Part shown: piece after piece, positions 1 through 64,000 of the stretch
Layout: every line of letters begins with the position of its first letter
How positions within the stretch are numbered: position 1 is the stretch's first letter
Assembly: GCF_003201475.1 (NCBI RefSeq)
Contig: NZ_QJJK01000013.1
Coordinates: 62,001-126,000, forward strand
DNA: 64,000 bases
Direction: 5' to 3'
Origin: Chelatococcus asaccharovorans
GTDB taxonomy: Bacteria; Pseudomonadota; Alphaproteobacteria; Rhizobiales; Beijerinckiaceae
Made by a program: the position numbers and the translations under genes
Notes under the pieces: model-generated
What the model saw: the letters and a program-made list of their open reading frames with translations, nothing else
Told to the model about the DNA's origin: nothing
Databases searched by the model: none

Positions 1-16
1 GACGGCGACGGAAAAT

Positions 17-52
17 ATGCACTTTTCTGTCATAATAAGATAATATGTTCAA
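17..52. promoter_or_regulatory. Putative SorC-family operator upstream of the regulator gene
   Basis: The stretch begins ATGCAC and ends TGTTCA, with 29 bases between the starts of the two half-sites. Aligned without gaps to 11291-11326, upstream of the ABC importer operon, about 24 of 36 positions are identical, including both outer half-sites. SorC-family repressors bind long AT-rich dyads as tetramers, so this is a plausible autoregulatory site. Its role is inferred from the match and the position only. Confidence 0.5.
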
Positions 53-245
53 ATATCATCAGCGACGAATCCCGTCGGGTTGCGCCGCCTGTGGCATTCC
101 CATCACGTTGTTCGATGCGGTAAAGGAATGCCGGCGGAGGGAAAAGCCGGAGTTTCGCACAACGACGAAGCAGAGCGAGCCGGTCGCGTGGCGGATCGGA
201 ACGGCTCCCACGACATCAGCCGCAACCGGCATGAACGGAGAAACG

Positions 246-1226
246 ATGGCCAGGAACGCGCGCCCCAAGTCCACGAAATTCCAGGCCGACCAGAACGAGC
301 TCAAGCTCAAGGCGGCCTGGCTCTACTTCGTCGAGGGCCACACGCAGGAACAGGTTGCCGAACAGATCGGCATCAGCCGGATCAAGGCCCTGCGCCTGCT
401 GGCGGCAGCGCGGGAAGACGGCACGGTCAACATCTCGATCAATTCCCAGGCGGAATCGATTTTCGCGCTGCAACGCCAGCTCGAGCAGCATCTCAAATTG
501 ACCGAGGCGATCGTGGCGCCGGCCAGCGCCCAGAGCGAAATCAGCGTCGCTGCCGTCGTCGGCCACGCGACCGGGCAGTATATCTCGCAGCAGCTCTTCC
601 CCGGCGCCACGATCGGCGTCGGCTGGGGCGCGACCCTCAAGGTCTGCATGCAGGCGCTGACCTGGCGCGAAATCGACGACATGACCGTCGTTTCCCTGCT
701 CGGCGGGCTGACAAACGCCACCGCTGACAATCCATCGGCCGTGTCATGGCGGCTGGCCGACTTCTACAAGACGAAGCTCTATCAGATCGCCGCGCCGGTT
801 TTCGTGCCGAGTTCCGATCTCGCCCGGCAGCTCTGGGACATCGCGGGGCTACGGGAGTTGCGGGAACGGGCGCGGACCATCGACATCGCGCTGATCAGCG
901 TGGGCAGCCTCGACGAGGAAGCGTCGATCTTCCGCCGCGGCATTCTCGACAAGTCCGAATTGAAGAGCCTCGCCGCGGCGGGAGCGGTCGGCGACGTGCT
1001 CTGTCATTTCGTCGATGCCGAAGGGCGGCTTGTCGATCACCCCATCAATCGGCGCGTGATGGCGATTGGTCCGCGCGACCTGCACAGTGTCGGCAACGTT
1101 GTGATCTCATCCGGCGGAGAACGGAAGGCCCGGGCGATCCGGGCCGGAATCGCGGCCACCAAGGCCTCTGTCCTGATCACCGATACATCAGCGGCGAAAG
1201 CGTTGTTGGAGCTCCCGCCGCTGTAG
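246..1226 (+). CDS. SorC/DeoR-family sugar-binding transcriptional regulator
   Basis: This is a cytoplasmic DNA-binding regulator that in its family responds to a phosphorylated sugar. The 326-residue protein has a helix-turn-helix at about residues 23-57 (EQVAEQIGISRIKALRLL) followed by a SorC sugar-binding domain (HATGQYISQQL, GVGWGATLK, ISVGSLDEEASIFRRG, DVLCHFVDAEG). The open frame extends upstream to 45, but the family length and a GGAG at 237-240 favour the ATG at 246; the ATG at 231 is a second choice. It converges on the E2 gene of the minus-strand operon. A 36-bp dyad at 17-52 resembles one upstream of that operon, so it probably represses both itself and the importer/dehydrogenase genes. 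Family assignment is firm; the inducer is unknown. Confidence 0.9.
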   Translation: MARNARPKSTKFQADQNELKLKAAWLYFVEGHTQEQVAEQIGISRIKALRLLAAAREDGTVNISINSQAESIFALQRQLEQHLKLTEAIVAPASAQSEISVAAVVGHATGQYISQQLFPGATIGVGWGATLKVCMQALTWREIDDMTVVSLLGGLTNATADNPSAVSWRLADFYKTKLYQIAAPVFVPSSDLARQLWDIAGLRELRERARTIDIALISVGSLDEEASIFRRGILDKSELKSLAAAGAVGDVLCHFVDAEGRLVDHPINRRVMAIGPRDLHSVGNVVISSGGERKARAIRAGIAATKASVLITDTSAAKALLELPPL

Positions 1227-1265
1227 AGCGAACTGATTCTGCGCGGGGAGCACCGGGGTCATTCG

Positions 1266-1290
1266 GGGTCGGGCCGACAGGCCCGAACCC
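1266..1290. terminator. Hairpin between convergent genes, possible bidirectional terminator
   Basis: The arms GGGTCGGGCC and GGCCCGAACCC pair with a single bulge around a GACA loop. It lies between the regulator stop at 1226 and the E2 stop at 1333, which converge. There is no T-run, so if it terminates it is not a textbook intrinsic terminator. Confidence 0.4.
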
Positions 1291-1332
1291 GGTTCCCGCG
1301 CGAACGGAGCTGCCCGACAGCAAGCCCCGCTC

Positions 1333-2694
1333 TCACACCAGCATCGTCATGGGCTTTTCGATATAGCCCTTGAAGGCCCGCAGCAGCTCGGCGCCCAGCG
1401 CGCCATCGACAGCGCGATGATCGGTCGAGAGGGTCACCGACATCACGGTGGCGATGGCGAGCTGGCCCGCCTTGACCACCGGGCGCGGCTCGCCTGCGCC
1501 GACCGCAAGGATCGTCGCATGCGGCGGGTTCACGATCGCGGCGAAATCCTTCACCCCGAACATCCCGAGATTCGAGACCGCCGTCGTGCCGCCCTGATAT
1601 TCCTCGGGCTTCAGCTTCTTCGCCTTGGCGCGGGCGGCGAGGTCCTTCATCGCATTGGAAATCTCAGACAGCGTCTTGCCGCAGGCACCGCGCACGATCG
1701 GCGTGATCAGCCCGCCGGGGATTGAGACGGCGACGCCGACATCCGCCTGCTTGTGCTTCAGCATGGCGCCCTCGGTCCAGGACACATTCGCATCCGGAAC
1801 CGCCTTCAGCGCCAAAGCGAGCGCCTTGATCACCATGTCGTTGACGGAGAGCTTGTAGGCCGGCTGGCCATCTTTCTCGGGCGCGTCCGCGTTCAGCTCC
1901 GCGCGCAGTTTCAGGAGCGCATCGAGTTCGCAATCCACCGTGACGTAGAAATGCGGGATGGTCTGCTTGGCCTCCGTCAGGCGGCGCGCGATCGTCATGC
2001 GCATGCTGTCATGCGGGATCTCCTCGTAGGAGCCCGCGGCGAACAGCCTCTTGATCTGGTCGTCGGACGCAGGAGCCGCCAGCGGAGTCACCGGAACCGG
2101 AGTGGAAATGGCGGGCGCGGCCGCTGTAGCTGGTTGAGCCGCCGTCACAGGCACCTCGGGCTGGACCGCACTCCCCTGCTTCGCCGCGACCACATCCTTC
2201 TCGACCACCCGGCCACGCGGCCCCGATCCCTGGATCGACAACAGGTCGAGGCCCGCCTCCCGCGCGAGACGACGCGCCAGCGGCGAGGCGCGGACAGCCG
2301 CACCGTCTGGGCTTCCTGTGCAGGATGACGGACCGGCGGCCGGGGAAGCCGCGCAAGCCTGCGCGCCGGCGTCTAGCGCGGACGCCGCAGCCTTGGCCGT
2401 TTCGGCGGGCGGCGTGGCCTGCGCAACGGCGGTTGCGGCATCGGCCTCAGCCTCCCCCGCCGCGTAGATCCAGGCGACCGGCGCACCCACCGGGATGTCG
2501 ACGCCGACCTTGCCGGTGACATTGCGCAGCACGCCGCTTGCCGGCGCCTCGATCTCCATCGCCGCCTTGTCCGTCTCGATCTCGAAGAGCACGTCGCCCT
2601 GGGCGACGGTTGCGCCTTCCTCGAAGAACCAGGACGAGATCCGGCCGGTCGCCATATCCATGTCGACCTTGGGAAGAATGACCTCAACCGGCAT
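1333..2694 (-). CDS. Dihydrolipoamide acyltransferase (E2) of an acetoin/pyruvate dehydrogenase-type complex
   Basis: E2 carries acyl groups on a lipoyl arm from the TPP-dependent E1 to CoA in the cytoplasm. The 453 residues show an N-terminal lipoyl domain (about 1-77, lysine 43 in ETDKAAMEIEA), an Ala/Pro-rich linker, a peripheral-subunit-binding domain (about 135-172, ASPLARRLAREAGLDL), a second Ala/Pro linker and a catalytic domain from about 220 with the active-site DHRAVDG near residue 425. The E1beta stop and this ATG are separated by two bases, so they are co-translated. It is the last gene of the minus-strand operon. No dihydrolipoamide dehydrogenase (E3) is nearby, so a housekeeping E3 is presumably borrowed. 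The substrate specificity lies with E1 and is not known. Confidence 0.93.
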   Translation of the reverse strand: MPVEVILPKVDMDMATGRISSWFFEEGATVAQGDVLFEIETDKAAMEIEAPASGVLRNVTGKVGVDIPVGAPVAWIYAAGEAEADAATAVAQATPPAETAKAAASALDAGAQACAASPAAGPSSCTGSPDGAAVRASPLARRLAREAGLDLLSIQGSGPRGRVVEKDVVAAKQGSAVQPEVPVTAAQPATAAAPAISTPVPVTPLAAPASDDQIKRLFAAGSYEEIPHDSMRMTIARRLTEAKQTIPHFYVTVDCELDALLKLRAELNADAPEKDGQPAYKLSVNDMVIKALALALKAVPDANVSWTEGAMLKHKQADVGVAVSIPGGLITPIVRGACGKTLSEISNAMKDLAARAKAKKLKPEEYQGGTTAVSNLGMFGVKDFAAIVNPPHATILAVGAGEPRPVVKAGQLAIATVMSVTLSTDHRAVDGALGAELLRAFKGYIEKPMTMLV

Positions 2695-2696
2695 GG

Positions 2697-3695
2697 TCAG
2701 CGCACTCCGCTCACGAGGTCGCGGGCAGCGGCAACGATATCCGGCACCTGCGGCACGGCAGCCTTCTCGAGTTCGGGATTGTAGGGGATCGGCGTTTCCG
2801 ACCCGCCCAGACGCACGATCGGCGCGTCGAGATAGTCGAAGGCTTCGCTCTCCGCGATCGTCGCGCTGATTTCCGCGCCGATGCCGAGGGTCTTCACGCC
2901 CTCATAGACGCAGAGAAGCCGCGAGGTCTTCTTGACGCTCGCGATGATGGTCTCGCGGTCGAGCGGCCGGATGCTGCGCAGGTCGACGACCTCGATGTCG
3001 ATGCCCTCGCCGGCCAGCGTCTCCGCCGCCTCCAGCGCCTTGTGCACCATGATCGACGTGGCGACGATGGTGAGGTCCTTGCCGTCGCGCCGGATGGCGG
3101 CCTTGCCGATCGGCACGGTGTAATGGCCCTCGGGGACCGGCCCCTTCATCTTGTAGAGGAGCTTGTGCTCGAAGATCATCACCGGGTCGGGATCGGCCAC
3201 GGCGGCGAGCAGCATGCCCTTCACGTCATGCGGCGTCGATGGCTGGATCACCTTCAGCCCCGGCACATGGCCGAGCCACGCCTCGAGGCTCTGGCTGTGC
3301 TGCGCGGCGGCGCCCGTGCCGGAGCCGGCCGGGAAGCGCATGACCAGCGGGACCGAGACGGCCCCGCCGAGCATGTAGCGCATCTTCGCCGCCTGGTTGA
3401 CGATCTGCTCCATGGCGAGCGTGGCGAAATCCGAGAACTGGAACTCGAAGATTGGCCTGAGACCCGTTACGGCCGCGCCTACGGCGACGCCGGCGCCGCC
3501 GAGCTCGGAGATCGGCGTGTCGATCACCCGCTCAGGGCCGAAACGCTCGATCAGATCGCCGGTGACCTGGAAGGCGCCGCCGTAAACGCCGATATCCTCA
3601 CCCATGAGGATGACGCGCTCATCGGCCTCCAGGGCGATGGCCATCGCTTCCTGGATCGCCTGCGAATAGCTGAGTTCCCTGACCGCGGTGTCCAT
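2697..3695 (-). CDS. E1 beta subunit of an acetoin/pyruvate dehydrogenase-type complex
   Basis: This is the beta chain (332 residues, family-typical) of the thiamine-diphosphate E1 component that decarboxylates or cleaves a 2-oxo compound and passes the acyl group to lipoyl-E2. It shows the pyrimidine-binding transketolase domain in the first half ([57 protein letters not shown]) and a transketolase C-terminal domain ([36 protein letters not shown]). Its ATG overlaps the E1alpha stop by one base (TGATG), so the subunits are co-translated. Acetoin dehydrogenase AcoB and pyruvate dehydrogenase PdhB belong to the same family; the sequence alone does not separate them. The genes next to it argue against a housekeeping PDH. 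Confidence 0.93.
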
Positions 3696-4726
3696 CAGTT
3701 CTGTTCCGTGTAAACGTAGTCGGCAAGATCGGCGACGACGGGGGCCGGGCTTTCCTTGGCGAAGTCGATGCCCGCGGCGATCTCCGCGCGGACCGCCTCG
3801 CGGACCGCTTCGAGCTCCTCGGCGGTGGCGATGCCGAAGGCGGACAACTCAGCCTCGTAGCGCTCGATCGGGTCGCGGTTGGCCATCCACTCGTCAATCT
3901 CGTCCTTGGTGCGGTAGCGGTTGCGGTCGCTCTTGGAGTGGCCGCGATAGCGATAGGTCTTGCACTCGATCAGGCTCGGGCCCTCGCCGCGGCGCGCGCG
4001 CTCGACCGCCTCGTGGGAGGCCTGCGCGACGGCCGAGAGATCGTTGCCGTCGACGATGACGCCGGGCATGGCGTAGGCCGCCGCCCGGTCGGCGATGTTG
4101 GGCACCGCGGTCGACCGCTCGGTCGAGGTCGACATGCCGTATTTGTTGTTCTCGCAGACGAAGACGACCGGCAGCTTCCAGACCGCGGCCATGTTGAGGG
4201 CCTCGTGGAAGGCGCCCTCGTTGTTGGCGCCGTCGCCGAAGAAGGAGACCACCACCTTGCCCGTGTTGAGGCGCTTGGCGGTCAGTGCGGCGCCGACGGC
4301 GATCGGGATGCCGCCGCCGACGATGCCGTTCGCGCCGAGATTACCCGTCGAGACATCGGCGATATGCATGGAGCCGCCGCGCCCGCCGCAATAGCCGGTG
4401 GTCTTGCCGAAGAACTCGGCGAACATCCGCTTCACCTCGGCGCCCTTGGCGATGCAGTGGCCGTGGCCGCGATGGGTGGAGGTGATCTGGTCCTCGCGCG
4501 TCAGCGGCAGGCAGATGCCGACGGCGCTCGCCTCCTGGCCGATCGAGAGATGCATGGTGCCGTGGATGAGCCCGCGCATGTAGCTCTCCTCGGCCCCCTC
4601 CTCGAACTTGCGGATCAGATGCATGCGGCGGAGCGCGCCCAGCAGCTCCTCGCGCGGGTAGTGCCGGTAAAGGAACGGCAGGTTCTTGGTGTCGCGCGTG
4701 TCGGCAGCGAGGGACGGAGCGGCCAT
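3695..4726 (-). CDS. E1 alpha subunit of an acetoin/pyruvate dehydrogenase-type complex
   Basis: This is the alpha chain of the heterotetrameric thiamine-diphosphate E1. The 343 residues carry the diphosphate/Mg binding motif [17 protein letters not shown] (164-180) ending at N193-N194 in CENNKYGMS, plus the conserved [12 protein letters not shown] and the loop [16 protein letters not shown]. Length and the RGHSKSD loop are like acetoin dehydrogenase AcoA and bacterial PdhA. It is followed directly by E1beta and E2 and preceded (3 bases) by the DXR-like oxidoreductase. Acetoin-type E1 cleaves a hydroxyketone with a CH3-CO-CHOH unit. That unit also occurs in 1-deoxyxylulose 5-phosphate, which matters for the pathway proposed in the findings. 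Confidence 0.93.
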
Positions 4727-4729
4727 GAT

Positions 4730-6055
4730 TCAGGCTCCCTTACCGTGGATGAGCGCGTCCTGCCTCGCCCTGAGCGCGGCGATCTTCGAGCCGGGCATCA
4801 CGGCGGCATTGGCGTAGGTGATGAGGTCGCCCTTGCGGATCGGCGCGGTCACGGTGCCGCCCTGCAAGAGGCCGCAGGGGATACCGCCGGCCTCGCGCGC
4901 CTCGACGGCCGTGAGGATCCAGGCGCGGTAGCAGTATTCGCCGATGGCATCGAGCCGATCACCGGGCTTCATGTCCTTCTTGGCGACGGCGCAGACCTCG
5001 GCGACCGGCCGGGCGAGCGGCACCATGTCCGGCTTGCCGTAGAGAACCACGCGCGCGCAGGTCAGCGGCACCTCGAGCGAGGTGAGGTGGTACGGCCGAT
5101 GGAAGGTGAAATAGGGTCCCTTCCCCATCTTCAGGTCTTCCATGCGCTCCGAGATGCGCGGATGCGACATGTCGGCGACCACGAACACGCCCGGCGCCAC
5201 GCCCTTGCCGATCGAATAGTCGACGACGCCGACCCGCGACAGCACACCGCCGTCCTTCTCAGGGATGAGGGTGGAGGCGAGCTGGTCCAGCGTCGCGGCA
5301 GGGCCGTGCATGCCCGGTTTGTCCGGAACAAGGCCCGTCGCGTTGGCGATCGCGGCCATCTCGACCATGGTCTTGGAGCCGTCGACGAACTCGACCAGCA
5401 TGCGCACGTTCATGTGCCGGCGCGCCGCTTCCTCGGCATAGTCGTCCGGGATGGCGTCGATATTGAGCGGATTGTTCTTGCCCTTGCCGGCCGCCACGAT
5501 GGGATGGCCCATCGCCGAGACGAACTCGATCAGCTCCATGCAGGAGGACGGCTCGTCGCCGGCCCCGAGCGAATAGGTGACGCCGAGGCGGTCGGCCTCG
5601 CTCTTGAGATAGGCGCCGATGGTGACGTCGGCCTCGACATTCATCATGACGAGATGCTTGCCGTGCTCCATGGCCGCCAGGCCGATCTCGGCACCGACGG
5701 CGGGCACGCCCGTGGCGTCGATGACGACATCGATGAGGCCGCTGGACAGGACGAGCTCCGCATCGCCGGTCACGGCGATCTTGCCGTCCTCCATCGCCGC
5801 ATTGAGATCCGACAGGCGTCCCACCTCGCGATGGTGCCCCTCCTCGCGATAGGCGATGTCGACCGCCTTGCGCGCGGCGGAGAGGTTGAGATCGCAGATC
5901 GCGCCGATGCTGATGCCGGGCATGTGCGCGACGCGGGTGACGATGTCCGTCCCCATCTCGCCGGAGCCTATGAGACCTATGCGGACGGGACGGCCGGTGT
6001 CGGCCCTCGCCAGAAGGTCACGCGCCAGTCCGGTCGGCGCGACATTGATTCCCAT
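4730..6055 (-). CDS. DXR-like / homoserine-dehydrogenase-like NAD(P)-dependent oxidoreductase with SAF domain
   Basis: The 441-residue protein begins with a Rossmann fold (RIGLIGSGEMGTDIV, residues 25-39) and a homoserine-dehydrogenase-like middle (VVIDATGVPAVGAEIGL, HGKHLVMMNVEADVTIG, YSLGAGDEPSSCMELIEF). It ends with a SAF-type domain (about 345-425, KDMKPGDRLDAIGEYCYRAW, PIRKGDLITYANA). This architecture is that of the family containing Brucella DRL, a second type of 1-deoxyxylulose-5-phosphate reductoisomerase; many family members have unknown substrates. The frame is open up to 6334 but that part overlaps the phosphopentomutase gene; the ATG near 6055 has a strong GGAGG and gives the family length. 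It lies in the operon between phosphopentomutase and E1alpha. Family is fairly sure; reaction is inferred. Confidence 0.8.
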   Translation of the reverse strand: MGINVAPTGLARDLLARADTGRPVRIGLIGSGEMGTDIVTRVAHMPGISIGAICDLNLSAARKAVDIAYREEGHHREVGRLSDLNAAMEDGKIAVTGDAELVLSSGLIDVVIDATGVPAVGAEIGLAAMEHGKHLVMMNVEADVTIGAYLKSEADRLGVTYSLGAGDEPSSCMELIEFVSAMGHPIVAAGKGKNNPLNIDAIPDDYAEEAARRHMNVRMLVEFVDGSKTMVEMAAIANATGLVPDKPGMHGPAATLDQLASTLIPEKDGGVLSRVGVVDYSIGKGVAPGVFVVADMSHPRISERMEDLKMGKGPYFTFHRPYHLTSLEVPLTCARVVLYGKPDMVPLARPVAEVCAVAKKDMKPGDRLDAIGEYCYRAWILTAVEAREAGGIPCGLLQGGTVTAPIRKGDLITYANAAVMPGSKIAALRARQDALIHGKGA

Positions 6056-6152
6056 CGAAGTCCTCCATGCATGCGTCCCGTCGCGGCGGATCGAAACGGG
6101 CCTGCATTGTCGTTTGTCCAAATCCGAATGGTCCCCGGCGGGCGGCGCCCGC

Positions 6153-7385
6153 TCAGGCGCGCACGATGTCGTCCAGGAAGCTCGTCCCGATCTCCGGCGC
6201 GTCCACCCCGAAGACCTCGGCGACGGTTGCCGCGATGTCCGAGAGGCTATCGCGCATGAAGATGCCCTTCGGCACGATGCCCTGCGTCCAGACCAGCAGC
6301 GGCGTGAATTCGCGCGTGTGCTTGTCGTGGCCAATGGTGGGATCGTTGCCGTGGTCGCCGGTGATGATCAGGAGATCGCGCGGGCCCATCATCGCCATCA
6401 TCCGGCCGATGCCTTCGTCTGCGAGCCGCAGGCAGGCGGCGTAGCGCTCCGCGCTCTCGTCATGGCCGGCGAGATCGGTCTCCTGGATGTTGATGGCGAT
6501 GAGACCCGAGCGGACCCGCGCCAGCGCGGCATAGGTCGCATCGAGCACCGGCTGCGTCAGAACATGCGGTTCCTTGTGGGCGCCCTCGCAGGTGATGACG
6601 TCGGCAACCTTGCCGATGAGTTCGACCTCGTAGCCCGCCTTCTTGAGGATCGTCGGGATCTGCACATCGGGCTTCGTACCGCGGGTGAGATGCCGGACGA
6701 CGTAGTTGCTGGTGTAGAGGCCGAGCGCGACATTGTTGACGCCGCACTGGCCGGTGGGCCGCCGCTCGGTGCAGCGCCGGATGTCGGCTGCCTTGAAGCC
6801 GTAGCCACCCATCGCCACCACGCGGCGCACGCGCGCCACTGAACGCAGGATCTCACCGACCTTGACGATCTCCTCATAGGGCATGTCGTCGATGGAGCCG
6901 ACGCAGTGATAGGTCTGCAGCGGATCGCTTTCGAGATTGTCGCCGCAGATCATCCGGCCGTCGACGAAGAGCGCGGCCAGGCCCTCACCGGCCGGCTCGA
7001 CGTGATGGCCCGCCCGGCGCAGCGCCGCGGCGACATCGTCACGCACGACCTCGAACAATTCCTCCGGGACATCCGGCACGCGCGAGCCCATGATGACCTG
7101 GTGCCCGAGATAGGTATCCGCGCCCTTGTAGCCGAGGTTGAAGATGCCGTGGACAGCGATCGGGGCCGCCTCGACCCGCAGGCCTGATTGCGGCGCGACG
7201 GTGCCGAGCCCGAGACGCTCGAGATTGGGCAGCGACAGCCCACCGGCGTCGCGCACCACATGTTTCAACGTGTTCGAGCCGACGTCGTTAGGCCGGACGA
7301 GATGGACGTCGGGCAGCGCGCCGATCCCGAGCGCGTCGAGAACGAGGATGATGACCCGGTCGAAGGGAGGCTTTGCGTCGGTCAT
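6153..7385 (-). CDS. Divergent phosphopentomutase (DeoB-like)
   Basis: Phosphopentomutases of the alkaline-phosphatase fold interconvert (deoxy)ribose 1- and 5-phosphates using two Mn ions. The 410 residues show the first metal Asp (VIILVLDALGIGALPD, D17), the phospho-acceptor Thr in GADTYLGHQ (T91), and the later metal ligands in ETDLAGHDES and TGDHGNDPT...HDKHTREFTPLLV. The usual DSFG.G at the first site is DALG.G and the canonical VDFDxLYGHR is replaced by IQETDLAGHD. It is therefore an outlying branch that may act on another phosphosugar. It sits between the ATPase gene (15-base gap) and the oxidoreductase (97-base gap) in an operon with no nucleoside phosphorylase or deoC, unlike ordinary deo loci. 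Confidence 0.85.
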   Translation of the reverse strand: MTDAKPPFDRVIILVLDALGIGALPDVHLVRPNDVGSNTLKHVVRDAGGLSLPNLERLGLGTVAPQSGLRVEAAPIAVHGIFNLGYKGADTYLGHQVIMGSRVPDVPEELFEVVRDDVAAALRRAGHHVEPAGEGLAALFVDGRMICGDNLESDPLQTYHCVGSIDDMPYEEIVKVGEILRSVARVRRVVAMGGYGFKAADIRRCTERRPTGQCGVNNVALGLYTSNYVVRHLTRGTKPDVQIPTILKKAGYEVELIGKVADVITCEGAHKEPHVLTQPVLDATYAALARVRSGLIAINIQETDLAGHDESAERYAACLRLADEGIGRMMAMMGPRDLLIITGDHGNDPTIGHDKHTREFTPLLVWTQGIVPKGIFMRDSLSDIAATVAEVFGVDAPEIGTSFLDDIVRA

Positions 7386-7400
7386 GGTTGTCCCTACCCG

Positions 7401-8576
7401 TCAGACAGCGGCTTCGGTGCGCGGCAACAGGTGAATGGTCTGCTCCTTGAAGCCGATGCCGACGCGGTCGCCCTCGCGGATCTTCCACGCGTCCCCGAGC
7501 GCCGACCGCACCGAGGTGACCAGGGTGTCGCCGACGCGGATGCCGTATTCGGTGAGATCGCCGAGAAACTCGATGTCCTCGACGATACCCGGCAATCCGC
7601 TATCCGGGCCGCCGAGCGTCACGGCCTCCGGTCGCAGCAGCGCCAGCACGTCACGCGGCAGGCCGGTCGCGGGCGACGGGGCGCGAAGCCGCGTGCCGAG
7701 CATCTCGATCTCCACCTGACCATTCGCCTCGTCGAGGATGGTCGCGGGAAGTGCGTTCACCTTGCCGACGAACTGCGCGACGAAGAGCGTCGCCGGCCGG
7801 GCATAGATCTCTTCCGGAGCGCCGACCTGCTCGATGCGGCCGCTCTTCATCACGGCGATCCGGTCCGACAGGCTCATAGCCTCGTCCTGATCATGGGTGA
7901 CGAACAGCGCCGTCGTGCCGAGACGGCGCTGCAGACGGCGCAGCTCCGAGCGCACCTGCACGCGCAGCTTAGCGTCGAGATTGGACAAAGGCTCGTCGAA
8001 GAGCAGCAGGTCGGGATGCATGACCAGGGCGCGCGCCACGGCGACGCGCTGCTGCTGGCCGCCCGAGAGCTGGCCCGGCATGCGCGGCCCGTAATCCTCG
8101 AGGCCGACCGCCGCCAGCGCCGACGCGACCTCGCTGCGGACGGTTGCCTCCGCCACGCGGCGCAGCCGGAGCGAATAGGCGACATTCTCGAACACGCTCA
8201 TATGCGGGAAGAGCGCATAGTTCTGGAAGACGAGGCCGATCTTGCGATGATGCGCCGGCAACCGGGCGATCGAGAGGGAATCGAGCAGGATCTCGCCGGA
8301 CTCGAAGTCCTCGAGTCCGGCCAGGGTGCGCAGGACCGTTGTCTTCCCGCAACCGGAGGGGCCGAGCAGGGTCACGAACTCGCCGGGCGCGAGGTCGAGA
8401 TTGAAGTCGGTGACCACCGGCAGCCGGCGGCCGCCCCCCAGCGCATAGGACTTGTCGAGATGGCGGATGGAGAGCGCCTTGGCGAGCGTCTGACCCTTCG
8501 CGGGCGCTGAGCTGGCCGTCGGCACAGGGCTCTCGGCGGGTGCGTGGACGGGGGCCTTGGCGAGTGTCTGTTGCAT
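7401..8576 (-). CDS. ABC importer ATPase, FbpC/AfuC/PotA type
   Basis: This is the cytoplasmic ATPase of the adjacent importer. The 391 residues contain Walker A GPSGCGKTT (72-80), Q-loop QNYALFPHMSVFENV, signature LSGGQQQRVAVARAL, Walker B LLLFDEPLSNLD, the H-loop and a C-terminal TOBE-like domain (from about 275). The open frame extends to 8609, but GAGGGA eight bases before the ATG at 8576 decides the start; this ATG lies only 8 bases beyond the permease stop. The first 30 residues are an Ala/Pro/Thr-rich leader not needed by the family. Fe(III), phosphonate, hexose-phosphate (AfuC) and polyamine importers share this ATPase type, so the substrate must be read from the binding protein and neighbours. 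Confidence 0.92.
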   Translation of the reverse strand: MQQTLAKAPVHAPAESPVPTASSAPAKGQTLAKALSIRHLDKSYALGGGRRLPVVTDFNLDLAPGEFVTLLGPSGCGKTTVLRTLAGLEDFESGEILLDSLSIARLPAHHRKIGLVFQNYALFPHMSVFENVAYSLRLRRVAEATVRSEVASALAAVGLEDYGPRMPGQLSGGQQQRVAVARALVMHPDLLLFDEPLSNLDAKLRVQVRSELRRLQRRLGTTALFVTHDQDEAMSLSDRIAVMKSGRIEQVGAPEEIYARPATLFVAQFVGKVNALPATILDEANGQVEIEMLGTRLRAPSPATGLPRDVLALLRPEAVTLGGPDSGLPGIVEDIEFLGDLTEYGIRVGDTLVTSVRSALGDAWKIREGDRVGIGFKEQTIHLLPRTEAAV

Positions 8577-8586
8577 GGGCTGTCCC

Positions 8587-10251
8587 TCAGCGGGCTTCGC
8601 GCCAGTCACCGCCGAGCAGCCGCGGCACGCCGTGGATCACCGCCAGCACCATCACGACGACGATGACGCTGAGAGCGGCCGCCTCGCCCACGTCGCCGCG
8701 ATCCATCTGCGAAAGGATGGTCGGCGTGACGAGGGACCAGTGCGGCGACACCACGAAGATGACGGCGCTCAGCGTCGTGACGCTGCGCGTGAACGAAAAG
8801 ATCATTCCCGCCAGCAGAGCCGGCTGGACGATGGGCAGGAGGATGCGCCACAGCGTCTGGCCCGAGGTCGCCCCCATGGTGGTGGAGGCCTCGTCCAGCG
8901 TGCGGTTGATCTGGTTGAGTGCGGCCACCCCCGAGCGGATGCCGTAGGGCAGCGAGCGGACGACGAAGGCGGCGACGATGATCGCGGCTGTGCCCGTCAG
9001 GATGAGCGGCGGACCGTTGAAGGCCAGGCCGAAGGCCAGACCGATCACCGTGCCGGGAATGGCGAGCGGCAGGTTCGCCGTGAAGTCGAGCAGGGACTGG
9101 CCGCGGGCGCGGGTGCGCGCAACGATCCAGGCAATGAGCAGGCCGAGCATCACCGAGATGAAGGAGGCGACCAGCCCCAGCAGGAGCGTGTCGACGAGCG
9201 CGCCGCGGGATTTCGTCAGCGCCGCGACGAGATGCTTGGTGGTGAAGCTGTAGTTGATGCCGAAGAGCTGCGTGAAGGCCCCCGCGAGGATCGTCCCGTA
9301 TTGCAGGCAGATGACGAGCGTGATGAACCCGACGAAGATCAGGCCTGCAGCGCGCACGCCGCCATGACGCACTTCCCGATGACGGCTCGAGCCCTTGGCG
9401 CCAACGGAGGCGAAGGACATCCTTGCGCTCAGCGCCTTGTGCGCGAAGAACATCATGAGCGCAGGAATCAGCAGCAGCACGGCGAGCGCCGCCCCTTTCG
9501 GGATGTCGTACATGCCGATGATCGTCTGGTAGATCTGCGAGGACAGCACCGGGAAATCGCCACCGAGCAGCAACGGATTGCCGAGATCGGCAAAGGAATA
9601 GCTGAACATCAGGAGCATCGAGCCGGCGAGGCCGGGCACCAGCAATGGCAGACTGACCGTGCGCAGCACCCGCCAGCCGTTCGCCCCCATGGTCGAGGCC
9701 GCCTCTTCGAGCGATGCGTCGAGGCCCTTGAACAGGTTCAGCATCATGAGATAGGCGAAGGGGAAATAGGAAATGAGCTGTGCGACCACCAGGCCGGTGA
9801 AGCCGTAGAGTCCTGTCGTCTGCAGCCCGAACAGGTCATGGGTGATCAGTCCGCGGCGGCCGTAGAGCATGATAAGCGCCAGCGCCATCAGGATCGGCGG
9901 CGAGATCGTCGGAAGCAGCGCGAAGAAGTGCCAGACCCGTTTGCCCGGGATCGCCACCCGGGCGATCACATAGGCATAGAGTGTCGCGAGCACCGTGCCG
10001 AGAATGGCGACCGTCGCGCCCAGGATGAGCGTGTTCCAGAACACCTTGCGGTTATAGGGGTCCGCGACGGTCTCTGACAAAAGGGCCAGGGACAGCCGCC
10101 CATCCGCGGTGAACGCCCGCATCAAGAGGTCGATCATGGGATAGGCGGTGAAGATCAGGACGAAGGCCGCTGCGACGGGATAGACCCAGTAGAGGGTCCA
10201 GTCCCGGCGCTGCGCTCGCTCCGTCATACCCGCAGGCGCAACGGCACTCAT
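8587..10251 (-). CDS. ABC importer permease with two fused transmembrane domains (FbpB/AfuB type)
   Basis: This inner-membrane protein of about 554 residues has two copies of the binding-protein-dependent transport domain, roughly 12 membrane segments. Each copy has an EAA-type loop (EEAASTMGANGWRVLRTVSLP and DEASTTMGATSGQTLWRILLP, split here by function). Fused permeases of this kind occur in Fe(III)/AfuB-type importers. The frame is open to 10320, but the ATG at 10251 lies just after the binding-protein stop at 10256 and gives a normal N terminus before the first membrane helix. It is co-transcribed with its binding protein and ATPase. Confidence 0.9.
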   Translation of the reverse strand: MSAVAPAGMTERAQRRDWTLYWVYPVAAAFVLIFTAYPMIDLLMRAFTADGRLSLALLSETVADPYNRKVFWNTLILGATVAILGTVLATLYAYVIARVAIPGKRVWHFFALLPTISPPILMALALIMLYGRRGLITHDLFGLQTTGLYGFTGLVVAQLISYFPFAYLMMLNLFKGLDASLEEAASTMGANGWRVLRTVSLPLLVPGLAGSMLLMFSYSFADLGNPLLLGGDFPVLSSQIYQTIIGMYDIPKGAALAVLLLIPALMMFFAHKALSARMSFASVGAKGSSRHREVRHGGVRAAGLIFVGFITLVICLQYGTILAGAFTQLFGINYSFTTKHLVAALTKSRGALVDTLLLGLVASFISVMLGLLIAWIVARTRARGQSLLDFTANLPLAIPGTVIGLAFGLAFNGPPLILTGTAAIIVAAFVVRSLPYGIRSGVAALNQINRTLDEASTTMGATSGQTLWRILLPIVQPALLAGMIFSFTRSVTTLSAVIFVVSPHWSLVTPTILSQMDRGDVGEAAALSVIVVVMVLAVIHGVPRLLGGDWREAR

Positions 10252-10255
10252 CGGC

Positions 10256-11278
10256 TCACTTTCGTCCGGCGAGGATGTCGTTCTGGAAACGCGCGATGAT
10301 CGCCTTGCGCGTGTCTGCACTTCCGGCCCAGTTGAAGTCGAAATCGATCAGCTTGGCGTTGACGAAGGGCTTCACGAGATCGCTGACCTTGGCATTCTTG
10401 TTGGTCGGCATGTCGAAATACTCCGAGGCCGCCAGCGTTTCCTGCGAGGCAGGTGTCACCGCCCAGTCGAGGAACTCCTTGGCCGCGTCGGGCTCGGGCG
10501 CGTCCTTGAGCATGACGGCGCAGAAGAGATCATAACCCGTACCTTCGCGCGGCAGGCTCATCTCCATAGGGAAGCCCTTGTGGATGCTGCCCAGAATATC
10601 ATGCGCGAACAGGATGCCGAGCCCGACTTCGCCGCGGCCGACGAGCTGGGTCGGACCGATGCCGGAGCGCGTATACTGCGAAACATTGGCGTCGAAGCGC
10701 TTGATGTAATCCCAGCCCTTCTCCTCGCCCATGAGCTGCAGGACCGTCGCCAGGAACATGTAGCCCGTGCCTGAGGTGGCGGGGCTGCCGATGCAGATCT
10801 GCCCGGCGAACTCGGGCTTGGTGAGATCCTCCCAGCTGGTCGGCGCCTTGAGGCCCTTTTCCTTCAGGAAGGTCTGGTTTGAAGCGAAGCCGATGAAGTC
10901 GACGTCGATGCCGGTCCAGTAGCCTTCGGGATCGACGTATTTCGCCGGGATGTCGGCGACGCCCTTCGGCTTGTAGGGCTGCAGCAGCCCCTCGCTCTTC
11001 AGCGTCATCATCGAGGGCAGGCCGATGCCGTAGAGCACGCTGGCCTGCGGGCGGGCGCGCTCGGCGCGGATGCGGTTCACCGCCTCGCCGGCCGAGAGGC
11101 GCAGGAAGGTGGTGGAAACCCCGGAGCTTTTCTGGAAGGCCTCGACCAGCGCGGCGCAGGTTGGCTCCGGCGGCCCCATGTAGGCCGTGAGCTTCTTCGC
11201 CTGCGCCTGCGCGCCAAAGGATGGCAGCAGGGACGCGCCCACAAGGCTGCCTGCGAATTGTCGGCGATTCAGTCTCAT
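10256..11278 (-). CDS. Periplasmic substrate-binding protein of AfuA/FbpA-like family, Tat signal
   Basis: This 340-residue periplasmic receptor feeds the adjacent permease and ATPase. The N terminus MRLNRRQFAGSLVGASLLP is a twin-arginine-type signal ending near AQAQA (about residue 27). The mature part is a type-2 periplasmic binding fold of the Fe(III)/phosphonate/hexose-phosphate group (GVSTTFLRLSAGEAVNRIRAE, GVGPT-like GIGPTQLVGRGEVGLGILFA). I do not see the adjacent Tyr-Tyr pair that binds iron in FbpA; the corresponding place reads SQYTRSGIG. An organic phosphate ligand, as in AfuA, is therefore more likely than iron. A good GGAGG precedes the ATG. It is the first gene of the operon and is preceded by the candidate operator at 11291-11326. 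Confidence 0.88.
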   Translation of the reverse strand: MRLNRRQFAGSLVGASLLPSFGAQAQAKKLTAYMGPPEPTCAALVEAFQKSSGVSTTFLRLSAGEAVNRIRAERARPQASVLYGIGLPSMMTLKSEGLLQPYKPKGVADIPAKYVDPEGYWTGIDVDFIGFASNQTFLKEKGLKAPTSWEDLTKPEFAGQICIGSPATSGTGYMFLATVLQLMGEEKGWDYIKRFDANVSQYTRSGIGPTQLVGRGEVGLGILFAHDILGSIHKGFPMEMSLPREGTGYDLFCAVMLKDAPEPDAAKEFLDWAVTPASQETLAASEYFDMPTNKNAKVSDLVKPFVNAKLIDFDFNWAGSADTRKAIIARFQNDILAGRK

Positions 11279-11290
11279 CGGCGCTCCTCC

Positions 11291-11341
11291 ATGAACATTT
11301 TTATCCTAAATGGAATAATTGTTCATATACTACCTTGTCAA
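11291..11341 (-). promoter_or_regulatory. Promoter and SorC-type operator of the importer/dehydrogenase operon
   Basis: On the minus strand a perfect TTGACA lies at 11341-11336, with a 17-base spacer and a weak TTATTC -10 at 11318-11313. The dyad ATGAACA (11291-11297) / TGTTCAT (11320-11326) overlaps the spacer and the region just after the -10. The same dyad, same spacing and about 24 of 36 bases recur at 17-52 before the SorC gene. The position fits repression by occlusion. Confidence 0.5.
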
Positions 11342-11573
11342 GCGATTCATAGGGCGGCACGCGCGGCGCCCCCCGGCGCGACGTGGATCGTCCGGACCCG
11401 CGCGAGCGAGCAACTGGCTTCTGAAGGGAATCCGCGTGGGATGATGCGAGCGCGATCCGCCCCCACCCACGCATGCTGTCATGCCGCGTGGCGACGAGCG
11501 GGAGGTGGAGCGGCGCGAACCACGACCGCGTGCGACCGCGCTTGAGCCACGCTCTCGCCTGTGCTGATTGCGC

Positions 11574-12503
11574 TCAGGCGCGCGCGGCGGCTCGCAGATC
11601 CAGCCCCGGAACCGGCACCTCCGCTTTCAGGATGGAGCCCGTCTCGGATTCGGTGATGAAGAGCGTGCGCCGGTCAGGCCCGCCATAGGCGAGATTGGTG
11701 GTGAGCCGCCCGCGGCAGGAATTGATCCGATAGGTCGGGATGCCGAGACCATCGAACATCCAGACGATGCCCATGCGGTTATGGCAGACGGCGAGCCCCC
11801 CTTCCACATCCACCGCGAGGCCGTCCGGGCCGCTGAACCCGCCGGAAAAGGACTGGTAGACACCGACCTTGTGCGTCGAGCCATCGGCGAGCAGCGGGCA
11901 GCGCCAGACCTGCTGGGCGAAGGTGACCGCGACGAATAATTGGTCTTCTGCCGGATTGAGCGCGATGCCGTTGGGGCTCGGCACATTGTCGAGCAGGCAA
12001 TCGAGCCGCCCGTCGCGTCGCCGGCGAAAGACGCGCCCCGTCGGATCCTGCAGGCCCGTATTGCCCTGGTCGGTGAAGTAGAGGTCGCCGTTGCGGGCAA
12101 AGACGAGATCGTTCGGCCCCTTGAAGCCCGGCTCCAGCCGGTCCCGCCCGAGGAAGGTGCTGACGCGGCCGCTGGCGGGGTCGAGATGCATGATGCCGTG
12201 CATGCGGTCGGCGATATAGATGTCACCGTCGCGATGCACCTTGAGGCCATTGGGTGCGCCGTCGTATTCCGCCGCGATGACGACCTCACCCGCGGGATTG
12301 ACGCGCAGGATGCGGCCGAAGGGCGTGTCCACCACATAGAGATTGCCGTCAGCGTCGAAACTCGGACCCTCCAGAAAGGAATGCGTCTCACCGAGCCCGG
12401 AAGCTGTGAGCCACGGCGCGCTGCGCGGCTTCAGGCCGAGTTGGGCGACGACATCGACGAAGAGCGTGGTCGCGATCGGCGACGGCGGCGGATAGAGGCT
12501 CAT
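11574..12503 (-). CDS. SMP-30/gluconolactonase family protein
   Basis: The family consists of six-bladed beta-propeller Ca-dependent lactonases that open sugar-acid lactones. The 309 residues show repeated propeller strands (SFLEGPSFDADGNLYVVD, GPNDLVFARNGDLYFTDQG, SPNGIALNPAEDQLFVAV, GPDGLAVDVEGGLAVCH) with the usual Glu, Asn and Asp metal positions. There is no signal peptide, so it is cytoplasmic. It starts 4 bases after the stop of the sugar permease gene and is the last gene of that operon, which suggests that it hydrolyses a lactone derived from the imported sugar. The 295 bases between this gene's stop and the start codon at 11278 hold only that promoter. Family is firm, substrate unknown. 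Confidence 0.88.
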   Translation of the reverse strand: MSLYPPPSPIATTLFVDVVAQLGLKPRSAPWLTASGLGETHSFLEGPSFDADGNLYVVDTPFGRILRVNPAGEVVIAAEYDGAPNGLKVHRDGDIYIADRMHGIMHLDPASGRVSTFLGRDRLEPGFKGPNDLVFARNGDLYFTDQGNTGLQDPTGRVFRRRRDGRLDCLLDNVPSPNGIALNPAEDQLFVAVTFAQQVWRCPLLADGSTHKVGVYQSFSGGFSGPDGLAVDVEGGLAVCHNRMGIVWMFDGLGIPTYRINSCRGRLTTNLAYGGPDRRTLFITESETGSILKAEVPVPGLDLRAAARA

Positions 12504-12507
12504 GACG

Positions 12508-13371
12508 TCATCCCTTGACGCTGCCGGCGGCCAGGCCCGTGGCCATGTAGCGGCGCGCCAGGAAATAGAGGATTGCCGGCGGCAATGAATAGAGTACGCC
12601 CGAGACCATCAGGAGCGGCCAGGGCGCGGAATCATCGCTCAGGAACTGCCCGAGCATCACCGGCAAGGTGATGCGATCCTCGTCCGACAGGAGGAGGAAG
12701 GCATAGAGATATTCGTTCCAGGACAGCATCACCGCGAAGGCGCCGACCGCGACGATGGTCGGCACCATCAAGGGAAGGTAGACGAGGCGGAAGATCTGCC
12801 AGGGGCTGGCGCCGTCGATTTCCGCCGCCTCGTCGAGTTCACGCGGCACGCTGCCGGCGTTCTGCTGCAACACCCATATCGCATAGGGCGTGGCGAAGGT
12901 GGCGATGGTGATGATCAGCGCCCAGCGGCTGCCGAGCAGGCCGTAGGACCCCATCACCTGATAGAAGGGAATGGCGAGGAACGTCGCCGGCACGAGATAG
13001 GTGATGAGGGCCATATGCGATGCGAAGCCGGCAAAGCGCGGCCTGAGCCGGGTGATCGCGAAACTCGCGGTCAGGCTCAGGGCAAAGACGAAGACGCAGC
13101 TCGTGAAGGCGACGAGCACGCTGTTGCCGAGCTGCAGCCAGAAGCGCGACAGGTAGTAATTGTCCTGGGTCAGCACGATCCTATAGTTGTCGAGCGTCGG
13201 CGCATCGGGCCAGAGCTTGCCCGCAAAACCCTCCCCCACCGGCGTCAGTGACAGGATCACCATGTGGTAGAGCGGCAAGAGCGTCCACAGCAGGATGAGC
13301 GCGCCGAGGACGATCAGTCCGGCCTGCCGGAGGAGCGGCTTGAAGGCGATCTCATGCATGGGCGATCTCAT
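12508..13371 (-). CDS. Sugar ABC importer permease, MalG/CUT1 type
   Basis: This 287-residue inner-membrane protein has six predicted membrane helices and the EAA loop ELDEAAEIDGASPWQIFRLV that docks the ATPase. It pairs with the MalF-type permease encoded just upstream. At the gene junction the sequence GATGCATGAGATC(A/G)CCC occurs twice (about 13349-13386), and the second copy supplies possible alternative ATGs at 13371 and 13359. The start at 13371 lacks a clear Shine-Dalgarno sequence, so translation may be coupled to the upstream gene. The locus has no ATPase gene. Confidence 0.9.
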   Translation of the reverse strand: MRSPMHEIAFKPLLRQAGLIVLGALILLWTLLPLYHMVILSLTPVGEGFAGKLWPDAPTLDNYRIVLTQDNYYLSRFWLQLGNSVLVAFTSCVFVFALSLTASFAITRLRPRFAGFASHMALITYLVPATFLAIPFYQVMGSYGLLGSRWALIITIATFATPYAIWVLQQNAGSVPRELDEAAEIDGASPWQIFRLVYLPLMVPTIVAVGAFAVMLSWNEYLYAFLLLSDEDRITLPVMLGQFLSDDSAPWPLLMVSGVLYSLPPAILYFLARRYMATGLAAGSVKG

Positions 13372-13383
13372 TTAAGGGTGATC

Positions 13384-14286
13384 TCATGCATCGGCGTTCC
13401 TGCGCAGGCGGCGTGTGAGCACGATCACCAGCGGCACGAGGATCGGCAGGGCCGACATCAGGGTGACGATGCCCGCCTGGAAATCCGCATGGCGGAAGGC
13501 GTAGCGGATGCCCATGGTGGCGAGCGTATTGGTGCGCTCCATGGGCCCACCGCCGGTGAGCAGATAGATGCTGTTGAAATCGCCCAGCGACCAGATCGTC
13601 GTCAGCATCGTGCTGGTCAGGAAGACATTGGCGATGGCCGGAAAGGTGACGTAGCGAAACTGCTGGACGCTTCCCGCGCCGTCGATACGCGCGGATTCAT
13701 ACAGGTCTTTCGGGATACCGAGCCGCGCCGCTACCAGGATCATGGTCCAGAACGGCAGATACTTCCAGATATGCACCGCGATGATCGACGCCATCCCGTA
13801 GCTCGGGTTGGTCAGCCAGGCGGGACCATCGACACCGAAGACCTGAAACAAGATGTTGTTGATCATCCCCCATTCCGAATTCAGCATCCAGCGAATGGAC
13901 AGGATCGAGGGGATATGCGGCACCGCCCAGGGCAGAATGAACAGCGCGGCGATGACCCGGATGGCGCGCCCCGGCAGCACGAAGAAGCTCGATAGCCCGA
14001 GCGCCAGCAGCATCTTCAGCATCACGCCGATGGCGATGAAGAGAAACGTGTTCCAGAGCGTGCGCGCATAGATCGGATCGGCGAATACGCGGGCGTAGGC
14101 TGAACGATCGGTCGCAAGAAAGAGCGCGTAGAGAATGGGATAGCTGACGAAAGCCACGAACATCGCCGCGAACGGCATCAGAAAGAAGAGCGCCCATTTC
14201 TCCTTGAAACTGAGAAGCGGTCGCCCGCTTCCCAGCCACTGACGCGATGAATTGGCTTGCGGCAAGGCCGCGCCGCTCGCAATCAT
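13384..14286 (-). CDS. Sugar ABC importer permease, MalF/CUT1 type
   Basis: This 300-residue inner-membrane protein has six predicted helices and the EAA loop LYESARIDGAGSVQQFRYVTFP. It is the partner of the MalG-type permease and lies 3 bases after the stop of the binding-protein gene. Family members import mono- or oligosaccharides or polyols. Substrate cannot be assigned from sequence. Confidence 0.9.
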   Translation of the reverse strand: MIASGAALPQANSSRQWLGSGRPLLSFKEKWALFFLMPFAAMFVAFVSYPILYALFLATDRSAYARVFADPIYARTLWNTFLFIAIGVMLKMLLALGLSSFFVLPGRAIRVIAALFILPWAVPHIPSILSIRWMLNSEWGMINNILFQVFGVDGPAWLTNPSYGMASIIAVHIWKYLPFWTMILVAARLGIPKDLYESARIDGAGSVQQFRYVTFPAIANVFLTSTMLTTIWSLGDFNSIYLLTGGGPMERTNTLATMGIRYAFRHADFQAGIVTLMSALPILVPLVIVLTRRLRRNADA

Positions 14287-14289
14287 CCC

Positions 14290-15624
14290 TCAGCTCCCGA
14301 GCAGGACCTTCATGCGCGCGCTGAGTTCATCAACCGCCTTGTCGGTCGTCCAACCGTCGATGACGATGCGGCCGATCGCCTTCTGCCACAGTTGCTCCTG
14401 CATGACCTTGGCATAGAGGCGGTTGTAGGCCTGCGGATAGGGGACGTTCTGCGCCTGGGTGAACTGGCGCACCATGGCGGCGCGATGCGGATCGTCCGTT
14501 TGCATGTAGAACGGGTCCTCGATCAGCTTCGGCATCACCGGCATCCAGCGCCCGCCGGTCGCCTTGAGCATGGGGCCGATGTTCTCCGGCTGCAGCAGCA
14601 GCTTGAGGAAGGACTTCGCATTGTCGATATGCGGCGAATCCCGGAACACCAGCACCTGCTTGACCGAGATCATCGCCGGGGTCGGCTTGCCGTCCGGACC
14701 GTCGGGCCACGGCACGGTGCGGATGTCGTTGCGATAGACGTCCGGGCTCTTGGCCTGCAGCGACAGAGGAATCGACAAGGTCGGGTTCATCACGACGACG
14801 TTCTTCTTGTTCAGGAAGGACACGTTGTCGTCGACGCCGTTCCAGTTCACCGCGTCGGGCGGCGAACATTTGGCGAGGATGGGCTTCGCGTAGCTGTCGA
14901 GCGCCGCGATGACCCGCTTGCGCACCTCCGGGTCGGTGATCTGCAACTGGCCGTCAGGATTGACCACCTGCGCGCCGAAGGCGTTCAGGGCGAGGTGAAT
15001 ATTGAAGAACGGGTCGTTGGAACTCGTGGAGGATCCCTGTCCGATGCCATAGATGCGGTCGCCCTTGGCCCTGAGCGCCGGCTGGACTTTCTCGCACCAG
15101 AAATCGAAGAACGGCTGCCACTGCTTGGGCACGTCAGCTTCAGTATATCCGGCCTTCTCAAGAAGGTCCTTCCAGTAATGCACATGCGGCGTCATCTGCA
15201 CCCACGGCACTGCATAGTAAGCGCGCTTGTTGGTCTTGCCGTTCAGGAGATAGGCCGATTGCAGGGGCCCCTTCTGAAACTGATCGGCGATCGGCACCAG
15301 CACGTCGCTCATGTCAGCCAGAAGGCCCTCATAGGCCCAGGTCGGCGTATAGGCGAGGTCATAGCCGAAATCGAAGGTCAAATCCGGCGGGCTGCCGGCC
15401 TTGAGCGCCGTCACCACCTTGGATTCCGTATCGCCGGTTGTATAGAAGCTGACCTCGGCGGTCTTGCCGGTCTGTTTTTCCCACAAGGCAACGACGCTTT
15501 TCAGCGCCTCGTCCTCCTGTGGATTTGTGCCTTTCGTCCACCAGATGGTCAGATCGGCCGCAGCGACGGCGCTCGTCGTCGCGACGATCGCGGCGATCGC
15601 CAGCAAAGCCCTGAATCGACGCAT
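14290..15624 (-). CDS. Sugar ABC importer substrate-binding protein (extracellular family 1)
   Basis: The periplasmic receptor of the CUT1 importer is about 444 residues. It begins MRRFRALLAIAAIVATTSAV with a Sec signal peptide cleaved near AVAAAD. The mature domain starts LTIWWTKGTNPQEDEALKSV and continues as a type-2 sugar-binding fold (SPPDLTFDFGYDLAY). The open frame goes up to 15684, but the ATG at 15624 directly precedes the signal peptide. It heads the operon SBP-MalF-MalG-SMP30. The divergent monooxygenase gene starts at 15957. Confidence 0.9.
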   Translation of the reverse strand: MRRFRALLAIAAIVATTSAVAAADLTIWWTKGTNPQEDEALKSVVALWEKQTGKTAEVSFYTTGDTESKVVTALKAGSPPDLTFDFGYDLAYTPTWAYEGLLADMSDVLVPIADQFQKGPLQSAYLLNGKTNKRAYYAVPWVQMTPHVHYWKDLLEKAGYTEADVPKQWQPFFDFWCEKVQPALRAKGDRIYGIGQGSSTSSNDPFFNIHLALNAFGAQVVNPDGQLQITDPEVRKRVIAALDSYAKPILAKCSPPDAVNWNGVDDNVSFLNKKNVVVMNPTLSIPLSLQAKSPDVYRNDIRTVPWPDGPDGKPTPAMISVKQVLVFRDSPHIDNAKSFLKLLLQPENIGPMLKATGGRWMPVMPKLIEDPFYMQTDDPHRAAMVRQFTQAQNVPYPQAYNRLYAKVMQEQLWQKAIGRIVIDGWTTDKAVDELSARMKVLLGS

Positions 15625-15956
15625 GTCCCTGATCCCCTCGTGCTGATTATGGGCGCGACGAGACTCCACGAGCGGCCTCGCCATGGCCTGCCATTCTCAC
15701 GGGCAGCCTCGTCATGCTAGGATGACTTGTCTATTTGTCAAACATAAATGCCGCCCCATGGAATCGCTTTCTGCGCCTTTCCCAAGAGGCTTCACATGAG
15801 AAAACGCCGCCTCCCCTATCAGACAAGTCAACAACTCGAATGATCCGGATCGGCCTGGGCGGCAACCACCTGACGACGAGCCGGCCCCGCCTGACGAGGC
15901 GACGCGGGTGCATCAGCCATCAGGATGTGTAGAACTAGCTCCATGGGAGGATCACC
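15625..15956. promoter_or_regulatory. Divergent intergenic region with a separated inverted pair
   Basis: No gene is visible here. TGACTTGTCT (15723-15732) and its exact reverse complement AGACAAGTCA (15821-15830) are 88 bases apart, each near one divergent gene. Such sites resemble GntR-type half operators (TTGTC/GACAA), but no GntR gene is adjacent. This could be coordinate control of the importer operon and the monooxygenase. Confidence 0.3.
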
Positions 15957-17558
15957 ATGGACGCAGCCGTTCTGATTGTAGGAGCAGGCCCGGTCGGGCT
16001 CACATTGGCCGCCGAGCTGGCGCGTCATGGGGTCGGCGCGCGCATCATCGACAAGCAGTCGGCGCCTTCGACATTCTGCCGCGCGATCGGCGTCACGCCG
16101 CGCTCGCTCGAAATGTTCGAGGACATGGGCGTGGCGCGCGAAATGGTCGACGCCGGGCTATGGCTCGATGGCGTCAGGATGGTCTTGCCGGGGCAGCCGG
16201 CCCGTGACATGACGCGCGACCTCTCCGACCTCCCCTATGGGGCACTCGGCGTGCCGCAATATGAGACCGAACGGGTGCTGACGGACCATTTGGCCCGGTT
16301 CGGGATCGTGCCCGAACGCGGGGTCGCGCTCGCGGGGCTGGCGCAGGTCGACAACGCCGTGCAGGTGGAACTTGACGGCCCGCACGGCAGAGAAGCAGCC
16401 TCCTTCCGCTTCGTCGTCGGATGCGATGGGGCGCATAGCGCCGTCCGCAAGGCGCTCGACATCCCCTTCGAGGGTGAGGCCTGGCCCTTCGAGTTCATGC
16501 TGGGCGACGTGTCGATCGCCTGGGATGTGCCGCGCGGGATGGCCGTCTTCGCGGTGCACCCGGTGGACGATGCGCCGCCGGACCTCTTCGTCGCCGTGCC
16601 CTTGCCGGAACGCGGGCGGTACCGCGTTTCTGCCATGGCGCCGGCGCATTTGACGGCATCTGCTGACGTCGGGACCGACCATGGCATCCAGGCCGACCGG
16701 GCCGGAGCGAGCCTCGCGGACCTGCAGGAGGTGGCCGATCGGCTGCTGCCGGAGCGCGTGGTGCTCGATGATCTGCGCTGGTCCTCGCTCTTCCGCATTT
16801 CCATGCGGCTGGCCGCGCACTACGGGCAAGGCAACGTCTTCATTGCCGGCGATGCCTGCCATATCCACCCGCCGACGGGTGGCCAGGGCATGAATACCGG
16901 CGTGCAGGACGCCTACAACCTTGCGTGGAAGCTGGCCCTCGTGGTGAAGGGCGACGCGGACCCGCGCCTGCTCGACAGCTATGAGAGCGAGCGGCGGCCT
17001 GTGGCGGCGGAGGTCATCGCACGCACCACCGAGGAGAGCCTGAATTTCGGCAAGCGCGGCACCGGCGACCGCCTCGCCGATACCCAGCTCCTGGTGAGCT
17101 ATCGCGGCGGACCGTTGTCACCCGCCACCGTCACCGCTGACAGTCTGTCGCCGGGCGACCGGATGCCCGATATTCAGGGGCTACGGCGCAAGGGGCTGGG
17201 CTTTCCCTTCCGCCTGTTCGACGTCTTGAAAGGGACGGGCTTCGTCCTGCTCTTGCCCGCGGGCGAGAGGCTGGCTGCCGCCGAGACCCTGGCGGCCGAC
17301 CTTCATCGGCGCTGGCCGGGCCAGGTGCGCGTCGCCGCGGTGACGTCAGCGGGCGCGATGCAGGAGGAACCGCCGCGCGTCGAAGTGCTGATCGACGCCG
17401 CCGGCGCGTTCGCGGGGACGTTCGGCGACGCCCAGGCATGGCTCGTGCGGCCGGACAATTACCTGGGCTGGTGCGGTCCCGTCGAAACCATATCGGCGGC
17501 CCTGCCCCGCTATCTCGAGGATGTCATCACCTTGAAGCCGGCCGGGTCGCCGCCGTAA
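15957..17558 (+). CDS. FAD-dependent aromatic-type monooxygenase (PheA/TfdB/MhpA family)
   Basis: Group A flavoprotein monooxygenases hydroxylate aromatic substrates with NAD(P)H and O2. The 533 residues show the FAD motif VGAGPVGLTLAAELARHG (6-23), the DG motif VVGCDGAHSAVRKAL (about 157-171) and the GD motif IAGDACHIHPPTGGQGMNTG (about 300-319). The C-terminal thioredoxin-like domain usual in TfdB/MhpA follows. GGGAGGATCACC precedes the ATG. It is a single gene, divergent from the sugar importer and convergent with the nickel/peptide-type importer, so context gives no substrate. Class is firm; the aromatic substrate is unknown. Confidence 0.9.
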   Translation: MDAAVLIVGAGPVGLTLAAELARHGVGARIIDKQSAPSTFCRAIGVTPRSLEMFEDMGVAREMVDAGLWLDGVRMVLPGQPARDMTRDLSDLPYGALGVPQYETERVLTDHLARFGIVPERGVALAGLAQVDNAVQVELDGPHGREAASFRFVVGCDGAHSAVRKALDIPFEGEAWPFEFMLGDVSIAWDVPRGMAVFAVHPVDDAPPDLFVAVPLPERGRYRVSAMAPAHLTASADVGTDHGIQADRAGASLADLQEVADRLLPERVVLDDLRWSSLFRISMRLAAHYGQGNVFIAGDACHIHPPTGGQGMNTGVQDAYNLAWKLALVVKGDADPRLLDSYESERRPVAAEVIARTTEESLNFGKRGTGDRLADTQLLVSYRGGPLSPATVTADSLSPGDRMPDIQGLRRKGLGFPFRLFDVLKGTGFVLLLPAGERLAAAETLAADLHRRWPGQVRVAAVTSAGAMQEEPPRVEVLIDAAGAFAGTFGDAQAWLVRPDNYLGWCGPVETISAALPRYLEDVITLKPAGSPP

Positions 17559-17608
17559 GGCACCACGGACGTGCTCGAGGCGCAAACGCCTATTCGGCGA
17601 AGCCGAGG

Positions 17609-19045
17609 TCAAGCATCGCCGCCGCCTGCCAAGGGCAGGTCCGATCCGATGCGAATGACACGCGACGCCACGCGCTCGGCGAGTGCGATTTCATGGGTCA
17701 CGATCAGCAAGGCGAGGCCCCGGTTGCGAACGGCGTCGATGAGGATTGCGACGACGTCCTGCTGACTGACCGGATCGAGTCGCGACGTCGCCTCGTCGGC
17801 GAACAGAAACACGGGGTCGAGCAGGAGCGCGCGCAGGATGGCAAAGCGCTGAAGCTCGCCACCCGACACTTCGCCGGGGCGGCGGTCGAGGAGCACCGGC
17901 GCCAAGGCCAGGCGCTCCATGGCTTCTTCCGCTTGCCGCCACGGCAAGCGATGCAGCTTGAGCAGATGCTCCAGTCCGCGGCGCAAGGTCTGGTGGGGTG
18001 CGAAGGCCGCCGGCGGATCCTGATAGAGTTTCTGGAAGCGCTGCGGCGCCACGCCCCGGCTTCGCTCGACACCCCCCGCATCCGGTGCGGCGAGACCGAG
18101 CAGGAGATTGCCGATCGTCGTCTTGCCGCATCCGCTCGGCCCCGTGATGGCGATGACCTCGCCGCGTCGGACACTGATGTCGAGGCCGGAGAAGAGTTCC
18201 CTGCCGCCGAAGCTCTTTGCAAGCTTGTGCCCCTGGACCACTACATCGGTGGGCGCCGGCAAGGAGGGCGCCCGCCAATGGCTCGGATCCGCCGCAATCA
18301 GGGCGCGCGCGTAGTCATGGCGCGGGCGCTCGAGCACCTCCGCCGCGGGCCCGAATTCGACCAGCCTGCCATCCAGCATGACGCCGATCATGCCGCCCAG
18401 GGCCTTGGCGACGGCGATATCATGCGTGATCGTTAGAAGCAGTCGCCCCTGCTCGACCTCCCGTCGCAGACGGGCCACGACACCGTCGCGCAGGACCGCG
18501 TCCAGCCCTTTGGTCGGCTCGTCGGCAATCAGCAGCCCGGCGCCGGCCGCATGCGCGATGGCAATCGCCGCACGCTGGCACATCCCGCCCGAAAGCGCGA
18601 ACGGATAAGCGTCCGCCCGATCCGCAAGGCCGACCTCGGCCAGGTCCGAGAGGCCCCGTCTACGGGCTTCCGCTGGTCTGGCGCCGTGAAGATGCCGGTG
18701 GACTTCCATGACCTGAGCGCCGATCCGCATCGTCGGGTCGAGGGCGAGCCACGGCTCCTGGGGAAGGAGCGCGATGGTACGGCCCCAGCGCGTATCCGGC
18801 CGATCGTCTGCGGCGAACAGATCGGCTCCGTCGAGATGGATGGCACCGCTCGCGGTGAGCCCCGGCGGCAGGCTCCCCATGATGGCATGGGCGACCAGCG
18901 ATTTTCCCGAGCCGCTGGCGCCAAGCAGCGTCATCGGCCGTCCCTGTGACAGGGTGAACGAGACGTCGTCAACGATGGTCGTGGTTCCGGCAGCAACACT
19001 GAGGCCGGAAACGACGAGACCTCGCGCGCCCAAGGGAGCGTTCAT
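17609..19045 (-). CDS. Fused ABC ATPase (DppD-DppF / NikD-NikE type)
   Basis: This is a single 478-residue cytoplasmic protein with two nucleotide-binding domains. The N-terminal half has Walker A GASGSGKS and signature ALSGGMCQRAAIAIAHA. The C-terminal half has GPSGCGKTT and VSGGELQRFAILRALLLDP with Walker B VFLFADEATSRLD. Each half is close to NikD/NikE length, so there is little linker. In most peptide/nickel importers the two ATPases are separate genes. It overlaps the preceding permease gene by 4 bases. Confidence 0.92.
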   Translation of the reverse strand: MNAPLGARGLVVSGLSVAAGTTTIVDDVSFTLSQGRPMTLLGASGSGKSLVAHAIMGSLPPGLTASGAIHLDGADLFAADDRPDTRWGRTIALLPQEPWLALDPTMRIGAQVMEVHRHLHGARPAEARRRGLSDLAEVGLADRADAYPFALSGGMCQRAAIAIAHAAGAGLLIADEPTKGLDAVLRDGVVARLRREVEQGRLLLTITHDIAVAKALGGMIGVMLDGRLVEFGPAAEVLERPRHDYARALIAADPSHWRAPSLPAPTDVVVQGHKLAKSFGGRELFSGLDISVRRGEVIAITGPSGCGKTTIGNLLLGLAAPDAGGVERSRGVAPQRFQKLYQDPPAAFAPHQTLRRGLEHLLKLHRLPWRQAEEAMERLALAPVLLDRRPGEVSGGELQRFAILRALLLDPVFLFADEATSRLDPVSQQDVVAILIDAVRNRGLALLIVTHEIALAERVASRVIRIGSDLPLAGGGDA

Positions 19046-19869
19046 CGCACCTCACCCCGAGCCGTCAGTTGCAGGCCGAGCACCAGCAGGACGATCAACA
19101 AGGCCGGCATCAGGACGTGAAACGGAGCTTCGTCATAGTAAGGCAGAAGCTCGACGATCATGGCGCCGAGTTCCGGAGTGGGCGGCTGCAGGCCCACGCT
19201 GATTGCGCTCAGCGTGGAGATCGCAATGATTGCGGTTGCCATCCCGAAGGCCGTGAGCGTCATGAGGATCGGGCGGATTTCGGGCAGCACGTAGCACCGC
19301 AGGATATAGCCACTGCCGAATCCGAGCAGGCGAGCAGCCTCGATATGCGGCTGCTTCAGCACGGTCGCGGCAGTCGCCCGCGTCATGCGGTAGAACTCGA
19401 TCCACAAGGTCAGGGCAAGGCCGAGATAGAGGGGCCCGAAGGTGCCGGGCGCGAAGGCGAGCAGGATGAGCACCAGCAGCAGCCCGGGCAAAGCCAAGAG
19501 GACGGTGGCGACAAAGTCCAGCACGCGCTCCAGGACGCCTCCCCGCCACGCGGCCAGAAGGCCGAAAAGGACGCCGGGAACGGCGGCGGTGACCACGGTG
19601 AGAAGCGCCATGCCAAAGGAAAGACGCGCGCCATGGGCAAGGCGGACGAGCATGCTGCGACCGTAGTGGTCGGCCCCCAGGAGATAGTCGCGTCCCGGCT
19701 GCGCGAGGCTCGCGGCGAAATTCTGCGCCGCCGGGTCGTGGCCGAGAAGGACCGGGCCGAGGAGGGAAAACAGCGCAAGCAAGGCCAACAGGCCAAGGCC
19801 GAAGGCGCGCGACGGCGTGAGCCAGTGCTGGCGAGCGACGGGAATGAGAGTGACGTCGGAGAGGGTCAT
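19042..19869 (-). CDS. ABC importer permease, DppC/NikC type
   Basis: This 275-residue inner-membrane protein has an N-terminal OppC-type segment (LLGHDPAAQNFAASLAQPGRD, trimmed by the membrane domain) and about six helices. The ATG at 19869 overlaps the stop of the DppB-type gene (ATGA). The open frame upstream to 20307 lies inside that gene and is rejected. Length matches NikC (about 277). Confidence 0.9.
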   Translation of the reverse strand: MTLSDVTLIPVARQHWLTPSRAFGLGLLALLALFSLLGPVLLGHDPAAQNFAASLAQPGRDYLLGADHYGRSMLVRLAHGARLSFGMALLTVVTAAVPGVLFGLLAAWRGGVLERVLDFVATVLLALPGLLLVLILLAFAPGTFGPLYLGLALTLWIEFYRMTRATAATVLKQPHIEAARLLGFGSGYILRCYVLPEIRPILMTLTAFGMATAIIAISTLSAISVGLQPPTPELGAMIVELLPYYDEAPFHVLMPALLIVLLVLGLQLTARGEVR

Positions 19870-20801
19870 GCGCGCTTCGGTCGTGGATCGAGCCAGTGGC
19901 AGATCAGGTCGACGGCGGCGGTGATCACCACGAACAGGAGGCCCATCACGAGCGCCGTTCCCTGCACCATGGGCACATCGCGGGCAATGACGGCATGGAC
20001 CAGGGCGTGCCCGATCCCGGGAATGCCGAACAGGGTCTCGACCACGACGACACCTTCGATCAGGTAGATGGCCTGCAGCCCGAGATAGGCGATGACCGGA
20101 ATGGCTGCGTTGCGCAGAACATGCCGCCTGACCACCACGGCCGGGGGCAGGCCTTTCAGGCGCGCGAAGGTAAAATACGGCGCGCGCATGACGCCGGCCA
20201 CCGAATCCCGCGTCACCCGGCTCGAGATCGCCGCGAGGCCAAGCGCCAGCGTCAGCGCCGGCAGCGCCAGATCCCGCCAGGTGCCGTAGCCGGCCGGCGG
20301 AAACCATCCGAGATTCATAGCGAACAGGAGGATGAGCAGCAGGCCGAGCACAAAGGGAGGCAACGAGCGCAGGATCACCGCACCGCCGAGCGAGACACGG
20401 TCGGCAAAGCCGCCGGAACGAAGTCCCGCCGCAAGTCCCACCGCGGGGCCGATCAGAATCGTGAGGACCAGCGCTGAACCCGCGAGCCAGAGCGTCGCAC
20501 CGAGCTGGATGCGCAGCTCCTTCGTGATCGGCAAGCCGGTGACCACCGAATGGCCGAGGTCGAGGCGTAGGAGCTGGCCAAGCGAGCCGCCGAGCTGCAC
20601 CAGCAGCGGGCGGTCGAGGCCAAGCTCGCGCCGGACGTTTTCGGCCGCTTCGGTAATATTGGCATCCGGTCCATAGCGGCCGGCGGCAATCCGCATCGCC
20701 GCGTCACCCGGCAAGGCCCTGACCAGCACGAAACAGAGGACACCGACGACGAGAATGACCAGACCGGCTTGCAACACACGGGGAAGAAGAAGCCGTCCCA
20801 T
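19866..20801 (-). CDS. ABC importer permease, DppB/NikB type
   Basis: This 311-residue inner-membrane protein begins with the DppB-type N-terminal segment (QAGLVILVVGVLCFVLVRAL) and has six helices. The conserved C-terminal IEGVVVVETLFGIPGIGHAL is present. It lies 3 bases after the binding-protein stop. Size fits NikB (about 314). Confidence 0.92.
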   Translation of the reverse strand: MGRLLLPRVLQAGLVILVVGVLCFVLVRALPGDAAMRIAAGRYGPDANITEAAENVRRELGLDRPLLVQLGGSLGQLLRLDLGHSVVTGLPITKELRIQLGATLWLAGSALVLTILIGPAVGLAAGLRSGGFADRVSLGGAVILRSLPPFVLGLLLILLFAMNLGWFPPAGYGTWRDLALPALTLALGLAAISSRVTRDSVAGVMRAPYFTFARLKGLPPAVVVRRHVLRNAAIPVIAYLGLQAIYLIEGVVVVETLFGIPGIGHALVHAVIARDVPMVQGTALVMGLLFVVITAAVDLICHWLDPRPKRA

Positions 20802-20804
20802 CCC

Positions 20805-22322
20805 TCACTGTGCCCAGCGGATCGAGGCGAGGCCGTAGTTCACTTCGAGGGGGTCGATGCGAACGCCGGCAATGCGCTTGTTCGAGACGATGGCGAGTTC
20901 AGACCAGGTCACCGGAATGCTCGGCAGTTCACTCTGCAGGATCTCCACGGCGCGCTTTTGCATGGGCGCACGTTTTTCCGGATCCGTTGTCACCGCCATC
21001 TGCTCGACCAGCGCATTCAGTTCGTTATTCGACCAACCGGTTGCGCCCCAATCGCTGCCGCCGGATTTGTAGTCATCGCGCAGGGTCCCGATGGCGTCCG
21101 GCACGATCGAATAAAGCCGCGAAACAAGCCCCATTTCGAGGCTACCATCCTTGTGGCCGGCTGGGATTTCGGAGCTGTTGCCGACGGAGACCTTCGCTTC
21201 GATGCCAGCCTCGCGCAACTGCGCCTGGATCGCCGTCGCGATCGGCGGCAGTTCCGGCCAGCTCGCGTAGGTCAGCAGCTTGAAGGAAAAGCGCTGGCCG
21301 TCTTTCTGCAGAACGCCATCCGGTCCCGGCGTCCATCCGGCTTCCGCCAACAGAGCCTTCGCGGCAGGAAGATCGCGTGTGAGCGGCGGCAGATCAGGCA
21401 CGTACCATCCGGCCAGTGCTTTCGGGAAAAGCTGCGTCGCCGCGAGATCCGGATTGCGCAGAATGACCTTGGATATTCCCTCGCGGTCGAGCGCATTGCT
21501 GATAGCGCGGCGGACACGCACATCGCTGAAGAAGGGCGACGCGGCATTGACCTTGAGAAGCCGTGTGCGGGGGATGGTCGCGATCTTCACGTCGAGCTTC
21601 GGATTGCGCTTCAGCCGATCGACGGAGACGGGCAGCATCGAGAAGACGAGATCCGCCTCCCCGCTTTCGGCCATGAGGGCGCGCGTCTCGCCTTGGCCGA
21701 CAGCCTGATAGTCGACCTCGGCGATCGCCGGTTTCTCGCCGGTCCATTGCGAGGACGCTTCCAGCTGCATATTCAGGGGCGGCGTCAGGCTCTTCACCCG
21801 ATACGGGCCCGAGCCGACGATGTGCTCGACCTTGCCGGATTGGCCGAAGGACGACGGGGCCAACACGATCGTCGTGAAATTCACCAGATAGGCCGGAAGC
21901 GCCGCAAAAGGCTTCGACAGTTTCACCACCACCGCATCGCCGTCTGCCTCGACGGCGGCGACCGGCACCTGGCTGAAGACACCCGTGCCTTCATGGACCC
22001 TGCGCAGGGCGTCCGCGACGATCGAAGGCGTCACCGGGTTCCCGTCGTGGAACGTCGCGCCCTTCCGCAGGACAAAGCGCCACGTGAGGCCGTCCTCGCT
22101 CGACGACCAGGACGATGCCAGACCACCGATAAGCTTGCCCGCGGGATCGACGGAGACGAGCGTCTCCGCCACCTGCATCCGACTGAAGACATAGCCCGAC
22201 TGGGCCGGGTCGATACCCGCGATCTCCCAAGGGCCGACGACCTTGAGCGGCCTTGCCTGTACCGCTGTCGCCGTCACCGCTAACGTCGCGAGGGCGCAGA
22301 TCACCCCAGATTTCAGGACCAT
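20805..22322 (-). CDS. Substrate-binding protein, family 5 (NikA/CntA/peptide type)
   Basis: The periplasmic receptor of the preceding importer is about 505 residues. It has a Sec signal peptide (MVLKSGVICALATLAVTATA) when started at the ATG at 22322; the open frame goes up to 22382. Family-5 features include VAETLVSVDPAGKLIGGLAS, GLTWRFVLRKGATFHDGNPV and GSGPYRVKSL. The whole locus matches NikABCDE or CntABCDF in gene order and protein sizes, so a nickel/opine-metallophore or short-peptide ligand are all possible. No regulator (NikR, Fur box) was recognised near it. Confidence 0.9.
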   Translation of the reverse strand: MVLKSGVICALATLAVTATAVQARPLKVVGPWEIAGIDPAQSGYVFSRMQVAETLVSVDPAGKLIGGLASSWSSSEDGLTWRFVLRKGATFHDGNPVTPSIVADALRRVHEGTGVFSQVPVAAVEADGDAVVVKLSKPFAALPAYLVNFTTIVLAPSSFGQSGKVEHIVGSGPYRVKSLTPPLNMQLEASSQWTGEKPAIAEVDYQAVGQGETRALMAESGEADLVFSMLPVSVDRLKRNPKLDVKIATIPRTRLLKVNAASPFFSDVRVRRAISNALDREGISKVILRNPDLAATQLFPKALAGWYVPDLPPLTRDLPAAKALLAEAGWTPGPDGVLQKDGQRFSFKLLTYASWPELPPIATAIQAQLREAGIEAKVSVGNSSEIPAGHKDGSLEMGLVSRLYSIVPDAIGTLRDDYKSGGSDWGATGWSNNELNALVEQMAVTTDPEKRAPMQKRAVEILQSELPSIPVTWSELAIVSNKRIAGVRIDPLEVNYGLASIRWAQ

Positions 22323-22806
22323 TGGCCGCTTCCCATATGCAATGTTATAGAGTTGCATATCCAGATTGGAGCTCGGCCGCAAGCATTCCCTCCGCGCAAT
22401 CGCAGTCGGATGGGTTCAAGTCGACCACGGCCTGGTGAGACCTTACGCAAGGCTGCTCTATGTGAATGAGGTATAAACCTCGCCGGCGAGCGCTTTAGGC
22501 CGAACAGCATCAAAGGATCTCGCGAAGCCTAACTCAGCCCGAGACCTCAAATATAAGAATTCTATCCGTATATTAAGGCATTATTTCCCATGACAGCCCT
22601 TGGCGATAGGAAAGAAAGGGCCTTCCCGTCGGCTCCTGCCGCACCTGTCGGCGCTGGCCGAGCCGCCTGAAGATGACCCAGGTCTTTCGCTGTCAAACCA
22701 TCGCCGTCACAGGATCGATCCAACGCGCTTCCGGACATGTCGGAAGCCTAACGCCACCATCGAATGGGCTTACACCAGAAACACATCCGATGGTGGCCGA
22801 GGTCCC
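22323..22806. other. Intergenic region with two stem-loops
   Basis: No gene is supported. GCTTCCG...CGGAAGC (22727-22747, 7-base loop) and CCACCATCG...CGATGGTGG (22754-22796) are two clear inverted repeats directly after the stop of the OxlT-like gene (22807, minus strand). They probably end that transcript. The remainder (22323-22725) is the leader of the NikA-like gene, AT-rich around 22540-22590 as expected for a promoter. Confidence 0.4.
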
Positions 22807-24456
22807 TCAGCGGAAGAGTGCGAGGGATTTCGTCAGCGTGATCCACACGCCCCAGGCGAGAGGCAGGCCGACCACGGCCCAGGCGAGCAGCGCCGGCCCG
22901 GAGAGCCCGCCCTTGCCGATGCCATAGGAGCCGTACTGGGCCGCCGCGCTTGTGCTCTTGGCCTGCAGGGCGGCGACCTCAGCGTCCTTCATGAACCATT
23001 TCGCCGCCACCGGCCGCACCAGCAGGTTGGCGATGAAGCCTGCCACCAGCATGCCGGCGAGGATATACATGGTCCGGTCGTAGACCTGCGCGCGCGGCAC
23101 CCCCGCGCTGATCTGCGCCTCGCGGATGTAGTTGACGACCACCGGCCCGACGATACCCGCCGTCGACCACGCGGTCAGCAGGCGACCATGGATCGCGCCG
23201 ACGAACTGCGTGCCGAACATGTCGGCCAAATAGGCCGGCACCGTCGCAAATCCGCCGCCGTACATCGACAGGATGATGCAGAAGAAGGCGACGAACAGCG
23301 CCAGCGAGCCGATGCTGGCGGCCCAGGGCGACAGACCGTAAAGCACGATGCCGAGCCCGAAGAAGGTGCTAAAGGTCAGCTTGCGCCCGAGCTTGTCCGA
23401 CATCGAGGCCCAGAAGAACCGTCCGCCGATGTTGAACAGGGAGAGCAGCCCGACGAAGGCAGCGGCGATCGTCGCCACCAGCTGCCGCTGTTCGGGATCC
23501 AGCGCAGCGAAGGCGATCTCCGGCCTGCCGATCAGCTTGCCGGCGAAAATCTCCTGCAGCATCGGCGAGGCCATGCCGAGCACGCCGATACCCGCCGAGA
23601 CGTTGAGGCAGAGCACCGCCCAGATCAGCCAGAACTGCGGCGTCTTGTGCGCATTCTCCAGAGCGACATGGCCCGAGGTGATCATGGCGTTCTGCGTCGC
23701 AGGCGGGGTCCAGCCCTCCGGGCGCCAGTTCGCGGGCGGGATGCGGTAGCCGAAGGCGCCCGCCATCATGAATGCGAAATAGATCCCGGCCATGACCACG
23801 AAGGTCTGCCAGACGCCGACCGAGGTCGGGGTCTTGAAATAGTTCATCAGGATGTCGGCGAGCGGCGAGCCGATCATTGCGCCGCCGCCGAAGCCCATGA
23901 TCGCCATGCCGGTCGCCATGCCGCGCCGGTCCGGGAACCATTTGATCAAGGTCGAGACCGGCGAGATATAGCCGATGCCGAGACCGATGCCACCGATGAC
24001 GCCGGAGCCGACCCAGAGCATCCAGAGCTGATGGATGTAGACACCAAGCGCCGAGATCAGCAAGCCGCCGCACCAACATAAAGCCGAAACGAAGCCGGCG
24101 CGGCGCGGACCGACGCGCTCGAGCCAGCCGCCCCAGATCGCAGCCGAGGAGCCCAGCAGCACGAAGAACAGCGTGAACATCCAGCCGAGATCGGCGACCT
24201 TCCAGTCGCAGCTCGTGGTGAAGAGCGCACCGAGCGTGCCCATATCCGGGCAGGCAACCGGCTTGCCGATGCCGATAGCCTGGCTCAGCGGCAGCCAGAA
24301 CACACTGAAACCATAGGCCATGCCGATGCAGAGATGGATGCACAAGGCAGCGGGAGGGACCAGCCAGCGGTTGAAGCCCGCATTGGCGACAATCCGTTCC
24401 CGGTCGAACAGCCCCTGAACCTCGCCACTGCCTGGAGCAAAAGCACTGTCGGTCAT
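22807..24456 (-). CDS. Major facilitator superfamily transporter, oxalate/formate antiporter (OxlT) type
   Basis: This 549-residue inner-membrane carrier has 12 or more helices. Visible MFS features include VGPRRAGFVSALCWCGGL, the central GFGGGAMIGSPLADILMNYF and a periplasmic insert with the SCDWKVADLGWMFTLFF segment typical of OFA-family members. The C terminus has an extra helix (LSGPALLAWAVVGLPLAWGV). GGGAGGG precedes the ATG. It is the last gene of an operon with NAD-formate dehydrogenase and an HPP protein, which supports transport of formate, oxalate or another small carboxylate. Oxalyl-CoA decarboxylase genes are not in the window. Confidence 0.88.
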   Translation of the reverse strand: MTDSAFAPGSGEVQGLFDRERIVANAGFNRWLVPPAALCIHLCIGMAYGFSVFWLPLSQAIGIGKPVACPDMGTLGALFTTSCDWKVADLGWMFTLFFVLLGSSAAIWGGWLERVGPRRAGFVSALCWCGGLLISALGVYIHQLWMLWVGSGVIGGIGLGIGYISPVSTLIKWFPDRRGMATGMAIMGFGGGAMIGSPLADILMNYFKTPTSVGVWQTFVVMAGIYFAFMMAGAFGYRIPPANWRPEGWTPPATQNAMITSGHVALENAHKTPQFWLIWAVLCLNVSAGIGVLGMASPMLQEIFAGKLIGRPEIAFAALDPEQRQLVATIAAAFVGLLSLFNIGGRFFWASMSDKLGRKLTFSTFFGLGIVLYGLSPWAASIGSLALFVAFFCIILSMYGGGFATVPAYLADMFGTQFVGAIHGRLLTAWSTAGIVGPVVVNYIREAQISAGVPRAQVYDRTMYILAGMLVAGFIANLLVRPVAAKWFMKDAEVAALQAKSTSAAAQYGSYGIGKGGLSGPALLAWAVVGLPLAWGVWITLTKSLALFR

Positions 24457-24480
24457 GAAAATCCCTCCCGGATAGACTTG

Positions 24481-25008
24481 CTATGATGTTGGGTAGATCT
24501 TGCCGGACACGGCCCGGTGGTAGGCGACGCCGATCAACACGATCGCAAGGGTTCCGACGAGCACAGGCACGGCCAGGAAGCTCCAGGAGGCCGAAGCGAG
24601 GATGACGACGATTGGATCACCACCAGCCGGGGGATGGACGGTTTTCGTCAGGATCATGCCGGCGATGGCGAGCGCGACGCCGAGCGCGAAGCCCAGAGGC
24701 GTGGCGCCGACGAGCATCCATGCGATGAGGCCGGCGGTGGTCGCGACAAGGTGGCCTCCGATGACGTTGCGCGGTTGCGCCAGAGGGCTTTGCGGCAAGG
24801 CGAAGACGAGCACGCAGCTTGCCCCGAATGGTGCAATCAGAAGCGGGGCCTCGGCCTTCGCGCTGAGCCAGGCGAGCAGGAAGACCGTCACGAAGCCACC
24901 GCCGGCAGACACCAGGGCCTCGAGAAGGTTCTTCGGCGAAAACACGGCGCGCAGGCGCCCGGCTCCGGGCCCAGGACCGGACGTTTCGGCCGTTTCATGC
25001 GAGGACAT
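24481..25008 (-). CDS. HPP-family membrane protein
   Basis: This small inner-membrane protein of about 175 residues has four to five helices and the family-defining HPP motif in TKTVHPPAGGDP. Some HPP proteins have been linked to nitrite or anion transport; the general function is not established. It is encoded between formate dehydrogenase and the OxlT-like carrier, so it may assist anion exchange. A start at 25023 is also possible; GAGGGG favours 25008. Confidence 0.85.
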   Translation of the reverse strand: MSSHETAETSGPGPGAGRLRAVFSPKNLLEALVSAGGGFVTVFLLAWLSAKAEAPLLIAPFGASCVLVFALPQSPLAQPRNVIGGHLVATTAGLIAWMLVGATPLGFALGVALAIAGMILTKTVHPPAGGDPIVVILASASWSFLAVPVLVGTLAIVLIGVAYHRAVSGKIYPTS

Positions 25009-25075
25009 CCCATCGCCCCTCATCGATCAGGGAGACGAAAGCGCCACCGCGGAAGCGGCGGCGCCATGGTGAGGG

Positions 25076-26278
25076 TCAGAGCTTCTTGTACTTTGCCGCT
25101 TCCTCGGAGCCGCCGGTCGCGTTTCCCTTCGAATAGGAATGCGCCCCGGTGCCGGCGAGTGCGCCGCCCTGGACGATCAGATACTCATCGCGGATCGGCC
25201 GCCCCTCGAAATAGCATTCGAGGATCTCGCGGACGCCAGCGGCATAACGCGCCTGTGCCGAGAGGGAGGTGCCGGAGATATGCGGCGTCATGCCATGATG
25301 CGGCATGGTCCGCCACGGATGATCCTGCGGCGCCGGCTGCGGGAACCAGACGTCGCCGGCATAGCCTGCCAGTTGCCCGGATTCCAGCGCGCGCGCGACG
25401 GCGTCGCGGTCGCAAAGCTTGCCGCGGGCTGTGTTGACCAGATAGGCACCACTCTTGAACAGCTTGAGCGTGTCGTCATTGATCATGTGCTCCGTCTCCG
25501 GATGGAGCGGGCAGTTGAGCGTGACCACATCGCAGGCCCCGTAGAGCTCCTCGCGTGTGGCATGCCAAGTCAGGCCGAGCTCCTTCTCGACCGATTCGGG
25601 CAAGCGGTGACGGTCGTTGTAGTGGAGATGGACATCGAAAGGCTTCAGACGGCGCAGAACTGCGAGGCCGATGCGGCCAGCCGCTACGGTGCCGACATGC
25701 ATGCCCTCGACGTCATACGAGCGCGCCACGCAATCAGCGATGTTCCAGCCGCCCTTCACAACCCACTGGTAGGACGGGATGTAGTTGCGCACAAGGCCGA
25801 GGATCATCATCACCACATGCTCGGCGACGCTGATTGAGTTGCAGTAGGTCACTTCGGCGACGGTGACACCGCCATCGATCGCGGCCTGCAGGTCGACATG
25901 GTCGGAGCCGATGCCGGCCGTCAGCGCAAGCTTCAGATTCCTGGCCTTGGCGACGCGCTCGGCGGTGAGATAAGCCGGCCAGAAGGGCTGCGAGATCACG
26001 ACCTCGGCATCAGCCAGATGCTGCTCCAGCACGGAATCCGGGCCATCCTTCGATGAGGTCACGATGAACTCATGCCCGCGCGATTCCAGATATCTGCGCA
26101 GGCCGAGCTCACCCGAGACCGAGCCGAGGAGCGTGCCTGGCTTGAAATCGATTGCCTTTGGCGTCGGCAGCGTCTGGCCGTCTGGATAGTGCTCGATCTT
26201 CGGCAGATCGTCGCGCGCATAGGATTTGGGATAGCCCTCAACCGGGTCATCGTAAAGAACGCATACGACCTTAGCCAT
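25076..26278 (-). CDS. fdh: NAD-dependent formate dehydrogenase (D-2-hydroxyacid dehydrogenase fold)
   Basis: The enzyme oxidises formate to CO2 with NAD+ (EC 1.17.1.9) in the cytoplasm and needs no metal. The 400 residues match the Pseudomonas sp. 101 type in length. The NAD-binding motif GTVAAGRIGLAVLRRL, the NAD-selective Asp in LHYNDRHRLP, the catalytic Arg in NTARGKLCD and the catalytic His in TPHISGTSLSAQARYAAG are all present, as is Asn in VTYCNSISVAEHV. GGAGACC precedes the ATG. A LysR gene lies upstream on the same strand, and HPP and OxlT-like genes follow. Formate may come from oxalate or C1 metabolism. Confidence 0.95.
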   Translation of the reverse strand: MAKVVCVLYDDPVEGYPKSYARDDLPKIEHYPDGQTLPTPKAIDFKPGTLLGSVSGELGLRRYLESRGHEFIVTSSKDGPDSVLEQHLADAEVVISQPFWPAYLTAERVAKARNLKLALTAGIGSDHVDLQAAIDGGVTVAEVTYCNSISVAEHVVMMILGLVRNYIPSYQWVVKGGWNIADCVARSYDVEGMHVGTVAAGRIGLAVLRRLKPFDVHLHYNDRHRLPESVEKELGLTWHATREELYGACDVVTLNCPLHPETEHMINDDTLKLFKSGAYLVNTARGKLCDRDAVARALESGQLAGYAGDVWFPQPAPQDHPWRTMPHHGMTPHISGTSLSAQARYAAGVREILECYFEGRPIRDEYLIVQGGALAGTGAHSYSKGNATGGSEEAAKYKKL

Positions 26279-26547
26279 TGTGGTCTCCTTGAAATCGGGA
26301 CAAGAGGAGACGCCGTCCAGCCATTGCAGAAATGGTCGTTAGTATGCGACAACAATTCATCTTATCAAATGGTAGCGATAATTTGGAATTGAATGTCTTT
26401 TACCTAGCGTTTCCTCTACCTGGCGCTTCCTCGCTCGAGATTAGACGCGGGCCGCATTTTCCGATTGTTCCGCCTCGGGCATCGTGAATTTTGCGTGGCC
26501 GATTTGAGAAATCCAATGAAAGTTTTGGAATGGTTGATAGGCGTCGT
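26279..26547 (-). promoter_or_regulatory. Leader of the formate dehydrogenase operon
   Basis: The 269 bases between the LysR stop and the fdh start hold no gene. The part next to fdh (26335-26400) is markedly AT-rich and contains GATAATTTGGAATT, in keeping with a promoter. I could not identify a definite LysR T-N11-A site. Confidence 0.3.
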
Positions 26548-27468
26548 CTATGACAAGTGGCTGATGCCTTGGCGCAGGCGGATTTCGAAATCGGCGTTCC
26601 GGAGACAGTCGAGCAGGGCTTCGGCCATGGGAGAGGCAGGTTCCCGCTGCGACAGCACCAGGCCCATTAACTGCTCTTGCCGCGGTTCGATGAGGTCGAC
26701 GGCGAAAAGGTCCGGCGTTCCGCCGAAGACGTAGAGAAACGTATCCGGTACGATGCTGGCCCAGTCTCCGTGCCGGAGGAGCGCACAGAGGGCCAGGAAG
26801 GAATTGCTGGTCACAACCGGCGTGACGGCAATGCCGGCCGCCTGGGCCAGTCGATTGATGATACGCCGATTCTGCATGTCCTCGCTCAACAGGCAGAGGC
26901 GCTCCCCTGCCGCTTCCCGCCAGGTTACCGAAGCGCGTGCGCTGAAGGCATGATCGCGCTTGGCGATGAAGACGAACCGTTCATGATATAGGGGCAGGCA
27001 TCGCACGCGCTCGAGCGGCTCGTTCTCCAGATAGGTGATGCCACCATCGATCTCGAATGCGTCCAGCGCAAGCGCGATCGCACGGGATGTCAGCGAGATG
27101 ATCTCTACATGCGCGCGCGGATAAGCGGTCGTAAAAAACTCCGTGACGAGTGCCACCGAAGGCATTGCTGCGGGAATGACCCCGAGCCTCAACGTTCCGA
27201 CCAGCGCCTTCCTATCGCCGGTCAGATCCTGGAGCAGGCTGTCATAGTCGGCGAGGATTTGCCGCCCCCAGATGAGAACGCGCGCTCCTTCCGAGGTGAG
27301 GCCTGCGAAACGCTTTCCACGGACGACAAGTTGCACTTGCAGTTCCTCTTCCAGCTTTCGGATGGCCGCAGACAAGGTCGGCTGCGCGATGTTGCAGGCC
27401 TCGGCAGCCCTGGCGAAATGCCGTTCCCGCGCGAGAGAGACAAAATAATACAACTGCCGGATCAGCAT
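26548..27468 (-). CDS. LysR-family transcriptional regulator of the formate dehydrogenase locus
   Basis: The 306 residues show an N-terminal winged helix (YYFVSLARERHFARAAEACN, AQPTLSAAIRKLEEELQVQL) and a LysR substrate-binding domain (GTLRLGVIPAAMPSVALVTE, SNSFLALCALLRHGDWASIV). It is on the same strand directly upstream of fdh. LysR proteins of this type control NAD-formate dehydrogenase in several proteobacteria, so local control is likely. The GGGGGGAG before the ATG is an unusually G-rich ribosome site. Confidence 0.9.
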   Translation of the reverse strand: MLIRQLYYFVSLARERHFARAAEACNIAQPTLSAAIRKLEEELQVQLVVRGKRFAGLTSEGARVLIWGRQILADYDSLLQDLTGDRKALVGTLRLGVIPAAMPSVALVTEFFTTAYPRAHVEIISLTSRAIALALDAFEIDGGITYLENEPLERVRCLPLYHERFVFIAKRDHAFSARASVTWREAAGERLCLLSEDMQNRRIINRLAQAAGIAVTPVVTSNSFLALCALLRHGDWASIVPDTFLYVFGGTPDLFAVDLIEPRQEQLMGLVLSQREPASPMAEALLDCLRNADFEIRLRQGISHLS

Positions 27469-27938
27469 GGAGCTCCCCCCCCATTTCGTTATGCTTCAAT
27501 CGATACAACGATGAAACAGTGGATGTCGATGACGGATCGCGCGCGACGGCCGCAGCGGGACCACCCGCGCAATCGATGTCATGCCAACTGGACCTGGTTG
27601 CCCTTCCCTTCTCAGACGCGGTGTCGACCGCGCGGCGGCTGGACCTGATGAGCGAACCGCTCTCTCAGGACAGCGTCCTTTGGGCCGATCTTACGGGTTA
27701 GGGTTCCTGCCGGTCCGTCGCAGATGCAGCCGGCGCGGCAGGCACCGCCATCATCCGCCACCGATCTGCGCGATCACCCCGTTCAGCCGAAATGCCGCGG
27801 CCCAAGGCTGCGGTCGCGTTCGCCGGCGCAGCGATGATCGAGGCCACGAAGGCGCTGACGCAACCGATCGTCTTCGTGCTGGCCGTCAACGACCACTCGA
27901 TCGCCCCATTCATCTCCATCCTATGAATGGGTTCTGCC
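27469..27938. other. Gene-free stretch at the border of the accessory zone
   Basis: Short frames exist on both strands (for example 27519-27701 plus and 27698-27973 minus), but none has a recognisable domain or a convincing ribosome site. It may hold the LysR promoter (27470-27520) and otherwise degraded sequence. Confidence 0.3.
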
Positions 27939-28349
27939 CTAGAAGTACCCGTCAAGAAACGTCGCCGCACCATCTGTCAGGCCAACGATCTTGTTGGTCG
28001 CTTGGCGATAGAGCTTGAAGTTCAGTTCGGTCTCCGGCCGACCGTCCTCCCAGTCGGAGAAACTGACAAGCTGGCGGCGCCCGAGAGGACGCAGGACGGC
28101 GGCTGAGCGACGGATAACAACGCTCACGCGCGGAGTCTGCCGAGCGATGCCTGGCAGGCGCGGCAGCAGAGCGGCCGAGACGGCGGTGCCGCGTGCGATC
28201 AGCCCCTTTCCGCCCTCATGTTCGCTGGCGAATACATACACGGTATCTCCGGCGGCGATGTACTTGCCACCATACATCGTCTTCTGCGCGGTGAACATGA
28301 AGCTGGTGGCGCGAGGGTCGGCAATCTCGGCTTTGACGGCGAATGGCAT
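27939..28349 (-). CDS. Hypothetical protein, possible PUA/EVE-like fold
   Basis: The gene codes for about 136 residues if started at the ATG at 28349, which has AAGGG ten bases upstream; the open frame continues to 28427. I do not recognise it with certainty. The pattern MYGGKYIAAGDTVYVFASEH followed by GKGLIARGTAVSA resembles the strand-GD-strand arrangement of PUA/EVE/ASCH small beta-barrel proteins. The C terminus SFSDWEDGRPETELNFKLY is conserved-looking and acidic. It stands alone between the fdh locus and lower-GC genes. Confidence 0.5.
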   Translation of the reverse strand: MPFAVKAEIADPRATSFMFTAQKTMYGGKYIAAGDTVYVFASEHEGGKGLIARGTAVSAALLPRLPGIARQTPRVSVVIRRSAAVLRPLGRRQLVSFSDWEDGRPETELNFKLYRQATNKIVGLTDGAATFLDGYF

Positions 28350-28477
28350 GCCCGCATCCCTTCTGCGATCATCGCCAGCGAAGCGGAAAAAGTGAGGCCT
28401 GTCGAGCCACATGCTGAATCCGAACAACGGCGCAACAGGTTATAAAAACCCAACGACCGGACAATCTGACTGAATTG

Positions 28478-28753
28478 ATGACACAACAAAAGAGGTGTTA
28501 CATATTGGTGAAGAAGGATTCAAATACTGACATTGTCAGCGTCTATGTACGGCTCCTCGGAGAGGGAACAGATGTATGGCGGCCTGTATATGCTGCTCAC
28601 GTCTCTAACGGAGTGTATAGAATATTAGACGATAATATATATGATCGAGATAGTGAGCAATGGGAATTCCATCCCGGAGACTTAGTCACAACCGAGGTAA
28701 GGGTCCTTTGCAACACCGATTGCATTGTTGCGGTAGGGCGTTTGACTATCTGA
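28478..28753 (+). CDS. Small low-GC hypothetical protein
   Basis: A 91-residue protein with no signal peptide or membrane segment. Residues such as WRPVYAAHVSNGVYRILDDN and DSEQWEFHPGDLVTTEVRV look like a compact beta protein with a conserved W.F.PGD. element seen in small orphan proteins often encoded in pairs or near mobile DNA. Its base composition (clearly AT-richer than the rest) points to recent transfer. No function can be given. Confidence 0.55.
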   Translation: MTQQKRCYILVKKDSNTDIVSVYVRLLGEGTDVWRPVYAAHVSNGVYRILDDNIYDRDSEQWEFHPGDLVTTEVRVLCNTDCIVAVGRLTI

Positions 28754-28799
28754 CGGCCCATCGTCGCAGTTCGTGCACGAAACTGAGTAGATTGATAAG

Positions 28800-29012
28800 C
28801 CCGTCCAACCCTTCACCGCGCAGATGTATAATGCCTTACTCGGGCGGGCGCCGGAGCCGAACGGCTATGCCTGGTGGGTCTCGCTTTATTCCAGCATGAC
28901 CGAGACGGCCTTCGTCAATCCCTGGGCGGCCATGGTCGAGGCAAGGGCCCTCAACCCCTGGCTCGACGGCCCGCGACTAATGATCGTCTGTGGTGATTAT
29001 CCGATACGATGA
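28800..29012 (+). pseudogene. Fragment of a DUF4214-type repeat protein
   Basis: The translated piece AQMYNALLGRAPEPNGYAWWV is the start of a DUF4214 repeat (usual pattern YxALLGRxPDxxGxxYWV). There is a stop in frame just upstream (28797-28799), and the pattern is lost after the first repeat element. It is therefore a remnant, cut on both sides, next to repeat copy A at 29031. Confidence 0.5.
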
Positions 29013-29030
29013 ACTGCTGAATTGTCGATC

Positions 29031-29199
29031 CTAGTGGTTCGACTCCGACATTTGCATCCGCCTGATACGGGCCTCGGAGCAAATGTCGGAGTCACAAGAA
29101 CCACTAGCAAGTTATTGGTTCTATTGGAGCTTTTGAATTTGACATTTGATCTGGAGACTGACGTGAGGCGGGACTCAAATGTCAAATTCGCTCCACTAG
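29031..29199 (+). repeat. Two-hairpin composite repeat, copy A
   Basis: Hairpin 1 (29031-29107) has outer arms CTAGTGGTTC / GAACCACTAG and inner arms ACTCCGACATTTGC / GCAAATGTCGGAGT around a 23-base loop. A 13-base spacer (CAAGTTATTGGTT) follows. Hairpin 2 (29121-29199) has outer arms CTATTGGAGC / GCTCCACTAG and inner arms GAATTTGACATTTGA / TCAAATGTCAAATTC around a 25-base loop. The composite ends are therefore CTAGTGG...CCACTAG. Two further copies lie at 36842-37176. I know no published name for it. Confidence 0.85.
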
Positions 29200-29292
29200 C
29201 CTTCTCATGTTGCGCCAAATTTTTATTGGGCCAAAAAGTGAAGAACGTGACAATATGCCAATTAACGATCCGCGCTTCCTGGGAGTCTTCCC

Positions 29293-30903
29293 ATGCCGTT
29301 AGGTGTCCAGCCTTCGATAATTCGGCTCTCTGTCGCACCTGGACAGACCCTCGTGCAGGACTTCGTCGTAGTGGGCCGGCTTCCCTCTGGGCCGATATCG
29401 GCAACCATTCGCGGCGGAGACGGCGCCTTTCGCCTCAGGGCGTTCGTTGCGTCAATGAGGGTGGAAGAGGATACGTCCAGCCCCTATTCGAACCCGTGGG
29501 GAGGATCCCAGGGTGAAACGCCTCACCTGGACGAGAATGCTGTGCCCGTCACGTTTGTCGAGATGGGAAGAGCTCGTGATGGTGAGCCCCTTGAAGTTCA
29601 ACCAGGCTGGCATATTGCCGGCGATATCGAATTCGAGAGGCCCGCCACCACCCCAACATCGATGCTTTCCGGGACACTCGTCATCGAAGGACTGACGTCC
29701 GGAACTGAAGAAATTCCGCTCTTACTGGTTGATGGTATCAATCTCGATTTCCCGGATGGCGAGATCAAACTGCATAAGGGGATCTGGACACCTGTGCGCA
29801 TCCGCGTGGAATTGCCGGGCGCGCCGGATACGAGTTTGAAACTTGAAGTGACCCATGGGCCCCTTTATGGCGCCGCCACAATGATCCACGTCCCTCGTGG
29901 ACAAGCCGCGCTCGCAACGATCCAGATGATGGCAATCGGGAGTGTTGCACTGGGCGCGCTATCAGCAGAATTGACTGTCACCGGACACAGTCAAACCGGA
30001 AATTACATTCCTTTTTCCGTAGAAGTCTTACCTCCTCCCCCGCCACCGCCATCTCTGGACAAATCACAAGCTATTGCGGAGATACATGCCGCTTATCTCC
30101 GATCTGGCGGCGCGACCGGAGTATTTGGTTACCCAACCAGCCCAGTCCAATTCGGGCACAACAGCGCAAAGCGATTTTATCGAGGCGGCCACATCGAAGC
30201 GCGTCTTCACGAAATATCCGGCCTCCTTGTTAAACAATATCCGACCAAGCGCGTTGTCGTCACTTTGGTTGGCATCAAATGCGTAAAGGAATCCGACCAC
30301 GATCAGTTAACCGACACCGATGAACCGTACTTTGTGATCACGCTCATCAATGGTGGGGATCCTATCACCAAGAAGCTTGGGCCGTTCCAGAACGTCCGTT
30401 CGGGGCTCGAGTTCGGCGGTGGAGATAACTTCCGTATTGAGCATCTCAATCCAAACCCGCTGTCAATCAAAGTGGATGCGTTCGAAAACGATCATGGCGA
30501 TCCTGACGAAACGGCCCGAAAGCTCCAGGAAAAGATGGTAGAACTCGCGCGCGCCGCGCAAGCTCTGGCCGGTGCGTCTGGGGCCGATGCCGCTGACGGC
30601 CCCGGTATCGGACCGATGGCAACGGCCGGAGCGGTTGGCGCAGTGGCCGGCCCCCTCGGTTCGCTCGCCGCTGTTGGCATCGTGGCGGCTTTGCACCTTG
30701 GTGATGATTACATCGGTCAAAGCTCACAGACGCTCTTTCGCCGCCCCGAGCTGAGCGGGGCGGATCCTGATGTGATAGGCCAGTTTAAAGGTCAACCTTA
30801 CAACGTACTGATCGACGTGGATGGCGGCTCTGAGGGAATCTACAATCTGTTCTTCGACGTCACCACGCGCGAAGTGCCGCCTGAGTACACGCCAACGGCT
30901 TAG
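29293..30903 (+). CDS. Multidomain protein of unknown function with LGFP-like and C2-like parts
   Basis: The 536-residue protein is not recognised as a whole. About 1-245 is beta-rich and immunoglobulin-like, with no signal peptide. Residues about 247-254 are a run of prolines. About 256-316 resembles an LGFP repeat (Y-GG-TGVFGYPTSP...RFYRGGHIE). About 320-395 has an acidic CVKESDHDQLTDTDEPYFVI element like a Ca-binding C2-type loop. About 440-474 is a Gly/Ala-rich hydrophobic stretch (AGAVGAVAGPLGSLAAVGIV) that could insert in a membrane. GGGAG lies seven bases before the ATG. It stands alone just after repeat copy A in the accessory zone. A secreted or membrane-active protein is possible, but this is inference. 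Confidence 0.7.
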   Translation: MPLGVQPSIIRLSVAPGQTLVQDFVVVGRLPSGPISATIRGGDGAFRLRAFVASMRVEEDTSSPYSNPWGGSQGETPHLDENAVPVTFVEMGRARDGEPLEVQPGWHIAGDIEFERPATTPTSMLSGTLVIEGLTSGTEEIPLLLVDGINLDFPDGEIKLHKGIWTPVRIRVELPGAPDTSLKLEVTHGPLYGAATMIHVPRGQAALATIQMMAIGSVALGALSAELTVTGHSQTGNYIPFSVEVLPPPPPPPSLDKSQAIAEIHAAYLRSGGATGVFGYPTSPVQFGHNSAKRFYRGGHIEARLHEISGLLVKQYPTKRVVVTLVGIKCVKESDHDQLTDTDEPYFVITLINGGDPITKKLGPFQNVRSGLEFGGGDNFRIEHLNPNPLSIKVDAFENDHGDPDETARKLQEKMVELARAAQALAGASGADAADGPGIGPMATAGAVGAVAGPLGSLAAVGIVAALHLGDDYIGQSSQTLFRRPELSGADPDVIGQFKGQPYNVLIDVDGGSEGIYNLFFDVTTREVPPEYTPTA

Positions 30904-30974
30904 AACGACTTCTGCGTATGCGATCAGCGGAAGCAACGTCGCATACCCACCGTGGTGAGGACGATGGCTTAACG

Positions 30975-31435
30975 GGGAGTGCAACGGGCTGTCAAGGATG
31001 GCCTGCTGACCTCCCGCCGTCGATATTCGCCAATCGGGCCCAGCCCCGGCGCGTTGATCCGCATCGACGGCATCCGCCGACACCTCACCGGTGATGGACG
31101 CGCCTCAAGCGACAGTGGTGGCATCGGCCTGGCGGTCGTGCAGGTCGCGATCGACAATGCCTCGCATATCGCCTTCTCGCAGATCCTGCCCACGAGAAAG
31201 CCGACGGCGCCATAGCCCGCCTCTGACCCGCATTGCCTCTTATGCCAGTCTCGCTTCACGGTCGTCCGCGTCAGGACCGGCAATGGCATCTGCTACAAAG
31301 CCCATGCCTTCCGGGAGCCAGGCTTGAAGCACACCCGAACTCGGCCTCGCAGCGGCATGGCGGGCGCAAGCTGCGCTTGGAACACGTCGCAACCCGATCC
31401 AGCGCGGACGGCAACGCGAAAAAGGTCCAGTTATA
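30975..31435 (+). pseudogene. Decayed IS481-family transposase remnant
   Basis: Pieces in two frames match the IS481 DDE transposase: VQVAIDNASHIAFSQILPTR (usually VxIDDHSRIAFSQxLPDE), then after a frameshift VRVRTGNGICYKAHAFREPG and LKHTRTRP (usually VMTDNGSCYKSxAFRxAC, LKHIRTRPYTPxTNGK). The 5' half and the 3' end are absent. No terminal inverted repeats were found. The bases 31436-31700 after it hold no recognisable gene. Confidence 0.6.
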
Positions 31436-31700
31436 GGCGGGCCAAATAGGGGCAGCGTCAATGGAGCAAAACTGGCGTATTCAGTTGAATTCGACGTCTA
31501 AGGATGGCTGCCTCCAATATATATCGTGCACTCAAAAAATTGAACTCGCTCAAACTCGAAATACAATTCCTTTGCGAGCTTTATATTTTTCCTTGTCCAC
31601 CGACGAGGTGCACCAAACCGAACCGCTATGCCTACGTTGAGAAGCAGGCCTCTTCGGCGGGTGAGAGGCACCTCCCCATGCATTCTATGGAGATACGACC

Positions 31701-31988
31701 ATGACAGTCCAGACCAGAGCGGCAATCTGCATTCTCGCATTGCTGATAAACGTTCCTGCCTTCGCAGCCAGCCCAAATCGCCAGGATCCGGGCGGATACT
31801 CGCCATACGCAACAGAGCCAAGCCGCGCCGGCGGACCTGCCGATCTTTACTATAGCACCAGGGGCGATGTCTCCGGCAGACACATTGCAGAACGTGACCG
31901 TCGCCTCTGCAAGGAAAATTATCCGACCTACGATGACCGCACTGGTACGTTCGTGGCTGCAGACGGCCTGACCTATCGCTGCCAGTAG
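31701..31988 (+). CDS. BA14K-like small secreted protein
   Basis: The 95-residue product has a Sec signal peptide (about 1-23, AAICILALLINVPAFAAS). Its C-terminal element ERDRRLCKENYPTYDDRTGT followed by DGLTYRC matches the Cys-x-x-Tyr-Asp-x-x-(S/T)GT-x-x-DG-x-x-C pattern of BA14K-type proteins of Hyphomicrobiales. Those are small envelope proteins of poorly known function, described as lectin-like in Brucella. GGAG precedes the ATG. An imperfect inverted repeat, GAATGAGG...CCTCATTC-like, at about 32003-32040 may end the transcript. Confidence 0.65.
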   Translation: MTVQTRAAICILALLINVPAFAASPNRQDPGGYSPYATEPSRAGGPADLYYSTRGDVSGRHIAERDRRLCKENYPTYDDRTGTFVAADGLTYRCQ

Positions 31989-32082
31989 GTGTCGTGAACG
32001 CAGTGAATGAGGAAGGCCCTGTCGATGCCTCCCTCATTCCGATCACAACAGAGACCGGTGACATTCAGTCTACCCGTGCACG

Positions 32083-32102
32083 TGGAAATTCATGAATTTC
32101 CA
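32083..32102. repeat. 20-bp perfect palindrome
   Basis: TGGAAATTCATGAATTTCCA is its own reverse complement. It lies in non-coding DNA between the BA14K-like gene and a broken gene. No regulator next to it suggests a binding role; it may be a relic of an inverted insertion. Confidence 0.45.
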
Positions 32103-32519
32103 GCCACGCGCCGGTTGCTTTACTCATGCGGACAGCATCAGAGCGTTCAGAGCCGATTATTTGAATGTCAACATAAACACCGGCTCCTGATCTTGACCGC
32201 CTATACCGGCGATCCCTGTTCGAACACCCTGTCCGCGCTCCCGTCGAAGGTTCCTCCCTTCGGGGCCGTCGGCGGACTGGCCGCGGGCAGCGCCACCGAC
32301 CCGCGGGCATTCCGCCGGGTCCTCGGCCCGCTTTGGGCCACCATCTGCGGCATCGCTGTCGGAGCAGTGCTCCGGGCGGGCGCGATCGGCGTGATCGCCG
32401 GCTGGAAATCGGCACGGATCTCACTCTACGCCCCGCAGAGATACATATAGGGCATTTCATTATTGCCGACTCAAGCCGATTTGCGATCCTAGGTATTGGC
32501 TCCGGCTGGTTTAAAAAAG

Positions 32520-32970
32520 GATCATGACGAATATGGCTATGACTTGTCTGACTCACAGCGCCGTCTCGATCGTCTCCATCAGTCCTTGGAGGCTATCCGA
32601 TACAGGATCCCACGTCTTAATCCGCCTCCGGCCGGCAAGCTGCCAATTATGATCGGCAACGGCGGCGACCGGAAACCACCCGAGATGGTCGCGCGCCACG
32701 CCGACATTTGGATGGATTTCAAGACTCCTGAGACAGTGAGAGCCTACAATCGAGAACTGAATTCCGCTTGCGGGCTTATCGGGCGAGATCCACAGTCTAT
32801 CGAACGGGGATCGCAGTTTCTCCAAACGATCTCCCAAAAACTCCGGAGTTTCTTGATGCGGGATGCACTCTGTTCATGGTGCGCGTAGCGGGCCCCAGAT
32901 TCGACCTATCCTTTTTAAAGGAATGGACTGGTTGGCGGGATGCGTTTAATGGGTTGACAGCCTGTAGGCC
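32520..32970 (+). pseudogene. Fragment of a luciferase-like (LLM) flavin monooxygenase
   Basis: The reading QRRLDRLHQSLEAIRYRIPR, then KLPIMIGNGGDRKPPEMVAR and HADIWMDFKTPETV, matches the C-terminal half of bacterial luciferase-like oxidoreductases. After about 32810 the match continues in another frame (PKTPEFLDAGCTLFMVRVAG), so there is a frameshift. The N-terminal half is missing. Not functional as seen. Confidence 0.65.
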
Positions 32971-33134
32971 ATGACGCGCCCGGCGCGTTCTCTGCATCCT
33001 GTCTGAGCTAGGCGGGATGCGATAGAAGCTGGTCGTTATTCTTGGAGCGACACACGCGCTCGCTGTGAGCGGCCTAACGCGGCCAGCATATCGCGCAGGG
33101 CCACGTCCCCACATTCCGGGCTGTGCAGCCGATC
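32971..33134. other. Short non-coding stretch
   Basis: Nothing recognisable is present between the decayed monooxygenase and the stop codon of the TPP enzyme gene on the other strand. Confidence 0.3.
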
Positions 33135-34844
33135 TTAGCTGAAGTATGGAAGGTTCCGCTCCTTCGCGACACGGACCCACGCGGGCACGAAAGGGATGAT
33201 CTTATCTTGTGAAGGCACCATGATCTCAATGAAGCTTGCGCCTTCATAGCTGATCGCTTCCGCGAGAACCCCGCGAATGTCGTCCTCGGAGGAAATACGT
33301 GCGGTCCGGAATCCGAAGCCCTCCGCCACCTTCATATAATCGACAGCACCGAAATCCGTCGCCCACGATGCATCCACGTTATCGAGAAGCACCGCTTCTC
33401 CACGAATCCAGCCGTAAGTATCGTTGCGGGTCAATATGACGGTGACATTCTTTCCGCTGCGCCGGATTGTCTCGAAATCGCCCAATACGAAAGCCAGAGA
33501 CCCGTCCCCGGTAAAGGATATGATGGGGCCGTCATTCGCGAACGACGCGCCGATCCCGGCCGGGACGGCGTAGCCCAGAGCCCCCATCGAATAATTGGTG
33601 AGGTAGCGCCGGCCTGCTTTCCGCATCGTCAGCAACGCGGATGGAAATATCGCGCTGACTCCAGGCTCCGCTGTGACGATTGCGTTATCCGGCAGCATCT
33701 CGTCCAGAGCCTGTGTCAATTTTACAGGAGAGACAACGCCCTTCGGCATCGGGATGTTGGAATTGAACACCTTGTCGAGAGCCGCGCGTTTAATCGGGTT
33801 GAGATCAACTGGCGTGCGATCGAGCCTCGGGTGCTCCGCCTTTATAAGCTCCACCATATACGCGAGGCTCGCGCGCGCATCCCCGACAAGAGCGACTTGC
33901 ACGGGAAAGTTGTTTCCAACATGCGCTTCGGCAATGTCGAGATGCAAGAAAGCCTTGCTGGTGGGATCACCATAGAGCTTCCAGTGATCGGTGCTGCTGG
34001 AGTCGGTATTCGTCCCAACGAAAAACACGGCATCCGTGTCCTTCACATAGTCATTCGCATAGTCCATCCCGCCACGCGCGCCGATAACCCGCAAGGCAAG
34101 TGGATGATCTTCGGGTATCGTGCCCTTCCCGGGCGTCGTTGTTCCCACCGGGATCTGCAGAAGCTCAGCGAGTTCCTGGATGACCTCGGAAGCCTTCGAG
34201 ATCAGGGCACCCTGGCCGCAAATGATGACTGCCTTTTTGGACGCGAGCAGCAGGCCGATCGCCTTGCGGATCTTGGCGTGATCAGCAACGGGGCGATGGG
34301 CTGGATAGACCTGATAGTCCGGTTCTGCATAGAGATCCGTGATTTCCGCGGTCTCGTGAAACACGTTGATCGGAACGCGGATGTGGACCGGAGCAGGCCG
34401 GCCCGAGGTCGCCACACGGAAGGCACGCCGCAGCAGGAAAGGAATCTCTTTCACGTTGGTGATGTAGAACGATTCCTTGCAGATGCTGGCATACAGAGCC
34501 GTTTGATCGACTCCCGTTAGACCATGCTTCTTGTCCTGATTGATCGGAATGTCCGAGCTGAAGTAAATAACAGGAACCGAGCTCAAAAAGGCCTCGGTAA
34601 TGCCCGGTGTGCAATGTGTAACGCCGGGGCTCGGCGCCTCGAGGACGCAAGGGCGGCCGGTAACTTTAGCGTAAGCCTCGGCGGCAAAGGACGCTGTGCG
34701 CTCGTCGCGCGTGAGGACATACTCAATATTTGAAGTGGTCCGCCATTCCTTGTACCAGCCGATCGTTGTCTCTCCGGGGAGGCCGAAGACATGCTGCACG
34801 CCATGAAGCTCCAGCATTTTCAGGATTGCCTGTGCGCCATTCAT
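33135..34844 (-). CDS. Thiamine-diphosphate enzyme, acetolactate-synthase-like
   Basis: A three-domain TPP enzyme of about 569 residues: the pyrimidine domain has the catalytic Glu in VFGLPGETTIGWY, the middle domain has KAVIICGQGALISKASEVIQ, and the diphosphate domain has GDGSLAFVLGDFETIRRSG ending in ILTRNDTYGW. The family covers acetolactate synthase, benzoylformate decarboxylase and related 2-oxoacid decarboxylases, and the sequence does not decide between them. The frame is open to 34931, but that start falls inside a GntR-like site (34917-34928); the family N terminus (MNGAQAILKMLELHGVQHVF) favours 34844. A GntR/FCD regulator gene lies upstream on the same strand. Confidence 0.82.
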   Translation of the reverse strand: MNGAQAILKMLELHGVQHVFGLPGETTIGWYKEWRTTSNIEYVLTRDERTASFAAEAYAKVTGRPCVLEAPSPGVTHCTPGITEAFLSSVPVIYFSSDIPINQDKKHGLTGVDQTALYASICKESFYITNVKEIPFLLRRAFRVATSGRPAPVHIRVPINVFHETAEITDLYAEPDYQVYPAHRPVADHAKIRKAIGLLLASKKAVIICGQGALISKASEVIQELAELLQIPVGTTTPGKGTIPEDHPLALRVIGARGGMDYANDYVKDTDAVFFVGTNTDSSSTDHWKLYGDPTSKAFLHLDIAEAHVGNNFPVQVALVGDARASLAYMVELIKAEHPRLDRTPVDLNPIKRAALDKVFNSNIPMPKGVVSPVKLTQALDEMLPDNAIVTAEPGVSAIFPSALLTMRKAGRRYLTNYSMGALGYAVPAGIGASFANDGPIISFTGDGSLAFVLGDFETIRRSGKNVTVILTRNDTYGWIRGEAVLLDNVDASWATDFGAVDYMKVAEGFGFRTARISSEDDIRGVLAEAISYEGASFIEIMVPSQDKIIPFVPAWVRVAKERNLPYFS

Positions 34845-34916
34845 GATCGCCGGTATGCCGTTTGCGTCCGCCAAGGGAGCCACTCCTAAATCTCTGCAAG
34901 CCTGCTCGGATGCTAA

Positions 34917-34943
34917 TTTGCATACAAACATATATGTATACGA
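34917..34943. promoter_or_regulatory. Putative GntR/FCD operator before the TPP enzyme
   Basis: TTTGCATACAAA at 34917-34928 is followed by TATGTATACG. FCD-type GntR proteins commonly bind GTATAC/TGTATG-rich dyads, and related elements lie at 36113-36130 and 36196-36207 around the GntR gene. Supported by motif recurrence only. Confidence 0.4.
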
Positions 34944-34944
34944 A

Positions 34945-35379
34945 CCTCAGTTCAAACGCTATTTTGCAGCTTTCCTCCGGGGTCGGCAACGGGTTAAACC
35001 TGGTCAGAATCCTCGGATACGCGTGAGCGCGGTCCGTTGGGCCGGACCGGTGACCGCGCACGCGTGAAGAATGATAATGGCGATTCAGTCTCAATTTAAC
35101 CTCCATTATCAAGAGGTCTTGCGAGCAGCCGACGACCTCGGACGGGTTTGGATTCCCGCTGTCGGAGATCCGAACTGCAGTCGCCTTCCCGGCCGGCCTG
35201 CTGCTCAAGAAATGGAAGAGATTGTCCAGTGCTGCGGGAATTCACCCTTGCCCACAGCATCCGCAAGATCAACGATCGCAGATCCTGATCAGGCGTTTGC
35301 GCCTTGACGAGCGCACGCCTGTTCGACGCCGGAACGAAAAGCGGTGAGCGCGGCGCAAGGTTCAATAGCACGTTCTCCC
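34945..35379. other. Region between TPP enzyme and GntR genes
   Basis: Short frames on both strands (35071-35307 plus, 35096-35371 minus) have no recognisable domain. Nothing can be supported here beyond the leader of the TPP enzyme gene. Confidence 0.3.
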
Positions 35380-36057
35380 TCAGTAGAGCTTTGTCATGAT
35401 GATATGCAGCGCATGCTCGACATGCGCGATGGCAATTTTACGCGCCCGGTCGCTGTCATGTTTCTGTATGGCGCGGGCAAGCTCTTCATGCTGCTGACCC
35501 GATTCATGTAGCTCATCGCCGGAATAAAGGGAGGCGACATGCTGGTTGAAATGGAAAATGCTATTCCGCTCGATCATTTGCGTCAGGCGATCATTTGTCG
35601 CTGCGTTAATGATGAGATTATGGAAGTGTTCGTTGTTCGCAACACGTTCCGCGCGATTCTCGGCTTGGCTGAACAGCGTGCTGCGCCCCGCTGAAAGAAT
35701 TGCCAAGACCTGCTCGTGGCTGGCCTTGCGCGCGGCCAAGGCCGCCGCCTCGCCTTCGAGCGCAGTGCGGACCTCGTACATCTCGCAGACTTCAAGCTTG
35801 GTATGTTCGTGGACGACCCAGCGACGACGTTGCGATCGGACCAGGCCGTCCACCGCCAGGCGTTGAAGGCTTTCCCGGATGGGCATGCGGCTGACCTTCA
35901 TCCTGTCAGCCAGCTCAACTTCGACAAGCGGTTGATTGGGACGCAGTGTCCCATCCAGAATCTCGCGGCGGAGCCGGGAATAGACAACCTTGACGAGCGT
36001 CTCGCCCGAGGATCCACCGGACGTATCAGCAAGCACCGTCATCTCTCTAACCTTCAT
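35380..36057 (-). CDS. GntR-family regulator with FCD domain
   Basis: About 225 residues from the ATG at 36057 (open frame reaches 36183). The winged helix is at about 18-80 (VVYSRLRREILDGTLRPNQP, MKVSRMPIRESLQRLAVDGL) and the all-helical FCD ligand domain follows (EMYEVRTALEGEAAALAARK, NEHFHNLIINAATNDRL). FCD regulators sense carboxylic acids. It lies upstream of the TPP enzyme and divergently from a truncated hydantoinase gene. Three GTAT/ATAC elements around it are candidate sites. Confidence 0.88.
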   Translation of the reverse strand: MKVREMTVLADTSGGSSGETLVKVVYSRLRREILDGTLRPNQPLVEVELADRMKVSRMPIRESLQRLAVDGLVRSQRRRWVVHEHTKLEVCEMYEVRTALEGEAAALAARKASHEQVLAILSAGRSTLFSQAENRAERVANNEHFHNLIINAATNDRLTQMIERNSIFHFNQHVASLYSGDELHESGQQHEELARAIQKHDSDRARKIAIAHVEHALHIIMTKLY

Positions 36058-36112
36058 GAAACCGCATCTATCTGAATGCTGAGCGAAAGCCCACCCTAGA
36101 CCGCTCCTGTTT

Positions 36113-36130
36113 GAATACAAGATCGTATTC
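36113..36130. promoter_or_regulatory. Inverted repeat upstream of the GntR gene
   Basis: GAATAC-AAGATC-GTATTC is a perfect 6-bp dyad with a 6-base spacer, placed 56 bases before the GntR start. Nearby TAGCATACAAAA (36196-36207) shares ATAC with it and with the site at 34917. It probably serves autoregulation. Confidence 0.45.
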
Positions 36131-36233
36131 TCGAGGTCTATGGGCCCGCACGGCAAAAGAATGTGGAAGGGTCTTGTGCCCATTTTGGATATGAATTAGC
36201 ATACAAAAAAAGACAGCAGGAGTCGAACCGGAC

Positions 36234-36662
36234 ATGAGTTCCCTCCATGCTGGCATTGATGTCGGCGGAAAATTCGCCGATTCCGTGTTTATTCGAAGCG
36301 AACGCGAGGTCACTAACCTCAAGGGCCCATCGACGCCGAGCGATCCGGCCGCTGCAATTCCCGAGAGGCTTCAGAAGGTTGTTGGTAAAGAGGATGAAAT
36401 TCGGCATTTCTCCCAAGACACGACACTGGCAGTGAATCCGTTAGCTCAGCGGAACGTCGCGCGAACGGGTCTTCTGGTTACGCGCGGATTTCGCGATATT
36501 CTCGAAATCGGCCGCCGACGACTTTCTGATCCCAATAACTATTCCTTTGCGAGGGCCGAGCCGTCCGTTTCGCGCCGCGATGTCCGCGAGATTTCGGAGC
36601 GGCTCGACGCGCAGGGTGACGTGCTGGAGCCAATGGATGAGGCCGACGGGGGCTTTCGGTAA
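36234..36662 (+). pseudogene. N-terminal fragment of a hydantoinase/oxoprolinase A-type protein
   Basis: The 142 residues match only the first part of HyuA (normally about 680): GIDVGGKFADSVFI, TTLAVNPLAQRNVARTGLLV, TRGFRDILEIGRRR and ERLDAQGDVLEPMDE. The family's GGTFTD nucleotide motif reads GGKFAD. The frame stops at 36662 and no downstream continuation is visible before the repeat cluster at 36842, so the gene is truncated. It is divergent from the GntR gene and was probably its regulated target. Confidence 0.75.
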
Positions 36663-36841
36663 CCGGTGGTCCGTTCTTCACCCGCTCGACGCTGACATAA
36701 CAGAAGGGGCTGGCAGGACCCGCCCGGTCCTGGTGGGCTTCACCGGCGGCAAACCGAGTGCGTCGCCCGTGCCGAATTCGATGACATCGCCGCCGTCACG
36801 TTGAACGTTTCATGCATCGTCGAGCACCAACAGAACAGGCT

Positions 36842-37010
36842 CTAGTGGAGCGAATTTGACATGTGAGTCCCGCTCGACATCAAGCTCCAGATCAAATGTC
36901 AAATTCAAAAGCTCCACTAGAACCAATAACTTGCTGGTGGTTCTCTTGACTCCGACATTGGCTCCGAGGCCCGTATCAGGCGGATGCAAATGTCGGAGCA
37001 GAACCACTAG
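36842..37010 (-). repeat. Two-hairpin composite repeat, copy B (inverted relative to A)
   Basis: Hairpin 2 occupies 36842-36920 (outer arms CTAGTGGAGC / GCTCCACTAG) and hairpin 1 occupies 36934-37010 (CTGGTGGTTC / GAACCACTAG). The 13-base spacer, read on the minus strand, is identical to that of copy A (CAAGTTATTGGTT). The loops are the reverse complements of those in A with some changes. Its last four bases CTAG are also the first four of copy C. Confidence 0.85.
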
Positions 37011-37176
37011 TGGTTCGTTTCCAACATTTGCATCCCATTTGTATCGGCCACGAGGGCAAATGTTGGAAACAGGAGAACCACTAGGAAGTTTATGATTCGC
37101 GTGGAATTTTCGAATTTGACATTCGGTCTCGAGGCCGACATCGAGCGGGTACCGAATGTCAAATTCATTCCACTAG
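37007..37176 (+). repeat. Two-hairpin composite repeat, copy C
   Basis: Hairpin 1 (37007-37084) keeps the outer arms CTAGTGGTTC / GAACCACTAG but its inner arms are TTTCCAACATTTGC / GCAAATGTTGGAAA. Compared with copy A three base pairs are changed and all three are compensated. Hairpin 2 (37098-37176) has GTGGAAT / ATTCCAC outside and GAATTTGACATTCGGT / ACCGAATGTCAAATTC inside, again with compensated pairs. The spacer is GAAGTTTATGATT. Confidence 0.85.
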
Positions 37177-37178
37177 CC

Positions 37179-37559
37179 TCAAGCGTATTGCGCAACGCCA
37201 TCGCCGAGCGACCAATTCTCTTTGGCCACTTCGACAAGATTGACGAACACGTCCTGTGGTCGAATGCCAGGGTTCTCACCCAGCAACTCCACAATCCGCC
37301 GGAACAGCAGCTTCTTTTGCTCTACGGTCCGGGTATTGTTCGCGGTGATCTGGACGTAAACCAGGTCATCGCTCCGATCGACTGCGAGATAAGACGCGCT
37401 GTAGCGGAAATTCACGGCGTCATGCTCAGTAATTGTCATGAATTGATCGTCTTCCGGCACATTGAACGTTTCATGCATCGCGCGGTATAGGCCATCGAAG
37501 ATGGCCTGGCGGTACATCTCCGGCTTTCCGACGCGCAATGAGATATGAACGAGCGGCAT
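37179..37559 (-). CDS. Tautomerase-superfamily protein
   Basis: A cytoplasmic protein of about 126 residues of the 4-oxalocrotonate tautomerase superfamily, in which the N-terminal proline acts as base. The start at 37559 gives MPLVHISLRVGKPE with Pro at position 2 (Pro1 after Met removal), so this start is chosen over the open-frame start at 37592. MHETFNVPEDDQFMTITEHD and VQITANNTRTVEQKKLLFRR are typical of the longer members. The LysR gene at 37654 is divergent from it and probably controls it. The stop lies 2 bases from repeat copy C. Confidence 0.85.
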   Translation of the reverse strand: MPLVHISLRVGKPEMYRQAIFDGLYRAMHETFNVPEDDQFMTITEHDAVNFRYSASYLAVDRSDDLVYVQITANNTRTVEQKKLLFRRIVELLGENPGIRPQDVFVNLVEVAKENWSLGDGVAQYA

Positions 37560-37653
37560 CATAGGTCCTTTCCATTTGCCTTCGCTTGACAATAATCACG
37601 GGAGGAGCATTTTCATATGGCATGGATCTGGATATCAAAGATTGCGATTGTAA

Positions 37654-38511
37654 ATGATGGACCAGCCCCTCGACCTTGATGCGGTTCGGGCCTTCGTGCG
37701 CATTGCCGAGCTCGGGAGCTTCACGCACGCTGCCGAAGCCATGGGGGCGACGCAAGGAGCGGTCAGCCTGAAGCTGAAGCGTCTCGAAAAGAGGCTCGGG
37801 TGCCGCCTCTTCGAACGAACGCCGCGGTATGTGCAACTGTCGCCTCGCGGCGCCGCCTTCCTTGATCCCGCCCGTGAATTGCTGGGGGTGCATGATCGAG
37901 CTCTCGCCTCGCTTGTGCGGGAGCGTCAGCGCATCGCTATTGGCATCAGCGACCATGTGGCGGGACCTGAGCTTCCTGCGCTGATTGCCCGGATGAACGC
38001 ACAAGATCCGCAACTGGCGATCGAAATCCGGATCGGCTCATCGGATGATCTGCTTCAGCGCTTCGACCGCCGAGAATTCGACACGGTGATCGTCCGCTTG
38101 CAAGCACGGCGCAGCGACGGCGAGTTTCTGACTGAAGAACAATTTGGCTGGTTCGCGTCGCCAAGCTGGCAACAGCGGGCGGACGAACCTTTGCCAATTG
38201 CGACCATGGCCGAGCCCTGTGGGGTGCGGGCACTGGCCGGGCAGCTTCTCGACGCGGCAGGCGTGCCGTGGACAGAGATTTTCGTTGGCGGCGGCGTGAC
38301 GGCGGTGGCGGCAGCCGTCACGGCCGGGCTAGGCGTCGCTGCGTTGTCTCCACGCATGGTGCCGTTTGGCGCTGTCGACGTCGGCCCAAGGCTCAGGCTC
38401 CCAACCCTGCCTCGTCTACCAATATTCCTGCATACCAGGATCAGGGACGGACGACCGCGCGACGCGCTCGCGGCACTTTCGGCCGCCTTCAGGAGCGCGG
38501 CGCGAGGCTGA
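37654..38511 (+). CDS. LysR-family transcriptional regulator
   Basis: The 285 residues have a winged helix at about 8-65 (DAVRAFVRIAELGSFTHAAE, AMGATQGAVSLKLKRLEKRL) and a LysR effector domain (RIAIGISDHVAGPELPALIA, GGGVTAVAAAVTAGLGVAAL). It is divergent from the tautomerase gene with a 94-base shared promoter region. The effector is unknown. Confidence 0.9.
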   Translation: MMDQPLDLDAVRAFVRIAELGSFTHAAEAMGATQGAVSLKLKRLEKRLGCRLFERTPRYVQLSPRGAAFLDPARELLGVHDRALASLVRERQRIAIGISDHVAGPELPALIARMNAQDPQLAIEIRIGSSDDLLQRFDRREFDTVIVRLQARRSDGEFLTEEQFGWFASPSWQQRADEPLPIATMAEPCGVRALAGQLLDAAGVPWTEIFVGGGVTAVAAAVTAGLGVAALSPRMVPFGAVDVGPRLRLPTLPRLPIFLHTRIRDGRPRDALAALSAAFRSAARG

Positions 38512-38734
38512 AGCGTCCGACACGAACGAGGAACCGCGGCGATCATGAGCCTGGGCGAGGAAGTGGCCTGAGCACAAGGCCGCTGGCCAACGGCTTCCCC
38601 GAGTGAGCGGATACGTGACGTGAGGCTTCCTTCATGGGCCTGCAGCGAAGGCCCTGGCACCCGACTCCCGATCAGAGGCACGAAGGCATGCTGTTGGATT
38701 GTGAAGCCGTTTTGGCGCTGGCCAGGTCTAGGTC

Positions 38735-38837
38735 TAGAGCATTTTCGCGTTTCTCCGAATCGCGAAAATGCTCCATGTCTTTGTTTTAGCGCATTTTCTT
38801 CACGCGAACCGGTGCCCACTTCGCTCGAAAATGCTCT
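38735..38837. repeat. Rhizobiales-type intergenic repeat
   Basis: GAGCATTTTCGCG (38736-38748) pairs with CGCGAAAATGCTC (38761-38773), followed by TTAGCGCATTTTCTTCACGC, a GAACCGGTGCCCACTTCGCT element and GAAAATGCTCT (38827-38837). I recognise this as an abundant intergenic repeat of Hyphomicrobiales. It has no coding content. Confidence 0.7.
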
Positions 38838-38839
38838 AA

Positions 38840-39049
38840 ATCGGAAATCCGACGCCGAGAGGGCGTTCGGGAAGCTCGGGAAAGCTACGGCACTCAGTGA
38901 CCCTGAGCTGGCGGTGCACGTCGCGACCGTGCCTCTGTTCCCTTCGACGTCATCGCATCGCGATCGAACGAGGCGGGCGCTTGGTTGCGCGCCGCCAGGA
39001 GGACGGACTGACCCACATCATTCAAGAGCGATCCGTCCCCATGTTCTGA
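38840..39049. other. Non-coding stretch
   Basis: No gene or domain is recognisable between the repeat and the end of the sulfatase gene; the same is true of 38512-38734. Confidence 0.3.
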
Positions 39050-41635
39050 TCACTTGTCAGCGCCCTGCCTCGCCTCCGCTTCACGAAGCCTTCTGATGTC
39101 TTCGGGTGTGAGCTTCGGCCGATCGAGCACGACGGTGAGCTTGTCGATCTTGCCGGCAAACGGGAACGGGATCGAATAGTCTGCGTCGTCCACCGGCGTC
39201 CCGGCGGCGGCGCCGATGTTGAACACCGTATCCAGAGGCTTGGTCAGGGGAACGGTATTCTCCATTTTCCGGGTCGACACCACCTTTCCGTCGATCTTGA
39301 GCGTTCCGGTTCCGCCGCGGCCGACGCCGCTCACGTTGTTGAAGGCGAGCGTCGCCGCCCCGAGACCGTCGTATTGGAAGTGGAACTCGATGATGTGCTT
39401 GCCAACCGAGAGCGCCGGCCCCTGCCAACGGGTCCGGATGAGGCCCTGGTTGTTATAAGTGAAGATTGGCGCGCCCTTGACCAAGTAAAGGCCCCAGCCA
39501 TAGAACCGCCCGCCTTCGTTGATGATCATCCCGCTCGCATTGTCGGGCACGTCGATCCCGGCGGTGATCGTATAGGTTGTATTGAGCAGACTTGGCATGT
39601 TCCCTTCGGGGATGTCACTAACCTTAAGGCCCGAATAGTCGAACACGGTCCGGCCGGCCGCCAAGCTCGGACGCGGCGCCACAAACCGCGTCGCCGCCGA
39701 TGCGTCGAGCGGCAACACCTGATATTTGGCGAACTCGCCGAACATCAGGTCGTGCATCTCGGCCATCTTCTCCGGGTGCTGCGCAGACACGTCGGTAAAC
39801 TGCGTCCAGTCGTTCTTGAGTTCGAAAAGCTCGAACTTGAACGCCGTCGCCGGATCGGCGACGGCCGCTCCGGTGAGTTCCCACGGCGCGCGGATCGGCA
39901 CGGCGCTGTACATCCAGCCGTTGTTGTAGAGCCCCTGTACACCCAGCATCTCAAAATACTGAGTACTATGACGAGACGGCGCGCTGAACCCGCCGGCGCT
40001 GGAGGCGAAGGTATAGGCGAGGCTCACGCCCTCGATCGGTTTCTGCGCCACGCCGTCCACCTGGTTCGGCGCCGCAATGCCGGTAATCTCGAGCAGCGTC
40101 GGCGCGATATCCACGACATGGTGGAATTGCCACCGAATTCCACCCTTATCCTTGATCCCGGCCGGCCACGAAATCACCATCCCGTTCTTCGTGCCGCCGA
40201 AAAAGGACGGGATCTGCTTGGTCCATTTGAACGGCGTGTCAAAGGTCCAAGCCCAGGCGTAGGAATAATGCGGATAGGTCTCGTTATTGCCCCAGGCGTC
40301 ATAGTACTTCATGTTCTCGGCCGCGGTCGGATGAACCCCGTTGAACGGGAGCACCTCGTTCCAGGTACCCATCGCCGAGCCTTCGGCCGAAGCGCCATTG
40401 TCGCCGCTGATATAGATGACGATCGTATTGTCGAGCTTGCCGATGTCGTCGACCGCCTGGATCACGCGGCCGATCTCGTGGTCGGCATAGGCCAGATAGG
40501 CTCCATAAACGTCCGCCTCCCGGACCAGCATCTTCTTTTCTTCGGGCGTATGCTGTTTCCAGGTCTTGATCAGGTCCTTCGGCCAGGGTGTCAGTTGCGC
40601 GTTGGCGGGAATGACGCCGAGCCTCTTCTGGTTTTCAAAGATCCGCTCGCGCACCGCCTCGAATCCATCGTCGAAGAGATGCATGGCGCTGATCTTTTTG
40701 ATCCACTCCGGCGTCGGATGATGCGGCGCGTGCGTCGCGCCTGGGGCATAATAGATCATGAAAGGGAGCGACGGATCGAGATCATTGATCTGCTTCATCC
40801 AGCCGATCGCCTCGTCAGCCATGGCGGTGATGAGGTTCCAGCCTGGGTTGCCGACAAACGGGGCGATCGGGGTCGTGTTGCGGGTGAGCATCGGCTCCCA
40901 CTGGCTCACGTCGCCGGCGTTGAACCCATAGAAATAATCGAAGCCCATGCCAGTCGGCCATTGATCGAACGGCCCGGCCTGGCTGGTCTGGAAGGCTGGC
41001 GTGTTATGGTTCTTGCCGAACCACGCGGTGCGATAGCCATTCCCCTTGAGGATTTTCGCGATCGTCGCGCTCTCCGGCCCCATGACGCTGTCATAGCCTG
41101 GGAAGCCAGTCGCGATTTCGGAAATAACGCCGAAGCCGACCGAGTGATGATTGCGGCCCGTCAGCAGCGCGGCCCGCGTCGGCGAGCAGAGCGAGGTCGT
41201 ATGAAAATTGGCATAGCGCAGGCCATTGGCGGCGAGACGGTCAAGCGTGGGCGTCGGGATGACGCCGCCGAAGGTCGATGGCGCGCCGAAACCGACGTCG
41301 TCGGTCATGATCAAGACGATGTTCGGCGCCCCTTTCGGCGGCACGATGCGCGGCTGCCACCAGCTCTTCGATTGCAGGGCGTTGAGTTTGATCTCGCCTC
41401 CGAACGGCAGCTCAGGGGCCGGCAATATGTCGCCGGGTATCGTGCGGATCGCCGACGGCGAGCCGGGCTCGCCCAAGGACTCGCTGCCTTGCGCAACCCG
41501 CGGACTCGCCGGCGCTGATGTTGCCGTCGGTGCCTGCGCCTCGGCCCCCGTGCGGAACCCGACGGCGCCAAGAGCGCTGAGAAGCGCGCTCTTGGCTGTG
41601 GACATGAACAATTGCCGCCTGTTCATTTTGAACAT
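39050..41635 (-). CDS. Tat-exported arylsulfatase
   Basis: The type I sulfatase (about 861 residues) hydrolyses sulfate esters and needs a formylglycine made from Cys. The motif TSLCSPTRAALLTGRNHHS carries the modifiable Cys (C-S-P-T-R). Other metal-site elements are NIVLIMTDDVGFGAPSTFGG and YISGDNGASAEGS. The N terminus MNRRQLFMSTAKSALLSALG is a twin-arginine signal. After about residue 640 there is a beta-rich C-terminal domain (FYGWGLYLVKGAPIFTYNNQ) as in large alkylsulfatase-like arylsulfatases. GGAGGG seven bases before the ATG at 41635 sets the start. The maturase gene is directly upstream on the same strand. Confidence 0.93.
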   Translation of the reverse strand: MFKMNRRQLFMSTAKSALLSALGAVGFRTGAEAQAPTATSAPASPRVAQGSESLGEPGSPSAIRTIPGDILPAPELPFGGEIKLNALQSKSWWQPRIVPPKGAPNIVLIMTDDVGFGAPSTFGGVIPTPTLDRLAANGLRYANFHTTSLCSPTRAALLTGRNHHSVGFGVISEIATGFPGYDSVMGPESATIAKILKGNGYRTAWFGKNHNTPAFQTSQAGPFDQWPTGMGFDYFYGFNAGDVSQWEPMLTRNTTPIAPFVGNPGWNLITAMADEAIGWMKQINDLDPSLPFMIYYAPGATHAPHHPTPEWIKKISAMHLFDDGFEAVRERIFENQKRLGVIPANAQLTPWPKDLIKTWKQHTPEEKKMLVREADVYGAYLAYADHEIGRVIQAVDDIGKLDNTIVIYISGDNGASAEGSAMGTWNEVLPFNGVHPTAAENMKYYDAWGNNETYPHYSYAWAWTFDTPFKWTKQIPSFFGGTKNGMVISWPAGIKDKGGIRWQFHHVVDIAPTLLEITGIAAPNQVDGVAQKPIEGVSLAYTFASSAGGFSAPSRHSTQYFEMLGVQGLYNNGWMYSAVPIRAPWELTGAAVADPATAFKFELFELKNDWTQFTDVSAQHPEKMAEMHDLMFGEFAKYQVLPLDASAATRFVAPRPSLAAGRTVFDYSGLKVSDIPEGNMPSLLNTTYTITAGIDVPDNASGMIINEGGRFYGWGLYLVKGAPIFTYNNQGLIRTRWQGPALSVGKHIIEFHFQYDGLGAATLAFNNVSGVGRGGTGTLKIDGKVVSTRKMENTVPLTKPLDTVFNIGAAAGTPVDDADYSIPFPFAGKIDKLTVVLDRPKLTPEDIRRLREAEARQGADK

Positions 41636-41694
41636 CGCGCCCTCCACTTGATCGCGCTTTGAAGAAAATCGTCACCCCGCCCTGCGCTCGCGCG

Positions 41695-42957
41695 TCAAGA
41701 CCTCCGCTCCGCGCCTTGTCCGCCCGCTTGCAGGCCCATGATCTCATCGGCGAAGCGCCCCCTGCGGACGAGGTCCGCCATGATCCGCATCGGTTTGTCG
41801 ATGTGCTGGTAGAAGGCCTTGTATCCCTCGCAGAGATAGTTGAGGCCCTCCTCGCCTGTCGGCGCAGTGATGAAGCGATTGCGCGGGCATTCGCCATAAC
41901 AGGCGAAGAGCACCGGGCACCCACGGCAATATTGAGGGAGCGTGGCGTATTTCGCCTCGCCGAAGCGGCGCTGCTTCTCGGAGAGCACGAGCTCGCCAAG
42001 CGGGGTCTGGCGGACATTGCCCAGTCGGTGGTCCGGCTCCACGTAATGGTCGCAGGAATAGACGTCGCCATTGTGCTCCATGACGAGCGAGGCGCCGCAG
42101 GTTGGCGAGACGATGCAGGAATTGTACTGTCCGAGCCAGCTGCCGAGCGCGACGTCAAAGGTGACGACGAACGCCTTGCCGACGTCCCGCTTCACCCATT
42201 CGTCGAAAATCGCGATCAGAAACTTGCCGAATTGGTCGGCCTTCACCGACCTGTTCGTGACCAGATTTCCAGTTTGGGCATAAAGTGGTCGATCCGATCC
42301 CTTGGGGCCGCCCCAGCCGCGATTGGCGAGGGCAATCGTCTCGGGCGTCGCCCGTTCGACGATCGGGATGAGTTGGATATAGCGGGCGTCGAGTTCATCG
42401 CGGAAGAAGCGGTAGACGTCCAGCGGATGATTGGCATTGGCGGCGTGGACCGTGCAAAGGACGTTGGCGTCAACCTTGTGCTTCTGCAGGCAGTTCCAGC
42501 CGCGGATGACGTCATCGAAGCTGGCCTCGGCGCCTTTAGTCACGCGATAGGCGTCATGCAGGGCGCGCGGCCCGTCGATGCTGACCCCGACGAGATAGCC
42601 GTTCTGCTTGAAAAATTTGGCCCATTCGTCGTCGATCAGCGTGCCGTTGGTCTGGATCGTGTGCAGCACGCGCGTTCCCGGCGGGCGATATTTGTTCGCG
42701 AGCGCCACCGACCGGCGGAAAAAATCGATGCCGCGCAGCATCGGCTCGCCGCCCTGCCACGCGACCTCGACCTCCGGTCCGAAGGACGACGCCAGCAATT
42801 GCCTGATGTAAGCCTCCAGAACGTCGTCCCGCATCAGCGGGCTTTCGCGGGCCGGATAAAGTTGCTCCTTCGACAGAAAGAAGCAATACGCGCAGCTGAG
42901 ATTGCAGGCCGCGCCGGCGGGCTTCGTCAGAAGGTGGTATGCGGATTTTGCGGTCAT
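41695..42957 (-). CDS. Radical-SAM sulfatase-maturating enzyme (anSME type, SPASM domain)
   Basis: The enzyme converts the sulfatase active-site Cys into formylglycine using S-adenosylmethionine and Fe-S clusters. The 420 residues have the radical-SAM motif CNLSCAYCFF (18-27, CX3CX2C), the barrel segments EVEVAWQGGEPMLRGIDFFR and HTIQTNGTLIDDEWAKFF, and a C-terminal SPASM region with Cys-rich pieces (SPTCGASLVMEHNGDVYSCD, LPQYCRGCPVLFACYGECPR). It lies 60 bases upstream of the arylsulfatase, its evident substrate. The AraC-family gene at 43315 is divergent. Confidence 0.93.
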   Translation of the reverse strand: MTAKSAYHLLTKPAGAACNLSCAYCFFLSKEQLYPARESPLMRDDVLEAYIRQLLASSFGPEVEVAWQGGEPMLRGIDFFRRSVALANKYRPPGTRVLHTIQTNGTLIDDEWAKFFKQNGYLVGVSIDGPRALHDAYRVTKGAEASFDDVIRGWNCLQKHKVDANVLCTVHAANANHPLDVYRFFRDELDARYIQLIPIVERATPETIALANRGWGGPKGSDRPLYAQTGNLVTNRSVKADQFGKFLIAIFDEWVKRDVGKAFVVTFDVALGSWLGQYNSCIVSPTCGASLVMEHNGDVYSCDHYVEPDHRLGNVRQTPLGELVLSEKQRRFGEAKYATLPQYCRGCPVLFACYGECPRNRFITAPTGEEGLNYLCEGYKAFYQHIDKPMRIMADLVRRGRFADEIMGLQAGGQGAERRS

Positions 42958-43314
42958 GCGGACGGCCGCAACAGAAGACCTCGTGTCGGGGTTCGCGCCG
43001 GCTTCAAACGGATGCGCCGCAACCTCGGGTCGCGACTTGCGCCGCGTTGGCGCGGGGCGAAATCGTCCGCGCGGCGCGTTCTGTCGTCCGCAAGCGCGCC
43101 AGGCGCCGAAGTGGGTCCGGTGATCATGGCGTCATCCTCCTCAGGCGCGCCGGGCGCGCAGCACGCAGATCGAGCGTCACGGGCCGATCGAGGCCTGCGG
43201 GACGGCAGATCAATCCGATCCCGAAGTCTAAGATGAAAACGCCGGGCGCCGCTTGACATTTCGTGCCAAAATCGCAGGGAATGACGCTGGTTGAGATTTT
43301 TGGGAAAGCTAATC

Positions 43315-44322
43315 ATGCCGCAGGCCGCAGTCATTCATGCGGCGACTTTTCGCGTGGGTTCGTCTTTCGCGCTCCCCGAAGTCATTCGGTCGCTCGGTTA
43401 CAGCCCCGACACCGTATTTGCTGCGGCGGGCGTCGCCCCAGGCCTTTACCGCAACCCGGAGAACCGCATCGCAGTAGAAGACCTGGGCAGGCTTTTTGCC
43501 TGCGCTGCGGAAATTACTGGCCGCCAGGATATCGGACTGCTTGTGACCAGTTCCTTCAAGCCGGGGGGACTGGGTCTTGTCGGTCTTCTCGCCGCCGAGG
43601 GGCCCGACGTGAACACTGCCCTCAGAAATGTCGAGCGCCTCCTCCAATTCAACACCCTTGCCGGTTACCCCAGGCTTTCAGTGACCGACGGCGTCGCGAC
43701 GATGAGATTCCTCTTGAAACATTCGGATTGCGTCGGCGCCAAGTTCGTTCTGGAGGGCGCAACCGGAATCATTTTCAGATTGTTGCAGTCCCTTTGCGGC
43801 GAGGACTGGACATCCGAGGAAGTGCGCCTCACCCGGCGCGAGCCCGCGAACTCCCAGCCGTATCGCGATTTTTTCGGCGGGTCGATCCGGTTTTCGTCGA
43901 CTGAGGACAGCGTTTCTTTTTCGTCCGACTGGTTGACCAGGAATGTCCCCCGCGAAGAAAAGCGCGTCGAAGCTAGGCAGCTTCAAATCGTGCGCGCGCC
44001 ATTCTCGGAACGGATCCGTCGCCATGTGGCGGGAAGTCTCGGCCTGAATGCTCTCGACGCCCAGACGGTCGCTGACAGCCTTGGCGTCTCCCGCCGGCAG
44101 CTGTTTCGCCATTTGAGCGCGGAAGGCGCGACCTTCGACCAGATCGCCGACGAAGTGAAATTCTCCCGCGCCCGCCACCTGCTGAGATCGGGCGACGCGC
44201 CGATCGCGGAGATTGCTTTTGCGCTGGGATATTCGGACCACAGTTCGTTCACCAGGGCGTTTAGCCGTTGGTCGCGCATGTCGCCGGCCGAATGGCGGCG
44301 ACGATCGCGAGAGAATCCGTAG
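43315..44322 (+). CDS. AraC-family transcriptional regulator
   Basis: The 335-residue regulator has an N-terminal arabinose-binding-type ligand domain (FALPEVIRSLGYSPDTVFAA, RQDIGLLVTSSFKPGGLGLV) and a C-terminal double helix-turn-helix (TVADSLGVSRRQLFRHLSAE, EIAFALGYSDHSSFTRAFSR). A TTG start at 43291 is possible, but GGGAAAG fits the ATG at 43315. It is divergent from the sulfatase/maturase genes, with about 357 bases between, and probably controls them. Confidence 0.9.
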   Translation: MPQAAVIHAATFRVGSSFALPEVIRSLGYSPDTVFAAAGVAPGLYRNPENRIAVEDLGRLFACAAEITGRQDIGLLVTSSFKPGGLGLVGLLAAEGPDVNTALRNVERLLQFNTLAGYPRLSVTDGVATMRFLLKHSDCVGAKFVLEGATGIIFRLLQSLCGEDWTSEEVRLTRREPANSQPYRDFFGGSIRFSSTEDSVSFSSDWLTRNVPREEKRVEARQLQIVRAPFSERIRRHVAGSLGLNALDAQTVADSLGVSRRQLFRHLSAEGATFDQIADEVKFSRARHLLRSGDAPIAEIAFALGYSDHSSFTRAFSRWSRMSPAEWRRRSRENP

Positions 44323-44444
44323 CATGACGCCGTGTGACGCCTTTGATGTGGCCACTGAAGGCGACCATCGGCGGCCCGGCCAAGCCTCGGCATCACGCGA
44401 AAAGGCGCTGGCTGCGCGGCTACCAACCGCGCGCGGGCAAAACC

Positions 44445-44590
44445 GACCGTGTCGCGCAAGTGCCCGATATGGCCGACGCCGTGATCGCCGGCATCGCAGC
44501 GGCGCATGAACTCATCGTTGTCACCTGCAACGCAAAGCATTTCCTGCCATTCGGTATCGCCGTGTTGTCGCCTGACGCGGCTGCCGCGCA
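44445..44590 (+). pseudogene. C-terminal relic of a VapC-like PIN-domain toxin
   Basis: The piece MADAVIAGIAAAHELIVVTC followed by NAKHFLPFGIAVLSP matches the last third of VapC/PIN toxins (D-A-x-IA-A-A-x-L-x-VT-N-x-HF). The N-terminal catalytic part and the antitoxin gene are absent, so this is a relic. Confidence 0.55.
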
Positions 44591-44649
44591 AGGAGACCCG
44601 GCATTCGGAGCGAGGACAATCCGGTCGAGGGTGTGACCAAAGGCCTTCC

Positions 44650-44830
44650 CAAACCGCGGGATCGTGACGCGCACCATGCGGCGCTACCCTATGATAAGGT
44701 GTCAGCGTTCATCCACGCCATGCGCGCCTCCGACAGCGGCTTATCAGCCAGGCTCGCGTTCGAGTTTTGATTCTGACCGCGCCCCGCACCAGTGAGGTCT
44801 GCGATCTCGCCCTTCCCCCCATGAACGCTT
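44650..44830 (+). pseudogene. Relic of a P4-type tyrosine integrase
   Basis: HHAALPYDKVSAFIHAMRAS and, one frame later, VLILTAPRTSEVCDLALPP match the start of the catalytic domain of P4-like integrases (HHAALPYxxVPAFM..., LEFLILTAxRTGEV). Frameshift and loss of the Arg-His-Tyr core show decay. It suggests that an integrative element once occupied this place. I found no tRNA next to it. Confidence 0.55.
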
Positions 44831-45218
44831 GCATGTCGCCGACGAAGGGAGCCGCCAGCAGCACGGCATCGGCGGGAGTACGCCTGTCGATCGAACGATC
44901 AACGGGCACTCTCCGGCTGGACGCACTTCGTACAGAACGGCGATCGAGAGAAGCGACCGACCCAACGAGTTCCTCGCGCTGCCCTTCGCTGCCGCGGTTC
45001 GATCGCGCAGCAAATCCCGAAATACGGAATATTAGATCCAAAAAACGAGGTTTTCAACACTAGGCCGCCGCGATCCAACTTGACAAGATAAAGGTCGCCC
45101 CCTACTGATTCATGTTAATGGAGATTTAATCCCGCATAACGGGATTGCGACTTGCCTAAAGATGTACTTGCCGCATCAGGCTGCCAGATGCGGATAAACA
45201 TGCGGCGGAGGGAGTTGC
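44831..45218 (+). promoter_or_regulatory. Leader of the Liv-type operon
   Basis: There is no gene here. TTGACA (45080-45085) with a 17-base spacer and TACTGA (45103-45108) is a candidate promoter. A dyad CCGCAT/ATGCGG (about 45173-45196) lies in the leader, and a GAAATACGGAATATT element (about 45018-45032) resembles part of the IclR-region dyad at 54045-54067. Confidence 0.35.
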
Positions 45219-46091
45219 ATGCTAGGTCAAGTCGTTGCGAGCGGACTTGCGATGGGAGCGATCTACGCTCTTGTGGCTCTTGGATACGCCTTCGTATGGC
45301 GAACGATGAACATCGTAAATTTCGCGGCAGGCGAATTCCTGACATTCGCCGCGTTTATCTTCGTCGCCACGTTCGTGAACCGGCTCGGACTGCCTTTCTA
45401 TCTTGCGGCGATTTTTGCCTGCGTCGCAATGGCCTCCCTGGGCGCGGCGTTTTCTCGCATCGTTTTCGCGCGGCTGCAGAAAGAGCGCACCATCGTCGCT
45501 ATCATCGCAACCGTCGGCTTTGGCCTATTTCTGAAGGAGATGGCCCGCATCATCTACGGTCCACAGCCGCTTCTCAACACCGGCCCCTTCGGCTTCGAAA
45601 CAATCAATGTCGGCGGAATCAGCGTGACGAAGCAGCAGCTTCTCGTCTTCGCGGTCGTCATCGTCGTCATGGTGCTGCAATACCTGGTGCTGCGTTACAC
45701 GATGATCGGCAAAGTCATGCGCGCCGTGGCGCAAGATCGGGAGACCGCGCAGTTGATGGGCATTCCGGTCAATGCCGTGCTGGCTGGTACATTCGCCTAT
45801 GCCAGCGTGTTGTCGGCTATCGGCGGCATTCTTCTCGCCCCGATGTTCTTCGTCACCACTGAACTCGGTACGCTTGTCGGGCTCAAGGGCTTCGTCGCCA
45901 TGATCATCGGCGGCTTCGGAAGCATTCCGGGGGCGATCATCGGCGGTCTTATTCTGGGACTTGGCGAGAACCTTGCCGCGTTCTCGATCTCGGCGCCCTA
46001 CAAGGATGCGATCGCCTTCGTTCTGCTGCTCGTCTTCCTGCTGGTACGGCCAAAGGGCCTTATTCCGGAAGCCTCCGCCGACCGCGCGTGA
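45219..46091 (+). CDS. Branched-chain-type ABC importer permease (LivH type)
   Basis: This 290-residue inner-membrane protein has about eight helices. LivH features are VASGLAMGAIYALVALGYAF, MNIVNFAAGEFLTFAAF and GIPVNAVLAGTFAYASVLSA, with the conserved IIGGFGSIPGAIIGGLILGL near the C terminus. GGAGGGAG lies just before the ATG. It is the first gene of a HAAT-family importer operon; such importers carry amino acids but also amides, urea, and carboxylates or aromatic acids. Confidence 0.92.
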   Translation: MLGQVVASGLAMGAIYALVALGYAFVWRTMNIVNFAAGEFLTFAAFIFVATFVNRLGLPFYLAAIFACVAMASLGAAFSRIVFARLQKERTIVAIIATVGFGLFLKEMARIIYGPQPLLNTGPFGFETINVGGISVTKQQLLVFAVVIVVMVLQYLVLRYTMIGKVMRAVAQDRETAQLMGIPVNAVLAGTFAYASVLSAIGGILLAPMFFVTTELGTLVGLKGFVAMIIGGFGSIPGAIIGGLILGLGENLAAFSISAPYKDAIAFVLLLVFLLVRPKGLIPEASADRA

Positions 46092-46104
46092 GAAAGAGCC
46101 CCAA

Positions 46105-48003
46105 ATGAAGATCTCGATGCGCAACCGCAAGATCATCCTGGCAGCAATTCTTGTCGCGTTCTTGCTTCCGCCCTTTCTCGGCGTGAACGGATACGCACTT
46201 CAGGTTCTCGACATGGCCTTCATCTACGCCATAGCCGCGCTGGGTGTCACCATCGCCACCGGCATCACCGGTATGGTCGTCCTGGGACAGGCCGCTTTCA
46301 TGGGTCTTGGCGCCTACACTTCCGGTCTCATCATGACCGGCACCTCTCTGCCCTGGTGGCTTGCACTGCCGATCGCGATCGTCGTCACCGGGCTCATCGG
46401 CGCCGGGCTCGGCCTGATCAGCACCCGCATCAAAGAGCACTATCTCGCCATCACCACACTCGGTCTCAACGAGATCTTCCGCCTCATCGTTTTGAACGAA
46501 TCCTGGCTCACCGGCGGTCCGTTCGGTCTGCGCGACATTCCGACGCTTCAGATACCGGTCATGGGCGGCGGACTGGCGCAGCAGCATTATATTCCGCTCT
46601 TCGTTCTGACCGTGCTTGTCTACGCGCTGGCACTGCGAATCTACAAGACGTCGTTCGGCCGGCAGATGCGCGCGATTCGAGACGACGATCTGGCGGCAGA
46701 ATCCATGGGGGTGAACTCGCGTGCCGTTCGCGTCATGGCGTTCGCCTTGTGCAGCATCTTCGGTGCTCTGGCCGGCGGCGTCTTCGTGCTCACCTTCGGC
46801 TTCATCTCGCCGAATAACTTCCTGGTTTTCGAGAGCATCAAGATGCTGCTGATGGTCGTCGTCGGCGGGCTTGGGTCGATCGGCGGGACCTTCCTGGGCG
46901 CGCTGGTCGTCGTCGGTCTCCCGGAAGTCCTGCGCGAGTTCCAGACCTACTATCTGGCCATATTCGGCATCACGGTCGTTATCATCCTCCTCACTGTTCC
47001 GAGGGGACTGGGCATCATCGCGGACTGGCTTCTCGCCCCCTGGCTGCCTGGCGAAGAAGGCAACGCGCTGGCGCAAGCGAAAGCGGAAGATATGTCCAAT
47101 GCGGCGACGATCGAAGAAGAGGACGAACGCGCCACGGCCGTCGCGGTACGCCTCAGGAGCGAGCGTGAACAGGCAGTGGTGAACGCGCCGAAAGCAACTG
47201 GCGACGTGCTTCTCAAGGTCGAAAACGTCTCGAAATCATTCGGCGGCATCCGGGCCCTCAAGGATGTCCGCTTCGACATTCGTCGTGGCGAAATTCTCGG
47301 GCTGATCGGGCCCAACGGCTCTGGCAAATCGACGATGATCAACGCTTGCTCGGGGATCGTCAGAGTGACTGCGGGCAAGATCTTGCTGGACGGAAAGGTG
47401 ATCTCGCATCTCCCGGCATGGGACGTCCACGCGGCTGGCGTATCGCGCATCTTCCAGAACGTCCGCGTCTGGAACTCGATGACGGTTCTCGAAAACGTCA
47501 TGGTCTGTCACGCCGCGACCCGCGACACGCACGTCATCACAGGTGCCATAGGAACGGCCAAGGCCCGCGCGGACGAGGATATGGCGCGGGAGGACGCCCT
47601 GAAGGCGCTGGACCTGATGGGCATCCGCCATCTCGCCAACCGCCGCGCCAGCGATCTGTCCTTCGGCCAGAGCCGCCTCGTGGAACTTGCCCGCTCCATC
47701 GTGAACAAACCAAAGCTGCTGCTGCTCGACGAGCCCGGCGCCGGTTTGCGCGGCGGGCTGATCATGGAGCTGGCGGAAATTCTGAAGCAGCTACGCAATC
47801 AAGGCATGACCATTCTCGTGGTTGAGCATCGCGTCAAGCTGGTGGTCAGCATGTGCGACCGCATCGTGGTGCTGAATCTCGGCGACAAGATCGCAGAAGG
47901 CTCCGCCCAAAGCGTCGCCCGCGATCCAGTGGTCGTCGACGCCTATCTGGGAGGAAAGGTCGAACGCAAGCGTCGGCTCAAGGCAATCGAAACGACGACC
48001 TGA
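46105..48003 (+). CDS. Fused LivM permease - LivG ATPase
   Basis: A single 632-residue protein. The LivM part (about 1-325) has the helices ALQVLDMAFIYAIAALGVTI and VVLGQAAFMGLGAYTSGLIM and the tail VVGGLGSIGGTFLGALVVVG. A charged linker (about 330-365) leads to the LivG ATPase with Walker A GLIGPNGSGKST (about residue 402), signature DLSFGQSRLVELARS (LSFGQ rather than LSGGQ) and Walker B LLLLDEPGAG. The start at 46105 is preceded by AGAAAGAG. Liv permeases and ATPases are usually separate, so this is a gene fusion. Confidence 0.92.
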   Translation: MKISMRNRKIILAAILVAFLLPPFLGVNGYALQVLDMAFIYAIAALGVTIATGITGMVVLGQAAFMGLGAYTSGLIMTGTSLPWWLALPIAIVVTGLIGAGLGLISTRIKEHYLAITTLGLNEIFRLIVLNESWLTGGPFGLRDIPTLQIPVMGGGLAQQHYIPLFVLTVLVYALALRIYKTSFGRQMRAIRDDDLAAESMGVNSRAVRVMAFALCSIFGALAGGVFVLTFGFISPNNFLVFESIKMLLMVVVGGLGSIGGTFLGALVVVGLPEVLREFQTYYLAIFGITVVIILLTVPRGLGIIADWLLAPWLPGEEGNALAQAKAEDMSNAATIEEEDERATAVAVRLRSEREQAVVNAPKATGDVLLKVENVSKSFGGIRALKDVRFDIRRGEILGLIGPNGSGKSTMINACSGIVRVTAGKILLDGKVISHLPAWDVHAAGVSRIFQNVRVWNSMTVLENVMVCHAATRDTHVITGAIGTAKARADEDMAREDALKALDLMGIRHLANRRASDLSFGQSRLVELARSIVNKPKLLLLDEPGAGLRGGLIMELAEILKQLRNQGMTILVVEHRVKLVVSMCDRIVVLNLGDKIAEGSAQSVARDPVVVDAYLGGKVERKRRLKAIETTT

Positions 48004-48056
48004 GTCGCGTCGTTTCAGCTCAATAACAGCCAACGTCATGGGAGGAGAAATTGACA

Positions 48057-49181
48057 ATGAATGGCAAGATCAAGGCTGCACTTCTGGCAGGGGTCCTTGC
48101 GGTGGGAAGCGTTGCGACCGCATCCGCCGACGAGATCAAGCTCGGCGCGTCCGCGCCGCTGACAGGCCCGCGCGCATTGCTTGGCAAGTACTTCAAGGAA
48201 GGCGTCGACATGGCGGTCGAGGAGATCAACGCCAACGGCGGTGTCCTCGGCAAGAAGCTGTCGATTGCATATGAGGATGACCAGGCCGACAATCCCAATG
48301 CAGCCATCACCTCGATGTCCAAACTCATGGAAGTGGCCAAGGTGCCGATCGTTCTCGGACCCCACTTCTCCGTTGCACAGCTTGCGACCATGAAGAACTA
48401 TTGCAACGGCTCGCTGATCTCGATCACCGGCGCCAGCGGTGTTCCGGTCACGGACCAGGGCTGTAACTACGTCATCCGCATCCGCGGCAACGACAACCTG
48501 CAAGCCAAGGCGGTGGTTGCCTACGCGCTCGACCACCTGAAGGTGAGCAAGATCGGGATCATTTCGATCAATGATGACTTCGGCAAGGGCGGCGCGGAGC
48601 GCGTTGTGGCGGCTCTCAAGGAAAAGGGCCTTTCGCCGGTCGCTAACGAGACTCACAACGCCGGCGACGCCGATTTCTCAGCTCAACTGTCAAGTCTGCA
48701 GAAGGCAGGTGCCGAACTCGTCGTCATGTGGACGCATGACAACGAATCCGCGCTGATCGTCCGCCAGACCCGTCAGTTCGGCTTGCCGTTCAAGTTCGCG
48801 GGCAGCACTTCGCTCAGCCAGCCCGTCTTCATCGAGCTTGCCGGCCCGACCGCGGAGGGCGTTGTGAGCGCGACAGACTTCCTGCCGGCCAACCCCGACC
48901 CGAACGTCAAGGCGTTCGTCGAGAAGTTCCATAAGAAATACGGCGAGATGCCGGAACTCTACGCCGCGACCTACTACGACGGCGCCATCCTCGCCGCCAA
49001 AGCGATCAACGACGCAGGTACCACGGACGCCGTCAAGGTGCGCGAGGCGTTCGCCAAGATGGATACGCAAGGGGTTCTTGGCCACTACAAGTGCGAAGCC
49101 AACGGCGATTGCAATCATCAGACCAACATTGTCGAGATCAAGAACGGCCAACCCTCGTTGCTGACGGTCGTCAAATTCTAA
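48057..49181 (+). CDS. Periplasmic binding protein, LivK/HAAT type
   Basis: A 374-residue type-1 periplasmic binding protein. It has a Sec signal peptide (IKAALLAGVLAVGSVATASA). The mature start EIKLGASAPLTGPRALLGKY, then EEINANGGVLGKKLSIAYED and INDDFGKGGAERVVAALKEK are typical. The ATG at 48057 is nine bases from GGAGGAG; a TTG at 48051 is too close. It is encoded inside its importer operon. Ligand unknown; the downstream enzymes suggest a non-amino-acid substrate. Confidence 0.92.
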   Translation: MNGKIKAALLAGVLAVGSVATASADEIKLGASAPLTGPRALLGKYFKEGVDMAVEEINANGGVLGKKLSIAYEDDQADNPNAAITSMSKLMEVAKVPIVLGPHFSVAQLATMKNYCNGSLISITGASGVPVTDQGCNYVIRIRGNDNLQAKAVVAYALDHLKVSKIGIISINDDFGKGGAERVVAALKEKGLSPVANETHNAGDADFSAQLSSLQKAGAELVVMWTHDNESALIVRQTRQFGLPFKFAGSTSLSQPVFIELAGPTAEGVVSATDFLPANPDPNVKAFVEKFHKKYGEMPELYAATYYDGAILAAKAINDAGTTDAVKVREAFAKMDTQGVLGHYKCEANGDCNHQTNIVEIKNGQPSLLTVVKF

Positions 49182-49190
49182 GGAACAGAC

Positions 49191-49943
49191 ATGCTGTCAG
49201 TCCCGGAAAACTCGCCGGCGGGAGCCGGCGAGTTCATACTCAAGCTGAGCAACGTCGATTCCTACTACGGTAAGGCCCAGATTCTCTTCGATCTGTCGCT
49301 GGAGGTGAAAGAGCGGGAGGTCGTGGCCGTCATCGGCGCCAACGGCGCCGGCAAGTCGACCACGCTCAACGTCATCATCGGGCGGGTGAAGCCTGCTGCC
49401 GGAAGCGTCACACTCGATGGTGAATCGATTGGTGGTGACGGGATACAGGCGATCGTCAAGAAAGGCATCACCTGCGTCCCGCAGCGTCGCCGCATCTTCC
49501 CGACGATGACAGTACGTGAAAATCTGGAAGTCGGCTCCTACATCCGACGCCACGATAAGGCCGGAACGCGTCGGGTGATGGAAGAGGTTCTGAGCCTTTT
49601 TCCGGTCTTGGCGAAGAAGGCGAATTCGCTGGGCGGCCTCCTGTCCGGAGGCGAACAGCAGATGCTGGCGATCGGGCGCGGTCTGATGGCGCGGCCGCGT
49701 GTGCTTCTCCTTGACGAGCCCTCCATGGGCCTGTCGCCGAAACTCACCACGGAAATGTTCGAGGACATCCGTCGCATCGCCGATATGGGACGTACTGTGC
49801 TGATCGTCGAGCAGAACGCCTACGCAGCGCTTTCCGTCGCCGACCAGGGATATGTCCTCGAAAATGGCCGGGTCGCGCTTTCGGGCGATGCGGACGACCT
49901 GATCGAGAACGATTACGTGCGCCAAACCTATCTCGGCGCATAA
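49191..49943 (+). CDS. ABC importer ATPase (LivF type)
   Basis: This 250-residue ATPase pairs with the LivG domain of the fusion. Walker A is GANGAGKST, the signature LLSGGEQQMLAIGRGLMARP and Walker B VLLLDEPSMGLSP. The N terminus is about 15 residues longer than usual. It starts 9 bases after the binding-protein stop. Confidence 0.93.
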   Translation: MLSVPENSPAGAGEFILKLSNVDSYYGKAQILFDLSLEVKEREVVAVIGANGAGKSTTLNVIIGRVKPAAGSVTLDGESIGGDGIQAIVKKGITCVPQRRRIFPTMTVRENLEVGSYIRRHDKAGTRRVMEEVLSLFPVLAKKANSLGGLLSGGEQQMLAIGRGLMARPRVLLLDEPSMGLSPKLTTEMFEDIRRIADMGRTVLIVEQNAYAALSVADQGYVLENGRVALSGDADDLIENDYVRQTYLGA

Positions 49944-49963
49944 CGAAAGCGGCAGGCAGTCCA

Positions 49964-51358
49964 TTGGATCACCCCCCCGTCACCCAAACCTTCAGGGACG
50001 AGCTTTCCAACCTGTTTGGAGACAGGGCGTCTTTCTCGTTGGTGCTTCGCGAACAGCATAGCCACGGCGAAGGCTATTCGTTTCAGGGCATGCCGGATGC
50101 GGTTGTCTTCGCAGAAACGGCCGACGACGTCGCCGATTTGGTCAAGCTCTGCCGTAGACACGGCGTTCCCGTTGTTCCCTTCGGTGCGGGGTCGTCGCTC
50201 GAAGGCCATGTCGCCGCGGTACGCGGCGGCGTGAGCCTGAACATGATGCGCATGAATCGCATATTGGACGTGTCGGTCGAGGCGCTCGACTGCCGGGTCG
50301 AGGCCGGCGTAACGCGCGAGCAACTCAACGCCCACCTACGAACCCAGGGCCTTTTCTTCAGCGTTGATCCGGGCGCGGATGCCACGATCGGCGGGATGGC
50401 GGCCACCCGTGCATCCGGCACCAATGCCGTCCGCTACGGCACCATCCGCGAAAACGTGCTTGGTCTCACGGTCGTGACGCCGTCGGGCGTAATCATCCGA
50501 ACCGGCGGCCGGGCCCGGAAGTCGTCGGCGGGCCTCGATCTCACCCGGCTCTACGTGGGCAGCGAGGGCACGCTCGGCGTCATCACAGAAGTCCAGGTCA
50601 GGCTTCAGGGCTTGCCCGAAGCAGTCCTCGTCGCAACATGCCAGTTCGACACATTCGAGAACGCGGTTGCCACCGTCACGACGGCGCTGCAGTCCGGTCT
50701 TCGCCTTGCGCGGATCGAGCTGCTCGACGAAGTGCAGATGCGCGGCTGCATCGGCTATTCGAAACTTGAAGGCTTTGCGGCGAAACCAACCCTGTTCATG
50801 GAATTCCATGGTTCTCCCGCCGGCGTACGCGAGGACGGCGCCGCCATGCAGAAACTGGCGCTCGAGTTCAACGGCAGGCATTTCCGTCATGCCGAGCGGC
50901 CGGAGGAAAGAACCCTTCTCTGGAAGGCGCGGCATAACTGCTATCATGCCACCAAATGGCTCTGCCCCGGCAAGGACAACATGGGCACGGACGCCTGCGT
51001 TCCGCTGTCGGAGTTCGCTGCTTGCATAACTGAAACAAAGCAGGATGTGCGAGACAGCGGATTGATTGCCCCGCTTGTCGGGCATGTCGGCGATGGCAAT
51101 TTTCACCTTGGCATCATGCATGATCGGAACGATCCGGACGAAACCGCACGGGCCGAAGCGCTCGCCGTGCGCGTGGCCGAACGCGCGATCCGTTATGGCG
51201 GGACTTGTACCGGCGAGCACGGCATCGGCCTGCACAAACGGCGTTTCATGGAAGCGGAACACGGAGCGGCGCTCGACGTCATGCGGGCGATCAAGCAAGC
51301 GCTGGATCCCGACAACATCATGAATCCCGGCAAGATGCTTCCCGACCGGATCGACTGA
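49964..51358 (+). CDS. FAD-linked 2-hydroxyacid oxidase (GlcD / D-lactate dehydrogenase type)
   Basis: The enzyme oxidises a D-2-hydroxy acid such as D-lactate or glycolate to the 2-oxo acid. The 464 residues show the PCMH FAD domain (VVPFGAGSSLEGHVAAVRGG, DPGADATIGGMAATRASGTN, YVGSEGTLGVITEVQVRLQG) and the FAD-oxidase C-terminal domain with HVGDGNFHLGIMHD and GTCTGEHGIGLHKRRFM. The start is a TTG at 49964, which needs the weak GGCAGG upstream; no in-frame ATG gives a full FAD domain. It follows LivF by 20 bases. No GlcE/GlcF partner is present, which favours a D-lactate dehydrogenase (cytochrome)-like single-subunit enzyme. Confidence 0.88.
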   Translation: MDHPPVTQTFRDELSNLFGDRASFSLVLREQHSHGEGYSFQGMPDAVVFAETADDVADLVKLCRRHGVPVVPFGAGSSLEGHVAAVRGGVSLNMMRMNRILDVSVEALDCRVEAGVTREQLNAHLRTQGLFFSVDPGADATIGGMAATRASGTNAVRYGTIRENVLGLTVVTPSGVIIRTGGRARKSSAGLDLTRLYVGSEGTLGVITEVQVRLQGLPEAVLVATCQFDTFENAVATVTTALQSGLRLARIELLDEVQMRGCIGYSKLEGFAAKPTLFMEFHGSPAGVREDGAAMQKLALEFNGRHFRHAERPEERTLLWKARHNCYHATKWLCPGKDNMGTDACVPLSEFAACITETKQDVRDSGLIAPLVGHVGDGNFHLGIMHDRNDPDETARAEALAVRVAERAIRYGGTCTGEHGIGLHKRRFMEAEHGAALDVMRAIKQALDPDNIMNPGKMLPDRID

Positions 51359-51414
51359 CGACGAGAGCACGGCAAGGCAGAATCAAGTTCCGCTATTCGG
51401 GAAACGGAGTGACG

Positions 51415-52410
51415 ATGAAGAAGATAATGAACAGTGCATCGACCTATGTCGACGACGTCTTGGCCGGGCTCGTACTCGCTCATCCGCGGCTGGCTCTGGG
51501 CGGCTCGGCAAACCGTGTCGTCCATCGCGCTGGCGGCGCGCGCAAAGGCAAGGTTGGCATCACGTCGGGCGGCGGATCCGGCCACTTGCCGCTGTTCACG
51601 GGCTATGTTGGGCAGGGGATGCTGGATAGCTGCTCCATCGGCAACGTCTTTGAAGGTCCGAACGTCGAGAGTTGCATCGATGCGATCAAGATCGCGGACG
51701 GCGGTGCGGGTGTGCTGCGCCTTTACGGGAATTACGGCGGCGACCGCATGAATTTCGACATGGCTGGTGAATTCCTCGAGGGCGAGATCGAAACCACAAC
51801 CGTGCTCGGCACGGATGACGTCGCCAGCGCTTCGCCGGATGAGGGAAAGAAGCGCCGGGGCGTCGCTGGCATAATCTACGCATACAAGATCGCCGGAGCA
51901 AAGGCCGAGGAAGGCGCGGATCTCTCTGCCGTTACCGCAACGGCAGCCAAGGCGGTTGCAGCGACGAAGACGATAGGCCTAGCCCTGTCACCCTGCCAGG
52001 TGCCAGGGTCGGCGAAGCCGACCTTCGAGATTGCGGCAGACGAGTTCGAGTTGGGAATGGGTATTCATGGTGAGCCGGGGCTGTGGCGCAGCAAGTTGAA
52101 GCCTGCTGACGAAATCGTCGACGACATGCTTTCCCGTCTTCTCGAAGAGCGCCCGGCCGGCCACGGCGGCCGTGTTTCAGTGCTTGTGAACAGCCTCGGC
52201 GCAACGCCTCTGGAAGAGCTGCTGATCATGTATCGCCGCGTAGCCGCCAAGCTGAGGGAAACAGGGATCGATATCGTCCAGCCGCTGGTGGGACACTACG
52301 CCACTTCCATGGAAATGGCCGGCGCTTCGATCAGCCTCTGCTTCCTGGACGAAGAACTCGAACACCTCTTGAGCGCGCCCTCCGGCAGTCCTTTCTGGGA
52401 GGTCAAGTGA
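51415..52410 (+). CDS. Dihydroxyacetone-kinase-type subunit DhaK
   Basis: DhaK binds short ketoses covalently through a His and receives phosphate from DhaL. The 331 residues have GKVGITSGGGSGHLPLFTGY and the ligand His in ELGMGIHGEPGLWR (about residue 217, as in known DhaK). The segment after the GHLPLF motif (VGQGMLDSCSIGNVFEGPNV) differs from classical dihydroxyacetone DhaK, so the substrate may be another triose or tetrose ketose. GGAG precedes the ATG at 51415; the longer frame from 51205 lies within the oxidase gene. Its stop overlaps the DhaL start by one base. Confidence 0.9.
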   Translation: MKKIMNSASTYVDDVLAGLVLAHPRLALGGSANRVVHRAGGARKGKVGITSGGGSGHLPLFTGYVGQGMLDSCSIGNVFEGPNVESCIDAIKIADGGAGVLRLYGNYGGDRMNFDMAGEFLEGEIETTTVLGTDDVASASPDEGKKRRGVAGIIYAYKIAGAKAEEGADLSAVTATAAKAVAATKTIGLALSPCQVPGSAKPTFEIAADEFELGMGIHGEPGLWRSKLKPADEIVDDMLSRLLEERPAGHGGRVSVLVNSLGATPLEELLIMYRRVAAKLRETGIDIVQPLVGHYATSMEMAGASISLCFLDEELEHLLSAPSGSPFWEVK

Positions 52411-53024
52411 TGACCGGGATTACAGTTCACACCATCCGCAATGCGGTCGAAATCGCCAACACGCGCATGGCGACGTTGGAAGAGGAGCTGAACCGTGCCG
52501 ACTCTCAACTTGGGGACGGTGATACGGGCGTGATGCTCAGCCGTGTTCTGGGTAAATTCTCCGAGACGGACATCTCGACATCGCCCGATGTCGGTGGGGC
52601 GTTGCAGATGCTGGCGCGGGCGGCAGCGGCGACCACAGGCTCCAGCCTTGGCACGCTGTTCATGACCGCGCTGCTTGCAATCGGAAAGAAGACCAAGGGC
52701 ATGGCATCCGTGCCGTGGAGCGACTTGTCCGACCTTCTGCAGGCGGCTCTTGAGGCCATGATCCAGCGCGGCGGCGCCTCGCTTGGCGACAAGACGGTGC
52801 TTGACGCCATCCATGCCGTCGCCATGGCCACGCAAGGCGTTGATGATCAAGCGCACATCGCGACAAAGGCGTCTCACGCCGCCGATCAGGCGCTTATCTC
52901 TTTCCAGGGGAAGCCCTGCAAGATCGGTCGTGCCCGCATGTTCGCTGATAAAAGCATCGGTATCGACGATCCCGGCATGCTGGGCTTCGTGCGCCTTGTC
53001 AACGCGCTTGCCGCCGGCCGCTGA
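52410..53024 (+). CDS. Dihydroxyacetone-kinase-type subunit DhaL
   Basis: DhaL holds the nucleotide and phosphorylates the DhaK-bound ketose. The 204 residues carry the Asp cluster in NRADSQLGDGDTGVMLSRVL and the GTSSGPLY-type region TGSSLGTLFMTALLAIGKKT. No PTS DhaM is present, so ATP is probably the donor. Translation is coupled to dhaK (TGATG). The IclR gene converges from the other side at 53098. Confidence 0.9.
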   Translation: MTGITVHTIRNAVEIANTRMATLEEELNRADSQLGDGDTGVMLSRVLGKFSETDISTSPDVGGALQMLARAAAATTGSSLGTLFMTALLAIGKKTKGMASVPWSDLSDLLQAALEAMIQRGGASLGDKTVLDAIHAVAMATQGVDDQAHIATKASHAADQALISFQGKPCKIGRARMFADKSIGIDDPGMLGFVRLVNALAAGR

Positions 53025-53097
53025 AGCAACACATTCAAAGAGAGAAAAGGCCGGGTCCAGTCGGATGTGGTCTTTCCCGTGGCGTTTCTCCGGAGCA

Positions 53098-53922
53098 TCA
53101 CGGGTGATGGCCGATCCGTTGGCCGATCAGGTTGGCGTGATGGATCACGATCTTGGACAGTTCCTCGATATCCGACATGTTGATCTGCCAGCTCGGACCA
53201 CTGACGCTGATCCCGGCGATGACTTCGCCGGATTGATTTCGGATAGGCGCGCCAACGCAGCGCAGGCCCGGCTGATGCTCCCCATCGTCGATGGCATAGC
53301 CGCGCTTGCGGATCAGCTCCATCTCTTCCAGAAGCGCCGGACCGGTCGTGATCGTCGCCTCCGTATAGTAGCGCAGACCGGCTTGGATCACCTTCTGAAT
53401 GACTGCATCCGGCTGCCATGCGAGGATGGCCTTTCCGACGCTCGTGCAATGGACCGGCGCGTTTTCGATCGAGGTCGACATTGGCGCATGGTCCGGCGAA
53501 GGATCAGCACGGTGAATGACCACGGCGCTGAGGCCATCGAAGATCGCCAGATGCACCGACTGGCCGCTCATCCGCTTTAGAGAATCGACGATCGGCCTTG
53601 CCTCGCGATGCAGGTCGAGGTTCATCAGAACGATGTTGCCGAGCTCGAACAGCTTGAGGCCGAGCCGGTATTTATCGCGTTCGCGATCCTGGTCGAGAAA
53701 GCCGACTTCCCGCAGCGACGCCATCAAGCGATGCGTCGTGCTCCGTGGGAAACCTGTCTTGTCGCAAATCTCTGCAAGCGACAACGCACGCTCGTTGACC
53801 GAGAAACACTCCAGAACCCGCATGATCTTCATCAGCGACTTCAGGTTTTCGTCGGAACCGCGACCATTCGATTTCGCAGTCTTCGGTTCGTTGGGGTTTT
53901 CGAGAGATGGGTCCATAGGCAT
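53098..53922 (-). CDS. IclR-family transcriptional regulator
   Basis: The 274 residues have an N-terminal winged helix (ALSLAEICDKTGFPRSTTHR, LMASLREVGFLDQD) and an IclR effector domain (REARPIVDSLKRMSGQSVHL, NAPVHCTSVGKAILAWQPDA, GLRCVGAPIRNQSGEVIAGI). It lies between the Liv/Dha genes (convergent) and the DapA-type operon (divergent), so it is the likely regulator of the whole locus. IclR effectors are often aromatic or sugar acids or short carboxylates. Confidence 0.92.
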   Translation of the reverse strand: MPMDPSLENPNEPKTAKSNGRGSDENLKSLMKIMRVLECFSVNERALSLAEICDKTGFPRSTTHRLMASLREVGFLDQDRERDKYRLGLKLFELGNIVLMNLDLHREARPIVDSLKRMSGQSVHLAIFDGLSAVVIHRADPSPDHAPMSTSIENAPVHCTSVGKAILAWQPDAVIQKVIQAGLRYYTEATITTGPALLEEMELIRKRGYAIDDGEHQPGLRCVGAPIRNQSGEVIAGISVSGPSWQINMSDIEELSKIVIHHANLIGQRIGHHP

Positions 53923-54012
53923 TCTTTATCATAAATCCCGGCATCCGGTACACAAGTTCCGATTTTCCTGAAAACATGTCGCTTGTCGAGGGCGGATTTG
54001 CCACACCGCTTG

Positions 54013-54067
54013 TTGACACCGGAATTTCATCCCAATATGTTCCAAATACGAAACGTCATCCCGTATT
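54013..54067 (+). promoter_or_regulatory. Promoter and IclR-type dyad of the DapA-family operon
   Basis: TTGACA (54013-54018) and TATGTT (54036-54041) are spaced by 17 bases. Just after the -10, AATACG (54045-54050) and CGTATT (54062-54067) form a dyad with an 11-base spacer; including flanks it reads TTCCAAATACG...CGTATTGTGGAA. The overlap with the likely transcription start suits repression by the divergent IclR protein. Confidence 0.5.
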
Positions 54068-54124
54068 GTGGAATTCATTACAGGGCCCGATGCGGCGTTT
54101 CATGATCAAGGAGGAGAGGTTTTC

Positions 54125-55030
54125 ATGCAGCAAGAGAGCAAACTGGCCCTGAAGGCGAAACTGCGGGGCATTCTGCCGCCCGTGACGATGCCCTTCGACG
54201 AGAAAGGAAGACTCATTGCGTCCGGCATTAGGAAGCAGATCGATTTCATGATCGATTCCGGCGTTCACGGGATCGTCGCCGGCGGCAGCACGGGTGAAGG
54301 CCACACGCTTTCGACTGAAGAATTCGTGGAGTCGATGGAAGCCACCCACGCGGCGATCGCGGGCCGAGTACCTTTTGTCGTCGGGCTGATCGTCAACTCG
54401 ACGATCGAGGCCATCGAACGGACCAAGAAGATCGCTCACCTGAAGCCGGACGCGCTCCAAGTCACGCCGGTACACTATCTCTTCAAGCCAGGCCCCGAAG
54501 CGACCATCAAGCATTTTCGCGAAATCTATGAAGAAACCGGTATTCCGATCCTGATCTATAACGTCATTCCGTGGAACTACCTGTCCGCCGAACTGATGCT
54601 CAGGATCATGGAAGAAGTTCCCGGCGTCGTCGGCATGAAACAGAGTTCGGGCGACCTCAAGTCACTCTCCGACCTTCTGGGTGCTGCCAAGAGCGAGAAC
54701 ATCGTCCTCACCGGCATCGACGCACTTCTCTATCCGGGCTTCGCCCTGGGCGCTCACGGCGCGATCTCGGCGCTCACCTCGGCGCTGCCGAAACAGACCG
54801 TGAAACTCTATGATGCGGTCAAGAGCGGCAATCATGAAGAGGCGCTCAAACTTCACTGGAAGCTGAACGGTATCTGGAACGTGGTTCGACACGACAACCT
54901 GCCGGCTTGCACCAAGTACATCCAGTCGCGGCAGGGTGTCGACTTCTTCCTCCCGCGCGCACCGATGGAGCCCGTTTCGAACGAGATCAAGAATGTGATC
55001 GACGGCGCACTGAAGGCTTTCGCCATCTGA
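54125..55030 (+). CDS. DapA-family lyase/aldolase (N-acetylneuraminate lyase superfamily)
   Basis: These barrels form a Schiff base with pyruvate or a 2-keto-3-deoxy acid and act as aldolases or dehydratases. The 301 residues have the carboxylate motif AGGSTGEGHTLS, Tyr in PILIYNVIPWNY and the Schiff-base Lys in VVGMKQSSGDLKS. GGAGGAG sets the start at 54125. Dihydrodipicolinate synthase itself is unlikely, because the locus holds a sugar-acid-type hydrolase and a TRAP importer; a keto-deoxy-sugar-acid aldolase or dehydratase is the better reading. Confidence 0.88.
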   Translation: MQQESKLALKAKLRGILPPVTMPFDEKGRLIASGIRKQIDFMIDSGVHGIVAGGSTGEGHTLSTEEFVESMEATHAAIAGRVPFVVGLIVNSTIEAIERTKKIAHLKPDALQVTPVHYLFKPGPEATIKHFREIYEETGIPILIYNVIPWNYLSAELMLRIMEEVPGVVGMKQSSGDLKSLSDLLGAAKSENIVLTGIDALLYPGFALGAHGAISALTSALPKQTVKLYDAVKSGNHEEALKLHWKLNGIWNVVRHDNLPACTKYIQSRQGVDFFLPRAPMEPVSNEIKNVIDGALKAFAI

Positions 55031-55111
55031 CGCTTGGCCTTTCACGTCCCGCCGCGTTGGCGGGGCGCCTCGGGCGAAAATCGGTCTCATGTGTCTTTGG
55101 AGGGGGAAAAC

Positions 55112-55618
55112 ATGAAGGGCTCGGAGAAGACCGATTGGGAGGCCGAGGTTGCTATAATCGTGGGCGAACCCGCCTATCTGATCGACGAAAGCGAGGCGAT
55201 GTCGAGGACCGCCGGCTTCTGCATCTGCCACGACGGATCAGAGGGCGCCTTCCAGATGGAGAGGGGCGGACAGTGGGTCAGGGGCAAGAGCGGCCCCACC
55301 TGCGGACCTCTTGGTCCATGGCTCGTCACGCCAGATGAACGCGATGTGCAGAACCGCGACGCCTGGCTGAAGGTCAACGGCGACCGCATGCAGTCTGGTA
55401 CGACGTCGACAATGATCTTCGGCTTCGCGACCATTCTCGCCTATCTCGCGCAGTTCATAAAGCTCATGCCCGGTGACGCGATCACCACCGGCACCCCGCA
55501 CAGTGTCGGTATGGCGATGGACCCGCCGCGCTTTCTGAAAGCGGGCGATGTCCTGCGCCTTGGCGTCGATGGACTTGGTGAGCAGCGTCAGCAAGTCATG
55601 GCACACAGAAGGCTTTGA
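55112..55618 (+). CDS. N-terminally shortened fumarylacetoacetate-hydrolase-family protein
   Basis: The 168 residues correspond to the C-terminal part of FAH-family hydrolases of about 280 residues: SEKTDWEAEVAIIVGEP, GGQWVRGKSGPTCGPLGPWL, TMIFGFATILAYLAQFIKLM, ITTGTPHSVGMAMDPP and LRLGVDGLGEQRQQV. These motifs are close to 2,4-diketo-3-deoxy-sugar-acid hydrolases. The metal ligands EAE and D (CHDGSE) are kept, but the first about 110 residues are absent. A good GGAGGGGG precedes the ATG, so the short form may be translated. The 81 bases before it show no trace of the missing domain. Confidence 0.75.
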   Translation: MKGSEKTDWEAEVAIIVGEPAYLIDESEAMSRTAGFCICHDGSEGAFQMERGGQWVRGKSGPTCGPLGPWLVTPDERDVQNRDAWLKVNGDRMQSGTTSTMIFGFATILAYLAQFIKLMPGDAITTGTPHSVGMAMDPPRFLKAGDVLRLGVDGLGEQRQQVMAHRRL

Positions 55619-55671
55619 ACACCATTGCCGGCTTCGCGCCGGCGATCAACGCATGAACGGAGGAGGAAACA

Positions 55672-56712
55672 ATGTTCGTCAATAGAACGATTGCCAGTCT
55701 GAAAAGCGGAGTCATCGCGTCAACGCTGGTTGCCGCACTCTTTGCCGTGCCTTCGGTGTCGCAGGCTGAAATCCGCGAAATGCGCCTGCGCGCAGGCACC
55801 AGTCAGAGTGATCAGCACCCCGACTACCTCGGGTTCAAGAAGTTCGCGGAAATTGTCAGCGAAAAGAGTGGCGGCAAGATCAAGATCACCGTCGCCCCGG
55901 GGGCGACACTTGGTACCGACATCCAGATGCAGGCGAACCTCCAGGCTGGCACGCAGGACTTCATGACCACCTCGCCGGTCACGATGGCGGGCCAGATCCC
56001 CCAGGTATCGATCCTCGACCTGCCATATGTGTTCAAGACGAGCGAGGAATACGACAAGCTTATGGACGGTCCGGTCGGGGCCAAGTTCAACGAACTGATG
56101 GCGGAGAAGGGCTGGATCGGTCTCGGCTTTACCAACAATGGTTTCCGCGAAACCACCTCCAAGGTCAAACCGATCACCAAATGGGAGGATTTCGCTGGTC
56201 TGAAGATCCGCGCGATCCAGAACCCGATGTATCTTGAGCTATTTAAGACGCTCGGCGCCAATCCGACGCCGCTGCCGGTCAGCGAGATCTACACCGCGCT
56301 GGAAACCGGTACCGTCGAGGCTCAGGAAAATCCCCTGCCACAGATCGTCTTCATGCGCCTGTTCGAAGTGCAGAAGTACCTCTCGCTGACCAATCACAGC
56401 CTCAATTCCGTGGTCCTGCTCATGGGCAAGCCTTCCTGGAACAAGCTGAACGATGACGAGAAGAAGCTCATCACCGAAGCTGCGCTTGAAGTCACGCTCT
56501 ACAAGCGCGATCTGGTCAAGACCAAGACGGCCAACTGGCTGAAGGCAGTCCAGGAAGCAGGCGTCGGGGTCAACGAAATCTCGCCGGACGAGCGTCAGCG
56601 GTTTGCCGTCAAAACGAATCCCATTGTCGAGAAGTTCTCAGCAGAACTCGGCAGGGACTTCTCCGACTTCTATTTTGCAGAACTGAAAAAGGTTCGGGCC
56701 GCTTCCAACTGA
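55672..56712 (+). CDS. dctP: TRAP transporter substrate-binding protein DctP
   Basis: A 346-residue periplasmic receptor with a Sec signal (KSGVIASTLVAALFAVPSVS). Mature DctP features are FKKFAEIVSEKSGGKIKITV, the carboxylate Arg in FAGLKIRAIQNPMYLELFKT and ALETGTVEAQENPLPQIVFM. GGAGGAGG precedes the ATG. With the sugar-acid-type enzymes just upstream, the ligand is probably an aldonate, uronate or keto acid. Confidence 0.92.
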   Translation: MFVNRTIASLKSGVIASTLVAALFAVPSVSQAEIREMRLRAGTSQSDQHPDYLGFKKFAEIVSEKSGGKIKITVAPGATLGTDIQMQANLQAGTQDFMTTSPVTMAGQIPQVSILDLPYVFKTSEEYDKLMDGPVGAKFNELMAEKGWIGLGFTNNGFRETTSKVKPITKWEDFAGLKIRAIQNPMYLELFKTLGANPTPLPVSEIYTALETGTVEAQENPLPQIVFMRLFEVQKYLSLTNHSLNSVVLLMGKPSWNKLNDDEKKLITEAALEVTLYKRDLVKTKTANWLKAVQEAGVGVNEISPDERQRFAVKTNPIVEKFSAELGRDFSDFYFAELKKVRAASN

Positions 56713-56786
56713 GCAAGCGCTCTGCCGGCACAGCTTTGCCTCGACGGGCAACCGTGCCGGCATTCTCCTCCTGTCGGAGATTTCCC

Positions 56787-57356
56787 ATGCAAAGTTCGGT
56801 GATCAACCGGATCGTCGACGGCTATTTCAAGCTGCTCGAATTCATCCTTTTCGTCTGCATGGCAGGCATGGTCATCACGGTGTTTGGCAACGTGGTGCTG
56901 CGCTATGGCTTCAACTCCGGCATCCTCGTGTCGGAAGAGCTCTCCCGCTTCCTGTTCATATGGATGACATTCATCGGCGCTGTCGTCGTGCTCCGTGAAC
57001 ACGGTCATCTCGGCATGGACACCGTGATCAAGATGCTCCCGCTAAACGGCGCGAAGGTCGCCAAGGCGATCAGCGACGTTCTCGTCATCGTCTGTTGCGT
57101 ATTCCTGATTGCGGGGACGTGGGAGCAGCACGAGGTGAACATGGGCAATCTTTCGCCCGTGATGATGGTTCCCCTCGAGTACGTCTATAGCGTCGCCTAC
57201 ATTTCCGGGATCTCGATGATGGTGATCACAGCCGTCAGCCTGGTCTCGACCTTCCTGCCGGGTGCGCGCGATCCCCGCCAATCTCTGTTCGTCGATGCGG
57301 AAGAAGAGGCCGCGCTGAACAGTATCGATGCCGCCGCAGGAAAGTCGGACACATGA
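56787..57356 (+). CDS. dctQ: TRAP transporter small membrane subunit DctQ
   Basis: The 189-residue protein has four helices. The conserved DctQ core is NVVLRYGFNSGILVSEELSR followed by FLFIWMTFIGAVVVLREHGH. The open frame begins at 56736 but GGAG lies eight bases before the ATG at 56787, which gives the usual N terminus. Its stop overlaps the DctM start. Confidence 0.92.
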   Translation: MQSSVINRIVDGYFKLLEFILFVCMAGMVITVFGNVVLRYGFNSGILVSEELSRFLFIWMTFIGAVVVLREHGHLGMDTVIKMLPLNGAKVAKAISDVLVIVCCVFLIAGTWEQHEVNMGNLSPVMMVPLEYVYSVAYISGISMMVITAVSLVSTFLPGARDPRQSLFVDAEEEAALNSIDAAAGKSDT

Positions 57357-58633
57357 TCGTTGTCGTCTTTATCGGCGCCTTGCTCGGCGCGATGGCCCTT
57401 GGCATGCCTGTCGCCTTCGCGCTCATCGTGTCTGGCCTCGCCATGATGTGGAACATCGATATGTGGAGCCCGCAGATCGTGGCTCAGAACATGCTGAGCG
57501 GCGCCGACAGCTTCACTCTACTCGCCGTTCCCTTCTTCCTGTTTGCCGGCGAGCTGATGAATGCCGGCGGCATCTCGCGTCGCATCGTCAATGCCGCGCT
57601 TGCCTGGATCGGCCATTTCCGAGGAGGCCTCGGCTATGCAGGCATCGCAGCGGCCGTCGTTTTGGCGGCGTTGTCCGGCTCGGCGATCGCTGATACGGCC
57701 GCGGTCGCTGCTCTTCTCGTCCCGGCAATGCGCGCCTCCGGCTATTCCGTGCGTCGTTCCACCGGACTGCTGGCTGCGGGCGGCGTCATCGCACCGGTCC
57801 TGCCGCCTGCAATCGCGCTCGTGCTCTTCGGCGTCGCAGGTGGCGTCTCGATCACGCAGCTTTTCCTCGCGGGTATTTTCCCTGGCCTGCTTATGGCATT
57901 GTCGCTCGTAATCACCTGGGCGATCGTCTGCCGTCGGGACAACATCGCGCCGCTTCCCAGGAAGACGCTCAGGGAGCGGCTCAAGATTACGGCTGACGCG
58001 GGCGTGGGCCTGTTTCTTCCGGTCGTGGTGATCGGTGGCATTCGCTTGGGCATTTTCACGCCGACGGAAGCTGCGGTTATTGCGGCCGTCTACGCCCTGA
58101 TCGCCGGCCTCTTCGTCTACCGGGAAATCAAGATCAACCAGCTCTACGGCTTGGTCGTCCGTGCGGCGAAGATCACGGCGTCGGTCATCTTTCTCGTCGC
58201 TGCCGCAATGGTCTCGGCTTGGCTTATCACCGCAGCCGACATTCCGAGCTACGTCAGTGCGATGCTCGAGCCGTTCATAGCCACGCCGATCCTGCTGATG
58301 TTCGTGCTGATGATCCTCGTCATCATTGTCGGCACCGCGCTCGACATGGCGCCGACCATCCTGATCCTGACGCCGGTGCTGATGCCGGCGATCAGGGAGG
58401 CGGGTATCAATCCGGTCTATTTCGGCATCCTATTCGTGATGAACAACGCCCTGGGCATGGTAACTCCACCTGTTGGAACCGTTTTGAACGTTGCAGCCAG
58501 CGTCTCGCGAATCTCGGTCGATGACGCCTTCAAGGGGGTTTTCCCATTCCTCTTGGCGGAAATCATCGTCATGCTCGTGCTGGTATTGTTCCCCGATCTG
58601 GTGCTCGTGCCACTTCGCTTCCTTATGCACTAG
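57353..58633 (+). CDS. dctM: TRAP transporter large permease DctM
   Basis: The 426-residue sodium-coupled permease has about 12 helices. Typical segments are VPFFLFAGELMNAGGISRRI, LSGSAIADTAAVAALLVPAM, GGVIAPVLPPAIALVLFGVA and the C-terminal NNALGMVTPPVGTVLNVAAS. The ATG overlaps the dctQ stop (ATGA). It ends the IclR-linked operon; a palindromic CGGTCCGGACCG about 35 bases after the stop (58669-58680) may belong to a terminator. Confidence 0.94.
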   Translation: MIVVVFIGALLGAMALGMPVAFALIVSGLAMMWNIDMWSPQIVAQNMLSGADSFTLLAVPFFLFAGELMNAGGISRRIVNAALAWIGHFRGGLGYAGIAAAVVLAALSGSAIADTAAVAALLVPAMRASGYSVRRSTGLLAAGGVIAPVLPPAIALVLFGVAGGVSITQLFLAGIFPGLLMALSLVITWAIVCRRDNIAPLPRKTLRERLKITADAGVGLFLPVVVIGGIRLGIFTPTEAAVIAAVYALIAGLFVYREIKINQLYGLVVRAAKITASVIFLVAAAMVSAWLITAADIPSYVSAMLEPFIATPILLMFVLMILVIIVGTALDMAPTILILTPVLMPAIREAGINPVYFGILFVMNNALGMVTPPVGTVLNVAASVSRISVDDAFKGVFPFLLAEIIVMLVLVLFPDLVLVPLRFLMH

Positions 58634-58715
58634 ATGTGAGTTCTCAATAGGTTTCCTTCCGGTCCGGACCGAGGAAGCTGAGGTCGCGAGACTGCAGAGC
58701 TCCCGGAGGGACCAG

Positions 58716-59365
58716 ATGAACATTCACAAGAATGCCCGTTTGACGCCGCTTGGTCGTGAGCATCTGGTCCGGGCGGTGCTGGGCGGGCGGACGGCGCAGG
58801 CCGCTGCCCAGGCCGCCCCCCTATGCCGCAGGCGTCTGCCTGGCGACGGCGCGCAAATGGATCGCCCGCTATCGCGCGTAGGGCGCGGCCAGTCTGGTCG
58901 ACCGTTCGTCGCGGCCGCACTCCAGCCCCTCGCGGCTCGATCGTGAGGCTGAGGCCGCGATCGAGGCGCTGCGTCGCCGTCGCCTGTCGGGTCCGGTCAT
59001 CGCACGCCAGCTCGGCCGACCGGTCTCGACGGTGTCGAGGTCGAGCGGGTGATGACCGACAAGGGGTCGGCCTACAAGAGCCATGTCTTCCGCGCCGCCC
59101 TGGCGGCCAGGAGCATCAGCCGCAAGCGCACCAGGCCCTACACGCCCCGCACAAACGGAAAGGCAGAACGCTTCATTCAGACATCCTTGCGCGATTGGAT
59201 CTACGCCAGCCCCTTCGAAAGCTCCGATCAGAGGACCGCCGCCATGCCCGCATGGCTCGGCAACGACAACAGCTCAAGACCCCATTCCACCCTCGGCGGA
59301 ATGCCTCCCATCTCAAAACGCGCGGACAACCTCCATAGCAACGACATCCAGGTTTTAGTCGTTCG
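58716..59365 (+). pseudogene. Broken IS481-family transposase
   Basis: The start MNIHKNARLTPLGREHLVRA and later WIARYRA and VDRSSRPHSSPSRLDREAEA are the N-terminal helix-turn-helix part, but with a frameshift near 58815 and a stop near 58880. A deletion near 59035 removes the first catalytic Asp region. The reading resumes with VMTDKGSAYKSHVFRAALAA, RTRPYTPRTNGKAERFIQTS and PHSTLGGMPPISK. It cannot make an active transposase. Its sequence differs from the relic at 30975. Confidence 0.85.
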
Positions 59366-59418
59366 CAGCCGCTCCCGATGTGGGCTCACCCCACAGACCT
59401 TGCTTGCACAGGACGGAC

Positions 59419-60402
59419 TTAGCGGACCACGTCCTCGACGAAGGTGCACAATTCGTCCCCTCTGGAAACCAGTGCCGGTATATGGCGGGACAGGACGTAG
59501 CCGGACGCCTCGAAACGCAGCTCCTCGGGCTTGCGCATTGGAAAATCCGGAAAATGGATCAGGCCTGCGAGTTGACCAGCAGAGACGGATTCACCGAGCT
59601 CGATGCGCGGTTCAAATATCCCGGCTTCATGGGCATGAATGCGATTGTCGGCGCTCTTCCGCACCCAACGTGTCTCGGGTGACGTCTGGGCCGCGGCAGG
59701 GAGGATGCCAACACGGTCCAGAATTCGCCGCACCCCTTCAACGGCAAGTTCGAGCCCCTGGCGTGATAATGTCGCTCCACCTCCGAGTTCCGCCGTCAAA
59801 CATGGGATGCCCCGCCGCATGCACTCGGCCGACAAGGTAAGGCCGCCGCCGCCGCTCTTTCCTTTGCTGACGAAACTGATCGGTGCGCCGAACCATTCGG
59901 CCAGACGCGCAAGTCCTTCCGCCTCCCGCGGGTTGCGTCCTTCCTTGACAAGCGCGCAGGGTATGAAGTCCGCGGATCGCCCACCTGCATGGAGATCGAC
60001 CACGACATCGGCCAGAGGTATCAGAACAGTGCTGACATAGTGCGCGAGTATGCGCGTCGGTCCGCCGAGCGCGTCGCCTGGAAAGGAGCGATTGAGGTTT
60101 CCGCCATCGATGGGGGAGGAACGCGTACCTGCCATGACCGCCGGAAAATTGAGGGCGGGGAGAATGATGATACGACCCGATACCTGCTCCGCTTCGATCT
60201 CGCGGGCGAGATTCATCATGCCGACGATACCTTCATACTCATTGCCATGATTGCCGCCGATCAGCAGCGCCGTCGGCCCCCTGCCGTTCTTTATCGAGAT
60301 CACGGGAATGGGGATATAGCCATAGCCGTTGGTTTCCTGGGAATGGTAGAGACGCAGGAAGCCGTGCTGCTTGCCGTCCTTGTCGTAATCCAAAGATGTC
60401 AT
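59419..60402 (-). CDS. Succinylglutamate desuccinylase/aspartoacylase-family deacylase (DoeB-like)
   Basis: The zinc enzymes of this family remove acyl groups from N-acyl amino acids. The zinc ligands are visible in LLIGGNHGNEYEGIVGMMNL (H and E) and VVVDLHAGGRSADFIPCALV (H), with the substrate motif SPIDGGNLNRSFPGDALGG. The closest known type I recall is DoeB, N-acetyl-diaminobutyrate deacetylase of ectoine breakdown, but no other ectoine gene is seen. Family members start like MTSLDYDKDGKQHGF, which supports the ATG at 60402; a TTG at 60498 would overlap the permease gene. It is the last gene of the PotABCD-like operon, so it probably acts on the imported compound. Confidence 0.87.
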   Translation of the reverse strand: MTSLDYDKDGKQHGFLRLYHSQETNGYGYIPIPVISIKNGRGPTALLIGGNHGNEYEGIVGMMNLAREIEAEQVSGRIIILPALNFPAVMAGTRSSPIDGGNLNRSFPGDALGGPTRILAHYVSTVLIPLADVVVDLHAGGRSADFIPCALVKEGRNPREAEGLARLAEWFGAPISFVSKGKSGGGGLTLSAECMRRGIPCLTAELGGGATLSRQGLELAVEGVRRILDRVGILPAAAQTSPETRWVRKSADNRIHAHEAGIFEPRIELGESVSAGQLAGLIHFPDFPMRKPEELRFEASGYVLSRHIPALVSRGDELCTFVEDVVR

Positions 60403-60484
60403 GATCGGCGTTTCTGGTCCCGACGACCGCTTTCCGCTGTCGTCAGGAGGCGTTGAAGCAGCGTCGTGGACCCCAGTGACGGTT

Positions 60485-62302
60485 TCATTTGGTGCCAAGG
60501 CCGAATCCTCCCTTTCTGCGTATCAATTCCGAAGCCAGGATGACGATGCTCATCGAGACCAGCAGCAACGCGGCGACTGCAGCGAGGCGTGGGCTAACTG
60601 CCAGCAGCGCGTCCTCATACATGAGTTTGGGCAGGGTGGTGACACGGCCACCCGTAACGAAAAGCGCAATCGTCAATTCATCGAAGGAGATGATGAAGGC
60701 GAACATAAACGAGGCGACCATGCCGGAACGGATGACCGGAAACGTCACCCTGTGGAAGGTCTGCATCCGGCTTGCCCCCATCGTCGCGGCCGCATGATCG
60801 AGATTGCGGTCATAGCCCTTGACGACGGCGAGCACAGTCACGACGACATAGGGAATCACGATCACCGTATGACCCAGCACGACGGCAAGTGTGGTGCCGG
60901 CGATGCCGATCCGGGAAAAGAGAAAGAAAAGGCCGACAGCGATGAAGATGTTCGGCACGATCAGCGGTGCGAATACCAACCCGAACAGCGCCGACTTGCC
61001 CCTGAAATTGTCCCGGGCCAACGCGAAGGCACATGGGACAGCGAACAGCATCCCGACACTGGCGGTTATGAGCGCGACGACAAACGACCTCGTTGCGGCG
61101 CCGAGCCACACGGGAGACTCGAAGACCATCTGATACCATTGCAGCGAGAACAGCTTCGGCGGCCAGGTCAGGAACGCCTCCGAGGTAAACGACACCGGCA
61201 CCACGAACAGTGTAGGGAGCGCGATGAAGGCGAAGATCAGGGCGCAGACCAGGTAGAGACCGCCGCGCGAGAAGCCTACACCCCCCCGGCGGGCCGGCAC
61301 CCAGCGCGCGAAGACGGTGATTGCGGCATCGGTGATTTGGGCCAGGCCCCACGTTATTGCCGTCCCGACGCGGCCCGCATAGTTGCGGATCATGGACCCT
61401 TCAGCCGGACTGGCCGTGCGCGCCGCGCCGCCGATGACCGAGAGGCCGAAAACCCGATCGTAGATCATGAAGATCAGCATGAAGGTGATGACCAGAAGAA
61501 CGCCGATGGCGCCCGCGAACTGCCAGTTCAGGACTTCGCGGATCTGGAAGATGATCAGTTGGACGATCATCGTATCCTGCGGCCCACCCAGCAAGGCCGG
61601 GGTGATGAAATAACCGAGTGAGGCGATGAAGACCAGAAGGGCGGCGGACGCGACGCCCGGCATCGTCAAGGGGAAATAGATCCGCCAGAACCGCGTGCCG
61701 CCCTTGGCGCCCATGGTCGCGGCCGCCTTGGTCAGGTTGGGGTCGATCCCCTCCATCACGGCCAGCATGGTCATCACCGCGAGCGGCATGAGCGCATGGG
61801 TCATGCCGATCATAACGCCCGTGAAATTGTAGATCATTTGCACCGGCGCATCTGTGATGCCGAAAGCCGTGAGCACTTGGTTGACGGCGCCCTTGCGGCC
61901 GAGCAGCACGATCCAGGCGAAGGTCCTGACGAGAACGCTCGTCCAGAACGGCATCAGCACGAGAATGATCAGCCAGTTGCGCGTGGACTTGCGGGACGTC
62001 GCCAGCAGATAGGCCACCGGATAGGCCCCGACGATGCAGAACAGCATCGTGAAAAAGGCCACCTTGATGGTCGCCAGCAGCACCTTGCCATAGAGTGGGA
62101 CATCGACCAGCCGCTTATAATGTTCGAGCGACGGACTGCCGTCATTGTCGAAGAAGCTGATGCTCAGCAGCGTGACGACCGGCACGACAAACAGCGCCAG
62201 CAGAAATACGGCGACCGGTAGGGTCTGCCAGCGAAGCCTGTGCGTCCCCGGCCTTGCGGGAGACGGCGCCGTCGTGGCGGCGGCGACATCGGCGCTCGCC
62301 AT
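60485..62302 (-). CDS. Fused PotB-PotC-type ABC permease
   Basis: A 605-residue inner-membrane protein with two permease domains. The first has the EAA loop TKAAATMGAKGGTRFWRIYF and the second DHAAATMGASRMQTFHRVTF. They are joined by a roughly 60-residue linker (SPAEGSMIRNYAGRVGTAIT...). Polyamine-type importers normally have separate PotB and PotC. The ATG at 62302 overlaps the ATPase stop by one base; the frame begins with a GTG at 62305. Confidence 0.92.
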   Translation of the reverse strand: MASADVAAATTAPSPARPGTHRLRWQTLPVAVFLLALFVVPVVTLLSISFFDNDGSPSLEHYKRLVDVPLYGKVLLATIKVAFFTMLFCIVGAYPVAYLLATSRKSTRNWLIILVLMPFWTSVLVRTFAWIVLLGRKGAVNQVLTAFGITDAPVQMIYNFTGVMIGMTHALMPLAVMTMLAVMEGIDPNLTKAAATMGAKGGTRFWRIYFPLTMPGVASAALLVFIASLGYFITPALLGGPQDTMIVQLIIFQIREVLNWQFAGAIGVLLVITFMLIFMIYDRVFGLSVIGGAARTASPAEGSMIRNYAGRVGTAITWGLAQITDAAITVFARWVPARRGGVGFSRGGLYLVCALIFAFIALPTLFVVPVSFTSEAFLTWPPKLFSLQWYQMVFESPVWLGAATRSFVVALITASVGMLFAVPCAFALARDNFRGKSALFGLVFAPLIVPNIFIAVGLFFLFSRIGIAGTTLAVVLGHTVIVIPYVVVTVLAVVKGYDRNLDHAAATMGASRMQTFHRVTFPVIRSGMVASFMFAFIISFDELTIALFVTGGRVTTLPKLMYEDALLAVSPRLAAVAALLLVSMSIVILASELIRRKGGFGLGTK

Positions 62303-63408
62303 CACGCCACCTCCCGCCGATTGTCGGCAAACACCCGACCGACATCGGCGTCCCAGCCGATGGTCAGCAATTCGCCCTTACGCACCCGCTGGCTGACGCT
62401 CGTCAACTGCGAGACCTGCAAGGTCGCACCGTCGCCGACACTTACGAAAACCTTGGTCAGCGCACCGGAAACGACAACATCCGCTACCTCACCGCGGACC
62501 AGATTGTCCTTGATTTCCGTCCCGGAGAGGATCGAAAGCGACTCGGGCCGCGTGAAGTGCACGATACCCGCGCCCTGCTCATACGGTGTCGTCGACGGCG
62601 CGCGCAGGGTGCCGATGCCGGGCAACTCCAGCACCAGGCGATCCGCATCTTCACCGACGATGCGACCGGAGATCAGGTTGGACTCGCCGAGGAAATCCGC
62701 AGCAAACAGCGTCGCGGGCCGGAAGTAGAGTTCATCGGGCGTGCCGATCTGCTCGATCCGGCCGCCATTCATCAGGCAGATGCGGTCGGACATCACCATG
62801 GCTTCTTCCTGATCGTGCGTGACATAGAGGACGGTCGTGGCCAGTTCGTCATGCAACCGCTTGATTTCGAGTTGCAGGTGGTCGCGCAGCTTTTTGTCAA
62901 GCGCACCGAGCGGTTCGTCCATCAGAATGATCGAGGGATTGGCGACGAATGCGCGCGCCAAGGCGATGCGCTGCTGCTGCCCACCAGAAAGCTGGCTGCA
63001 GTAGCGATCACCGACATGTTCCAGCTTGATCATCTCCAACGCACGCCTGATGGCTTGCGGGCGGTTCGCTGCCGGCACTTTCCGCATTTCGAGCGGAAAG
63101 GAGATGTTCTCCCTGACGGTCATATGCGGAAACAGCGCATAGTTCTGGAATACCATGCCGATGTCGCGGCCCGATGCCGGAACATGGGTCGCGTCGCGAC
63201 CATCGATCCAGATCTCGCCGCCATCCGGATCGTTCAGCCCGGCCACGGCCCAAAGCAGCGTGGTCTTGCCCGAGCCGGAAGGGCCGAGCATCGTCAGGAA
63301 CTCGCCATCCACGAGATCGAGATCGACACGATCCAGCGCGGTGGCGCTACCATATCTTTTGGTCAGACCACGAATTGTCAGTTTGTTCTTACATTCGGTC
63401 AACGTCAA
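62302..63408 (-). CDS. ABC importer ATPase, PotA type
   Basis: A 368-residue ATPase with Walker A GPSGSGKTT, Q-loop QNYALFPHMTVRENI, signature LSGGQQQRIALARAF, Walker B IILMDEPLGALDKK and a TOBE domain from about 280. The start is a TTG at 63408 with GGCGGG upstream, an unusual choice; a later start would cut the first strand. It lies after the binding-protein gene. Confidence 0.9.
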   Translation of the reverse strand: MTLTECKNKLTIRGLTKRYGSATALDRVDLDLVDGEFLTMLGPSGSGKTTLLWAVAGLNDPDGGEIWIDGRDATHVPASGRDIGMVFQNYALFPHMTVRENISFPLEMRKVPAANRPQAIRRALEMIKLEHVGDRYCSQLSGGQQQRIALARAFVANPSIILMDEPLGALDKKLRDHLQLEIKRLHDELATTVLYVTHDQEEAMVMSDRICLMNGGRIEQIGTPDELYFRPATLFAADFLGESNLISGRIVGEDADRLVLELPGIGTLRAPSTTPYEQGAGIVHFTRPESLSILSGTEIKDNLVRGEVADVVVSGALTKVFVSVGDGATLQVSQLTSVSQRVRKGELLTIGWDADVGRVFADNRREVA

Positions 63409-63480
63409 AATCCCGCCGGGTCATGCACTCCACCGATAGCGGCCAATTTCGCGATCGGCATCCGTGGCGAAGGAGCATAG

Positions 63481-64000
63481 TTATCCGAGCAGCCAGGTCT
63501 CGAAGCGCTCCTGCGCCTTGGCGCTGCTGGCGCCCCACCACGCGGCATCCATGACGAACATGTCGGCAAAGTGTTTCGGATGGGTGGGCAGTATGTCGGC
63601 AAGCTTCGGCTCTATAAGGTCGAAGGACTTTGGATTACAGGGACCGCTCGTCGAATACTTAACGAACTCTGCCTGGTTTTCTGCCGCCGAGGCGAATTCG
63701 ATGAACTCGCGCATCAGCTCCACATTCGGCCCGCCCTTGAGGATGGCGAAACCGGCGAAGGAGAACATCGCGTCCTTCCAGACGATCTTGACCGGCGCAC
63801 CGTCATCGATGGCCACTTGGGCGCGACCGTTCCAAGTAATCAGGCAATCGACCTCACCCGTTTTCAGCATCTGCGAGGTCTGCGCCCCGCCGGTCCACCA
63901 CACGGCGACGTCCTTCTTGATCCTGTCGAGGCTCCGGAAAGCGCGGTCCAGATCAAGCGGATAGAGTGCATTCTTTGCGACGCCATCGGCAAGAAGCGCC
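63481..64000 (-). CDS. Substrate-binding protein, PotD/PotF type (partial, cut by window end)
   Basis: The frame runs past the right edge; 173 C-terminal residues are visible. LLADGVAKNALYPLDLDRAF, DRIKKDVAVWWTGGAQTSQM, VDCLITWNGRAQVAIDDGAP and FAGFAILKGGPNVELMREFI are the C-terminal lobe of spermidine/putrescine-type receptors. It is the first visible gene of the operon SBP-ATPase-permease-deacylase. Ligand could be a polyamine or an N-acylated amino compound. Confidence 0.9.
   Translation of the reverse strand, partial: ALLADGVAKNALYPLDLDRAFRSLDRIKKDVAVWWTGGAQTSQMLKTGEVDCLITWNGRAQVAIDDGAPVKIVWKDAMFSFAGFAILKGGPNVELMREFIEFASAAENQAEFVKYSTSGPCNPKSFDLIEPKLADILPTHPKHFADMFVMDAAWWGASSAKAQERFETWLLG

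Follow-up and report, generated by a model that had tools for sequence, protein, structure and literature searches.

A DXR-II-E1/E2 gene core with exchangeable polyol importers suggests a possible catabolic route for 2-C-methylerythritol

What might an enzyme of the DXR-II (DRL) family, described from Brucella as a biosynthetic DXP reductoisomerase (DXR), be doing in an operon with a sugar-phosphate-type importer, a SorC regulator and an E1/E2 complex? This arrangement occupies one end of the window, by which we mean the whole stretch of 64,000 nucleotides of Chelatococcus asaccharovorans DNA that was analyzed. Genes were called from open reading frames (ORFs) together with Pfam and NCBIfam profiles, giving the following features:

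231..1226, plus strand, SorC/DeoR-type sugar-binding regulator (PF04198, 182 bits on 249-1226)
1333..2694, minus strand, E2 dihydrolipoyl acyltransferase (PF00364 lipoyl, PF02817 E3-binding and PF00198 catalytic domains)
2697..3695, minus strand, E1-beta of a specialized complex of the 2-oxoacid dehydrogenase type (PF02779/PF02780; DRL-linked clade)
3695..4726, minus strand, E1-alpha, ThDP-binding (PF00676, 325 bits)
4730..6055, minus strand, DXR-II (DRL) (PF21135, 228 bits)
6153..7385, minus strand, YhfW-type phosphopentomutase-like phosphotransferase (NF009049, 437 bits against a cut-off of 254)
7401..8576, ORF open from 8609, minus strand, ABC importer ATPase, AfuC-like (PF00005, TOBE_2)
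8587..10251, minus strand, ABC importer permease, AfuB-like, two membrane domains fused (two PF00528 stretches)
10256..11278, minus strand, ABC importer binding protein, AfuA/P5PA-like (nearest solved structures 8x1a, 4r72 and 6wce)

The initial annotation described six to seven closely spaced minus-strand genes and a convergent SorC gene. The gene calls and coordinates bear out the close spacing and the convergence of SorC with E2, but ORF calling, Pfam and NCBIfam count eight minus-strand genes. Neighbors lie 2-4 nt apart or overlap by 1 nt, with three exceptions: 97 nt between mutase and DRL, 15 nt between ATPase and mutase, and 10 nt between permease and ATPase. SorC could start at 231 or 249 (its ORF is also open from 45), and the Bosea relatives begin at the equivalent of 231. 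Since two other genomes, both Bosea, keep the entire gene order, with 64-94% identity per gene, the gene set is not a chance assembly. Immediately outside the window, past SorC, come a PfkB kinase gene and a SurE-type gene, and no E3 gene was found within the operon.

The assignment of the oxidoreductase as DXR-like and of the Brucella DRL family was upheld. The window protein carries the PF21135 domain and resembles proven DXR-II over its full length, 435 residues aligning without gaps (700 bits) to Brucella DXR-II (3upl/3upy). We also checked the DXR-II residues given in PMC3847144, and all ten are kept: K191, K193, T229, R320, E174, F178, Y322 and the clade-typical G121, H250 and V351. The setting differs from that of the Brucella enzyme as described: the window DRL sits with E1/E2, an importer and SorC and, unlike its Brucella counterpart, presumably runs from MEP to DXP.

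The E1-alpha, E1-beta and lipoyl-E2 domains of a pyruvate dehydrogenase (PDH) complex of the alpha2beta2 type are all present by Pfam, and PDH provides the best profile and PDB matches, a likeness limited by the missing E3 gene. E2 scores 466 bits with TIGR01349 (cut-off 445), E1-alpha falls slightly below the cut-off of TIGR03182 (385.2 against 393.85 bits), and E1-beta lies above the subfamily model PRK09212 and below the equivalog PRK11892. The expectation of an acetoin-type complex thus found no backing over the PDH type: E2 is far below the cut-off of the acetoin E2 model PRK14875, although the E2 of three relatives is annotated as acetoin dehydrogenase E2. Among 61 genomes of the order, the window E1-beta is at most 53% identical to any E1-beta save two DRL-linked ones, and it shares 49-50% with the PDH-type E1-beta of its own genome, from which it stands in a separate clade. 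The E1-beta proteins of DRL-linked loci group together (SH-aLRT 99, the only support measure of these quick trees), apart from 19 housekeeping-type PDH rows, and 40 positions are near-fixed for differing letters between 30 linked rows and the 19 PDH-type rows.

We propose, with a probability of roughly 60%, that the window holds a widespread catabolic module in its Bosea-type form, one that would break down 2-C-methylerythritol or its phosphates by reversing the entry steps of the MEP pathway. In this scheme, for which we infer the imported compound, the direction of DXR-II, the substrate of E1 and the ligand of the regulator, the AfuABC-like importer would take up a phosphorylated methylerythritol-type compound, 2-C-methylerythritol (phosphate) would be converted to MEP, and DXR-II would oxidize MEP to DXP. 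Acetoin dehydrogenase cleaves a CH3-CO-CHOH unit to acetyl-lipoyl and an aldehyde. By analogy, a dedicated ThDP-dependent E1 would split DXP between C2 and C3, the aldehyde in this case being glyceraldehyde 3-phosphate, and the acetyl unit would pass through the lipoyl-E2 to CoA. Formation of acetyl-CoA would pull the DXR step, which is termed reversible in the available part of PMC13001223. SorC would sense a phosphorylated intermediate and act on the operon at TGAACA/TGTTCA words. The earlier suggestion of catabolism through a 1-deoxyketose phosphate such as DXP by DXR-II and E1/E2 is, without its acetoin-type label, backed by the conserved DRL-E1a-E1b-E2 order, the polyol PTS and kinase modules, the distinct E1 clade and the occurrence of DXR-II beside DXR-I, as described below.

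The gene pair at the heart of this proposal is common. E1-alpha directly adjoins DXR-II in 69 of the best 80 of 568 DXR-II loci found in genome contigs, and the DRL-E1a-E1b-E2 order is kept in Hyphomicrobiales, Rhodobacterales and Rhodospirillales. On plasmids, DRL lies 1.0-1.2 kb upstream in 32 of 34 records with an E1-beta of at least 64% identity. The full set, with the mutase and this importer, occurs in only two of the best 80 loci, both Bosea, and we rejected it as a conserved unit. Of the three genes whose co-occurrence was to be checked (mutase, oxidoreductase and E1), DRL and E1 go together widely; among these 80 loci the mutase joins them only in Bosea. A genome-level co-occurrence test was too sparse, since in an even sample of 385 genomes of the class, E1-beta was matched at E values up to 1e-130 in the window's own genome and in no other.

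Around the core, polyol importers and phosphorylating enzymes appear exchangeable: a glucitol-type PTS, an ABC importer with PfkB, or an RbtT/DalT-type carrier with an FGGY kinase. For 46 of the E1-linked loci, 9 kb or more of flanking sequence was available in each direction; there we found a glucitol-type PTS in 26, a PfkB kinase in eight (six with ABC, one alone, one with the Afu/mutase set), a weakly Afu-like ABC importer in seven and no such module in five. Glucitol-type operons oxidize their substrate by sorbitol-phosphate dehydrogenase. The relatives, many of which carry GutMCBA, share with these and with pentitol operons the logic of import, phosphorylation and oxidation, whereas in the window system DXR-II would take the place of that dehydrogenase and E1/E2 would cleave the product. 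Of eight Bacillota records listed, five were examined: in two Listeria, a Ligilactobacillus and an Enterococcus, DRL adjoins PTS-Gut and SorC, with no E1 at the locus, and on a Priestia plasmid it lies beside an RbtT/DalT-family carrier and an FGGY kinase, with E1/E2/E3 near. Lpd, LipA or thiamine genes adjoin some of the loci. A conserved helical protein (hypA) is encoded beside many relatives; Pfam, NCBIfam and PADLOC gave no match to it, nor did a search for similar folds in the PDB at E values up to 0.001.

The two partners also occur apart. Eleven of the best 80 loci, in Phyllobacterium, Aminobacter, Oryzicola and one further member of the Rhizobiales, have DRL and no E1. Rhizobium SSA_523 has an E1 (77%) and no DRL nearby, and on Clostridioides difficile plasmids SorC-E1-E2-Lpd (59%) is found without a DRL in the 21 kb seen. 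These exceptions and the Bacillota loci lacking E1, together with the PDH-like profiles of E1/E2 and the failure of wild-type PDH to rescue loss of DXS, count against the catabolic reading.

Could the operon instead boost the synthesis of isoprenoids, thiamine or B6, with E1 serving as a DXP source or as a PDH paralog giving acetyl-CoA and DRL making MEP? In the available text of PMC3424233, a mutated E1 of PDH can yield DXP, which speaks for either reading, and mutant, not wild-type, Escherichia coli PDH rescues the loss of DXS, that is, in the synthetic direction. A search of the window's genome for DXR-I gave no match, one Mesorhizobium genome with the E1-linked DRL gave no dxs match at E values up to 1e-80, and thiamine genes flank one locus. 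We nevertheless consider a biosynthetic operon very unlikely: dxs was found in the window's genome and in 47 of 48 others, SorC, PTS or ABC importers and kinases occur at many loci, DXR-I is also present in 13 of 48 genomes, and a lipoyl-E2 would drain DXP carbon into acetyl-CoA.

The distribution of DXR-I also bears on what the E1-linked DRL does. Ten of the 48 genomes combine DXR-I with an E1-linked DRL as their only DRL, which looks dispensable for isoprenoids there; in five others it is the sole DRL, with no DXR-I match and with ispG in all five. Three related Ensifer/Sinorhizobium genomes were found to contain DXR-I. From both groups, the E1-linked DXR-II looks like a true DXP reductoisomerase in catabolic use. 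The unlinked DRL is the sole DRL in four of the 48 genomes, in which DXR-I is missing, which means that this group of DRL proteins has a biosynthetic use too. Given that DXR-I was not matched in the window's genome, one of its two DRLs is presumably biosynthetic.

A different polyol or sugar phosphate as substrate would leave the catabolic logic intact: DRL might simply dehydrogenate some other polyol phosphate, 1-deoxy or branched, with E1/E2 cleaving the resulting ketose or a pyruvate derived from it. The importers vary, none being of known methylerythritol specificity, and across three families DRL diverges far more (52-57% identity) than E1-beta (83-84%). We regard this as unlikely, since the ten kept DXR-II positions, and the five genomes in which the E1-linked DRL is the sole DXR candidate beside ispG, lead us to expect turnover of DXP and MEP.

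Degradation of 2-C-methylerythritol, a plant polyol that is also a tetrol of isoprene aerosol, would open a way from a branched C5 polyol to acetyl-CoA and represent a new activity for a ThDP/E2 complex. No published account of methylerythritol breakdown was among the matches listed in our literature searches. How DXR-II came about in strains that already possess DXR-I is a question raised in PMC3847144, where functional DXR-II is also described from Finegoldia, which lacks both MVA genes and any other MEP genes, and from Chloroflexus, which uses MVA; the available part of a 2026 review (PMC13001223) still gives no defining pattern. If true, a role in catabolism would account for all three cases (judged from reported gene content, not neighborhoods), answer that published puzzle, and assign a function to DXR-II genes now labeled redundant; it would also caution that not every DXR-II is an isoprenoid enzyme. 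More tentatively, and with slightly less than even odds, DXR-II may have been catabolic originally and mainly, serving a widespread bacterial pathway that consumes 2-C-methylerythritol and its phosphates by a reversed MEP entry and a dedicated "DXP dehydrogenase" E1/E2; its part in isoprenoid synthesis in Mesorhizobium, the Brucella group and similar bacteria would then have been acquired later, once DXR-I had been lost.

The least certain parts of the proposed pathway are the role of the mutase and the import of a phosphate ester, and the PfkB kinase and SurE-type genes beyond SorC add to this uncertainty. The binding protein is 38% identical to AfuA and keeps the phosphate-site S169, G170 and T171 and the sugar-site H226 and D227. 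AfuA is defined by the sugar contacts H205, D206 and E229 (PMC4546632); the window protein has the H and the D, but E229 is replaced by D250, and Q269 and Y103 are both D, S37 is A and T60 is G. We therefore call the protein AfuA-like rather than classing it as AfuA, and these substitutions make a ligand different from that of AfuA/P5PA likely. The mutase passes NF009049, falls below the TIGR01696 deoB cut-off (141 against 341), and keeps the counterparts of DeoB D13, T85, D327, H328 and H339, which we take to be the catalytic residues, placing it in the phosphopentomutase (DeoB/YhfW) family. Among 385 genomes of Alphaproteobacteria, the window's own was the single one with a member of this family.

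The importer might also carry something unrelated to the enzymes, such as 2-aminoethylphosphonate, iron, pyridoxal phosphate or a hexose phosphate, with the mutase serving that cargo. The best NCBIfam models for the importer parts are of the phosphonate type (PhnS2, PhnT2 and PhnU2, all below cut-off), the closest solved structures whose ligand is known, among 8x1a, 4r72 (AfuA) and 6wce (P5PA; PMC8427247), bind hexose phosphates or pyridoxal phosphate, and a Cetobacterium relative of the mutase sits in a yhf cluster, which gives no substrate hint. DRL and E1 are absent from the annotated neighbors of importer relatives in Cetobacterium and Pantoea, and among the best 80 of 568 DXR-II loci no Afu importer and mutase lie beside DRL/E1 outside Bosea. 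Such a separate cargo seems doubtful to us, as gaps along the run are at most 97 nt, operator-like sites are held in common, and the order is identical in both Bosea genomes.

The regulator returns us to the proposed pathway. SorC carries the sugar-binding effector domain of the SorC/DeoR family (PF04198), scores below the cut-offs of the DeoR and LsrR equivalog models of NCBIfam, and has orthologs at 89-90% in the two Bosea. Its putative binding words, TGAACA/TGTTCA, occur as follows:

46..51, candidate operator half-site TGTTCA, upstream of SorC, in both Bosea relatives
11292..11325, candidate operator dyad TGAACA-N22-TGTTCA (TGAACA at 11325-11320, TGTTCA at 11297-11292), before the binding-protein gene and behind a TTGACA box, in both Bosea relatives

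The matched operators of the initial annotation are thus real as sequence, and their arrangement is repeated in both Bosea relatives. Across 70 E1-linked loci, we counted the two words 91 times within 350 bp upstream of DRL, spread over 61 of the loci, against 9.9 expected from mononucleotide shuffles; as the loci are related to each other, these counts yield no probability. Among 120 same-letter words they were the commonest. Upstream of DRL in 13 loci without E1 they occurred only three times, with 1.3 expected. The operator-like words mark promoters of E1-linked DRL and not those of unlinked DRL.

By ORF calling with Pfam and NCBIfam searches, the candidate sugar-phosphate system comprises a SorC-type regulator on the plus strand and, closely packed on the minus strand, eight further genes; the initial annotation had the regulator and the tight packing right and counted six to seven minus-strand genes. 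The gene content and conservation of this operon are firm. The host genome is 7.25 Mb, with the window on contig C13, and the closest named carriers of the operon among the best 80 of 568 relatives are Bosea sp. The operon and its left flank (compared locus L142) read:

Minus strand, in gene order: AfuA-like binding protein, fused permease, ATPase, YhfW-type mutase, DXR-II (DRL), E1-alpha, E1-beta, E2
L142 17217-17972: SurE-family gene, immediately beyond the left edge of the window and in divergent orientation to SorC
L142 16092-17183: PfkB kinase, on the same flank and likewise divergent to SorC

The PfkB kinase shows 54% identity with the kinase adjoining the related locus in Sinorhizobium meliloti. 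Read by eye, the next upstream operon (window 11574-15684) seems to encode an SMP-30-type lactonase and a sugar ABC importer of its own.

Across the best 80 of 568 relatives, 69 loci have E1-alpha no more than 700 nt after DRL and 11 have no E1; the mutase and Afu-like importer together were present in two Bosea loci only. Conservation in this set covers the DRL-E1 core and not the mutase/importer part. Among 46 E1-linked loci having at least 9 kb on each side, 26 carry a glucitol-type PTS (PTS-Gut), seven a weakly Afu-like ABC importer and five none of these modules; PfkB occurs with an ABC importer in six, alone in one and with the mutase and Afu set in one. Examples are:

Rhizobium L51/94: GutM-PTS-Gut-PtsP-SorC-DRL-E1-E2 plus thiamine genes
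S. meliloti Rm41: ABC-kinase-SorC-DRL-E1-E2-Lpd-LipA
S. fredii NGR234, pNGR234b: ABC-kinase-SorC-DRL-E1-E2-Lpd
R. sophoriradicis: E1-linked locus with Lpd and class II fructose-bisphosphate aldolase
Pseudoroseomonas, Terrarubrum: E1-linked loci with PTS-Gut
Aminobacter SS-2016: core with a polyamine-type ABC importer instead
Phyllobacterium T1293: no E1; DRL follows a ribose-type ABC importer

PMC3847144 includes S. fredii NGR234 among strains with DXR-II. The thiamine synthesis operon that follows DRL-E1-E2 in Rhizobium L51/94 (L101 16817-21323) fits the ThDP need of E1. Also conserved is a protein of ~210 aa, here called hypA (L052:16821-17459, minus strand, and at comparable positions in each of the 28 related loci compared), which lies beside DRL-E1-E2 where PTS or kinase modules are present and gave no match in Pfam, NCBIfam or PDB fold searches.

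The E1 itself appears specialised. One E1-beta clade holds 30 linked rows including the window (SH-aLRT 99), with Priestia and one long-branched unlinked row just outside at weaker support; the PDH-type E1-beta of the same genome, 49-50% identical, groups among 19 PDH-type rows. At 40 alignment positions the letters are near-fixed and differ between the linked and PDH-type sets. Three families (L139, L183, L186) share 52-57% identity with the window in DRL and 83-84% in E1-beta. The simplest reading of these sequences would be that E1 has a dedicated substrate, which we infer to be DXP. As a precedent, PMC3424233 describes formation of DXP by a mutated form of E. coli PDH E1 and not by the wild type.

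Searching from E1 gave a similar association. In 32 of 34 plasmid records with E1-beta at least 64% identical, DRL shares the strand of E1-beta and precedes it by 1027-1178 nt; in the Priestia record it lies ~7.3 kb downstream of E1-beta, and in that of Rhizobium SSA_523 (E1-beta 77%) no DRL was found nearby. The E1/E2 genes of SSA_523 (L181 7300-12500) are flanked by SorC on one side and by hypA/hypB on the other. Among 61 genomes of the order, E1-beta of at least 83% identity occurs in three (the Chelatococcus genome, G455 and G475), each with DRL in front of E1-alpha, and the next-best match is 53%; in a sample of 385 genomes of the class, the strict-threshold match was to the Chelatococcus genome alone. 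C. difficile plasmids carry SorC, E1-alpha, E1-beta (59%), E2 and Lpd (L180 9011-13940); a class II aldolase and a PTS accompany them, and the 21 kb covered there held no DRL.

All 10 DXR-II positions checked, drawn from PMC3847144, are kept in the window DRL, which in the DRL tree falls within a 13-row set of exclusively E1-linked copies (SH-aLRT 99). For 49 of the 80 loci, picked for genus spread, 48 genomes were searched whole for DXR-I. It was found in 13, in 10 of which the single DRL is the E1-linked copy and so, judging from gene content, should be dispensable for isoprenoids. Another 35 genomes gave no DXR-I match, and nine of these have a single DRL, E1-linked in five (G026, G029, G031, G039, G043) and not in four (G005, G032, G037, G048). 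All five of the former carry ispG and four carry dxs (E up to 1e-80); in these genomes the E1-linked DRL must, unless the assemblies are incomplete, be the working DXR. The exception, G031 (Mesorhizobium sp. ES1-1, genome of L059), has ispG and the E1-linked DRL and gave no dxs at that threshold and no DXR-I match; the assembly may have a gap, or E1 may supply DXP. Second functional DXR-II copies are reported for M. loti and O. anthropi in PMC3847144.

The Chelatococcus genome has two DRLs, dxs and ispG and no DXR-I match, so one DRL presumably serves synthesis, perhaps the second (G000:C8:423154; L098 7573-8979; 61% identical), because DXR-I was not found. Beside this second gene lie an ECF sigma factor and, in divergent orientation, an Fbp/Afu-like ABC importer. 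The DXR step is given as reversible in PMC13001223; PMC10663253 handles DxrII as a synthesis enzyme, and the word stem "catabol" is absent from its main text. Our main reading, with a probability of roughly 0.6, is that DRL runs from MEP to DXP and E1/E2 cleaves DXP. Literature searches gave no paper on methylerythritol breakdown among the matches listed.

Five of eight listed Bacillota records were examined. In four of them, from Listeria monocytogenes, L. innocua, Ligilactobacillus and Enterococcus raffinosus, the neighbours of DRL are a SorC-type gene and PTS-Gut, joined in Ligilactobacillus by fructose-6-phosphate aldolase and transketolase; none of these four loci has E1 beside DRL. In Priestia, DRL accompanies an FGGY kinase and an RbtT/DalT-family carrier (534 bits, cut-off 375), and E1, E2 and E3 lie close by. 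The module is probably catabolic for a polyol or polyol phosphate.

At 38% identity to AfuA, a hexose-phosphate binding protein, the window's binding protein retains the phosphate-site residues (its own S169, G170 and T171) and two sugar-site residues (its H226 and D227), but has Asp in place of E229, Q269 and Y103 of AfuA and Ala in place of S37. By the AfuA authors' own criterion (PMC4546632), it is not an AfuA. This pattern would fit a phosphate ester whose head group differs; a methylerythritol phosphate is a possible, somewhat doubtful cargo for the Bosea importer. One may speculate that a released MEP-pathway phosphate would be the feedstock; E. coli can be engineered to export methylerythritol cyclodiphosphate (PMC3487848). 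The mutase family occurs in 1/385 alphaproteobacterial genomes and gave five plasmid-collection matches (E up to 1e-30), of which the one examined is a yhf cluster.

The matched operators noted initially were recovered: TGAACA/TGTTCA words precede both the binding-protein gene, where a TTGACA box stands directly before the site, and SorC, likewise in both Bosea relatives. Counted over 350 bp upstream of DRL, 70 E1-linked loci hold 91 such words (9.9 expected; present in 61) and 13 loci lacking E1 hold three (1.3 expected; present in two), three further loci being too short to include; expectations come from simple mononucleotide shuffles and the loci are kin, so these counts give no probability. 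The enrichment supports a shared candidate operator type. Among 120 words of identical letters TGAACA/TGTTCA ranks first, and the second-ranked word overlaps it.
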